This document shows, one piece after another, positions 1 through 39,560 of a DNA stretch of 39,560 nt. The position numbers and the translations under genes were made by a program. A model generated the notes under the pieces. That model did no database searches, had not been told where the DNA came from, and saw only the letters and a list, made by a program, of their open reading frames with translations. The DNA comes from Acidobacteriaceae bacterium (GTDB lineage Bacteria > Acidobacteriota > Terriglobia > Terriglobales > Acidobacteriaceae). The DNA is taken from contig PLPA01000283.1 of assembly GCA_003159355.1 (NCBI GenBank), positions 43,621 through 83,180 on the forward strand, in the 5' to 3' direction. The stretch's first letter is position 1. Every line of letters starts with the position of its first letter.

Positions 1-2735
1 TTGGACAAAATTATGAAGTCAACGGCATGCGTCCGGAGTCCAATACCTTCCTCGTGGATGGCATGCGTAACATCAACCGCATGGACGGAGGGTACGCATA
101 CCGGCCGCCAGCCGACTCGATGGCTGAATTCCGCATTCTCACCACGACCGCGCCGGCTGAGTTCGGTGGGACCAGCGGTGGCATTACCACCATTGTCACC
201 CGTTCCGGCACGAATCAGGTGCACGGAACGCTGTATGAGTTCCTGCGCAACGACGCGCTTAACGCCAACAACTACTTTGCGCCGCGGAAGGAAGAGCTCA
301 AGCAGAACCAGTACGGCGGCACCATCGGCGGCCCCATGGTGCATAACCACGCCTACTTCTTCGCGTACTACGAAGGTCTTCGCGAAAATCAGGACATCAC
401 GCATGGCGTGGTGGTGCCAACGGTGGCGGAGCGCAGTGGCGACTTCTCAGCCGATGCGCCCATTCTTTTGAATTCCACACGAACGCCCCTGGGCAACAAT
501 CTTTCCGGTCAGGTCAACGCGATCACCGCGAAATACTTCCAGTACTTTCCCATTCCCAACACGCTGGAAAATCCGCACCTGGCCCAAACCACAAACCTGA
601 GCCAGTTAGACAGTGACCAGGGCGGCGCCAAAGCCGACTGGTTGCTGCGGAACGTGGATGTTTTGAGCGCGCGCTACAGCTACTCGACGATGGGACTTCG
701 CAGCCCGTATTCGGAACTCGGCGCCGATGTTCCAGGGTTTCCCGTTGGCTACTACGCCAACACGCACCTTAGCGGATTGACTGAAACTCACACCTTTTCT
801 CCGCATACGGTGCTGACTGCAAATGTCAGCTTCTTCCGGAACCACATCATTCTGGATCAGCGCAAATCCGGCTTCAGCCCTCAGGCATTCGGCTTTGGAT
901 ATTCCTCCACATGGGCCTCGGCCACGGGCGCGCCGCTAATCATGACCCAAGGCTACTCCAATGTGGGCGACCCAGTTATCAACCCGCGCGATAGCACACA
1001 GAACGACTACGCTTACAGCGCCAACCTAGTACACACACAGGGCAAGCACGTCACCAGTTTCGGCTCTCAGTTCCGTCGGACGCAGCTCAACGGCTATCAG
1101 GCAAACTTTGCTTCGGGCACCTTTTCCTTTACGGTTCAGGGCTACACCAACAACTCGTTGGCTAACTTCCTGCTGGGTAAGCCGGATATATTCACCCAAG
1201 CCGGGGGCGACTTCACACGTGACCTGCGCGGCTGGGAGTTGGGCTCCTACGCACAGGATGAGTACCGCATCAGCAAGACGCTTACGCTGAACTACGGCGT
1301 ACGTTACGAGATCACGACGCCGTTCCGAGACATCCACAATCGCATGATGGAGTTTGCGCCGGGCCACCAATCCACCGTTTATCCTAACGCTCCAAACGGC
1401 CTTCTGTTTCCCGGCGACTCCGGTGTACCCGACACGATTGCGCCTGTCTTCAAAGGTGATTGGGCGCCCCGTGTCGGCTTCGCATGGGATCCGTTTCGGA
1501 ATAGCCGCACGGTGATCCGCTCAGCCTACGGCATCTTCTACGACGAACTGCTGAACGGCGTGGGAATGCCCTTCCGCGCCACCAGCAGCGCGCTCCCACA
1601 GACGGTCGTCCGGACTCTTACTGGATACACAAAGATCAACTACGCCAACCCGCTCGGTACCGTAAGCAGTCCATTTACGCCCGGCCAGTTTGCTCTGCCC
1701 GCTTCCACCTTTACCATCGATAGCAATCTGCGGCCTCCCTATGCGCAGGACTGGAACTTTACCATCGACCAAAGCCTTGGTAAGCAGAACCTGTCCGTCG
1801 GATACATTGGGTCCAAAGGAACTCGCTTGCCGCGCCTAGTCGAAGCTAATCCTGCGATCTATCAACCCGGTGCAACCTTCGCTAACTCCCCTCGGCGTCG
1901 GCTCTACTCCGGCTGTACGCTGACGACCGGCACCTGCACGCTGGGCACGGCCGGACTGGTGGAGGGAAATGCGAACTCAACCTTCCACTCGGCACAGGCT
2001 TCACTCACACGGCGCGGCACGCCGGATTTGAATTACACACTGGCCTACACCTTTTCCAAGAATCTGGATTACTCATCAAGCCTTCATATGTCCGGTCCCG
2101 CCCCCTGGATGGTCCTTGGAGAGCTTGACATTGCCCAGAATAACCAGGATCTGAAGGCTGAACACGGACGCTCGCTTTTCGATTCGCGCCATCGTTTTGC
2201 CGGGAGCGTGACCTACGCGATTCCATTTGCGCGCAGCTTCACCGGTCCGTCTCGAATTCTGCTGGATGGCTGGCAATTCAGTGCCTTGTTAGCCGTCAAT
2301 TCCAGCACACCCTTCACTGTTTATGACTCGGCCAATGTTTCGTTGCAGGCTCCGCATCCCGGAGTTTCCGGCATGTTCGGCGATCGGCCCAATGTTGTTG
2401 GAAACCCCAATAAGGGAGCGCCGCACAAGGTGTCGCAATGGGTGTCGCCTTCGGCATTTCAACGGCTCGATCCGGTTGCAGACGCCGGGCAGTTCGGCAA
2501 CGAGGGGCGAAACAGCGTCGATGGCCCTGCCTATGGAAGTCTGGACGCTTCACTCGACAAGAGCTTTGCGATAGGAGAACAGACGAGAGTGCAGTTTCGG
2601 GCGGAAGCCTTCAACGTGACAAACCGTGTCAACCTGATCCCACCCGTATTCGACATGAACTCGCCTGCCTTCGGGCAGATCACGGAGGCGCAGGCCCCGC
2701 GTGTCCTGCAATTCGCCTTGAAGTTTGTGCGGTGA
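1..2735 (+). CDS. TonB-dependent receptor, Oar-like (5'-truncated by window)
   Basis: The frame is already open at the left edge (QNYEVNG precedes the first Met at 27), so the signal peptide, carboxypeptidase-regulatory domain and most of the plug lie outside the window. About 910 residues are visible. They begin with the end of the plug (NTFLVDGMRN, then EFGGTSGG and TRSGTNQVHG, typical of acidobacterial Oar-like receptors) and continue into a 22-strand-type outer-membrane barrel rich in alternating aromatic residues. The protein ends in FALKFVR, consistent with a final barrel strand. Such receptors import large or scarce substrates (metal chelates, glycans, peptides) using TonB energy. The ligand cannot be read from the sequence. 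The peptide gene that follows by 26 bases makes a peptide or metallophore ligand worth considering, but that is inference. Confidence 0.9.
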   Translation, partial: GQNYEVNGMRPESNTFLVDGMRNINRMDGGYAYRPPADSMAEFRILTTTAPAEFGGTSGGITTIVTRSGTNQVHGTLYEFLRNDALNANNYFAPRKEELKQNQYGGTIGGPMVHNHAYFFAYYEGLRENQDITHGVVVPTVAERSGDFSADAPILLNSTRTPLGNNLSGQVNAITAKYFQYFPIPNTLENPHLAQTTNLSQLDSDQGGAKADWLLRNVDVLSARYSYSTMGLRSPYSELGADVPGFPVGYYANTHLSGLTETHTFSPHTVLTANVSFFRNHIILDQRKSGFSPQAFGFGYSSTWASATGAPLIMTQGYSNVGDPVINPRDSTQNDYAYSANLVHTQGKHVTSFGSQFRRTQLNGYQANFASGTFSFTVQGYTNNSLANFLLGKPDIFTQAGGDFTRDLRGWELGSYAQDEYRISKTLTLNYGVRYEITTPFRDIHNRMMEFAPGHQSTVYPNAPNGLLFPGDSGVPDTIAPVFKGDWAPRVGFAWDPFRNSRTVIRSAYGIFYDELLNGVGMPFRATSSALPQTVVRTLTGYTKINYANPLGTVSSPFTPGQFALPASTFTIDSNLRPPYAQDWNFTIDQSLGKQNLSVGYIGSKGTRLPRLVEANPAIYQPGATFANSPRRRLYSGCTLTTGTCTLGTAGLVEGNANSTFHSAQASLTRRGTPDLNYTLAYTFSKNLDYSSSLHMSGPAPWMVLGELDIAQNNQDLKAEHGRSLFDSRHRFAGSVTYAIPFARSFTGPSRILLDGWQFSALLAVNSSTPFTVYDSANVSLQAPHPGVSGMFGDRPNVVGNPNKGAPHKVSQWVSPSAFQRLDPVADAGQFGNEGRNSVDGPAYGSLDASLDKSFAIGEQTRVQFRAEAFNVTNRVNLIPPVFDMNSPAFGQITEAQAPRVLQFALKFVR

Positions 2736-2749
2736 ACCCGCCTCCGAAG

Positions 2750-2755
2750 AAAGGA
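2750..2755 (+). promoter_or_regulatory. Shine-Dalgarno AAAGGA of the small peptide gene
   Basis: AAAGGA lies 6 bases before the ATG at 2762, in the 26-base gap after the receptor stop codon. It is the main evidence that the short frame downstream is translated. Confidence 0.6.
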
Positions 2756-2761
2756 ACGACT

Positions 2762-2890
2762 ATGAAAAGCAATACTCGCAGCTATTCGAACGGCAGTACC
2801 GACGCCACCATCGCGCCAATGCAGGTGGCCACCAGTACCTATCACGCCACCAATCACAACCTGGTTTTTACGGCGCGCAATCTGTTCTAG
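2762..2890 (+). CDS. Small 42-residue peptide, unknown; candidate RiPP precursor or secreted peptide
   Basis: The short frame runs ATG to TAG, with a good Shine-Dalgarno six bases upstream, just after the TonB receptor. The product starts MKSNTRSYSNGSTDATIA and ends TARNLF. It is rich in Ser/Thr (12 of 42) and Asn (5). It has two His (28, 32) and two Tyr (8, 27), only one acidic residue (Asp14), and no Cys or Trp. There is no hydrophobic signal segment, so any export would need a leader-dependent or unknown route. The next gene is 69 bases downstream, in the same apparent operon as two haem proteins and two propellers. I do not recognise a family. The position between a TonB receptor and a MauG-like di-haem enzyme gene set suggests a precursor or ligand peptide, but a spurious frame remains possible. 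Confidence 0.5.
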   Translation: MKSNTRSYSNGSTDATIAPMQVATSTYHATNHNLVFTARNLF

Positions 2891-2959
2891 TACCGCAAAT
2901 GCCCGGTTTACAGTTTATCGGAAACATTGTGTGTAGTTGCTGCTCATGGGGAATGTTGG

Positions 2960-4345
2960 ATGAGAGTCATTGCAAGAGTGATGACGATTGCCGCTCCGTT
3001 TGCGCTGGTGCTGATTTGCGGTTTTGCACCCGAACCGGCACAAAGCCCAGCGGCGGATATTATCGTTACTGCCGCGCTAGTCTATGATCCGTTGGCGGCC
3101 TTGCGCGGAGAAGAACGCTTTCCCAAGGGCGCGCAATTGCTCGTGATTCACGCGGGCAAAGCGGGTTCCAACCCGGAGCCGCTGGTGACAGGCTTTGCGG
3201 CTACCGCGGACGCCAATGTTTCCTTCGACGCCAAGACCGTACTATTCGCTGGTAAAAAAACCGCGGGCGACCCATGGCAGATATGGGAACTGACGATTGC
3301 AGACCATTCGCTGCGGAAGATTGTCGCGGATGCAAACGGCGCCATTCGCCCGCTCTACCTGCCTGGCGGCCGCCTGGTCTATGCGCACCGCACTTACAAG
3401 GGCTATCGACTTGAAGCAGCGCAATTGGATGGCTCCGCAGTTCAGCCACTCAGTTTCTTGCAAGCCAGCACACTACCTGCGTCAGTGCTGAAGGATGGGC
3501 GCATTCTCTTTGAAGCCGGCTTCCCTTTTGGTTCCGGATCGACGCCGGAACTGTTCCTGGTTTACTCGGATGGAAGCGGAGTCGAATCCTACCGCTGCGA
3601 TCACGGCACGGCGCGCTGGGAAGGAACACAGTTGGCCTCTGGCGATGTGGTGTTCACGCACGGCGCAACATTGGCGAAGTTCACGTCGTCTTTGGCAGCG
3701 GAGGAGCGCATCGTAGCGCCGCGCGCCGAATATGCCGGCGCGATTGCCGAGACAGCCACTGGCGCATGGCTTGTGAGCGTGCGATCCGGCGCTGGAACGC
3801 ACTACACATTGAAGCTGTGGAAACCGGGCGCGGCGGCACTGCAAACATTACTGGCTAAAAGCGGCGAGGATATTGTCGAGCCAGTTCTTGTGGCAGCGCA
3901 TACAACGCCCAAGCGTCACCCCTCCGGGCTGCACGACTGGAGCTACGCCAATCTGCTTGCCCTCGATTCGCGCCTCTCGCGCGATGGCGATCTTCGCGTT
4001 GCACCTGCATCGGTGCGGCTGGAGACACAGGACGCTCAAGGCCGCACTGTCATCACTGGCACAGCTCCGGTTGAGGCGGATGGTTCCTTCTTTGCAAAAG
4101 TGCCCGCCGAACAGCCGATTCGCTTTGTGCTGCTTGATAAAAAGGGCGCAGTGCTGCGGCAGGAGCACGGATGGTTCTGGATTCGCCGCGGAGAACAGCG
4201 CTACTGCGTGGGCTGCCACACGGGGCCGGAACGCTCGCCGGTGAATCGCTTGCCGGCCGCGCTGCTGCGCACCACAACGCCCGCCGATCTTACAGGCGTG
4301 AAGGAGCCACGCGAGTCGCAACACGGAACGCCAGGAGGCAACTGA
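2960..4345 (+). CDS. Periplasmic beta-propeller mono-haem protein, hydrazine-synthase alpha (HzsA)-related
   Basis: About 461 residues from the ATG at 2960, which has GGGG eight bases upstream and opens a Sec-type signal peptide (MRVIARVMTIAAPFALVL). An in-frame ATG at 2927 is less likely. The body has propeller-like repeats (GRLVYAHRTY, GRILFEAGFP). The C-terminal part carries HDWSYANLLALDSRLSR, then GSFFAKVPAEQPIRFVLLD, and a single c-type haem motif CVGCH at about residues 416-420 within RYCVGCHTGPERSPVN. This arrangement matches the HzsA-related family seen in many environmental genomes, most of which are not anammox bacteria. Hydrazine synthesis is therefore not implied. The haem probably makes it an electron carrier or redox enzyme in the periplasm. 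Its stop codon is one base before the next start codon. Confidence 0.75.
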   Translation: MRVIARVMTIAAPFALVLICGFAPEPAQSPAADIIVTAALVYDPLAALRGEERFPKGAQLLVIHAGKAGSNPEPLVTGFAATADANVSFDAKTVLFAGKKTAGDPWQIWELTIADHSLRKIVADANGAIRPLYLPGGRLVYAHRTYKGYRLEAAQLDGSAVQPLSFLQASTLPASVLKDGRILFEAGFPFGSGSTPELFLVYSDGSGVESYRCDHGTARWEGTQLASGDVVFTHGATLAKFTSSLAAEERIVAPRAEYAGAIAETATGAWLVSVRSGAGTHYTLKLWKPGAAALQTLLAKSGEDIVEPVLVAAHTTPKRHPSGLHDWSYANLLALDSRLSRDGDLRVAPASVRLETQDAQGRTVITGTAPVEADGSFFAKVPAEQPIRFVLLDKKGAVLRQEHGWFWIRRGEQRYCVGCHTGPERSPVNRLPAALLRTTTPADLTGVKEPRESQHGTPGGN

Positions 4346-4346
4346 G

Positions 4347-6038
4347 ATGAATTTCCGCTTTCTTCTTCTATTTTCCGCCGTCTCCGTTTCTGCTGCGCAT
4401 CTCACTCTTGCTGCACAGCAGTCACCCGCACAGAATCCTCATGGCGCGCAAGCGCCGTCTGCGCCACCGCAGGCCGCGCCGGTGATTCGTTTTGAAGATG
4501 CGAGCGATAAGGCGGGCATTAACTTTACGCACAGTTACGGGTCGCGCCAGATGGCATCGCTGCTCGAAGATACTGGCGCAGGCTGCGTGTGGTTCGACTA
4601 CAACAACTCCGGTCTTGAGTCTCTCTATGTGTTGAACGGACGGCCGCTGGACGATTCGATGCATCCGTTTCCGCTGAAGGTCAAGCCGAATCCTCTGCCG
4701 CACAATCATCTTTATCGCAACAACGGCGACGGCACATTTACCGACGTGACAGAGAGTTCCGGGCTCAATCCCGAGATCTATGGAATGGCCGTGACGGCTG
4801 CCGACTATGACAACGACGGCTTTGTCGATCTGCTGGTGACCGGATACGGCAAAACGATTCTCTACCACAATGACGGCAACGGGCACTTTACCGATGTGAC
4901 CAAGAAGGCCGGCATCAATGTGGACGGTTGGGCCATCAGTTCGACGTGGCTGGATTACGACAAGGATGGCTGCGTCGATCTGTTTGTGGGCCGCTATGTG
5001 AAATTCGATCCAAAGTACCGCGCCTTCTATGCGCCGGACGGCTATCCGGGGCCGCTGGACTACGCTGGCGAGACAAACAAACTTTTTCACAACAACTGCG
5101 ATGGAACCTTCACCGATGTCACCGACAAGTCGGGCATCGGAGCCGATGTGGGCCGCACGATGGGCGTGACCGCGGCGGACTTCGACAACGACGGCTGGGA
5201 CGACATTTACGTTTCCAACGACCGCACGGAGAACTTCCTCTTCCGCAACAAGCATGATGGAACCTTTGAAGAGATTGGCAGCGATACGGGCACGGCTTAT
5301 GGACAAAATGGCGAGTCTACTTCGTCTATGGGACCGGTTTTTGCCGACCTTGAGGGGCGGGGATGGCTGGACCTGTGGGTCACAGATGGGCGCTACAACC
5401 GTTTGCTGCGCAACACGGGCAAGATGAGCTTTGAAGACTTGGGAGCAACGAATGGCGTCTCGCAGGCGAATGCGCAATATGCGAGTTGGGGCACGGGTAT
5501 TTACGACTTCGACAACGATGGGCTGCTCGACATTCTCATCTTCCATGGCGCGCTCATTCAGCAGATTCCGCAAGAGCATACGCTTTTTCGCGGAATAGGC
5601 GACGGTAAGTTCGTGGACGTTTCGCGCGAGGCAGGCCCTGTGCTGAGCGTGCGCACGACGGCGCGAGGCGCATGTTTCGCCGACTACGAAAACAATGGGA
5701 AAGTGGATGCTTTCGTGGTGAATCTGGGATCGAAGGGGACGCTGCTCCACAACGTTTCGGCGAATACAGGCCACTGGATTGCGATCAAGCTGAAGGGAAC
5801 AAAGAGCAACCGCGACGGCATTGGAGCAAAGGTGGAAGTCTTTGCGACAGGCAAGCGCCAAACGGCAGAACGCGTGGCTGGCTCGGGATATCTGTCGCAG
5901 AACGACGAGCGCCTGCACTTCGGTTTGGGCGCTGCGACGACTGTGGACAAACTCATCCTTCACTGGCCGAGCGGACGCGAGCAGACGCTCGAAAACCTGA
6001 CCGTGGACCGTGTGCTTACTGTGGAGGAACCTAAATGA
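4347..6038 (+). CDS. CRTAC1-family protein: FG-GAP/VCBS propeller with ASPIC/UnbV C-terminus
   Basis: 563 residues. AGGAGG sits eight bases before the start. An N-terminal signal peptide (MNFRFLLLFSAVSVSAAH) is followed by a Pro/Ala linker. Residues about 48-450 are repeats of the type DYDNDGFVDLLV plus NNGDGTFTDVT, the Asp-rich calcium-binding loops of FG-GAP/VCBS blades. The last about 70 residues (GHWIAIKLKGTKSNRDGIGA to LHWPSGREQTLENL) form the ASPIC/UnbV domain. Proteins of this family are secreted or periplasmic and thought to bind other proteins or ligands; no enzymatic reaction is established. It overlaps the next gene by four bases (ATGA), so translation is probably coupled to the propeller/di-haem protein. 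The linker resembles that of the propeller gene starting at 7974. Confidence 0.88.
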   Translation: MNFRFLLLFSAVSVSAAHLTLAAQQSPAQNPHGAQAPSAPPQAAPVIRFEDASDKAGINFTHSYGSRQMASLLEDTGAGCVWFDYNNSGLESLYVLNGRPLDDSMHPFPLKVKPNPLPHNHLYRNNGDGTFTDVTESSGLNPEIYGMAVTAADYDNDGFVDLLVTGYGKTILYHNDGNGHFTDVTKKAGINVDGWAISSTWLDYDKDGCVDLFVGRYVKFDPKYRAFYAPDGYPGPLDYAGETNKLFHNNCDGTFTDVTDKSGIGADVGRTMGVTAADFDNDGWDDIYVSNDRTENFLFRNKHDGTFEEIGSDTGTAYGQNGESTSSMGPVFADLEGRGWLDLWVTDGRYNRLLRNTGKMSFEDLGATNGVSQANAQYASWGTGIYDFDNDGLLDILIFHGALIQQIPQEHTLFRGIGDGKFVDVSREAGPVLSVRTTARGACFADYENNGKVDAFVVNLGSKGTLLHNVSANTGHWIAIKLKGTKSNRDGIGAKVEVFATGKRQTAERVAGSGYLSQNDERLHFGLGAATTVDKLILHWPSGREQTLENLTVDRVLTVEEPK

Positions 6039-7963
6039 ACCGGCGAGCGCAACATGGGTTTCACTTTGGAGTTTGCGCGGGATTTGCCGCCGCGAGCGTG
6101 GCGTTGCTTTCGGTCGAACTGTGGACCGGCGGGAATGTTCGCGCAGCCGCGCAGCCAGAGACGAGCGCGACAGAGGATTATTCTTCGCCGCTTGAGGTTT
6201 TGCTTTCGCCGGATGGCGCGCGGCTCTATGTGCTCTGCCAGCAAAGCAACGAGGTACGCGTGTTGAATGCGGCCAGCTTCGCGGTGATCAAAAACATTGC
6301 GATGGGCCGTGTGCCGCGTGGATTTTCGCTTTCTTTCAAGGGCGACAAGTTGTTTGTGACGAACTCCTGGGACGATACGCTCTCGGTGATCGATACAAAA
6401 ACACTTGCCGTGGTGGCCACATGGAGCGTGGGCGCAGAGCCGTCGAGCGTGGTTGAGGACCGTGCAGGCAAACGGCTGTTTGTGGCCAATCGGATCAGTG
6501 GCGACATCGCCGTCCTAGATGCTCAGACCGGCGTGGAAGAGAAGCGCCTGCTGGCTGGGCGCGGCGCGAGCTATCTGGCACTCTCACCCGACGGTAGCCG
6601 CATTTATGTGACTCATGTTTACCCGAAGATCGTCCCGCGTCAGACCGGGTTGGAAAATCGGATGGAGCCGGAGTCGGAGATCACGGTGATCGATGCGGAG
6701 CGCGCAGTTGTGATAGATCGCGTGCCGCTGCACGCGATTGCCGGCGTCTTTCATTTGGCGCTCTCCGCCGATGGACGGCTGGGCGTTGCCGCCGAATACC
6801 ATCCAAAAAATTTGATTCCGCTGGCGCACGTGGAACACGGCGGCACTTTCACCTATTCGCTCGAAGTGTTTGGCGCGGATGTGGGAAAGGCTGCTCCGAT
6901 TGAAGTGCCGCTGGATGAGTTGGAGCGCTATGCCTCGCAGCCTTTCGGCGTGGCCATTGCGCCGGACAAGTCGCGCGTTTACGTTACCTGCGGGGGTTCG
7001 GAGATTGTGACCGTGGTCGATGTGCCGCGCCTGCTTCGCTTCATTCACGCGCACACCGGTCTCTTCGCGCAAGATCTCTCTGCCAGCGCCAATTATGTTG
7101 TGACACGCATTCCCGTGGGACTGAATCCGCGCGGGCTGGCGCTTTCGCGTGACGGACGCAGGCTGTTTGTAGCAAACCGCCTGGATGACACCGTGAGCAT
7201 GATCGACACGCGCACTAATCGCGTTGCCTCCACTATCACGCTGGCTGGACCGAAGACGATCTCTCAACTGCGTCACGGCGAGCAGACATTTTATACTTCG
7301 CGCTATTCGTTTCAAGGCCAGATGGGCTGCGCCAGTTGCCACATCGATTCCACCTTCGACGGCATTCAATGGAACCTGGAACCGGATGGCTTTGGCCGCA
7401 ACACGGTGGACAACAAGATCCTTGAGGACATCAAGGACACGGAGCCGTATAAATGGACCGGAACCAACCCGAACATTCCAACCGAGTGTGGACCGAGGAC
7501 TGAAAAGTTCTTCTGGCGTTCAGAGAACTACGACAATCTCACACTTGCCGATTTAGCTGCCTACGTTCGCAGTCTGGCTCCGCGCCCCAATCGCTGGCGA
7601 CAGGCAAACGGCGAGCTTACGCCAGCGCAGGAGCGCGGCAAAGCGATCTTCGAGCGCGCCGTGGACAAGTTCAAGAAGCCGATTCCCGAATACAATCGCT
7701 GCTCCTATTGCCACAGTGGCCCCAAAGGCACGAGTCAAATAATCTTTAACGTGGGGACGCGCAAACCCAACGACAATACAGGACTGCTGAAGGCTCCCAT
7801 GCTAACCAATATCGCGCTCACCGCCCCTTACCTGCACGATGGGTCGGCGCGTTCGCTGGAAGAGATATGGACGATCTACAACCCGGACGACAAGCACGGT
7901 CGGACCAACGATTTGACCAAGGATGAACTTAACGATCTGATCGAGTACCTCAAGTCTCGATAA
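6035..7963 (+). CDS. YVTN beta-propeller fused to a MauG/cytochrome-c-peroxidase-like di-haem domain
   Basis: 642 residues; GGAGG seven bases before the ATG, which overlaps the previous stop. A signal segment (residues about 10-30) precedes a seven-blade-like YVTN propeller (residues about 50-400, repeats such as GDKLFVTNSWDDTLSVID and GRRLFVANRLDDTVSMID). The C-terminal 220 residues hold two c-type haem sites, CASCH (432-436) and CSYCH (556-560), and the segment APYLHDGSARSLEEIW (about 598-612) typical of bacterial di-haem peroxidases and MauG. MauG-family enzymes oxidise peroxide or modify amino-acid side chains of partner proteins; MbnH, a relative, oxidises Trp in a copper-binding partner. 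Which activity applies here is unknown. The propeller may position the substrate. Neighbouring exported redox proteins support a periplasmic pathway. Confidence 0.85.
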   Translation: MNRRAQHGFHFGVCAGFAAASVALLSVELWTGGNVRAAAQPETSATEDYSSPLEVLLSPDGARLYVLCQQSNEVRVLNAASFAVIKNIAMGRVPRGFSLSFKGDKLFVTNSWDDTLSVIDTKTLAVVATWSVGAEPSSVVEDRAGKRLFVANRISGDIAVLDAQTGVEEKRLLAGRGASYLALSPDGSRIYVTHVYPKIVPRQTGLENRMEPESEITVIDAERAVVIDRVPLHAIAGVFHLALSADGRLGVAAEYHPKNLIPLAHVEHGGTFTYSLEVFGADVGKAAPIEVPLDELERYASQPFGVAIAPDKSRVYVTCGGSEIVTVVDVPRLLRFIHAHTGLFAQDLSASANYVVTRIPVGLNPRGLALSRDGRRLFVANRLDDTVSMIDTRTNRVASTITLAGPKTISQLRHGEQTFYTSRYSFQGQMGCASCHIDSTFDGIQWNLEPDGFGRNTVDNKILEDIKDTEPYKWTGTNPNIPTECGPRTEKFFWRSENYDNLTLADLAAYVRSLAPRPNRWRQANGELTPAQERGKAIFERAVDKFKKPIPEYNRCSYCHSGPKGTSQIIFNVGTRKPNDNTGLLKAPMLTNIALTAPYLHDGSARSLEEIWTIYNPDDKHGRTNDLTKDELNDLIEYLKSR

Positions 7964-7973
7964 GGGAGATGTG

Positions 7974-9113
7974 ATGAAAAAGCTCTGTATGATTGCAATG
8001 TTGCTAATTGCTGCCATAAATGCATATTCCGCGTCACCAGCGTCCGTGTCTAAGCCGGCAAATGGAGCGCATAAATCTCATGCCGCGCAAGCGGCGTCTG
8101 CCGCACCGCAAGTGCTGCCGCGCTTCCGTTTTGAAAACTTTACCACCGCCAACGGCCTTCCCAACAATCACGTCTTCGCGGTACTTGTCGATGGAGATCG
8201 CATCTGGGCGGGAACGGAGAATGGATTGGCGGTCTACGAGAACCATGTCTGGAAGGTCTACACGACCGCGGATGGGTTGGCTCATCGCGCCGTCATCTCG
8301 CTGGCTCTGGACAAGAACACCGGCGATGTTTGGGCTGGAACCATGGGCGGGCTAAGCCGGATTTCAGGCGGACACATCGACAGCTTCACGCAGTTGAACT
8401 CAGGGCTGAGCAACAACGTCGTCTACAACATTTCAATCGAAGGCGAGAATGTATGGATTGCCACAGCCGCCGGCGGATGCCGGCTCAACCTGCACACCAA
8501 TCAGTGGTCGCTCTACAACGAGCGCAACACGCCCATGTTCGAGATATGGAATTATGCAGTTTCCGCGACGCCTACCAAGGTCTTTTACGGCGTTTGGGGC
8601 AGTGGCATTCTTGAATACGATCAGAAGACCGCGAAGTGGACCAGGTATGACGATCCGGACGGCGAAACCGAAACGGTGGTGATGAAGGATCAGGGGCTGA
8701 TCCACGAGATCGTCACCTCGGTCAGTTATATGGAGAAGGAGAATGTTTTGTGGGCAGCTACGTATTTTGGCGATAGCCATTATGATGGCCGTTACTGGCA
8801 CAACTTTCTCACCAAAGATAGCGGTCTTCCATCGAATTTTACCAATTATGTGAAAGGCGTGGACGGCAAGCGCGCTTGGTTCGGAACCGACAAAGGACTT
8901 GCTTATTATGACGGCGAAAATTGGTTCGTCTATCGCCCTTCACTCACCGATGGCAAGCCGGAGATGACGGTGCGCAATGCAAAGGGCATCGTAACGCCCG
9001 TCGCAGTGACCACCGCTCCGGCGCACAACTATATCCTTGGCATCGATTTTCAGGGCAACGACATTTGGGTTGCAACCGCTGACGGACTGAGCCACGGAAT
9101 TCGTCAGCCGTGA
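7974..9113 (+). CDS. Exported two-component-regulator-type beta-propeller, stand-alone
   Basis: 379 residues from the ATG at 7974, with GGGAG five bases upstream. A GTG at 7971 is in frame but too close to that site. After a signal peptide (KKLCMIAMLLIAAINAYSA) and an Ala/His linker come repeated propeller blades: FTTANGLPNNHVFAV, DRIWAGTENGLAVY, GDVWAGTMGGLSRI, ENVWIATAAGG. These are the reg-prop repeats usually found in the sensor part of hybrid histidine kinases. Here no kinase, transmembrane or DNA-binding domain follows, so the protein is a free periplasmic propeller, probably a ligand or protein binder. It lies 10 bases after the di-haem propeller gene and likely shares its transcript. 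Confidence 0.8.
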   Translation: MKKLCMIAMLLIAAINAYSASPASVSKPANGAHKSHAAQAASAAPQVLPRFRFENFTTANGLPNNHVFAVLVDGDRIWAGTENGLAVYENHVWKVYTTADGLAHRAVISLALDKNTGDVWAGTMGGLSRISGGHIDSFTQLNSGLSNNVVYNISIEGENVWIATAAGGCRLNLHTNQWSLYNERNTPMFEIWNYAVSATPTKVFYGVWGSGILEYDQKTAKWTRYDDPDGETETVVMKDQGLIHEIVTSVSYMEKENVLWAATYFGDSHYDGRYWHNFLTKDSGLPSNFTNYVKGVDGKRAWFGTDKGLAYYDGENWFVYRPSLTDGKPEMTVRNAKGIVTPVAVTTAPAHNYILGIDFQGNDIWVATADGLSHGIRQP

Positions 9114-9210
9114 GAAACCGGATCGCCATGACGGCACAAACTCAGATGCGAAATGTCACTGTGATCTTCTGTACGGATAAACAAGCTGGAACCAGCAAGG
9201 AGTTGTTGTG

Positions 9211-10677
9211 ATGCGCAAGAGATGGTTATTGGTTATCTTCGGCATCTTGGTTACTGGTGTAGCGGTCCGCTGCCTGGGCCAGGATGCAGCTAAGAATATG
9301 GACACGAGCACGGGTAAGAAAGTATGCGAGTGTGGCGCGCATCCGCCGGGACCGCCAAGAGACCGCACCGTAACCCCGTATGCTGGTACGCCGGACGACT
9401 TGAAGCCATTCGGCAAGTTTACGCCGAGTTATGATGTCAACTATATTCGTCCAAACATCTACATGGGCGCGGCGCGGAAGATTCCCGATCCCGCGGATAT
9501 TACGGAGGTGCGCATCGGATTTATCGGTCCGATCGAGCATCACCCCGACCAGGTTTTTGGGCTGCGGATGCTGCATGGCGCGCAGATGGCGATCGATGAG
9601 GCCAATGCCCGCGGCGGTTACGGGGGCAAGCCCTTCAAGCTGATGGCGCATAACGACTACGATAACTGGCAGGCCAAGACCGTTTATGGTCCGGACCGGC
9701 CCACAGACTCAGATATATGGGGATCGTCTTCGAATCAAGCTGTCAATATGGTTTACGACGACGAGGATTGGGCGATCTTTGGCTCGATCAGCTCCGAGAC
9801 CACGCACATCGTACTGCGCGTGGCGTTGCGTGCCGAGATTCCCGTGGTGAACTCGGAAAATACCGATCCCACCGTTCCAGAGACTACGATTCCGTGGTAC
9901 TTCGGCGCTTTGCAGGATGACCGGCAGCAGTCTTACACGTTGGCTCGCCACATTTTTACCGAGCTGGGGCTGAAACGCGTAGCGCTGTTCAGGGTAAACA
10001 ACCGCTATGGCCGCTTCGGAGTAGGCAAGTTCCGCGATGCGGCGCGCCGTCTGGGCCATCCGCTGGTGATTGAGCAGAAGTATCTGCCGGGCGACACGGA
10101 CTATTCGCAGCAGTTGAAGGTGATTCGCGATGCGCGGGCCGATGCGGTTGCTATCTGGGCCGATGAGGAACAGACGGCGCTGTTCCTCAAACAGTTACGG
10201 GCAGCGGGAATGAAACAGCGCGTCTTTGGCGCATATCGCACACTGGGTCCGGCGTTGCTGGCTGAGGCGGGAGATGCGGCCGAGGGCTTCGAAGCGGTCT
10301 ACCCCTACGATCCAACGCGCAACGACCCACGCTGGATCGACTTCAACAAGCGATACGAAGACCAATTCCATGAGAAGCCGGATCATTACGGCGCGTTGGC
10401 CTTCGACGCAATGAATGCTTTGCTCGATTCAATCTGCATGGCTGGACTCAATCGCGCGCGGATTCACGATGCTCTTGCCAACATTGAAGAGTACGACGGC
10501 GTAACTGGGCACATGACCTTCGACCCCAACGGGAAGAACGTGGCGCCGTTGTATTTGGGCACGGTACATGATGGCACAATCACATACAGGGTTGCCACGA
10601 TGGAAGCACGCTCGGTGCGGCCAGTGTCTTCTACCGCGCCGCAAATAATGCCCACTGGCGAGCCGCGCAAACAGTGA
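9211..10677 (+). CDS. ABC-type branched-chain amino-acid-like periplasmic binding protein (orphan)
   Basis: About 488 residues from the ATG at 9211 (AAGGAG eight bases upstream; a GTG at 9208 is too near). Residues 3-22 form a signal peptide. An unusual N-terminal section with CECGAHPPGPPRD leads into a type-I periplasmic binding fold: VRIGFIGPIEHHPDQVFG, GAQMAIDEANARGGYGGKPF, IFGSISSETTH, KRVALFRVNNRYGRFGVGKF and DAVAIWADEEQTALFLKQL. This is the LivK/Leu-Ile-Val-binding family. No ABC permease or ATPase gene is nearby, so it may sense or present a ligand rather than feed a transporter. Comparable orphan binding proteins and beta-propellers accompany quinoprotein dehydrogenase loci, but no dehydrogenase is seen here. 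It closes the compact exported-protein run with a 97-base gap before it. Confidence 0.82.
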   Translation: MRKRWLLVIFGILVTGVAVRCLGQDAAKNMDTSTGKKVCECGAHPPGPPRDRTVTPYAGTPDDLKPFGKFTPSYDVNYIRPNIYMGAARKIPDPADITEVRIGFIGPIEHHPDQVFGLRMLHGAQMAIDEANARGGYGGKPFKLMAHNDYDNWQAKTVYGPDRPTDSDIWGSSSNQAVNMVYDDEDWAIFGSISSETTHIVLRVALRAEIPVVNSENTDPTVPETTIPWYFGALQDDRQQSYTLARHIFTELGLKRVALFRVNNRYGRFGVGKFRDAARRLGHPLVIEQKYLPGDTDYSQQLKVIRDARADAVAIWADEEQTALFLKQLRAAGMKQRVFGAYRTLGPALLAEAGDAAEGFEAVYPYDPTRNDPRWIDFNKRYEDQFHEKPDHYGALAFDAMNALLDSICMAGLNRARIHDALANIEEYDGVTGHMTFDPNGKNVAPLYLGTVHDGTITYRVATMEARSVRPVSSTAPQIMPTGEPRKQ

Positions 10678-10805
10678 CTCTTACTCTCCGCAACAGATGT
10701 CAGCCGAAGCTGCACGACAAATATGGCTCATTCGAGCGAATCTACGTTGTCCAGTCGGCTCTGCGGGGGAGAATCGTCAAAAAGAAGAAAGACGGGGTTT
10801 CCTCA

Positions 10806-11117
10806 ATGGATGATGCTCTTCCCGATGCCCGGATTGCATTCCGCGCCTACTTGATCCGTCTTCATGGACCGGAGAGCGGCCCAACAATAAGAGTGCTTTT
10901 AGTCGAGGCCTCAAAAGCGCGATCAATTTATGAGGGATTCGGATCGTGGCCGCAATGCGAGCGTTGGATCGGACAGCTTACAGGTTGGATTACTCCGCGA
11001 GATGTGTTGGCAGATCTTCACAAACGTCTCGAACAAAAGCAATTGGCGACCATTAATGTGGTGCGAACTTCAGTGCAAGACATCGAATCTGCCGGACTAA
11101 GTCGTGTTGATAGCTAA
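10806..11117 (+). CDS. Hypothetical protein, 103 residues
   Basis: The plausible start is the ATG at 10806 (MDDALPDARIAFRAYLIRLH). An upstream GTG at 10674 overlaps the previous stop but would add 44 residues of low-complexity, Lys-rich sequence. The product has a compact, soluble look (FRAYLIRLHGPESG, SKARSIYEGFGSWPQCERWI) and no signal peptide, membrane segment or motif I recognise. It converges with the 11135-13810 gene, leaving 17 bases between stop codons. Function unknown. Confidence 0.5.
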   Translation: MDDALPDARIAFRAYLIRLHGPESGPTIRVLLVEASKARSIYEGFGSWPQCERWIGQLTGWITPRDVLADLHKRLEQKQLATINVVRTSVQDIESAGLSRVDS

Positions 11118-11134
11118 ACGAGAGAGGTTCATAA

Positions 11135-13810
11135 CTATTGTTTTGTCGCTGTTGTGGAAGGGGCGCCGAGGTGAAAGCTATGGCGGTCGAGTTTACTGAC
11201 CGCGGTTGCGAACTCACGAATTTCGATGTATTGATTCTTGTCCACGTCAATAAAATGCTGGCGGGTGTTGGTCGCAGGCCACCACACGTCGATCGCGGCA
11301 ATGCGCGCATTGTGCCCTAGCCCGATATGCTGTTCCATCGGATTAGAGCCGAAGGAACTGGTTTCTCCGACCGTACGATAGATTGATCGTGGTGCCTGAC
11401 CATCATCTGTCACTGTGACCTTGACCTGCGCGCCGACTCCGGAGCGGTTGCTTTTTACGCCAACCAGATGCACATTGATCCAGTCGTTGTTGTTGCCGGG
11501 GTTTTTAAACACACGCAAAGTGTGCGCATCGCCTGGCACAGCTCCGCCGGTCTCCGCCACGATGGCCACATTTCCGCTTCTGTCGAGATCGGCAAATGTG
11601 ATAGCGTGCCCTTTGTGCACGTCTCCTGTTCCCGAAGAAGCTGTGATGTCCACAAACTTTTTTCCGTCTTTGTTGAGTAGCAGCGTGTGCGGTATCAACG
11701 CAGTATAGTTCGGGTTCCCGTTTCCAAGGTAGATGGAGAGGAAGCCGTCGTTTCGGATGTCGCCAAAGCCGGAACCCATCGGCATGAATACCTTGTCGAG
11801 GCCCACTTTTTCGGTAACATCTTCAAAGGTTCCATCGTGCTTGTTGCGGTAGAGCTTGAGCGTTTCGGCGTTGTGCGGCAGACCTAAATAAGTCTTTATT
11901 GACTCCGCGATAGAGATCGGATAGCTTGCTACAAACAGGTCCGGCCATCCGTCGTTGTCGTAGTCGAAGAAGAACGTCGAGAAGCTGACTATTGGAGCCT
12001 GGACGCCCGCCTGCCGGGCCACATCTGTAAATGTCAGATTGCCGTTGTTGTGGTATAGATTATTCGCACCGTACAGGTTTGACACATAGAAATCTACGTA
12101 GCCGTCCTGATCGTAGTCCGCGGCCGTTACTCCCTTGGAAAACGCTGTCTGATCGATTCCCGACGAATGCGAGATGTCTTCAAATGTGCCGTCGCCTTTG
12201 TTGTGAAACAGTTGGCTGGGGGAGTTTTCGTTGGCAATGAAGAGGTCAAGATAGCCATCATTGTCAATGTCAGCCCATACCGCGGAATTTGTTTGAGCTA
12301 CGTTATCTCCCAGTCCGCTTTCCTCCGTCACGTCCGTGAATGTTCCATCGCAGTTATTGCGCAAAAGAGACCTTCTTTGAGGGTATTCCCATCCCCCGCG
12401 CGGAATGAAAAGGTCCATGCATCCGTCATTGTTGTAGTCCACCTGCATGATGTTGAGGGCGCCAAGCTGGTCAGCGAGGCCCGCTTGGACCGTTCGATCC
12501 GTAAAAGTGCCATCCCCGTTGTTGTGGAAATACTTGATCGGATCGCAGACTTCCATGCTGGAAACAACGATGTCAAGCAATCCGTTGTTCTCGAAGTCGT
12601 CGATGGTAAGCCCGCCGGCTTCGCGCATGACATTCAAGCCTGCTGCAGGCGCAACATCGACAAAGCGTCCGATGTCCTCCTTCGACTGGAAATCGCTCAG
12701 CGGGATGAGATATTCCTTGGGCACACCAGTCGGATACTCGCCCAGAGTCGAATACGCATAATTGAGCAGCCATTTTACTTCGATGTCGTTTGGGTATTGC
12801 ATGAGAAAATGAGTAAAGTATTGAATGGCAAGCCTGGATTCGTCCTTTTTCTCATAACTTTCCTTGGGATTTACGGGAGGAAATAAATCCATATCGCCGG
12901 AGTTGCGATAGACGCCGTTCTCCATCTCAGCCCAATGCAGATACGCCGCCCCGATTGTCTCTTCAAGTTTGGGTAACAAGGGAAACGTTGCTGCCTGTAC
13001 TGGGCCGCCCATGCCGCCACTGCCGCCGCCACCTGCACGATTGGACAACTGGGCCGATGTTGCTGTCTGGGCCATCTGGTAGGCAATCTTGAACTCCTTA
13101 ATAGATTCCTCCATCTTTCCCTTAGAAGCATATAGCTGGCCGGCAAACAAATAGAGTCCCAAAATATCTTCTGTACTGTAGGTTGCAGGAATATCCGACC
13201 TTGGCGTATTTGTAAAATCTACGATCTCCTTCATGGCAGCATCGTAAGACTGAGTTCGCAGGTTGCAGCTTTGACGGAGATCGCGAGCCCATCCATCGGG
13301 TTTTGGATAACGGCTAAAAAGACTATCAACTTCGCCAAGACCGCCAATTGATGCACCAAAACGAATGTCACCGTTTGCAACCAAGGCCTTTATGCGATCT
13401 GAGTTTAGATCTTGAGTCGCAGGCGCGACAGAGAAGATCTTCATGATTGCGAATCCAGACGGCACTGGAACAATGCCGCTAATTTGCCCATTAGAATGCC
13501 CGGCCAAGGCATCACGTAATTCGGAACGCAGTTGTGAAGGACTCAATTTGCCCATGTATCCGCCGTCGATTGCTGTTGGATCAATCGACTTCTCCTTGGC
13601 CAACACGCTGAAGTCCCATCCGGCATTGAGCTTACGCAACACGCCGGCAGCCTCTATTTCAGTAGATGTGACGATAATGCCCAATTCCAATGGCTGTGAA
13701 GCAGCATCTTGCTGGGCCAGGGCTAGGCTGGAAAAACATGGCAAAACCACGGCCGCTGAGAAAAACAGCTTTCCTATAAACAGATGACTGGCGATTGTTT
13801 GGCGTTGCAT
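11135..13810 (-). CDS. Parvulin-like PPIase / TPR / CRTAC1 (FG-GAP, ASPIC/UnbV) multidomain secreted protein
   Basis: 891 residues. A signal peptide (residues about 1-33) is followed at about 60-130 by a parvulin-type rotamase region (GWDFSVLAKEKSIDP, GGYMGKLSPSQLRSELRDAL, ISGIVPVPSGFAIMKI). About 210-390 contains TPR-like helices and a Gly-rich stretch (GGGGSGGMGG). From about 395 to 790 run FG-GAP/VCBS blades with Asp loops (DYNNDGCMDLFI, DIDNDGYLDLFI, DYDQDGYVDFYV), ending in an ASPIC/UnbV domain (NDWINVHLVGVKSNRSGVGA). The combination suggests a periplasmic or outer-surface folding or assembly factor for its own propeller partners; the catalytic competence of the rotamase part is unproved. 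The start is supported by GGGGAG just upstream, at a slightly short spacing. It is transcribed divergently from the cus operon and converges with region 1. Confidence 0.85.
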   Translation of the reverse strand: MQRQTIASHLFIGKLFFSAAVVLPCFSSLALAQQDAASQPLELGIIVTSTEIEAAGVLRKLNAGWDFSVLAKEKSIDPTAIDGGYMGKLSPSQLRSELRDALAGHSNGQISGIVPVPSGFAIMKIFSVAPATQDLNSDRIKALVANGDIRFGASIGGLGEVDSLFSRYPKPDGWARDLRQSCNLRTQSYDAAMKEIVDFTNTPRSDIPATYSTEDILGLYLFAGQLYASKGKMEESIKEFKIAYQMAQTATSAQLSNRAGGGGSGGMGGPVQAATFPLLPKLEETIGAAYLHWAEMENGVYRNSGDMDLFPPVNPKESYEKKDESRLAIQYFTHFLMQYPNDIEVKWLLNYAYSTLGEYPTGVPKEYLIPLSDFQSKEDIGRFVDVAPAAGLNVMREAGGLTIDDFENNGLLDIVVSSMEVCDPIKYFHNNGDGTFTDRTVQAGLADQLGALNIMQVDYNNDGCMDLFIPRGGWEYPQRRSLLRNNCDGTFTDVTEESGLGDNVAQTNSAVWADIDNDGYLDLFIANENSPSQLFHNKGDGTFEDISHSSGIDQTAFSKGVTAADYDQDGYVDFYVSNLYGANNLYHNNGNLTFTDVARQAGVQAPIVSFSTFFFDYDNDGWPDLFVASYPISIAESIKTYLGLPHNAETLKLYRNKHDGTFEDVTEKVGLDKVFMPMGSGFGDIRNDGFLSIYLGNGNPNYTALIPHTLLLNKDGKKFVDITASSGTGDVHKGHAITFADLDRSGNVAIVAETGGAVPGDAHTLRVFKNPGNNNDWINVHLVGVKSNRSGVGAQVKVTVTDDGQAPRSIYRTVGETSSFGSNPMEQHIGLGHNARIAAIDVWWPATNTRQHFIDVDKNQYIEIREFATAVSKLDRHSFHLGAPSTTATKQ

Positions 13811-14095
13811 CGGCTCCCCAATGGATGACTTGGATCGTTTGTAGATTTGTGAACGAAAGAAGAATCATAGTGGGGGTGACGGCGCGCGTCTTGGACCAAA
13901 GGATGGAGTGCCCGATTCGTCCGTCGGGAGGAGAAGGGAAGCCATACTTAATTATGATGCGGATACTCCACCAGATGGATGAAGGCGCGCATCATCTCAT
14001 TGATTGATAGAGTGTTCATCCATATTGCCGATGGAGAATGCGGCCAGAAAGAGCACAATCATCTGTTGGCGGGAATTGCCGCGGGAGATTTCCCT
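13811..14095. promoter_or_regulatory. Divergent intergenic region before cusC
   Basis: 285 bases between divergent genes must hold two promoters. I see no confident -35/-10 pair. A weak candidate for the plus strand is TTGATT at 14000 with CATATT 15 bases on. No clear CueR-type or CusR-type palindrome was found, so how metal regulates the operon is not visible. Confidence 0.3.
14083..14088 (+). promoter_or_regulatory. Shine-Dalgarno GGGAGA that sets the GTG start of cusC
   Basis: GGGAGA ends seven bases before the GTG at 14096. Starting there gives a normal signal peptide (MKLKQMMCAAIFIGCRLLSA). The upstream ATG at 13979 would put 39 charged residues before it. Confidence 0.55.
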
Positions 14096-15358
14096 GTGAA
14101 GCTCAAGCAAATGATGTGCGCTGCTATATTCATCGGCTGCCGGCTGCTGTCCGCACAGGGAGGCCACGAAGCGCCGTTGCCGACTTCACTCGCAACTCTA
14201 TTGGCTGAGGCGGGAGCAAAAAATAGTCAGGTTGCCTCCGCCGAGGATGCTTGGAGGGCCTCAGCACACGTTGAAAAGCTGGCCACTGCGCTTCCCGATC
14301 CTGTTATCACACTTCAGTCGTTCAGCATAGGCAGCCCTAAGCCGTTTGCCGGATTCAGCAACAGCGAGTTTGCGTACGTGAGTTTGGGAGCTTCACAAGA
14401 ACTTCCCTACCCTGGAAAACTCAGGCTCCGGGGCGAGGTTGCTCATCGCGAGATGGAGACGCAGAAGGCGGGCGTTGCAGTGACACGCTCCTTGGTGGCA
14501 GAGCAGGTCAAGCTGCTGTACCTGCAAATCGCATATTCTACCTCTGCAATCGCATACCTGGATCGTATCGATTCACTGTTGCAGTCCGTTACAAAAGACG
14601 CGCTCTCCCAGTACGCTCTGGGCAAAGGAAGCCAGTCAGCGGTCATCAAGGCGCAGATGGAGCGTACGCAGATTCTTCGTCAGGACACCATGCACAACCA
14701 GGAACTGTGGCAGGCACAGGCCCGGCTCAAGCAACTGTTGCATCGCACACAGGATTCTCCCGACATCTATCCCGATCCGCTGGCAGCGACGACCTTCGCG
14801 GCTGACCCGCAGGAGTTGCGAAACCAGTTGCGCTCCGGCAATCCCACGCTGCTGATGGATGCTTCTGCAGTGGACAAGCAGAAGGCGCAGTTGGCGTCCG
14901 CAAAGCGCAGCGTGAAGCCTGACTTTAATGTTGGCTATGCCTTCCAAATCACTGGCGATGATCATCGAAACCGATATATGTTTTCGGCGGAGATTCGTCT
15001 TCCCAATCGGCGTCGTGTAGAAGCTGAAATTGCCCAGGCAATGGAACTGGAGACTCGCGCAAGACACGAGATGGACTCGGATGTTCAGCAAAAGCTGGCT
15101 GATTTGCAGGAGCAATACATTGCCGTGAAGAGCACAGCGGAACTCCTCAATGAATACAAGGAAGGACTAATACCGCAAGCGGAGGCCGTGTTTCATTCCG
15201 AGCAGTCCGCCTATCAATCCAACAAGCAGGAACTCGGCCCGGTGCTTTCCGCATTGTTGGACATACTCACACTGGAGAGCGATTACCAGCAGGCGCTTCT
15301 CGATCATGAGGCCGCGCTGGTACGCATAGAGACATTGACAGGGAGAACAATACGATGA
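14096..15358 (+). CDS. cusC: Outer-membrane efflux channel, TolC/CusC family
   Basis: About 420 residues from a GTG start chosen by signal peptide and ribosome binding site. The sequence has TolC-family features: LPDPVITLQSFSIG, SQELPYPGKLRLRGEVAHREM, long amphipathic coiled-coil helices (RSLVAEQVKLLYLQIAYSTS; AQMERTQILRQDTMHNQELW) and a C-terminal YQQALLDHEAALVRIETL helix. It would form the outer-membrane duct of a tripartite efflux pump. The stop codon overlaps the next start (ATGA), so it is translationally coupled to the adaptor. Metal specificity is inferred from the adaptor and pump genes that follow. Confidence 0.85.
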   Translation: MKLKQMMCAAIFIGCRLLSAQGGHEAPLPTSLATLLAEAGAKNSQVASAEDAWRASAHVEKLATALPDPVITLQSFSIGSPKPFAGFSNSEFAYVSLGASQELPYPGKLRLRGEVAHREMETQKAGVAVTRSLVAEQVKLLYLQIAYSTSAIAYLDRIDSLLQSVTKDALSQYALGKGSQSAVIKAQMERTQILRQDTMHNQELWQAQARLKQLLHRTQDSPDIYPDPLAATTFAADPQELRNQLRSGNPTLLMDASAVDKQKAQLASAKRSVKPDFNVGYAFQITGDDHRNRYMFSAEIRLPNRRRVEAEIAQAMELETRARHEMDSDVQQKLADLQEQYIAVKSTAELLNEYKEGLIPQAEAVFHSEQSAYQSNKQELGPVLSALLDILTLESDYQQALLDHEAALVRIETLTGRTIR

Positions 15359-16926
15359 GCGTGATAGCGCAACGGAACATCCTGACAGCTTCATTGGTCT
15401 GGGCTAGTGCGATGACCTGTATGCTATTTTTTCTTCTGAGTCATCCGGCGGTACATTGGTCACAGGTTGCCGATTCTCCCGCTCCCATCGCCATGGCGCC
15501 CGCTGCTACGGCGGCAATGGCCATGGATACACCATCGCAGCAGATGGATGCGCCGCTTGCGCCGATGCAACTGACCGCGGAACAGATGCAAAACATCGGC
15601 ATGACAACAGGCACAGCGGAATACAAGGATCTCAGCGACGATCTGCGCGCCACTGGAAGCGTGGCAATCAATGATAGCCTCCTCTCTTATGTTCAGGTAA
15701 GATTTTCCGGCTCCATACGTAAAGTCTTCGCGAATGCAACCTATCAATATGTCCGAAAAGGCGAGCCGCTCTTTACCGTATATAGCCCGGAACTGGTGGC
15801 TACGCAGCAGGAATACCTGCTTGCGAACGAGAATCAGCGGGCCCTGAGTAGCAGTTCCATCCGCGATGTTGCCGCTGGCGCAAGGTCTCTTTCGACAGCG
15901 GCCGAACGCAGGCTTACGCAGTGGGAGATTCCTGAGAGTGAGATTGCAGAGCTGAAGCGCAGTGGGAAGGTGCTTACCGACCTGACGATTCAATCGCCGG
16001 TCTCCGGCTACATCACGGAGCGGAACGCGCTGCCGAATATGTACGCCGAACCTGGCACGCGTCTCTACACCATCGCCGACCTTTCGCGCGTGTGGGTCAA
16101 CGCGCAGGTATTTCAATGCGATGTTGGCCGCCTCAAACCAGGCGATCAGGCCGAGATCACCGTCGATGCATATCCGCAGAAGATATTCAATGGGCGTGTC
16201 GAAGAAGTCCTTCCACAGGTCGATGCAACCACGCGCACGGTAACGGTGCGGCTCTCGATCGACAACACGGGGCTACTGTTGAAGCCGGGAATGTTTGTCA
16301 ACGTGGACCTTAAATCCGCAATGGGCCGCCGCCTGGTCGTTCCCGCTTCATCTGTTCTACAAACCGGCTTGAAACAAATTGTATTTCTGAATAAAGGCGA
16401 TGGGCGCATCGAGCCGAAGGATATTGTCCTGGGCCCCCAGATCGGCGACAACTTTGTGATCCTCAAGGGACTCGAAGCGCATCAGTCGATTGTGACATCC
16501 GCGAATTTCCTCATTGATTCCGAAAGCCAAATGCAAGCTGCCTCCGGTGCAGGAATGGCGTCAATGTCTAACTCTGGCGCAAGCGAGGGAACCGCATCGC
16601 GTCAGTCGATTCGGATAGAGTTCACCACCAATCCCAATCCGCCGCAGAAGGGGACGAATACACTCCGCGTTAAGCTTACTGACGGCAATGGAGCAATAGT
16701 CTCAGGCGCTGACGTTGCAGTCGCATTTTACATGGCGGCAATGCCGGAGATGGGAATGGCTGCAATGAGCACAAACACAAAGCTCGCCGAGAAAAGCGGC
16801 GGAGTCTATGAGAACACAAGTGAACTGCCCTGTGGAGGAACATGGCAGGTAACCGTTACGGTGAAGCAGCACGGTCAACTCGTTGCGACAAAGAAACTCA
16901 GCGTCAATGCCAAGGGCGGAATGTGA
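15355..16926 (+). CDS. cusB: CusB-type periplasmic adaptor with Met-rich N-terminus and C-terminal YtkA/FixH-like domain
   Basis: 523 residues. A membrane or signal segment at about 10-30 is followed by a Met-rich stretch with methionines at 47, 55, 57, 64, 71, 78 and 83. Similar N-terminal methionines in E. coli CusB bind Cu(I)/Ag(I). Membrane-fusion motifs follow: VRFSGSIRKVF, YVRKGEPLFTVYSPELV, QSPVSGYITERNALPNMYAE, and the barrel segment KPGMFVNVDLKS. After about residue 415, an extra domain (EFTTNPNPPQKGTNTLRVKL, FYMAAMPEMGM, GGTWQVTVTV) resembles the YtkA/FixH-like fold and contains further methionines, possibly another copper site. It links the TolC channel to the RND pump. The fused C-terminal domain makes it longer than typical CusB proteins of about 400 residues. 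Confidence 0.88.
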   Translation: MSVIAQRNILTASLVWASAMTCMLFFLLSHPAVHWSQVADSPAPIAMAPAATAAMAMDTPSQQMDAPLAPMQLTAEQMQNIGMTTGTAEYKDLSDDLRATGSVAINDSLLSYVQVRFSGSIRKVFANATYQYVRKGEPLFTVYSPELVATQQEYLLANENQRALSSSSIRDVAAGARSLSTAAERRLTQWEIPESEIAELKRSGKVLTDLTIQSPVSGYITERNALPNMYAEPGTRLYTIADLSRVWVNAQVFQCDVGRLKPGDQAEITVDAYPQKIFNGRVEEVLPQVDATTRTVTVRLSIDNTGLLLKPGMFVNVDLKSAMGRRLVVPASSVLQTGLKQIVFLNKGDGRIEPKDIVLGPQIGDNFVILKGLEAHQSIVTSANFLIDSESQMQAASGAGMASMSNSGASEGTASRQSIRIEFTTNPNPPQKGTNTLRVKLTDGNGAIVSGADVAVAFYMAAMPEMGMAAMSTNTKLAEKSGGVYENTSELPCGGTWQVTVTVKQHGQLVATKKLSVNAKGGM

Positions 16927-16927
16927 G

Positions 16928-19900
16928 ATGATCGCTCGGATCATCGAAATCTGCGCTCGGAATAGATTCCTCGTATTTGCAATTGTCTCGATGCTGACAC
17001 TGGCGGGCGCCTGGTCTCTAATGCATATTTCTTTAGACGCCCTGCCTGATATCTCGGATGTTCAAGTCATCGTCCATACGAGTTGGGAAGGCCAGCCGCC
17101 GGATATCATCGAAGATCAGGTCACTTATCCGATTGTCACTAGCCTCCTGGCTGCGCCTCACGTGAAGGCGGTGCGCGCGCAGACAATGCTTGGAGACTCC
17201 TATGTCTTTGTCATCTTCGAAGATGGAACCGATCCGTATTGGGCGCGTTCGCGCGTAGTCGAATATCTTCAGCAGATCAGCGGCCGCTTGCCACAGGATG
17301 TGCATCCAGCCATCGGCCCCGACGCGACCGGCGCGGGCTGGGTCTTTGAGTATGCCATCGTTGACAAGAGCGGAACCCACAGTCTTGCCGACCTGCGCAG
17401 CTTGCAGGATTGGCATCTGCGGTACGACCTTGAAACAGTTCCAGGTGTTTCGGAGGTAGCGAGCATCGGTGGGTTTGTGCGCCAATATCAGGTGCGACTC
17501 GATCCCAACAAGATGCTTGCCTATGGAATTCCGCTTTCAACGGTGATCGACCGAGTCAAGGCCAGCACCAATGAAGTAGGCGGGCGCGTGCTCGATCTGA
17601 GTGGAGCGCAGTATTTGATTCGAGGCCTCGGTTATTTGCGCTCGACCAATGACCTGGAAAACGTAGCGGTGGGCAGTAAGAACGGCGCTCCGGTGCTGCT
17701 GCGCGATCTGGGCAGTGTCGGACTTGGACCTGATATTCGAGAAGGTGTTGCAGAGTGGAATGGCGAGGGCGAAACAGTCGGCGGCATTGTGGTCATGCGT
17801 CAAGGCATGAATGCGCTGAAAGTGATCGACGGTGTAAAGCGCAAGTTTCACGGGATCGAGGCCTCTCTTCCATCCGGTGTTGAGATTGTCTCTGGGTACG
17901 ATCGTTCAGGCCTCATCAAGGACTCGATCGCCACTCTTCAGCGCGACCTGCTTGAAGAAGCAGTCATTGTAAGCCTGGTGATCCTCATCTTTCTTTTTCA
18001 TTACCGCTCCGCGCTGATTGTGATTATTGCTCTGCCTATAGCTGTGCTGGTCTCCTTCATCCCAATGTATTTTCTTGGAATCACTTCCAACATCATGTCG
18101 CTTGGCGGCCTAGCGCTCGCCATCGGCGTCCTTGTCGACGCGGCTATTGTCATGGTCGAAAACGGCTATAGGCATCTTTCGGAGCGGCAAGAGGCAGGTT
18201 CACTTCCCGTATCACATTCGGAACGCCGGCAGATCCTCATCGGCGCCGCAAAGCAGGTTGGACCCGCGCTTTTCTTCTCTCTGTTAATTATCGTGGTCTC
18301 TTTCCTCCCCGTTTTTTTGCTTGAAGCTCAGGAAGGAAGGATGTTTCGCCCCCTCGTTTGGACAAAGACTCTTGCTGTTGGATCTTCATCCATTCTCGCC
18401 ATCACTCTGGTGCCTGTTCTAATGGTGCTGTTGATTCGCGGCAGGCTGCGGCCAGAGCGCGAGAATCCGGTTTCACAATTCACGCAGGCGCTCTATCTTC
18501 CAGTGCTTCGGTTTTGCCTCAGGCACAGGAAGCTGACAATCGTCCTCAATCTTCTGTTTCTGATAGCAATGGTACCCATCGCCTTCAAACTCGGAAGCCA
18601 GTTCATGCCACCGCTTTTTGAAGGGTCCGCACTCTATATGCCAACCTCCCTCCCCGGCATTTCCATCGAACAAGCGAAGACCCTCATGCAAAAGCAGGAT
18701 GCTCTCCTGCGCGCATTTCCCGAGGTGGAGAGCGTCTTTGGCAGCGTGGGCAGATCAGACAGCGCGACGGATAACGCCCCTCTCGATATGTTCGACACAA
18801 CCATCATGCTGAAGCCGCGAGAGCAATGGAGGCGCGGCATGACATACGAAAGACTGATTCAGGAGATGGACGCAAGCGTGCAGTTTCCGGGCATCTCCAA
18901 CACCTGGACAAGTCCGGTGGAATGCCGCCTCGACATGGAACTTACCGGCATCAAAACGCCGTTGGGCATCAAGGTGCAGGGACCAAACATTGATGGGATT
19001 GAACGTCTCGCGGGACAAATTCAAAGCGTGCTCGCAACCATGCCGCAGCAGCGTTCCTCATTTGCGGAACGCATCTCCCAGGGCTTCTACGTGAACGTGG
19101 ACGTGGATCGCGAGGAAGCGGCGCGTTATGGGTTGAGCGTGGCTGATGTACAAACCGCTGTCTCGTCAGGCATCGGCGGACGGAACGTCACCGAGAATAT
19201 CGAAGGACGGGAACGCTACCCCATCAACGTGCGCTATGAGCAGGATTTCCGCGACAGCGTGGATCGGATGCGCAGTGTCTTGATCGGCACTCCATCCGGA
19301 TCGCAGATTCCTCTCGGGCAGGTTGCGCGCGTCTCGCTCTCGAATGGACCTGCGATGATCAGAGACGAAGATGGCCAACTTACGGGTTATATTTACATCA
19401 ATCTCAAGGATACAAACTACGGCGCTTTTGTTGATGCGGCAAATCGATTGCTGCGCGATCAAGTCGCATTGCCCGCGAACTATTCGTTCACCTGGTCGGG
19501 AGAATACCAATTTGAGCAGAGAGCGAAGCAGCGGTTGAAGCTGATTGTACCGGTGGTCTTTGCGCTGATCTTTCTCTTGCTGTATATGGTCTTCCAATCT
19601 GTTGTAGAGGTCGTGGTCCTTATCTTTCCTACGCTCTACGCAATGACTGGCGGGCTGCTGATGCAGTGGCTGCTCGGTTATAACTTCAGCGTTGCAGTGT
19701 GGGTGGGATACATCGCGCTCTTTGGGATCGCGGTTGAAACCGGCGTTGTGATGGTGGTGTACCTTCACGAGGCGGTGGAACGGCGCTTGAGCTCGGGAGA
19801 AATCCATTCAGGTAGCGATATTGAACTTGCCGTCATTGAAGGCGCTGTGCAACGTCTCCGCCCGAAGTTGATGACGGTCTGCGCAGTGCTTGCAAGCCTG

Positions 19901-20083
19901 GTTCCCATCCTCTGGGCGTCTGGTATCGGATCAGATGTCATGAAACCGATTGCCGCTCCGATTGTTGGCGGCATGATCACCTCTGCTATTCATGTCCTCA
20001 TTCTGGTGCCCGTCTTCTTTGTCATGATTAAAAAGCATGAACTGCGAGTTGGCAAGCTGCACGCGATAAGAGAGGATAATTAA
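16928..20083 (+). CDS. cusA: CusA-type RND copper/silver efflux pump (HME4)
   Basis: 1051 residues from the ATG at 16928, two bases after the adaptor stop; an upstream in-frame ATG at 16883 would lie inside cusB. RND features include the first helix (RIIEICARNRFLVFAIVSML), the TM4 motif GGLALAIGVLVDAAIVMVEN and LLEAQEGRMFRPLVWTKTLA. Comparison with the E. coli CusA methionine relay (M573, M623, M672) finds Met at 571 (SALYMPTS), 621 (APLDMFDTT) and 670 (CRLDMELTG), all kept at the same spacing. That strongly supports Cu(I)/Ag(I) export by proton antiport across the inner membrane. It is the last gene of cusCBA. The TM4 sequence lacks the DFG...D pattern of Co/Zn/Cd pumps, unlike the pump gene at 27542-30700. 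Confidence 0.93.
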   Translation: MIARIIEICARNRFLVFAIVSMLTLAGAWSLMHISLDALPDISDVQVIVHTSWEGQPPDIIEDQVTYPIVTSLLAAPHVKAVRAQTMLGDSYVFVIFEDGTDPYWARSRVVEYLQQISGRLPQDVHPAIGPDATGAGWVFEYAIVDKSGTHSLADLRSLQDWHLRYDLETVPGVSEVASIGGFVRQYQVRLDPNKMLAYGIPLSTVIDRVKASTNEVGGRVLDLSGAQYLIRGLGYLRSTNDLENVAVGSKNGAPVLLRDLGSVGLGPDIREGVAEWNGEGETVGGIVVMRQGMNALKVIDGVKRKFHGIEASLPSGVEIVSGYDRSGLIKDSIATLQRDLLEEAVIVSLVILIFLFHYRSALIVIIALPIAVLVSFIPMYFLGITSNIMSLGGLALAIGVLVDAAIVMVENGYRHLSERQEAGSLPVSHSERRQILIGAAKQVGPALFFSLLIIVVSFLPVFLLEAQEGRMFRPLVWTKTLAVGSSSILAITLVPVLMVLLIRGRLRPERENPVSQFTQALYLPVLRFCLRHRKLTIVLNLLFLIAMVPIAFKLGSQFMPPLFEGSALYMPTSLPGISIEQAKTLMQKQDALLRAFPEVESVFGSVGRSDSATDNAPLDMFDTTIMLKPREQWRRGMTYERLIQEMDASVQFPGISNTWTSPVECRLDMELTGIKTPLGIKVQGPNIDGIERLAGQIQSVLATMPQQRSSFAERISQGFYVNVDVDREEAARYGLSVADVQTAVSSGIGGRNVTENIEGRERYPINVRYEQDFRDSVDRMRSVLIGTPSGSQIPLGQVARVSLSNGPAMIRDEDGQLTGYIYINLKDTNYGAFVDAANRLLRDQVALPANYSFTWSGEYQFEQRAKQRLKLIVPVVFALIFLLLYMVFQSVVEVVVLIFPTLYAMTGGLLMQWLLGYNFSVAVWVGYIALFGIAVETGVVMVVYLHEAVERRLSSGEIHSGSDIELAVIEGAVQRLRPKLMTVCAVLASLVPILWASGIGSDVMKPIAAPIVGGMITSAIHVLILVPVFFVMIKKHELRVGKLHAIREDN

Positions 20084-20464
20084 TTTATAGTGTAGCTCCC
20101 GCTGCGACAGGCAGTAGCGCTGGTGCGGCTCTTACCCGCCCCTCAGCAACGAAAATCCTCTGTTCAAGTTATTATGTTTCTTCCGCCTCGCGGCGGGTAC
20201 ACCCCTGCTTAACAGTATCAATCCAAAGATGGAGGCCCGGCATCATCATTGAGATTGATGGTGGAATCATCCTTAATGCCCAAGACATAAGCCCCAAGAT
20301 CGTCGAAGATCATGTGCAATCACTCATCGGCATTTCGCAGGCACTTGGAACTATGGCTTCAGGTTGCGCGAAATCACTACCACCCGTACTCCCGCGTTCA
20401 TGACTGCCGGTGGTGCTGACGCATAGTGCGCGGGAGAGTACTGTACGCGACATTTGGAGGCTTC
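20084..20464. other. Intergenic region with a possible decayed reading frame
   Basis: 381 bases separate cusA from the second TonB receptor. A frame without an ATG or GTG start is open from about 20191 to the TGA at 20401-20403 and reads PGIIIEIDGGIILNAQDISP then KIVEDHVQSLIGISQALG. It looks protein-like but could be chance. No promoter was identified. GGAGG at 20456-20460 belongs to the receptor gene. Confidence 0.35.
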
Positions 20465-23400
20465 ATGAAGATTCGTATTCCATTATCAATCGCCGTGGTG
20501 AGTTTGCTGTTTATTCTCGCCAGTTATTCCGCGAATGCACAACTGACAGAGTCCACACTCATAGGATCAGCTGTTGATGCCACTGGTTCCGTGGTTCAAC
20601 ACGCGATCGTTTTGGCTACCAACGAGTCAACCGGTATAAACCGCGCGGCGACAAGCGGCAACGATGGCTCCTTTACCATAACGGACTTGGCGCCGGGCAA
20701 TTATTCCGTCCATGTCAAGGCGCAAGGCTATAAAACCTTCGAGCAGACCCACCTGCAACTGAATGTTGGGACCACCACGCAGGTTAATGCGCGCCTTGAG
20801 GTAGGGCAGATTCAGGAAACTGTCGAGGTGATGGCCGATCAATCGCAAGTTGCCGTGTCGAAGGACGGGCGTCTTTCAGACACATTGCATGAAACGCAGA
20901 TTACTCAGCTTCCGATTCCCGTCCGCGACGTCTTTTTCCTGCCAAGCCTTAATGCGGGGGCTACAAATATTCCAGGTCAAAATATGTCGTACAAACTCAC
21001 CAATTCGCCAACCGTCACTGTCAATGGAAACCGCTTTCGCGGGAATAATTATGTTCTCGACGGGTCGATGAACACCCATACTCTCAATGAAGGAGAGCCG
21101 GGCATTGTTCCCAGCATTGAATCCATTGAGGAAGTGCAGGTTCAAACGGGAAATTTCTCCAGCGAATACGGGCGCGGCAACGGTTCCGTAGTCAATATGC
21201 GAACTAGATCCGGGACGAACGAGTTTCACGGGAAAGCGTGGGAGTATCTCAAAAACACCGATCTCAACGCGAGAAATTACTTTGCCTCACAGCGAACGCC
21301 ACAAGTATTCAATCAATTCGGAGCGCGCGTAGGCGGCCCAATCATCCGAAAGAAGACCTTTTTCTTTGGATCGTACGAAGGCACGCGCAATGCTCTGGCG
21401 CAAGCTCTCTCGTTTCAAGTTGAAACGCCGGAGTTCGCAAACTATGTGGAAACCACCGCGCCCAATAGCATTGCGGCGATGCTGTTGAAGGACTTTCCAC
21501 CCGTGAAGCCCATGCCTGGAACCACAACGGAGTATCTGAACGAGACGGATTTTACAACGCCCCAGGGCACGGTGATTCCAGGAACAGGAACTGATCACGA
21601 TATGCTCCATGACTATCTCCGATACGATCAGTACCTGACTCGCGTCGATCATACGGTCAATGGTGGAAACGATACATTGACGGGTCGCTGGATCAACGAG
21701 TTTGAGCGGAGCCTGGGTGCGACAAACTCCCTGAGTTCAAATTTGGGCGTGTCCATGCGCGGTTTTCTTGATCCTTATAACGGCGCATTTGGAAATCTCA
21801 ATGTAGGTGAGATCCATGTTTTCCACGGCAACGTGAACGACGCCCGCTTTTCCTTCCAGGACGACATCATCAGCTATGCTAGGCCTGACGCGCAATATCC
21901 AGCCATCAGCATCACGGGAATCAGCGCGCAATTCGGCGACCCTGCCAGCTTGGGGAGCCGCATCCGCACTTACGAGTACCGTGACACTCTAAGCTCTATC
22001 ATCGGCAGGCACCTGCTGCGCTACGGCGGGGAGTTCAGGGATATTTTCATCGCGCTTAGCGTGGGCGCTCCAAAAGCAGGCAGTTTCAGTTTCAATAGCC
22101 TGCTCGCTTTTGCCAATGACAGTCCCTATTATCAAAGCCTTGTTGTGAATCCAGCGACGGGATATCCAACGGCGGTTCAGCATGATTACACTTCGCATGA
22201 AGCCGGATTATTTCTTCAGGACGATTGGAAGGTGAATGCGCGGTTGACCATCAACTCTGGAATCCGATGGGATTTTTTCGGCGGGCCAAGCGAGCGCTAT
22301 GGAAAACTTTCATCCATTACTTTTGGACCGGGAACGACCTTTGACGAGCAGCTTGCCAGCGCCTCTGTCGGACAGGTGTCGAGCCTCTTCCATGCGCAGA
22401 GGGACAATTTGTCGCCGCGTGTAGGCCTTGCCTATGATCCATTCGGAGATGGCAAGAGCTCGATTCGGGCAGGCTTCAGCCTCTCCTATCAGCCGATTCA
22501 CGGATTGACGCTTCTGAGCGGTACTGGAAATCCGCCATTTGCAGTTACGGCTATCTTGCAGCCAAATGCCGGATATGGCACAAGCATCCTATACGGAATC
22601 CCGGTCCCTTACAATCCGGAATTCAAGACAACATTGAATGCGCAAGGTGGAATCGTAAGTCCGCCGGGGACTCCTCCGATTCGCATTTCTCCCTGGCTTA
22701 TCGATCCAAAGCTCAAGACGCAATACAGCGAGAACTGGTTCTTGAGCCTTCAACATGAGTTTGCGAAGGGCTGGATTGCGGAACTCGGATACATCGGCAC
22801 GACCGGGGTCAATCTCGAACGACGGGACGACCTGAACAGGTTCGATGGCGATTTGCTCATCAACAATGGCATTCAAAAACGAATCAATCAAAACTGGGCC
22901 GGTATTACTTATGCGACGAACGGCGTCTCCTCCAACTACAACGCCATGACCGCCGAAATCCGCCATCAGGCGAGTAAAACACTTATGGTGCAAGCCAACT
23001 ATCGGTGGTCCAAGTGGTTCGACGATGAGTCTGACACCGCTTCATCTTTCTGGGCCGATAATTCGCAGGGATCGCGCGGAGCGCAAGATGCGGCCTGCTT
23101 GAAATGTGAGCGTGGGCCTTCGGAATTCGACATCCCGAAGCGCTTTACTGCATCCGCGGCATGGACCCCTGAGTACTTCAAGGGCCACAACTTACTCGCA
23201 AAGGCGGCTGACAACTGGCAGTTATCAACCATTGTCGCGGTGCAATCGGGACGTCCTTTCAGCGTTTACTGCTCGGCGTCTTTTCAAGCAGGATGCGATT
23301 GGAAGGCTGATGGTGGAGGCGGCATTGGAAGCGGATACTATGACCGCCCGATGGCCCCGCCGGCAGGCTCAATCAAGAAGAAGTTCAGCCAACAGGAATA

Positions 23401-23728
23401 CGTGAATGGACTCTTCAATCCCAATGTTTTTCCAATCCCTGTTCTGGGCACAGATGGCACATTGAAGCGCGACGCATTCCGCGGCTCGCGCCAGATCAAT
23501 ACCAATCTCTCACTCGCGCGCGGCTTCAAAATCGCAGAGTGCAAGGAGTTCCACGTGCAATGGCAGGCGTTCAACGTCATCAACACCACCAATCTCTATA
23601 TGCCCAACGGCGACATGGCGTTGGCTCTGGAGCCAAACAAAACCTTCTCCACAACTTCAATCTTCGGCAAATCCACGCAAGCCTTTGATCCAAGGATCAT
23701 GCAGGTTAGTGCTACATTCTCATTTTGA
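20465..23728 (+). CDS. TonB-dependent receptor, Oar-like, complete
   Basis: 1087 residues from the ATG at 20465, with GGAGG four bases upstream; an ATG at 20426 adds 13 residues without helping the signal peptide. A signal peptide (MKIRIPLSIAVVSLLFILAS) is followed by a carboxypeptidase-regulatory-like domain at about 30-115 (GSAVDATGSVVQHAIV, DGSFTITDLAPGNYSVHVKA). Then come the plug (NRFRGNNYVLDGSMN, EYGRGNGSVVNMRTRSGTNE) and a large barrel ending in QVSATFSF, a normal terminal strand with aromatic end. It imports a large unknown ligand. Its place between a copper efflux operon and the reductive dehalogenase genes could fit corrinoid or metal-chelate uptake, but no ligand-specific sequence was seen. 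A strong hairpin begins seven bases after its stop. Confidence 0.92.
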   Translation: MKIRIPLSIAVVSLLFILASYSANAQLTESTLIGSAVDATGSVVQHAIVLATNESTGINRAATSGNDGSFTITDLAPGNYSVHVKAQGYKTFEQTHLQLNVGTTTQVNARLEVGQIQETVEVMADQSQVAVSKDGRLSDTLHETQITQLPIPVRDVFFLPSLNAGATNIPGQNMSYKLTNSPTVTVNGNRFRGNNYVLDGSMNTHTLNEGEPGIVPSIESIEEVQVQTGNFSSEYGRGNGSVVNMRTRSGTNEFHGKAWEYLKNTDLNARNYFASQRTPQVFNQFGARVGGPIIRKKTFFFGSYEGTRNALAQALSFQVETPEFANYVETTAPNSIAAMLLKDFPPVKPMPGTTTEYLNETDFTTPQGTVIPGTGTDHDMLHDYLRYDQYLTRVDHTVNGGNDTLTGRWINEFERSLGATNSLSSNLGVSMRGFLDPYNGAFGNLNVGEIHVFHGNVNDARFSFQDDIISYARPDAQYPAISITGISAQFGDPASLGSRIRTYEYRDTLSSIIGRHLLRYGGEFRDIFIALSVGAPKAGSFSFNSLLAFANDSPYYQSLVVNPATGYPTAVQHDYTSHEAGLFLQDDWKVNARLTINSGIRWDFFGGPSERYGKLSSITFGPGTTFDEQLASASVGQVSSLFHAQRDNLSPRVGLAYDPFGDGKSSIRAGFSLSYQPIHGLTLLSGTGNPPFAVTAILQPNAGYGTSILYGIPVPYNPEFKTTLNAQGGIVSPPGTPPIRISPWLIDPKLKTQYSENWFLSLQHEFAKGWIAELGYIGTTGVNLERRDDLNRFDGDLLINNGIQKRINQNWAGITYATNGVSSNYNAMTAEIRHQASKTLMVQANYRWSKWFDDESDTASSFWADNSQGSRGAQDAACLKCERGPSEFDIPKRFTASAAWTPEYFKGHNLLAKAADNWQLSTIVAVQSGRPFSVYCSASFQAGCDWKADGGGGIGSGYYDRPMAPPAGSIKKKFSQQEYVNGLFNPNVFPIPVLGTDGTLKRDAFRGSRQINTNLSLARGFKIAECKEFHVQWQAFNVINTTNLYMPNGDMALALEPNKTFSTTSIFGKSTQAFDPRIMQVSATFSF

Positions 23729-23734
23729 GTTACT

Positions 23735-23783
23735 CGCCTGTCTGCGGCCTGAGAGATTATACTTCTCTGGCCACAGACAGGTG
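23735..23783 (+). terminator. Long stem-loop after the TonB receptor gene
   Basis: Bases 23735-23749 pair with 23769-23783 over 15 positions (two not Watson-Crick but wobble-compatible). An inner stem AGAGA (23752-23756) pairs with TCTCT (23764-23768) around a 7-base loop. It begins seven bases past the receptor stop codon and 55 bases before the next start. There is no T-run after it, so it may be a 3' end stabiliser or a structured leader for the polyferredoxin gene rather than an intrinsic terminator. Confidence 0.5.
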
Positions 23784-23824
23784 ATTCCACTGTCGCCAGA
23801 TAGGTTGCGGCACGAGTTTAATTT

Positions 23825-23829
23825 GGAGG
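23825..23829 (+). promoter_or_regulatory. Shine-Dalgarno GGAGG that sets the TTG start of the polyferredoxin gene
   Basis: GGAGG lies eight bases before the TTG at 23838. A start there places the first membrane helix close to the N-terminus. The upstream ATG at 23685 lies inside the receptor gene and would translate through the hairpin. Confidence 0.5.
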
Positions 23830-23837
23830 TCCGTGCC

Positions 23838-25361
23838 TTGACAACGCGAATTCGCCGTATATCGCAGATTGCATTTTTTTTCTTATTTGTCTGGTTGCTG
23901 GCGCGCGCAAAGATGAATTACTCATCTGGCGCAGATACGCGGACGTTGCATCCCGTCAACTACTTTTTCAAGCTGGACCCGCTGGTTTCCCTCGTCAATT
24001 TGCTGGCAGGCCACGCGCTTTACCTTACACTCACATGGTCGCTCGTAATCCTGATTCCGACCTTTTTTCTGGGGCGCTTCTTCTGCGGCTGGATCTGCCC
24101 CCTGGGCAGTTTGAATCAGTTCCTCGGCGGCATCCGTTCGAAGTCCATGGGGCGCAAGGCGCTGATTGAAGCCAATCGCTATAAGAAGTGGCAGACGGCG
24201 AAGTATTTTCTGCTGATCGCCGGGCTGCTGGCCGCACTCTTCCGCGGCAGTATCGTTGGTTGGATCGACCCCTTCAGCCTGCTGGTGCGATCGATGGGAG
24301 TGTCGATTCTGCCGGCCGCTGCCAGCAAGAAATATTACGTCGTCTATCAGCCGCACTATTGGCCGAGCGTGATGATGGGCGCGGTCTTTCTGGCGCTACT
24401 ATTGATGAATCTGCGGGTGACGCGCTTCTGGTGCCGTGCGTTGTGTCCTCTGGGCGCGCTTCTGGGCGTGGCCGCGCGGTGGTCGTTTCTGGGACTGCAC
24501 AAGGATACGACCACCTGCAACCAGTGCAGCCGCTGCATGATCAACTGCCAAGGCGGCGACGATCCAATCGGCGGCGCGCCGTGGCACAAGGCGGAGTGCC
24601 ACCTTTGCATGAACTGCGTCGAGGCCTGCCCGCACGGAAGCCTTGAGTTCCGATTCTTTCGCAAACTCCAAACGCCGCCGGAGGTTGTGGGAACGAATCT
24701 AAGCCGACGAAGAGCATTGATCGCGGCTGTGACCGGGCTGGCCGTCGTGCCTTTGTTGCGCGCGCAATCCGCGTTGGGCAAGAGCCGCAACGAGCGGCTG
24801 ATCCGGCCGCCGGGAGCACTTGACGAAACCGATTTCCTGTCACGGTGCATCCGCTGCGGCGAGTGCGTGAGAGCGTGTCCCAACAATGCACTACAGCTCG
24901 CGTTTACTGAGGCTGGGCTGATGGGTTTGTGGAGCCCGGTCGTGACGCCGAAGATCGGCTACTGCGAGCCAAGTTGCGTGCTATGTTCGGAGGTCTGTCC
25001 CACGGGAGCGATTCAGGAGATGACGCCCCGGCAAAAGGGTTGGATCGCGGTGGAAGGTATCGCTTCCACGCCGCTGCTCATCGGCACGGCGGTTTATGAC
25101 CAGAGACTTTGCTTGCCGTGGGCCAAGGCCACCGATTGCGTCGTCTGCCTGGAGTGGTGCCCAGTAGCGCCCAAGGCGATCTATGTCAAGGACGCCATGG
25201 TGATGGACGCGGAAGGCAAGCCCAGGATGCTGAAACAGCCGCACATCGACCTCAATCGCTGCGTGGGCTGCGGGGCATGTGAGTTCGCCTGCCCGCTCCA
25301 GGAGCAACCGGGCGTGTACGTGACCAGTAGCGGAGAGAGCCGGTCACGTCTTCGTTCTTAA
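23838..25361 (+). CDS. Membrane polyferredoxin, NapH-NapG-like fusion (probable quinol-oxidising electron donor)
   Basis: 507 residues from a TTG start. The N-terminal half is NapH/NosR-like: several membrane helices, two Cys-x3-Cys-Pro motifs (C83/C87 in FCGWICPLGSLNQ; C199/C203 in WCRALCPLG) and two 4Fe-4S sites (C227, C230, C233, C237; C254, C257, C260, C264). At 289-292 there is an internal SRRRALIAA motif followed by a hydrophobic stretch, just like the twin-arginine start of a free NapG. The C-terminal half is NapG-like with further Cys clusters (337-347, 376-387, 425-441, 475-485). In nitrate respiration NapH and NapG pass electrons from quinol to the periplasm. No nap genes are seen here; the convergent rdhA is the obvious electron acceptor, which is an inference. 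The stop overlaps the rdhB-like stop by four bases. Confidence 0.85.
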   Translation: MTTRIRRISQIAFFFLFVWLLARAKMNYSSGADTRTLHPVNYFFKLDPLVSLVNLLAGHALYLTLTWSLVILIPTFFLGRFFCGWICPLGSLNQFLGGIRSKSMGRKALIEANRYKKWQTAKYFLLIAGLLAALFRGSIVGWIDPFSLLVRSMGVSILPAAASKKYYVVYQPHYWPSVMMGAVFLALLLMNLRVTRFWCRALCPLGALLGVAARWSFLGLHKDTTTCNQCSRCMINCQGGDDPIGGAPWHKAECHLCMNCVEACPHGSLEFRFFRKLQTPPEVVGTNLSRRRALIAAVTGLAVVPLLRAQSALGKSRNERLIRPPGALDETDFLSRCIRCGECVRACPNNALQLAFTEAGLMGLWSPVVTPKIGYCEPSCVLCSEVCPTGAIQEMTPRQKGWIAVEGIASTPLLIGTAVYDQRLCLPWAKATDCVVCLEWCPVAPKAIYVKDAMVMDAEGKPRMLKQPHIDLNRCVGCGACEFACPLQEQPGVYVTSSGESRSRLRS

Positions 25362-25609
25362 GAGCGCTCGTTCGCCTCGATTGGTTTGCGAGAGTCTCTC
25401 CGGCGCAGCCAGCCAAAGACGCCGGCGGCGGCCAGAATGGCAGCGGCAATCCAACTGATGGCGGCCGCGCGGTACTCGGATTCCCGCGCGCTGGCCAAAG
25501 CTGTCTGCACCAGCAAAACTTCCAGCAGCAACCACAACTCGGCAAGAGCCCAAAACCACCACGGGCGCTTGCGTATTGTAATCATAACAACATCGTCGCC
25601 GTTCGTCAT
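25358..25609 (-). CDS. rdhB: Small membrane protein, RdhB-like anchor of the reductive dehalogenase
   Basis: 83 residues from the ATG at 25609, which has AGAGG six bases upstream. An ATG at 25615 overlaps the rdhA stop (ATGA) but abuts that site. Two hydrophobic helices are visible (WFWALAELWLLLEVLLVQTA; AAAISWIAAAILAAAGVFGW), and the C-terminus is Arg-rich (RRRDSRKP). Classical RdhB anchors have three helices in about 90-100 residues, so this is a reduced or divergent version. It is assigned from its size, membrane character and position directly after rdhA. It would tether RdhA to the outer face of the inner membrane. Confidence 0.6.
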   Translation of the reverse strand: MTNGDDVVMITIRKRPWWFWALAELWLLLEVLLVQTALASARESEYRAAAISWIAAAILAAAGVFGWLRRRDSRKPIEANERS

Positions 25610-25611
25610 AA

Positions 25612-26985
25612 TCATCCTCTTCTATCGGATGGCTGATCTTTCGTCCACCATTGTTCTGGGTCATGCTGCTTGCCGTAGCCGAAGGCGTTGTCCATGATGC
25701 GAAAGACGCCATCCGTGGCCGGCGCAATCGACGCTATGGCCTTCACACCTTCGTGAATCCATGCCTGATCGCCCTTCGTGTACGGGCAACTGGCAAGACA
25801 CACGCCGCAAGCCGAACCCGACTTCTGCCAATATTCAAAACACTTGTAAGAGTCCTCGAACCAGGTTTTGTGTCCGGGATTATTCCACGGGCCTTTGGTT
25901 TTGAAACTCGGCTCGTCGTCGAACGAAAGGGCACGCGAAGGGCACACCTCAGCGCACTTCTTGCACGTCTTGCAGAATTCTACCAGGCCGAAATCGACAG
26001 GTTTGTCGTATGCCATGGGCAGATCGGTAAAGACCTTGCACAAGCGAACCGCGGGACCGAACTCAGGCGTGACCAGCTTATTGAGGCGGCTCAATTCGCC
26101 AATGCCCGCATCGAGCGCGAACGGTATGCTCTGTGCCGTATCGTTCACGCAAGGTATCGCCTCATAGCCGAGGCCGCGGATAAACACGGCCAGCGATGAG
26201 ACCACAAAAGCAGAGTGGCTATAGCCGAGCGCCGAGGCTGCATCGCCAAGTGGCGTGGGCGTGCGAGCGAGCAGTTCGATATCCATCGGAATGGCGATAG
26301 CCACCACCCACTTCATCTTCCGGGGGATCACAAACTTGGTGTCCGTCACCTCCGGCACATCGACATCTTCAAAGACAATATCTTTATCTTTCTCTTTCTC
26401 ATCTTGCCGCGGCACTTGCAGGTTGACATAGCTCTCGTTCATCGGCGCGATGCCGACAAGCCGGGCGCCGTAGAGTCGCGCCGCAGCCTTCACGGTGTTC
26501 GCCATCTCCTCCGGCGAAGCCGTATAACGCTGGGCGCTTGGTTCTGTTGATGTGCGCCCAGGAGTGCGCGTCCATGACAGCAGGCCCGTGCCGGGTCTGG
26601 AGCTGCGCATCACAGTCCAAGCGCCTTCGCTCAACTTCTGATCGGGCAGACTGAATCCGGGCTTCTTCTCGTTGGTCCACGCGATCAGGCGCTTGGCCTT
26701 GGAGACTTGCTCCGCTTCAAAGGAACCAGTTCCCTCGTGTTGCGTCTTCAATGGACGATAGAGCGCAAACATATCGAAGCCCGAAAATCGCTTGTAATCG
26801 GCGTTCGTTTCACCCAATGTGGGCCGGACCACAGTCTTGACCCACCGGGCGCGTTTTCGTTGGTTGCTCCCAGTGCCGACACCGGTCACAAGCGCTCCAA
26901 GCCACCCAAGCGTGCCGGTTGCCGCAACAAATCCGCCAGCCTTCAACAGGCTGCGTCGTCCTATTGGCTTACGCAGTTCTTCCAC
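25612..26985 (-). CDS. rdhA: Reductive dehalogenase catalytic subunit (corrinoid / 2x 4Fe-4S)
   Basis: 457 residues from a GTG start with AGAGG nine bases upstream. A twin-arginine signal (GRRSLLKAGG, residues 9-18) marks export through Tat. The catalytic core shows LGYSHSAF (250s) and FIRGLGYEAIPCVNDTAQS, IPFALDAGIGELSRLNKLVT, PEFGPAVRLCKVFTDLPM, the conserved block of the family; Tyr254 or Tyr255 is the probable catalytic tyrosine by analogy. Two iron-sulphur sites follow: C338, C341, C344, C348 (CKTCKKCAEVCP) and C382, C393, C396, C400 (CFEYWQKSGSACGVCLASCP). The enzyme would remove halogen from an organohalide, using cobalamin and electrons from a membrane donor. The substrate cannot be inferred. 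No rdhR/cprK-type regulator is in the window. Length and Tat signal resemble respiratory RdhA rather than the cytoplasmic fused catabolic type. Confidence 0.9.
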   Translation of the reverse strand: MEELRKPIGRRSLLKAGGFVAATGTLGWLGALVTGVGTGSNQRKRARWVKTVVRPTLGETNADYKRFSGFDMFALYRPLKTQHEGTGSFEAEQVSKAKRLIAWTNEKKPGFSLPDQKLSEGAWTVMRSSRPGTGLLSWTRTPGRTSTEPSAQRYTASPEEMANTVKAAARLYGARLVGIAPMNESYVNLQVPRQDEKEKDKDIVFEDVDVPEVTDTKFVIPRKMKWVVAIAIPMDIELLARTPTPLGDAASALGYSHSAFVVSSLAVFIRGLGYEAIPCVNDTAQSIPFALDAGIGELSRLNKLVTPEFGPAVRLCKVFTDLPMAYDKPVDFGLVEFCKTCKKCAEVCPSRALSFDDEPSFKTKGPWNNPGHKTWFEDSYKCFEYWQKSGSACGVCLASCPYTKGDQAWIHEGVKAIASIAPATDGVFRIMDNAFGYGKQHDPEQWWTKDQPSDRRG

Positions 26986-27260
26986 GTTAACAATCCTCTC
27001 AGCCGAAGTCTAATCCGCCAGTCGAGAACAGTCGTCAGCCGAAAGGTTGAAGCCTCGATCCATCTTTCTGTGGCTTCATTACTCATTCAAATTAACGAAG
27101 CGCTCCATTCGCTTGCTGTTAGAAGAAGTCGAGTGTTGGTTCCCGTCCGGCAGCGCCGGGGAATGGTACTATGGGATTCATCGGAGCGTGGTGGTTGATT
27201 CTGGCGCAAATCGTCAGCTTGTAGAATTGGGAGCCTATTTTTCCCTAGAGCAGATTCGGT

Positions 27261-27347
27261 GGGTGTACTTTTGGGTGTATTTTATGAAAACATATTTGTA
27301 ACCAATTGCAAATCAATAACATGGCAGTCGATATGAATCCCCCTCTC
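27261..27347 (+). repeat. Att-like composite repeat, copy A (left of the czc-like operon)
   Basis: GGGTGTACTTTTGG (27261-27274) is followed, starting 73 bases from its first base, by TGAATCCCCCTCTC (27334-27347). The second part resembles the T-arm to acceptor end of a serine tRNA. Copy B at 33850-33934 has both parts in the same order and orientation with a start-to-start distance of 71. The middle is AT-rich and not conserved. Such tRNA-3'-end fragments next to short repeated arm motifs are typical of tyrosine-recombinase attachment sites; no integrase is in the window. Confidence 0.5.
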
Positions 27348-27385
27348 GCCAGGAACCCTTCCAAGAACATCCAAAGACATCCGAT

Positions 27386-27429
27386 AGAAAGACGCAAAGC
27401 CTAGCAAATTCTAGGCTTTACGTCTTTCT
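27386..27429. terminator. Strong 19-bp stem-loop downstream of the czc-like operon
   Basis: Bases 27386-27404 pair with 27411-27429 over 19 positions with one non-Watson-Crick pair, around a 6-base loop (CAAATT). It lies about 110 bases past the czcA-like stop codon on the minus strand and contains the self-complementary segment AAGCCTAG/CTAGGCTT. The right arm ends in CTTTCT. It may terminate the efflux operon or protect either flank. Confidence 0.5.
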
Positions 27430-27465
27430 GCGTCCAGATGCATCCAGGTGCAGCCGTGTTCTGGC

Positions 27466-27479
27466 GGGTGTACTTTTGG
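27466..27479 (+). repeat. Third copy of GGGTGTACTTTTGG
   Basis: This is an exact 14-base match to the first part of the att-like copies at 27261 and 33850, without the tRNA-like part. Only three copies were seen in the window, and all flank the czc-like operon. Confidence 0.5.
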
Positions 27480-27541
27480 TTTGAGGGCTTTGTTATGCTC
27501 CATTCCCTCGAAGAGAAACAATTGGCCTCCAGTTTTGTCGA

Positions 27542-30500
27542 TTAATATTCCTCGGCAGATTCGGCGGCAGGCAGGATGTCGTTGTTGCGCGCCATCCATA
27601 CATAGAGTGTGGGCAGCAGGAAGATTCCGATAATCAGGTTGGCGAGCAGGCCGCCAACGATAACGATGGCGAAGGGCCTCTGCGAGTCCGAGCCAATGGC
27701 ATGGGAAAAGGCCGCAGGCAGTAGACCCAACGTGGCCACAAGCATCGTCATCATGATGGGTCGCAGACGAAGGACCGCGCCATCGACGGCGGCGTCGATG
27801 ATGTGCTCTTCATAGGAGACTTCCTTACCCTTGGCGCGGGCGCGGAGTTGGTTGATGAACTCGATCATGATGACGCCGGTCTGCACCGAGACGCCGAACA
27901 GCGCCAGGAAGCCGACAGCAGACGAAACTGAAAAATTTGTGTGAGTAAGGAACAGTGCGAGCGGACCGCCGATGGAGGCCATTACTACGCTGACCAAGAT
28001 GAGCAGAGCCCATTTGTAGGAGCGGAACATGGTGTACAGGATCATGAAGATGGCCAGCACCGTGATAGGCACCACGATGGCCATGCGCTTGTCGGCGCGC
28101 TTCTGGCTCTCGTACTCGCCGGCCCATTCCAGGTGGTAACCGTCGGGCAGGCTCACGTTGCGATTGACCTTGGAAATTGCCTCTTCAACCGTGGAACCCA
28201 GGTCTCGTCCGCGCACGGAATACTTGATTGCGATGTAGCGCTGGCCGCCCTCGCGGTTGATCTGCTCGGCGCCGTCGTCGGTGGAAACTCGGGTAAGTTG
28301 CGCGAGGGAGACACGCTCGCCGGATGGTGCGAGAAGGCGCACGTTCTGGATGGCCTCGCGGGTATCGCGAAATTGCTGCTGATAGCGCAGAGTCACATCG
28401 AAGCGGGCCTCGCCCTGCTGCACCTGGGTAACGGCGTTGGCGCCGACCGCAGTCTGCACGGCGTCCTGAATGTCGGCGACGTTGATGCCCCAGCGAGCCG
28501 CGGCGGCGCGGTCCACCTGGAGATTCAGATTGGGTTGACCGACGATGCGAAAGATGCCCAGGTCGCCGACGCCCGGAACCGATGCCATTTGCGTCTGAAT
28601 CTTCTCGGCCTCATGTTCGAGGGTGCGCAAGTCATCGCCATAGAGCTTGACGGCCAGCTCTCCCTTGACGCCGGAGACGGCCTCTTCCATGTTGTCGGAG
28701 ATGGGCTGAGAGTAATTCCAGATCACTCCGGGGAACTTTGATAGCTCTGCGTCGATGGCTGCGATCAACGCTTCCTTGTCTTGATGGAAGACGGGCCGCC
28801 ATTGCTTCTTGGGCTTGAGATCAACAAAGTATTCGGTGTTGAAGAAGCCGGCGGTGTCCGTGCCGTCGTCGGGGCGGCCGGTCTGGCTCACGACCTGCGT
28901 AACTTCAGGGAACGAGGCCATCACCAGGCGCGCCTTGTTGGTGAAGTCAATGCTGGCGGTGGGGCCTTCGCTGGGAGGCAGTGTGCCGCGCACCCAGATG
29001 GAGCCTTCATCAAGGTGGGGAAGGAACTCCGATCCGATGGGGCCGCCCAAAGTGAGATAGACAGCGATGGCAAAGAGGGCAGTTGCGATTCCAACGGTGC
29101 GTTTGCGGTGGAGAATCGCGGAGCGGACAGCCGTGCGATAGTGCCCGGTAAGCCAAAGCAGAAGTGGGTTTTCCCACTCGTTTGCATCCTTGCGGAAGAA
29201 TAGGCTTGCCAGCACCGGAGCGACAAGGATGGCAAAGAGAAGTGCGCCGATCAGGGCAAAGGTGACCGTCCAGGCCATGGGCTTGAAGAGACGGCCCTCG
29301 ACGGCTTGCAAGGTGAAGATGGGCAGGTAAGCGGTGATGATGATGCCGCGCGCGAAGAAGACTGGGCGCAGCACCTCGTGGGCCGCGTTGCTAATTTTCT
29401 GCATTGGCGACCGAGTATCGCCTTTGATGTTGAGATGACGCACCATGTTTTCGATCATGACGACAGAGCCGTCAACGACCATCCCGAAGTCCAATGCGCC
29501 CAGAGAGAGCAGGTTTGCGGGGATGTGGCTGAGATCCAGGCAAATGGAGGCGAACATCAGCGCGACGGGAATTGTGAGCGCAACAATGATGGCGCCGCGC
29601 ACATTGCCGAGAAAGAGAAAGAGAACGATCACAACCAGAATCATTCCCTCGGTCAGGTTGCGCTCGACGGTGTCCACCGTATAGCGCACCAGGTCAGAGC
29701 GGTCGAGAAAGGGAACGATCTTTACGCCCTTGGGCAGGACGTGTTCGTTCAGTTCCTTGACTTTGGCGTGAATGCCGTCGAGGACCGGATCGGAGTCGTC
29801 GCCCTTCTGCAACAGGACGATGCCTTCCACGGTGTCGGGATTATCGACGATCTTTCCGTCGACGCGGTGAATGGCTTTGCCGATCTGTCCGAGGCGAATC
29901 TTGGGACCTTGCGCGACAGTGGCGATATCCTTGATTTTGATGGCCGTGCCGTTCGTGGTCTTGACGACGGTGTTCTCGATGTCCTGCACGCTGGTGAAGA
30001 GGCCGGCGGATTGCACGTTGATTTGCTGCGCGCCTTGCTCGATGAAACTGCCTCCGCCGTTGCTGTTGTTGGCGGCGATCTGCTGCTCGACCTGGGCAAT
30101 ACTCAATCCGTGCGAGACCAGCTTATCGGGATCAAGCTTGATCTGGTACTCCTTGGTGGGTCCGCCAAAACTGGAAACGTCGACCACCCCTTGGACGCCC
30201 TTGAAGGACTTCTCCAGCGTCCAGTCTTCCAACGACTTCTTCTCCATCACGTCGAAGGCGGGGTTGGTGCTTTCCAGGGTATACCAGTAGATTTGGCCGA
30301 CAGGGCTCCAGTCGGTGCCCATTTGAGGAACGAGATTGGCGGGCAGATTAACCTGGCTGAGGCGTTCGAGAACGTGTTCCCGATTGACGTCGCTAGTGGA
30401 GTTGTCGTCGAAGATGAGCATGAGGCTCGATAGGCCGGCCAGCGTCGTCGAGCGAAGATGCGTAAGGTGAGGAATGCCGGCCATCTGAATCTCGACCGGA

Positions 30501-30700
30501 ACGGTGACCTGGCGCTCGATCTCTTCAGCACTACGCCCCGGCCACTGAGTAATGACCTGAACATAGTTGTTGGCCACATCCGGGTAGGCCTCGATCGGCA
30601 GGTTGCGGAACGAGATAATGCCCCACGCGGTGAGGACAACAAGTCCCCCGATGACCATCCAGCGGTTCCTGAGCGCGAAATCGACGAATGCGCGAATCAT
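27542..30700 (-). CDS. czcA: CzcA-type heavy-metal RND efflux pump (HME family, divalent cations)
   Basis: 1052 residues. TM4 reads GALDFGMVVDGSVVMIEN with Asp404, Asp410 and Glu417, matching the essential D402/D408/E415 of CzcA shifted by two. This proton-relay pattern marks Co/Zn/Cd/Ni pumps rather than CusA. The N-terminus (MIRAFVDFALRNRWMVIGGL) and GRLFKPMAWTVTFALIGALL are typical. Large periplasmic loops form the pore domain, for example SEFLPHLDEGSIWVRGTLPP. The start codon follows the adaptor stop without a gap (TAGATG), with GGGGAA ahead of it. It is the third gene of a three-gene operon running right to left. The metal is assigned from the motif only. Confidence 0.9.
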   Translation of the reverse strand: MIRAFVDFALRNRWMVIGGLVVLTAWGIISFRNLPIEAYPDVANNYVQVITQWPGRSAEEIERQVTVPVEIQMAGIPHLTHLRSTTLAGLSSLMLIFDDNSTSDVNREHVLERLSQVNLPANLVPQMGTDWSPVGQIYWYTLESTNPAFDVMEKKSLEDWTLEKSFKGVQGVVDVSSFGGPTKEYQIKLDPDKLVSHGLSIAQVEQQIAANNSNGGGSFIEQGAQQINVQSAGLFTSVQDIENTVVKTTNGTAIKIKDIATVAQGPKIRLGQIGKAIHRVDGKIVDNPDTVEGIVLLQKGDDSDPVLDGIHAKVKELNEHVLPKGVKIVPFLDRSDLVRYTVDTVERNLTEGMILVVIVLFLFLGNVRGAIIVALTIPVALMFASICLDLSHIPANLLSLGALDFGMVVDGSVVMIENMVRHLNIKGDTRSPMQKISNAAHEVLRPVFFARGIIITAYLPIFTLQAVEGRLFKPMAWTVTFALIGALLFAILVAPVLASLFFRKDANEWENPLLLWLTGHYRTAVRSAILHRKRTVGIATALFAIAVYLTLGGPIGSEFLPHLDEGSIWVRGTLPPSEGPTASIDFTNKARLVMASFPEVTQVVSQTGRPDDGTDTAGFFNTEYFVDLKPKKQWRPVFHQDKEALIAAIDAELSKFPGVIWNYSQPISDNMEEAVSGVKGELAVKLYGDDLRTLEHEAEKIQTQMASVPGVGDLGIFRIVGQPNLNLQVDRAAAARWGINVADIQDAVQTAVGANAVTQVQQGEARFDVTLRYQQQFRDTREAIQNVRLLAPSGERVSLAQLTRVSTDDGAEQINREGGQRYIAIKYSVRGRDLGSTVEEAISKVNRNVSLPDGYHLEWAGEYESQKRADKRMAIVVPITVLAIFMILYTMFRSYKWALLILVSVVMASIGGPLALFLTHTNFSVSSAVGFLALFGVSVQTGVIMIEFINQLRARAKGKEVSYEEHIIDAAVDGAVLRLRPIMMTMLVATLGLLPAAFSHAIGSDSQRPFAIVIVGGLLANLIIGIFLLPTLYVWMARNNDILPAAESAEEY

Positions 30701-31864
30701 CTACTGGTTCCCCGCTGTTTCCAAGAGCAATGCGTTGCCGGCGACCTGCTGACCGGGCTGAATGCCGGATAGAATCTCCTGGCGGTTTCCATCAGCCATC
30801 TTGCCTGCGTGAACTTCGGTGCGCTTGAACTGATTCCCCCCAACTGGCAGGAAGACCCAGTCGCGATCATGGAGATGAAGAACGGCCTCGGCGGGCACCA
30901 CGGCGTGGATCTCTTTGCTCTTGCTGGTAAACGTGGCGGTGGCAAACATGCCCAGCCTGAGGAAGCCGGGGTTGGCAACCTCAATACGAACCTTGGCCGT
31001 GCGCAGCGACGGATCGAGGATGGGGCCAATGTCGCTGATGTGGCCGGTGAGCGGGCGGTCGGGGAAGGCATTGAATTTGATTTTTGCTTCCTGGCCGAGT
31101 TGCAGCTTGGGAATGTCGTTTTCGTAGACATCGCAGATAATCCATACCCTGGAGAGGTCGGCGATGGTGAAGGCCGTGGCAGAACCTGAGAGGCTCACAC
31201 CCGCCGCACTTGCATTGGTCACGTTTTGGGCCACGATGACGCCTGAGATCGGCGCGTAAACATTCACGACGCTGCTGGGGTGGTTTTTATTGACACCGAG
31301 AGTCGTCAACTGTTCTTCTGCGGCGGTCAGGTCGGCCTTGGCGTTTTTCTCCGAATCCTCGGCCTGTTCGAGTTGGGCCTGCGAAATGGCGCCATGCTTC
31401 AAGAGGTCTTCGGCGCGCAGATAAGCCATATCAGCCAAATGCTCGTCGTTGGCTGCTTTCAGATAGGCATTGAAGGCGTTGGTGATGTCCGGACTTTGCA
31501 CTTTCAGAAGTAGCTGGCCTTTTTTGACGTTGTCATCGAGACGGGTCTTGATGTCGACCACGCGGCCATTGGCCAGCGAAATCACCGGAATCTCGCGGGA
31601 GACATCGGGAAAAACCGAGCCGGTCGCGGTCAACTCGGAAGCGGTCTCGATTTGAGTGGCTGAGGTCAACGGAAACTTGGCCACATCCTTGGCGTCGATG
31701 GTGAGCAGGTTCATGTCGGCCACTTGAATGACCTGGGTCTGCGGCGGCGCGCCGCTGCCTTCTTCTTTGGATTTGCAGCCGGAGAGAGCGAGGCCGAAGA
31801 CTGTGACCAGAACGAGAGTCCGCGCAATTCTAGGAGAATCACTCATACGGAAAGATGATTTCAT
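30701..31864 (-). CDS. czcB: Efflux RND periplasmic adaptor, lipoprotein (CzcB-like)
   Basis: 387 residues. The N-terminus has a lipoprotein signal with lipobox LALSGC and the lipidated Cys at 30. Membrane-fusion segments include NGRVVDIKTRLDDNVKKGQL, the hairpin AEDLLKHGAISQAQLEQAED, APISGVIVAQNVTNASAAG and LRLGMFATATFTS. Its ATG overlaps the upstream channel gene stop by four bases and its stop abuts the czcA-like start, so the three genes are co-translated. It lacks the Met-rich N-terminus of the cusB-type adaptor in this window, in keeping with a different metal. Confidence 0.87.
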   Translation of the reverse strand: MKSSFRMSDSPRIARTLVLVTVFGLALSGCKSKEEGSGAPPQTQVIQVADMNLLTIDAKDVAKFPLTSATQIETASELTATGSVFPDVSREIPVISLANGRVVDIKTRLDDNVKKGQLLLKVQSPDITNAFNAYLKAANDEHLADMAYLRAEDLLKHGAISQAQLEQAEDSEKNAKADLTAAEEQLTTLGVNKNHPSSVVNVYAPISGVIVAQNVTNASAAGVSLSGSATAFTIADLSRVWIICDVYENDIPKLQLGQEAKIKFNAFPDRPLTGHISDIGPILDPSLRTAKVRIEVANPGFLRLGMFATATFTSKSKEIHAVVPAEAVLHLHDRDWVFLPVGGNQFKRTEVHAGKMADGNRQEILSGIQPGQQVAGNALLLETAGNQ

Positions 31865-33153
31865 TGGATTACCTCGCGTCCCACGGCTAAATTCAGTTGT
31901 CCGGCAGCGGTCAGATAGGAGCCGATCAGTTGCAGATAGGCCAGTTGGACGGCCCGGTAGTCGCTCTGCGCGTTGAGGAAGTCCATCAGCGATGCGCCGC
32001 CGTGCTCATAGGAATAGGTCACCGTGTCGCGCACGCGCAGAGCCTGTGCCTTGTATTGCGCCTTGTAGGGCCGGAGCAGCGCGATGTTGCTCTCCACTTC
32101 GACGTAGGCCGAGTCCACGTCGCTGAAGACCTCGGCGCGAACGGCTTCGGTCAATTGCTGATTGCGGCTAATGTCGATCTGGGTGCGCTGCTTCTCGCCC
32201 TGGTTGCGGTTGAAGATGCGCACGGGAATGGAAATGTTGAAGCCGACATAGGGATCGAGCGGAGGATTGGCTCCCGAATCGACGGCGAAGGTGGGATCGG
32301 CGGAGCCGTTGGCCTGGGCCAGCTTGCGGTTGGTCTGGGCCTGCTGGATGGACTCCAGCGCGGCTCTCAGGTCGGGACGCTCGTCGAGGGCTACCTGCCG
32401 GAAGTCTTCCAGCGGCTTCAGATCGTCGGAGAAGTCGAAGGGGCCGGTCACATCGAACTGCTCCACCGGCGTGCGTTCGTTGAGCAGTTGCAGAAGCTGA
32501 ATCTTGGAGGTGCGCAGGTTGACAATGGCGTTCTGAATCTCCACTTCATATTGGACGCGCAGCAGCTCGATGCGGTCCAGATCGATCTGCGCGATGTCGC
32601 CGGCGCGAAGACGATTGCGGCTGATGGCGATGATCTTGTCGTAGTATTCGAGGTCGGCCCGGGCCAGATCCAGCACCGCCTTGGCTTGCAGAGTATCGAC
32701 GAAGGCCGCGCGCAGATTGAAGAGAAGATTGCGCTCCAGATCCTGATGCTGTAAGCCGGCGATCTGCGTGCCCTCCTTGGCGCTTTCGAGCCGCAAATCG
32801 CGCTTGTGTTCGCGCTCGTAGAGGTAGCTGACCGAGCCGGTGGTGAGCGCATTGCTCAGCGGACGATTGCGCACGCCGGGAACGTTGGGGTCGTAGTGCG
32901 CGCCGAAAGGATAAAGCTGGTCCATGGTGAAGGAAGCCGTGGGATTGGGGCGCAGGAAGGCGGTAATCTCGGCGGCCTTCATCTCGTCCACGCCGAGGGC
33001 GTCGGCCCGCAGCGCGGGGTTGGCGGCTTCAAACTTCGCCTTTACCTGATCCCAGGTCAAGGCAAGACTCTGCTGCGCGGAACTGAGACCCGGCGCAAGC
33101 AAGAGCAGCACGGCCGCCACGGAAATCGGCAGGAAAGGGAAGATTCGCTTCAT
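31861..33153 (-). CDS. czcC: Outer-membrane efflux channel, TolC family (CzcC-like)
   Basis: 430 residues from the ATG at 33153, with AAAGG seven bases upstream and a clear signal peptide (MKRIFPFLPISVAAVLLLLA). The frame is open for another 207 codons upstream, but that part is Arg-rich and not protein-like. Features: LTWDQVKAKFEAANPALRAD, ITAFLRPNPTASFTMDQLYP, LEYYDKIIAISRNRLRAGDI, QIDLDRIELLRVQYEVEIQN, and the final SDYRAVQLAYLQLIGSYLTA. It would be the outer-membrane duct of the pump encoded downstream. Confidence 0.88.
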   Translation of the reverse strand: MKRIFPFLPISVAAVLLLLAPGLSSAQQSLALTWDQVKAKFEAANPALRADALGVDEMKAAEITAFLRPNPTASFTMDQLYPFGAHYDPNVPGVRNRPLSNALTTGSVSYLYEREHKRDLRLESAKEGTQIAGLQHQDLERNLLFNLRAAFVDTLQAKAVLDLARADLEYYDKIIAISRNRLRAGDIAQIDLDRIELLRVQYEVEIQNAIVNLRTSKIQLLQLLNERTPVEQFDVTGPFDFSDDLKPLEDFRQVALDERPDLRAALESIQQAQTNRKLAQANGSADPTFAVDSGANPPLDPYVGFNISIPVRIFNRNQGEKQRTQIDISRNQQLTEAVRAEVFSDVDSAYVEVESNIALLRPYKAQYKAQALRVRDTVTYSYEHGGASLMDFLNAQSDYRAVQLAYLQLIGSYLTAAGQLNLAVGREVIQ

Positions 33154-33233
33154 ACGCAGCCTTTGCGCCGTGGTTTGTACGGCGGACACAGAAGAAGAGA
33201 GGCCAAAAGATGTAGGAAGAGCGCGGCGAAGGA

Positions 33234-33632
33234 TCAGGCGGCGGGCGGCGGGCGGTTCTGAATGGAAGCCATGGCGGGAATCTTCACCAGCGGGGTGGGA
33301 AGCTGGCTGGGCGCGGCAAAGCCTAGGAAGCCGAAGGAAAGCTCGGCGAATACCGGCGGAGGAAGGGTTGCAACGGCGGGCAAGATGGAGTGCGGGCTGA
33401 CTGCGGCGTGATCGCGGCGCGTACACAGGTAGTAAGCGTCGGCCTCGGCTGGGTTTAGAGCCATTTGCAGGTCGTCGGTCACCGAGATCACGGGAAAAAA
33501 GATCACGATGGTCATCAAGAGCGCGACGGCTTGCATCCGCGTGCTGGCGCCGTTGCGAGGCGCATGACGCAGCCAGAGCCCCATGAAGAGAAGAGCCAGC
33601 AGCGCCCAGACGAGATTGAGGATGATCTCCAT
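33234..33632 (-). CDS. Hypothetical membrane protein upstream of the czc-like operon
   Basis: About 132 residues from the ATG at 33632. Two hydrophobic helices are seen at about 3-20 (IILNLVWALLALLFMGLW) and 35-52 (MQAVALLMTIVIFFPVISVT), followed by DDLQMALNPAEADAYYLCTR and a Pro-rich tail. It is in line with the channel gene (80 bases apart) and may be the first gene of the operon. I do not recognise the family. A role as a small metal-sensing or accessory membrane protein would be guesswork. The tail has His, Cys and Asp in CTRRDHAAVSPHS that could bind metal. Confidence 0.55.
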   Translation of the reverse strand: MEIILNLVWALLALLFMGLWLRHAPRNGASTRMQAVALLMTIVIFFPVISVTDDLQMALNPAEADAYYLCTRRDHAAVSPHSILPAVATLPPPVFAELSFGFLGFAAPSQLPTPLVKIPAMASIQNRPPPAA

Positions 33633-34018
33633 TCCCTTCCACAATTCTACATGACCGGTTATTCCGCCTATTTTGAAGAAATTGCAAACCGAAATAGCTT
33701 TGTGCACTCAAATCTGGAGTTGAACCCGGTCCGGCGCAGATCATGATAAGGCTGCAACCGAGTGAGCACAGCACGGCAACAATGACCGTATTTGCTATTG
33801 GTGTGCTCCATTCGCCATAGCAGCACTAGGGGTCTAATCAATTCTCGAAGGGTGTACTTTTGGGAGTATTTCCGCAGCGTAGATTTTCAAGATACTGTAA
33901 ATAAATAGTTTATCTATCAATGAATCCCCCTCTCTTGCCGTTTCTGCCTCAATTCTCCAACGCAAAAAAGGGGAGTGACTTTTCGACCTGAAAAAACCAA
34001 AGAGAAAGCAGAGTGCAT
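33633..34018. other. Intergenic region with att-like copy B
   Basis: 386 bases between the small membrane protein gene and coaD. It holds the second composite repeat at 33850-33934 and probably the czc-like operon promoter on the minus strand, which I could not identify. The rest is AT-richer than its surroundings. No gene is supported. Confidence 0.45.
33850..33934 (+). repeat. Att-like composite repeat, copy B (right of the czc-like operon)
   Basis: GGGTGTACTTTTGG (33850-33863), continuing as GAGTATTT where copy A has GTGTATTT, then TGAATCCCCCTCTC (33921-33934). Order, orientation and spacing match copy A at 27261-27347. Core housekeeping genes start immediately to the right (coaD stop at 34019). 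Confidence 0.5.
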
Positions 34019-34504
34019 CTAACTCGCCCCGATGCGCCCGCGCAGGCGCTTGAGCACGTTGGGCGGGACCAGGCCGCTCACGTCACCGCCGAAGCTGAAG
34101 ACTTCCTTCAGCATGCGCGAACTGACAAAGGAGTAGCGGCCGGCGGGTTGCAGGAAGACGGTCTCGATCTCTGGGGCCAGCCGTCGGTTCATCAGCGCCA
34201 TCTGGAACTCGTACTCGTAGTCGCTGATGGCGCGGATGCCTCGCAGAATCGCCGAGACGCCTTGCTGGCGCGCAAACTCCACCATCAGCCCATCGAAGGT
34301 AGCCACCGAGACGTTGCCCAGAGCGCTGGTCGATTCCTTCAGCATCTCGACGCGCTCCTCGACGGTGAAGAGCGGATCTTTCCCCGGATTGTTGAGGATG
34401 GCGACGATGAGGTGGTCAAAGAGTTTGGCGCCGCGCTGGATCAGGTCGATGTGACCGTTGGTCGGCGGGTCGAAGGTGCCGGGATAAAGGGCGCTAACGC
34501 TCAT
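34019..34504 (-). CDS. coaD: Phosphopantetheine adenylyltransferase
   Basis: 161 residues from the ATG at 34504, the usual family length. The nucleotidyltransferase motif GTFDPPTNGHIDLI gives the TxGH site (TNGH). ILRGIRAISDYEYEFQMALM and RYSFVSSRMLKEVFSFGGDV are the other conserved CoaD segments. It transfers AMP from ATP to 4'-phosphopantetheine, the fourth step of coenzyme A synthesis, in the cytoplasm. It lies 38 bases after the ThyX-like gene on the same strand and is probably co-transcribed. An in-frame TTG at 34516 is less likely. Confidence 0.95.
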   Translation of the reverse strand: MSVSALYPGTFDPPTNGHIDLIQRGAKLFDHLIVAILNNPGKDPLFTVEERVEMLKESTSALGNVSVATFDGLMVEFARQQGVSAILRGIRAISDYEYEFQMALMNRRLAPEIETVFLQPAGRYSFVSSRMLKEVFSFGGDVSGLVPPNVLKRLRGRIGAS

Positions 34505-34542
34505 GATGGCTCTCAAGTGATTCTAGCAGCGCGGCGAACCGG

Positions 34543-36060
34543 CTACCGCTGCAGCAGGTTGATGGGCTGGGTGAAGTCGGTGACGCGAATCTGCTGGGCC
34601 AGCGCCGGGTGCTGGCGCTTCAGGGCCAAAAACATCTCCCAGGCGACGCGGCGATAGCTGAAGTGGCCGGCGGGCCCAGAGCGCAGTTCGATGATGTATT
34701 GGGCTTCGGCGAAGTCCATCTTGAAGAGCGAGCGAATACGCGTAGCCAGCGGCAGCAGGTAGAGCGCCGACTGGGCGGCTTCAGGAGCCGCGCTGGCCGC
34801 GACCCGCGCGCTGGCGGCGTGGGCCAGGGCAACGGCGGATTGAAATTCGGCCAGGACGCCGGCTTCGGCGAGGATGTTTACGTCAGGGCCAAGGTCGCCT
34901 GACGTGGGCGTCTCGTAGCCGTGCAGCGCCGTGAACGGCTGGATGATCTGCGTGCAGCGGCGATGGCGGTGCATGTCGCGGAAGCCGCCAATGTCCATCA
35001 GAATGTCAAACCGGAGCGAAGCTCCAGCGTGAAAAGCACGGAGTGCTTCATCGTGCTTGCCGCGGTGGCGTAATCCTAGCTCCACGATCTCCGCAATGCG
35101 AGAGGCTGGAAGCCCGGCGACCAGGTCGCGAATCTGCCGGTAGGGGTGATGGCTGGCCGAGTAGAGCAGCGTAGCAGCCAGTTCAACTTCCAGGCTCTCG
35201 GTGAGCTCCACCAGATCGACCACCGGCGCCACTGCGTAGGGCAGGCCATTGAGAATTTCGGTGGCGGCGAGAGCGAGTTCGGCGCGGGTCTGGATCTCGT
35301 AGTCGTTGGGCTGGGCGTACTTGACCAGCGTGGGAGCGCTGCGGACCTCTCCGGCCTGGGCATTCACATTCCATGCGGGGCCGATGGCGGCTTCGCGCAG
35401 CTTGGTTCCCAGGTCGCGCACCTCGGCCGCGGGGTGGGAGAGCAGCCGCGAGACCTGAGTCTCCAGCGTCCGCGCGTTCGTGATCTGGCCGAGCGAAGTG
35501 TTGGTGGCCAGCGGAAGCAGGTAGCGGGCCACGTCGAAGGCGCGCGCCTTGAGTGTTCGCTCGTAGGCCTCCGGCTTCATCGCCTCCGGGCAGGGAACGC
35601 GCCGCCGCAGGGCCTCCAGAACCGCCGCGGTGGTGCGCTGGTAGGCGGAAAAAAGGCTCGTAATGGTATCGGAATAAAGCTGCGCCGCGCCGGAATCCTC
35701 GCCGAAATCAGGAAAATACCAGCCGGATTTGAGGAAGTTCTGGTAGCGTGTTGATCGTTCCTGGCCGTCCCACCTCTGCTCATCCACCAGCACAATGGCG
35801 GCCAGCAGGCTGAGCCGCTCGATGGCCATCGCCACATGGGCCAGGTCGGCGATGGAGCGGTGGCCGTATTGAAAATAGAAGGTGTTGAGGAACTGCTCGG
35901 CGCGCTGGCGGCTGATTTCGGCCAGCGACTCGCGCATGGAGAGAGCGGAGCGGGAGTACTTGGCCATGGCATAGGCCAGCACTTCGGGGTCGGCGCCGTG
36001 CACGGCGAAGACTTCGGTCTGATTGCGGGCGCCGGGAGGCATCAAAGATTCACTGGACAT
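34543..36060 (-). CDS. Two-domain ThyX-like (FAD-dependent thymidylate synthase superfamily) protein
   Basis: About 505 residues from the ATG at 36060 (MSSESLMPPGARNQTEVFAV). Upstream ATGs at 36090 and 36141 are in frame, but none has a good ribosome binding site. Two ThyX-like halves are visible. The first has YGHRSIADLAHVAMAIERLS and QERSTRYQNF, then ARYLLPLATNTSLGQITNAR. The second has DMHRHRRCTQIIQPF, like the RHR signature, and ALYLLPLATRIRSLFKMDFA. Normal ThyX is about 220-250 residues and works as a tetramer. The catalytic Ser expected after RHRxx is replaced in the second half (RHRRCTQ). Whether it methylates dUMP is therefore open; it could be a diverged flavoprotein or structural duplication. 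It lies immediately before coaD on the same strand. Confidence 0.75.
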   Translation of the reverse strand: MSSESLMPPGARNQTEVFAVHGADPEVLAYAMAKYSRSALSMRESLAEISRQRAEQFLNTFYFQYGHRSIADLAHVAMAIERLSLLAAIVLVDEQRWDGQERSTRYQNFLKSGWYFPDFGEDSGAAQLYSDTITSLFSAYQRTTAAVLEALRRRVPCPEAMKPEAYERTLKARAFDVARYLLPLATNTSLGQITNARTLETQVSRLLSHPAAEVRDLGTKLREAAIGPAWNVNAQAGEVRSAPTLVKYAQPNDYEIQTRAELALAATEILNGLPYAVAPVVDLVELTESLEVELAATLLYSASHHPYRQIRDLVAGLPASRIAEIVELGLRHRGKHDEALRAFHAGASLRFDILMDIGGFRDMHRHRRCTQIIQPFTALHGYETPTSGDLGPDVNILAEAGVLAEFQSAVALAHAASARVAASAAPEAAQSALYLLPLATRIRSLFKMDFAEAQYIIELRSGPAGHFSYRRVAWEMFLALKRQHPALAQQIRVTDFTQPINLLQR

Positions 36061-36206
36061 TCGTGTGTGCTCGCGAACAGAATACGACATTAGGGTGGAT
36101 TGAGTTGTGCATCCTTGGTCCCGCTCGCGGCGTCTATTCAATTAGCCGAAGCGTGAGCGGCAAAACAGGGCAAGTCGGTACAAGGCAAATCAGGAGCAGC
36201 CCAGCC

Positions 36207-37016
36207 ATGCTGGAGTATCTGGTACGCACGTCGCACAAGCCACGGCCCTTGCCGCCGGGCCGCTGGCTGATCAAGCAGCGCTGGAACGATCTGCTCTTTG
36301 CCCATTGGCCGGTGCCGGCCTCGGTGCTTGCTACGCTGATTCCAGAGGGTTTGCAGGTAGACACCTTCCAGGGTTCCGCGTGGCTGGGAATGATGCCCTT
36401 CTGGATGGACCGCATCAAGATGCGCGGCATTCCGCCGGTTCCGGGGACGAGCGGCTTTCCCGATCTGAGTTTGCGCACCTATGTCCGCGAGGAGCGGACC
36501 GGAACGCCGGGGGTGGTCTGTCTCTCGCTGGATGCCAGTAACCTGCTGGCGGTTGCGGTGGGGCGTGCCGCCTATCGCCTCCCCTACCACTGGGCCGAGA
36601 TGCGCATGGAGCAGCGGACCGAGCGGGAGTATTCGTTTTATAGCCGCAGGCGCTTTGCCGGCCGGCCGGTGATCTTCAAGGCGCGCTACCGCGGGCTGGG
36701 TCCGTCGCGGCGGCTGGCGGAGAGCGGCGAGGGCTCTCTGGAACACTTCCTGATGGAGCGCTACAGCCTCTTTTCCAGCAACCGCGACGGCCAGCCCATT
36801 CGCGCCAATCTGCACCACATCACCTGGCCGCTCGAAGAGGCCGAGGCGGAGATCGAGCAAAACGATCTGGCTGCGGTGCTCGGCATTCAATTGCCGGAGC
36901 AGGAGCCGGTACTGCACTACACGCGGAGGCTGGCGGTTTATATCTGGCCAACGGAGCTGGTGCGTCCGTCGCTGGTGGCGCGCCCCGTGACGGTGGCGGC
37001 TACACCGTCGGGGTAG
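36207..37016 (+). CDS. DUF2071 / YqjF-family protein
   Basis: 269 residues from the ATG at 36207, with GGAG about 11 bases upstream; an earlier ATG at 36063 is less likely because it overlaps the divergent gene's start. Characteristic DUF2071 segments are RWNDLLFAHWPVPASVLATL, IPEGLQVDTFQGSAWLGMMP, FPDLSLRTYVREERTGTPGV, and a late RANLHHITWPLEEAEAEIEQ. There is no signal peptide or membrane helix. Function is unknown in the family. It is divergent from the ThyX-like gene with 146 bases between starts. Confidence 0.85.
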   Translation: MLEYLVRTSHKPRPLPPGRWLIKQRWNDLLFAHWPVPASVLATLIPEGLQVDTFQGSAWLGMMPFWMDRIKMRGIPPVPGTSGFPDLSLRTYVREERTGTPGVVCLSLDASNLLAVAVGRAAYRLPYHWAEMRMEQRTEREYSFYSRRRFAGRPVIFKARYRGLGPSRRLAESGEGSLEHFLMERYSLFSSNRDGQPIRANLHHITWPLEEAEAEIEQNDLAAVLGIQLPEQEPVLHYTRRLAVYIWPTELVRPSLVARPVTVAATPSG

Positions 37017-37018
37017 AA

Positions 37019-37045
37019 AACAGTGAACAGGGAACAGTGGACAGG
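37019..37045 (+). repeat. Short imperfect tandem repeat (AACAGTG units)
   Basis: Four 6-8 base units follow each other: AACAGTG, AACAGGG, AACAGTG, GACAGG. They begin three bases after the DUF2071 gene. Similar short dispersed repeats occur in intergenic DNA; no function is evident. Confidence 0.5.
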
Positions 37046-37263
37046 TTTCGGCGGTATGGGCTTGGTGGGCTGCCAGTTCTCAATGGGGAGTAGTGGTGTG
37101 GTTTCCGAATCGACGACGATCCAGGCGGGAATCAAATATCTCTTAACGGAGCCCGACACGTAGAGTGCCTAGGTTTGGGTCTGATACGCCATGCCTTCCA
37201 CAAACTCACGGTGATATTGGCCATCCGCTCATCCCACGCTGCCTCGGCACAGTGATCGCCTTG

Positions 37264-37269
37264 TATAAT
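37264..37269 (+). promoter_or_regulatory. Possible -10 element TATAAT
   Basis: A perfect TATAAT lies 39 bases before the nuclease-like gene start. There is no good -35 hexamer at the expected place. The surrounding 292-base gap is otherwise featureless apart from the short tandem repeat. Confidence 0.35.
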
Positions 37270-37308
37270 TCTTGGTGACAGATCGAGGGGAGCTATAAGC
37301 TGAGACCC

Positions 37309-38760
37309 ATGATATCCGAGACCGTGCTTGGACACCTCGCAAATCGCTTTGGCAGTCAGCAAGAGAATCTGGCCACAGAGGCGTTGTGCTTCATCCTGCG
37401 GACCTCTCCTGCCGCGTCCCATGCATTTACAGAATTCGTTCGCCAAATCGGGTTTGATTGCCCGGAAGACTTGCTCTTCGAACCACAGCGGGGCGGATTG
37501 GAAGAGTGCGTCCCGGACATAACGTGCCACGATGTCAAGGGAGAGCTCAGACTGATCGTGGAAAACAAGTTCTGGGCTGACCTGACCAGGCACCAGCCTC
37601 GGACTTACGTTCGTCAGCTTCGTCAGACTAAAGTTCCCGCTGCTTTGCTGTTTGTGGTTCCAGAAGCTCGCGTACCCTTAATCTGGCTTGAGATCGTTCG
37701 TCAATGCGAAGCTGATCACATCCCAGTCGGCGACGTTCAAAGGCGTGCAGCGATGACGACTGGTCGACTCGGAGAAGGGCATCACATAGCGACGACGTCG
37801 TGGAGATCGCTCCTTGATGCCCTTTCTCAGGCTGCACCGTTAGATGGAGAGATTGATCGTCGAAACGACATTGCTCAGCTTCGGGGGTTGTGCAACATGA
37901 TGGACGAAGAAGAGATCCTACCGCTAAAAGAAAACGAGATCACTGACCAGCACATGGCGTTACGGATCATGAATTTCCATGATCTTTCGCGTGCCATCGC
38001 CGGCGAGGCCGTAAGCATGCACCTGTGCAGTCGTGGTGACCCTCGTACCTCGCATCTTCGATATTCCTCAGGCGCATACGTCGAGTTCGGCAATTACCGT
38101 GCATGGATGGGATTCGACGTCGTGGCGTGGTACCGCAAAGGGGTTTCACCGATATGGGTGACCTTCCTTAATGAAGCGCAGATGCCTGAGATCCGTGCCC
38201 AACTCCGTGAGCTACGAAAGACTTCACCTCAGCGTTGCTACGATTCCCAGAACGGTCGGCTTGTGATGGTGCCGATCCTTTTGACTCCGGGCGCGGAGAA
38301 GTACAAAATCCTCGAAAGTGCAATGAGTCAAATTGGTGAACTGGCGGAGATGCTTGGCGTGCGGCTACCCTCAGTCACGAGGAACAGCGAAGACCCCGAG
38401 GCAGACCACGACGAACACACGGCTCCGCAAACCATAGTAGAGGTTGGCACGGAAGGCGGGACCCTGACCCTGTTCGGGGATAGGGATGCTGCCGGCAAAT
38501 GGAGGTTTTGGACAAATACCGACGAGACCACGTTTAATTATTTGCTTGATGAGGAGGACCTGTGCGGATTGGGAGACCTTGTCAACATAAGCAAGCCCGT
38601 TACTTCTTTCTGTGACGCTCTTTCCTTGTTGGACAAATACCGATGGTACGGTTTTGTCCCTCTCAAAATTCATCCCGATTTCAGCGCTGCGATTCTGAGA
38701 GAAGTACAAAAGAAAGGCACGCCAGAGGAAATAGCCTCATGGATCAATCGCATTCACTAG
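37309..38760 (+). CDS. PD-(D/E)XK nuclease-superfamily protein, solitary
   Basis: 483 residues. The N-terminal domain has the nuclease signature: Glu24, Pro69-Asp70 (ECVPDITCHD), then Glu85-Asn86-Lys87 (LRLIVENKFWA) and a QxxxY helix at Gln96/Tyr100 (HQPRTYVRQL). This resembles the PDDEXK_4-type group, whose members are often of unknown role or linked to defence. The rest is a large alpha/beta region without recognised motifs (residues about 180-483, including HLRYSSGAYVEFGNYRAWMG). The gene is flanked by housekeeping genes, has lower GC than its neighbours and no partner methylase or helicase. A strong GAGGGGAG lies 16 bases before the ATG, too far to be ideal. Horizontal acquisition is inferred, not shown. 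Confidence 0.7.
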   Translation: MISETVLGHLANRFGSQQENLATEALCFILRTSPAASHAFTEFVRQIGFDCPEDLLFEPQRGGLEECVPDITCHDVKGELRLIVENKFWADLTRHQPRTYVRQLRQTKVPAALLFVVPEARVPLIWLEIVRQCEADHIPVGDVQRRAAMTTGRLGEGHHIATTSWRSLLDALSQAAPLDGEIDRRNDIAQLRGLCNMMDEEEILPLKENEITDQHMALRIMNFHDLSRAIAGEAVSMHLCSRGDPRTSHLRYSSGAYVEFGNYRAWMGFDVVAWYRKGVSPIWVTFLNEAQMPEIRAQLRELRKTSPQRCYDSQNGRLVMVPILLTPGAEKYKILESAMSQIGELAEMLGVRLPSVTRNSEDPEADHDEHTAPQTIVEVGTEGGTLTLFGDRDAAGKWRFWTNTDETTFNYLLDEEDLCGLGDLVNISKPVTSFCDALSLLDKYRWYGFVPLKIHPDFSAAILREVQKKGTPEEIASWINRIH

Positions 38761-39003
38761 GACTGGTCGGAAGGATGTGCCGATAGACCCACCAAGCTCC
38801 CGAGTTCCGGACGAACGACCGGCTAACCGGAGATTGCACCAACACCCAATGGCGAAATCTGGAGTCACCCGCGCTCCATTCCTCTAAAATTGTTCTGTAT
38901 GAGCCGGAAGCCTCTTTCGTTGGGGGGCGCGTCTTCCATCCGGCCACAGCATCCAAGAAGAATGAGATTACCTTTTAACGCAGCCGATCCGCGAGAAAGC
39001 GAA

Positions 39004-39009
39004 AAAGGA
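39004..39009 (+). promoter_or_regulatory. Shine-Dalgarno AAAGGA that favours the TTG start of leuA
   Basis: AAAGGA lies six bases before the TTG at 39016. The alternative ATG at 38962 has only a weak AAGAAG before it and would add 18 residues that look non-conserved. Confidence 0.5.
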
Positions 39010-39015
39010 CCGACA

Positions 39016-39560
39016 TTGAATCATCCGAAAACCAAGTACTCTCCGACTCCAGCCGTCCGGTTGAACGATCGCCGATGGCCCGGCAAAATCCTCGACAAGG
39101 CGCCAATCTGGTGCAGCGTGGACCTGCGCGACGGCAATCAGGCGCTGATCGATCCAATGGATGCGGAGCGCAAGAACAGAATGTTCGATCTGCTGGTTAA
39201 GTTGGGTTTCAAGGAAATCGAAGTGGGATTTCCCGCCGCCTCGCAGACCGATTATGATTTTTGCCGTGAACTGATTGATAAGGGGCGCATCCCACCGGAT
39301 GTCACCGTGCAGGTGCTGACGCAGGCGCGCGAGCCGTTGATTCGTCGCACCTTCGAGGCGCTGCAAGGCGCGCCACGCGCCATCGTTCACCTCTATAACT
39401 CCACCTCGACGGCGCAGCGCGAGATTGTCTTCAAGATGGATCGCGAGGGAGTGAAGCAAATTGCCGTCCAGGGCGCGCGGATGCTGCAAGAGATAGCGGC
39501 ATCTTATCCGGGAACGGATTGGATCTTTGAATATTCTCCGGAGAGTTTTACCGGGACGGA
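39016..39560 (+). CDS. leuA: 2-isopropylmalate synthase, N-terminal part (cut by window end)
   Basis: The frame stays open to the end of the window; about 181 residues are visible from a TTG start ([20 protein letters not shown]). An in-frame ATG at 38962 is the alternative start. The catalytic barrel begins with [20 protein letters not shown], where the DLRDGNQ segment holds the metal and 2-oxoacid site residues. [32 protein letters not shown] and [12 protein letters not shown] follow. This closely matches the long LeuA type found in actinobacteria rather than the E. coli type. It condenses acetyl-CoA and 2-oxoisovalerate, the first step of leucine synthesis. No leucine leader peptide or T-box was recognised in the 255 bases upstream. 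Confidence 0.93.

Follow-up and report, generated by a model that had tools for sequence, protein, structure and literature searches.

What do the exported haem and propeller proteins encoded at the start of this stretch of DNA from a soil member of the Acidobacteriaceae do, and do they belong together? Two of them proved to be related to subunits of hydrazine synthase (HZS), the signature enzyme of anammox bacteria, which is central to the anammox process. Reading-frame and domain analysis of the window (the whole stretch of 39,560 nucleotides) showed that its first 10,677 bases encode six exported-type proteins on the + strand, as had been proposed in a preliminary description of the locus. 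The central genes encode an HzsA-like mono-haem alpha subunit (positions 2960-4345), a CRTAC1-family FG-GAP propeller protein with an ASPIC/UnbV domain (4347-6038; PF13517 and PF07593), an HzsB-HzsC-like betagamma fusion (6035-7963) and a free exported propeller of the Reg_prop (two-component-regulator) type (7974-9113; PF07494). From alpha to Reg_prop these genes are tightly spaced, at +1, −4 and about +10 bases, and have good ribosome-binding sites. An orphan Peripla_BP_6 substrate-binding protein is encoded downstream (9211-10677; PF13458, 9e-47); no permease was found near it, and its PDB relatives are annotated mostly as branched-chain amino-acid binding proteins. The propellers had been recognized earlier but counted as three; there are four, because the HzsA-like protein has a propeller in its N-terminal half and the FG-GAP repeats of the CRTAC1 protein form another.

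Two upstream genes (+ strand) that had been included in the set do not appear to belong to it. At 1-2735 lies the C-terminal part of a TonB-dependent-receptor-type outer-membrane barrel (PF25183, E 1.9e-201), whose gene starts upstream of the window and encodes about 1065 amino acids (full ORF in L010). A similar gene was present at only 4 of the 27 loci with full flanks, and the receptor is accessory. The 42-aa ORF at 2762-2890, previously seen as a small peptide gene and potential substrate, has no counterpart in the sister loci, and its last 21-28 residues are 54-60% identical to the C-termini of barrel-like frames of about 280-320 aa in relatives. On both grounds it is probably the remnant of an outer-membrane protein C-terminus rather than a conserved peptide gene.

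The alpha subunit consists of a signal peptide, a six-bladed-type propeller and an HZS_alpha middle domain (PF18582, 2e-16) carrying one CxxCH motif (C427-H431). The alpha family profile matched chain 5c2v_A of anammox HZS at 6.5e-59, and the predicted model (pLDDT 82) had 5c2v_D as its best structural match, with a Z-score of 31.5 over 417 residues. The NCBIfam hydrazine_alpha score of 49.8 is below the cut-off of 800. The profile alignment stops at residue 562 of the 782 of 5c2v_A, and the window protein ends about 40 residues past its sole CxxCH, so the C-terminal alphaII haem domain is absent. Tyr591, a ligand of haem alphaI in HZS, is likewise missing: none of 59 alpha haem sites has a Tyr within 8 residues after the CxxCH. 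A His at the alpha-Cys303 position was considered as an alternative zinc ligand and rejected, as it is largely confined to the Acidobacteriaceae type and is not found throughout the distant homologues. No match to alpha was found among 72,556 plasmids.

The protein previously described as a propeller/di-haem fusion is, judged by its sequence, a homologue of HzsB plus HzsC over its full length, a point missed by the preliminary description. Thus, the core of the locus is a complete HZS-like alpha and betagamma pair around the CRTAC1 gene. The fusion combines a seven-bladed propeller with a MauG-type di-haem domain; its profile matched 5c2v_B at 4.2e-68 and 5c2v_C at 3.5e-36, and NCBIfam hydrazine_BC matched with an E-value of 3.4e-54 and a score of 184, below the cut-off of 1250. 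The haem sites are C432-H436 and C556-H560, with W474, C485 and H601 as further residues. The position of gamma-His144 is occupied by Trp in 64 of 64 readable sequences (Trp474 in the window copy) and that of gamma-Cys165, the third haem thioether, by Cys in 57 of 64 (C485), while gamma-Asp168 is replaced by Thr489 in the window copy and by Thr, Leu or others among the homologues. The di-haem domain matches CCP_MauG (PF03150) and, weakly, the MbnH and MauG models (TIGR04039, 58.9 against a cut-off of 362.85; TIGR03791, 24.4 against 443.85), and, like MbnH and MauG, it has two c-type haems and a Trp between them. In comparison with anammox HzsABC (PDB 5C2V), all three subunits are homologous over almost their entire length, except for the last domain of alpha, but here the catalytic ligands are changed, the alphaII domain is absent, beta and gamma are fused and the gene order is reversed.

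The preliminary description knew of no named kind of system with this set; it belongs to an HZS-homologue type whose core was described in December 2025, with no function or substrate proposed (Hagglund et al. 2025, PMC12758564). In clades I-III of that study alpha likewise lies upstream of a fused betagamma and is accompanied by a CRTAC1 gene (between the two in clades I and II), the alphaII haem is lost (clades II-III), Tyr591 is missing, Trp stands at gamma-His144 and, in clade III, binding proteins are encoded downstream. Judged by its features, the window copy fits clade II best: it has the order alpha, CRTAC1, fused betagamma, no alphaII haem, no extra betagamma haem, and Trp at gamma-144. 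In the sister copies L058, L098 and L100, betagamma has an additional haem motif. It was the sole directly relevant paper that literature searches found on HZS homologues in connection with gene clusters, DAHP synthase, chorismate or CRTAC1, and nowhere in its text is a DAHP synthase, a Rid/chorismatase or a dehalogenase named. The HZS-homologue type is already known, and the operon context is the new part.

In nearly every relative checked, the genes follow one canonical order: DAHP synthase, alpha, CRTAC1, betagamma, Reg_prop, a Rid/chorismatase-like protein and the binding protein. At the betagamma loci, alpha was found in 43 of 45, CRTAC1 in 44 of 45, Reg_prop and the binding protein each in 39 of 40, Rid in 37 of 40 and DAHP synthase in 35 of 40. 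A check seeded with alpha agreed: each of the 19 alpha loci listed had DAHP synthase, and 17 of 17 complete loci had all seven genes. The co-occurrence survey suggested in the preliminary description thus came out in favour of the set, the core being kept together at 39-44 of 40-45 loci; the core is a real conserved unit and not a chance arrangement. In loci from beyond the family (L043, L045, L046, L053, L054, L057, L105, L108 and L110), the genes are adjoined by Rid, DAHP synthase or both; neither was seen at the distant loci L044, L049 and L052. DAHP synthase opens the shikimate pathway. The operon's enzyme is a stand-alone one and genuine, scoring above curated cut-offs, and its match to the longer model is limited to the catalytic part. 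No nitrogen-oxide gene was found among the conserved neighbours. The operon is also carried by a cultured organism, Occallatibacter savannae (L088).

The Rid partner was informative as to the possible substrate. Rid comes in two forms, of 183 and 368 aa. In this genome a full-length form, Rid368, is encoded on the same contig, outside the window (L009:9327-10433). Its model (pLDDT 64.6, the N-terminal 100 residues being of low confidence) has the two-domain chorismatase fold, matching Hyg5 (5a3k) with a Z-score of 23.4 over 272 residues and FkbO (4bps) with 22.6; the next best match was a single-domain Rid at 15.7. E351 occupies the position of the catalytic Glu334 of Hyg5 (PMC7170507) and is invariant in nine aligned proteins. 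The cluster Rid proteins carry the motif CRx[DE]LLxEI[ED], which holds this Glu and the CH-Hyg5-type Cys (PMC7170507). Rid368 thus resembles the FkbO/Hyg5-type chorismatases in its fold, catalytic Glu and Cys, but its chorismatase score (TIGR04444, 47.8) is far below the curated cut-off of 325, and most clusters have only a single-domain form, not a full chorismatase, for which RutC gives a higher score than the chorismatase models do. Imine deaminases need a conserved Arg (PMC4433059). An imine-deaminase role of the cluster Rid was rejected, as this Arg (Arg105 type) is missing: PARxx[VI] occurs in 0 of 46 sequences and PAS[TIV]GI in 45.

The window copy itself adjoins neither DAHP synthase nor Rid. 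In a quick betagamma tree it belongs to a small sister clade without these two genes, and it is a duplicated variant of the canonical locus. The sister loci share its surroundings: a small hypothetical protein (10674-11117, +) is common only to L058 and L098 (64-70% identity), and a PpiC, TPR and FG-GAP/ASPIC protein (11135-13810, −) to L058 (62%) and L100 (51%). Genes 89% and 82% identical to a second TonB-type receptor (20426-23728, +) and a NapG/NapH-like membrane polyferredoxin (23685-25361, +; ORF start uncertain), respectively, adjoin the L058 copy. A TAT-exported reductive dehalogenase (25612-26985, −; TIGR02486, 276.8 bits, cut-off 160.35), with a TAT signal and two 4Fe-4S motifs, has counterparts in L058 (90%) and L100 (70%). 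Window-clade copies lie near a reductive dehalogenase wherever the contigs are long enough, and such an enzyme was found at E ≤ 1e-40 in only 2 of 300 family genomes. The dehalogenase of G660 (L155) has no HZS-like genes nearby.

From the homology, residues, co-occurrence and clade structure we infer a periplasmic HZS-homologous haem complex that oxidises an aromatic compound made by DAHP synthase and Rid, with a window variant for imported aromatics, a reading that we give about an even chance of being right. Alpha, with one active-site-type haem, and betagamma, with its MauG-type di-haem site, would form the complex. The stand-alone DAHP synthase and the Rid/chorismatase-like protein would supply a chorismate-derived aromatic such as a hydroxybenzoate-like compound; this substrate is proposed because both genes are in the operon and Rid368 has a chorismatase fold. 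Both enzymes are cytoplasmic and the haem proteins exported, and no exporter was identified; the aromatic would be exported, captured by the orphan binding protein and then oxidised by the di-haem site of betagamma, and the alpha haem may convert the product further, in a two-site manner as in HZS. The conserved bridging Trp suggests a peroxide- or oxygen-driven chemistry. The CRTAC1 and Reg_prop propellers would serve as scaffolds or sensors. For the window copy, the substrates may be aromatics that are imported and possibly halogenated, because it lacks DAHP synthase and Rid and adjoins the reductive dehalogenase, the polyferredoxin and TonB receptors.

Alternatively, the betagamma di-haem site could oxidise a Trp or Tyr side chain of CRTAC1, Reg_prop or alpha and so mature its partner, as in MauG/MbnH-type systems. 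The invariant Trp at the MauG/peroxidase position, the weak family matches and the translational coupling of betagamma to CRTAC1 are consistent with this. The relation to MauG and MbnH had been noticed before and is borne out for the di-haem domain, which, with its bridging Trp, also resembles that of bacterial di-haem cytochrome c peroxidases; however, this domain is fused to an HzsB propeller and the protein has an alpha partner, it scores far below the family cut-offs, its nearest relatives over the full length are HzsB and HzsC, and the linkage to DAHP synthase and Rid would be unexplained, so we consider side-chain modification rather unlikely. Simple detoxification of periplasmic peroxide, with an enzyme resembling cytochrome c peroxidase and propellers of a structural kind, would agree with the CCP_MauG match and the bridging Trp, but gives no reason for so strictly keeping alpha, the binding protein, DAHP synthase and Rid, and seems improbable.

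A true or modified hydrazine synthase would use its gamma haem to reduce NO to hydroxylamine and its alpha haem to couple this with an amine, forming N-N bonds. The homology of all three subunits and the retention of gamma-Cys165 would fit. However, hydrazine synthesis by the set is unlikely because Tyr591 is absent, gamma-His144 is replaced by Trp and the alphaII haem is lost; with the changed gamma-Asp168 and the lack of nitrogen-oxide genes, we give this explanation very little credence. The same conclusion was reached for the homologues of PMC12758564. The processing of copper or peptides with TonB uptake, as first proposed, drew on a CusABC-type pump 3.3 kb downstream and the upstream TonB gene, and L100 does have distant OEP-like (24%) and CusB-like (34%) genes, but this reading is highly improbable. 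TonB genes are rare at the loci and the peptide is a probable remnant; the copper/methanobactin link was rejected, since none of the sister copies L058, L098 and L100 has a CusA homologue nearby and the MbnH score is so far below its cut-off. The neighbour genes point to aromatic metabolism instead. In most relatives the set adjoins enzymes for the first and last steps of a dedicated aromatic-acid route, so that its task is probably the processing of an aromatic compound and not hydrazine production.

The tie of HZS homologues to DAHP synthase and a Rid/chorismatase-like protein, in nearly all of the Acidobacteriaceae loci examined and several distant ones, offers a concrete candidate substrate class for them, the chorismate-derived aromatic acids. 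We suggest, tentatively, that HZS descends from, or shares ancestry with, widespread two-site periplasmic haem enzymes of soil bacteria that oxidise chorismate-derived phenolic acids supplied by a dedicated shikimate entry, the DAHP synthase, together with a chorismatase-like Rid protein, and that the branch found in the window was recruited beside an organohalide-reduction system. If true, this would hint at the role of HZS-like enzymes prior to, or apart from, hydrazine formation, and may link HZS-like haem chemistry to organohalide use in peat.

The window locus is a pair of genes homologous to anammox hydrazine synthase (HZS), alpha (P0002, 2960-4345) and a betagamma fusion (P0004, 6035-7963), around a CRTAC1 gene (4347-6038), all on the + strand. 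This identification follows from matches of P0004, profile matches of both proteins and the structure alignment of P0002. P0004 matches HZS beta (5c2v_B, full length) and gamma (5c2v_C) in the PDB, and NCBIfam hydrazine_BC at 3.4e-54, far under the model cut-off. As a single sequence, P0002 matches HZS alpha weakly; an alpha profile of 18 relatives matched 5c2v_A at 6.5e-59 across the propeller and middle domain, and a betagamma profile of 12 proteins matched 5c2v_B (4.2e-68) and 5c2v_C (3.5e-36). The best structural match of the AlphaFold model of P0002 (pLDDT 82) was 5c2v_D, with Z 31.5 over 417 residues, compared with Z ~25 for TolB propellers. The propeller/di-haem fusion of the preliminary description is present as an ORF, and by its 5c2v_B and 5c2v_C matches is more exactly an HZS betagamma homologue.

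ORF calls bore out the positions proposed earlier, including those of the TonB-type barrel (3-2735, starting upstream of the window), the Reg_prop protein (7974-9113) and the Peripla_BP_6 binding protein (9211-10677), also on the + strand. The alpha, CRTAC1, fusion and Reg_prop genes follow one another closely and have good ribosome-binding sites. Export of the six proteins agrees with a hydrophobic N-terminal signal, seen by inspection in 6/6 (that of TonB in the part upstream of the window). The supposed small peptide (2762-2890, +) exists as an ORF but is probably not a peptide gene of its own: the final 25 residues look like the C-terminal ends of barrel-like proteins of ~300 residues in relatives and no copy was found in sister loci, so we read it as a gene remnant. 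At the left edge of the window (L010 ~7620), the TonB gene includes a short stretch of unread bases, translated as XX. Divergent from this gene, just upstream of the window, lies an orphan NarL-type regulator (L010:6237-7019); NarL genes also border L042, L058, L066, L072 and L098. Elsewhere in the window are two heavy-metal efflux operons of the CusA/CzcA type, one on each strand (13979-20083, whose CusB-like protein has an additional YtkA domain, and 27542-33774), and a 532-aa ORF (34543-36141, -) that matches Thy1 (ThyX) over two stretches and is longer than is usual for ThyX.

In the text of Hagglund et al. 2025 (PMC12758564), co-localised HZS homologues are sorted into four clades; in clades I and II the CRTAC1 gene separates alpha from betagamma, and clades II and III have lost the alphaII haem. 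In these homologues position Tyr591 is a gap and gamma-His144 is replaced by Trp; the authors consider them unable to make hydrazine and put forward no function. The window pair shows the traits given for clade II, a match by traits and not by tree position. In our collected betagamma sequences, compared using residue roles from PMC12758564 and PMC12607021, both gamma haem motifs are retained, all 64 readable sequences have Trp at the gamma-His144 site and 57 of the 64 have Cys at gamma-Cys165, and gamma-Asp168 is replaced by Thr (or Leu, Ala). No Tyr was found within 8 residues after CxxCH at any of 59 alpha haem sites.

The neighbourhood survey proposed earlier revealed strong co-occurrence. 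Among 55 named loci found with betagamma, counting for each gene only loci with sufficient flank, alpha was present in 43/45, CRTAC1 in 44/45, Reg_prop and the binding protein each in 39/40, Rid in 37/40, DAHP synthase in 35/40 and an amidase in 28/38. TonB uptake, once thought part of the set, dropped out (4/27). As this survey was seeded with betagamma, it was redone in other genomes with alpha as the seed: each of the 19 alpha loci listed has a DAHP synthase, and the 17 complete loci all carry the full set of seven (DAHP synthase, alpha, CRTAC1, betagamma, Reg_prop, Rid, binding protein). Some of these genomes may share species with the first set, so the two surveys are not fully independent. 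With three DAHP-synthase-type and four Rid-type matches in the 3.6 Mb of the window's own genome, the expected rate of adjacency by chance within 20 kb would be ~2%. Beyond the family, one or both of Rid and DAHP synthase adjoin the HZS-like genes in L043, L045, L046, L053, L054, L057, L105, L108 and L110 (from a MAG of the FCB group); L044, L049 and L052 have neither. Neither enzyme is mentioned in the text of PMC12758564, figures aside. The distribution of alpha is patchy, with 20/396 sampled Acidobacteriota genomes (E<=1e-10) and 61/300 genomes of the family (E<=1e-60), and no match in 72,556 plasmids.

The window copy (W) and the copies L058, L098 and L100 form one clade (SH-aLRT 99, quick tree), and all four are without an adjacent DAHP synthase or Rid gene. 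A canonical copy also occurs in two of the three genomes besides the window's (PLGM01: L062; PLFY01: L060). The window's genome itself carries a truncated copy of canonical type, with Rid, at a contig end (C99, L011:12790-17084), comprising a betagamma fragment, Reg_prop, the 183-residue Rid and a long binding protein. That copy adjoins a Reg_prop sensor kinase and a NarL regulator identical to the L010 one at 181/213 residues. Near the window copy are a TAT-type reductive dehalogenase (TIGR02486, over cut-off), a NapGH-like polyferredoxin and a second TonB receptor, found at L058 with 90, 82 and 89% identity; L100 has the dehalogenase at 70%, and the L098 contig is too short to show it. The dehalogenase is rare (2/300 family genomes, E<=1e-40; 2/299 class genomes, E<=1e-80). 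Its linkage to the window-type copy is suggestive only, given three loci of shared ancestry.

A second HZS-like pair lies ~20 kb upstream of the window copy on the same contig (C125, ~25.5-30.4 kb; L009:5546-10433), with a 503-aa alpha, a 723-aa betagamma with three haem motifs, no CRTAC1 in between and then a chorismatase-like Rid (Rid368); two TlpA/AhpC-type thioredoxins, then FadL, YeeE-type and CysK-type genes flank it. Elsewhere, a 776-aa betagamma ORF with four haem motifs (L061:10001-11776) has no usual partners within 10 kb, its MAG also holding a canonical copy (L059). The L046, L047 and L050 proteins have four extra haem motifs, with a C-terminal extension in L046 and L047, and the distant forms L044, L045 and L110 have ten in all.

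The cluster DAHP synthase scores over curated cut-offs, and its match to the longer model is confined to the catalytic part. The cluster Rid proteins contain the motifs PAS[TIV]GI and CRx[DE]LLxEI[ED] and are without the Arg needed by imine deaminases (PMC4433059). The Glu of the second motif corresponds to Glu334, the catalytic residue of Hyg5, and its Cys to the CH-Hyg5-type Cys of that enzyme (PMC7170507). The full-length Rid368 (L009:9327-10433) matched chorismatase models at 1.2e-12, under cut-off. Its model, of moderate quality (pLDDT 64.6, first 100 residues poor), aligned with Hyg5 at Z 23.4 over 272 residues and FkbO at Z 22.6, whereas Rid proteins of a single domain scored far lower (Z 15.7). 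The common 183-residue Rid is single-domain and a putative enzyme.

From the demonstrated homology, residue pattern, co-occurrence and clade, a scheme can be proposed in which alpha and betagamma would join in a complex. A chorismate-derived aromatic acid would be produced inside the cell and exported; the orphan binding protein would bind it and the di-haem site oxidise it, the product perhaps being handed on to the alpha haem. By analogy with MauG and bacterial peroxidases, the bridging Trp speaks for a chemistry that would be driven by peroxide or oxygen. Protein modification and peroxide defence are both live rivals to this oxidation of an aromatic acid. The locus is real and conserved, a variant form of a kind that was described recently; what is new is the metabolic context of the HZS-like locus, which is open to test.
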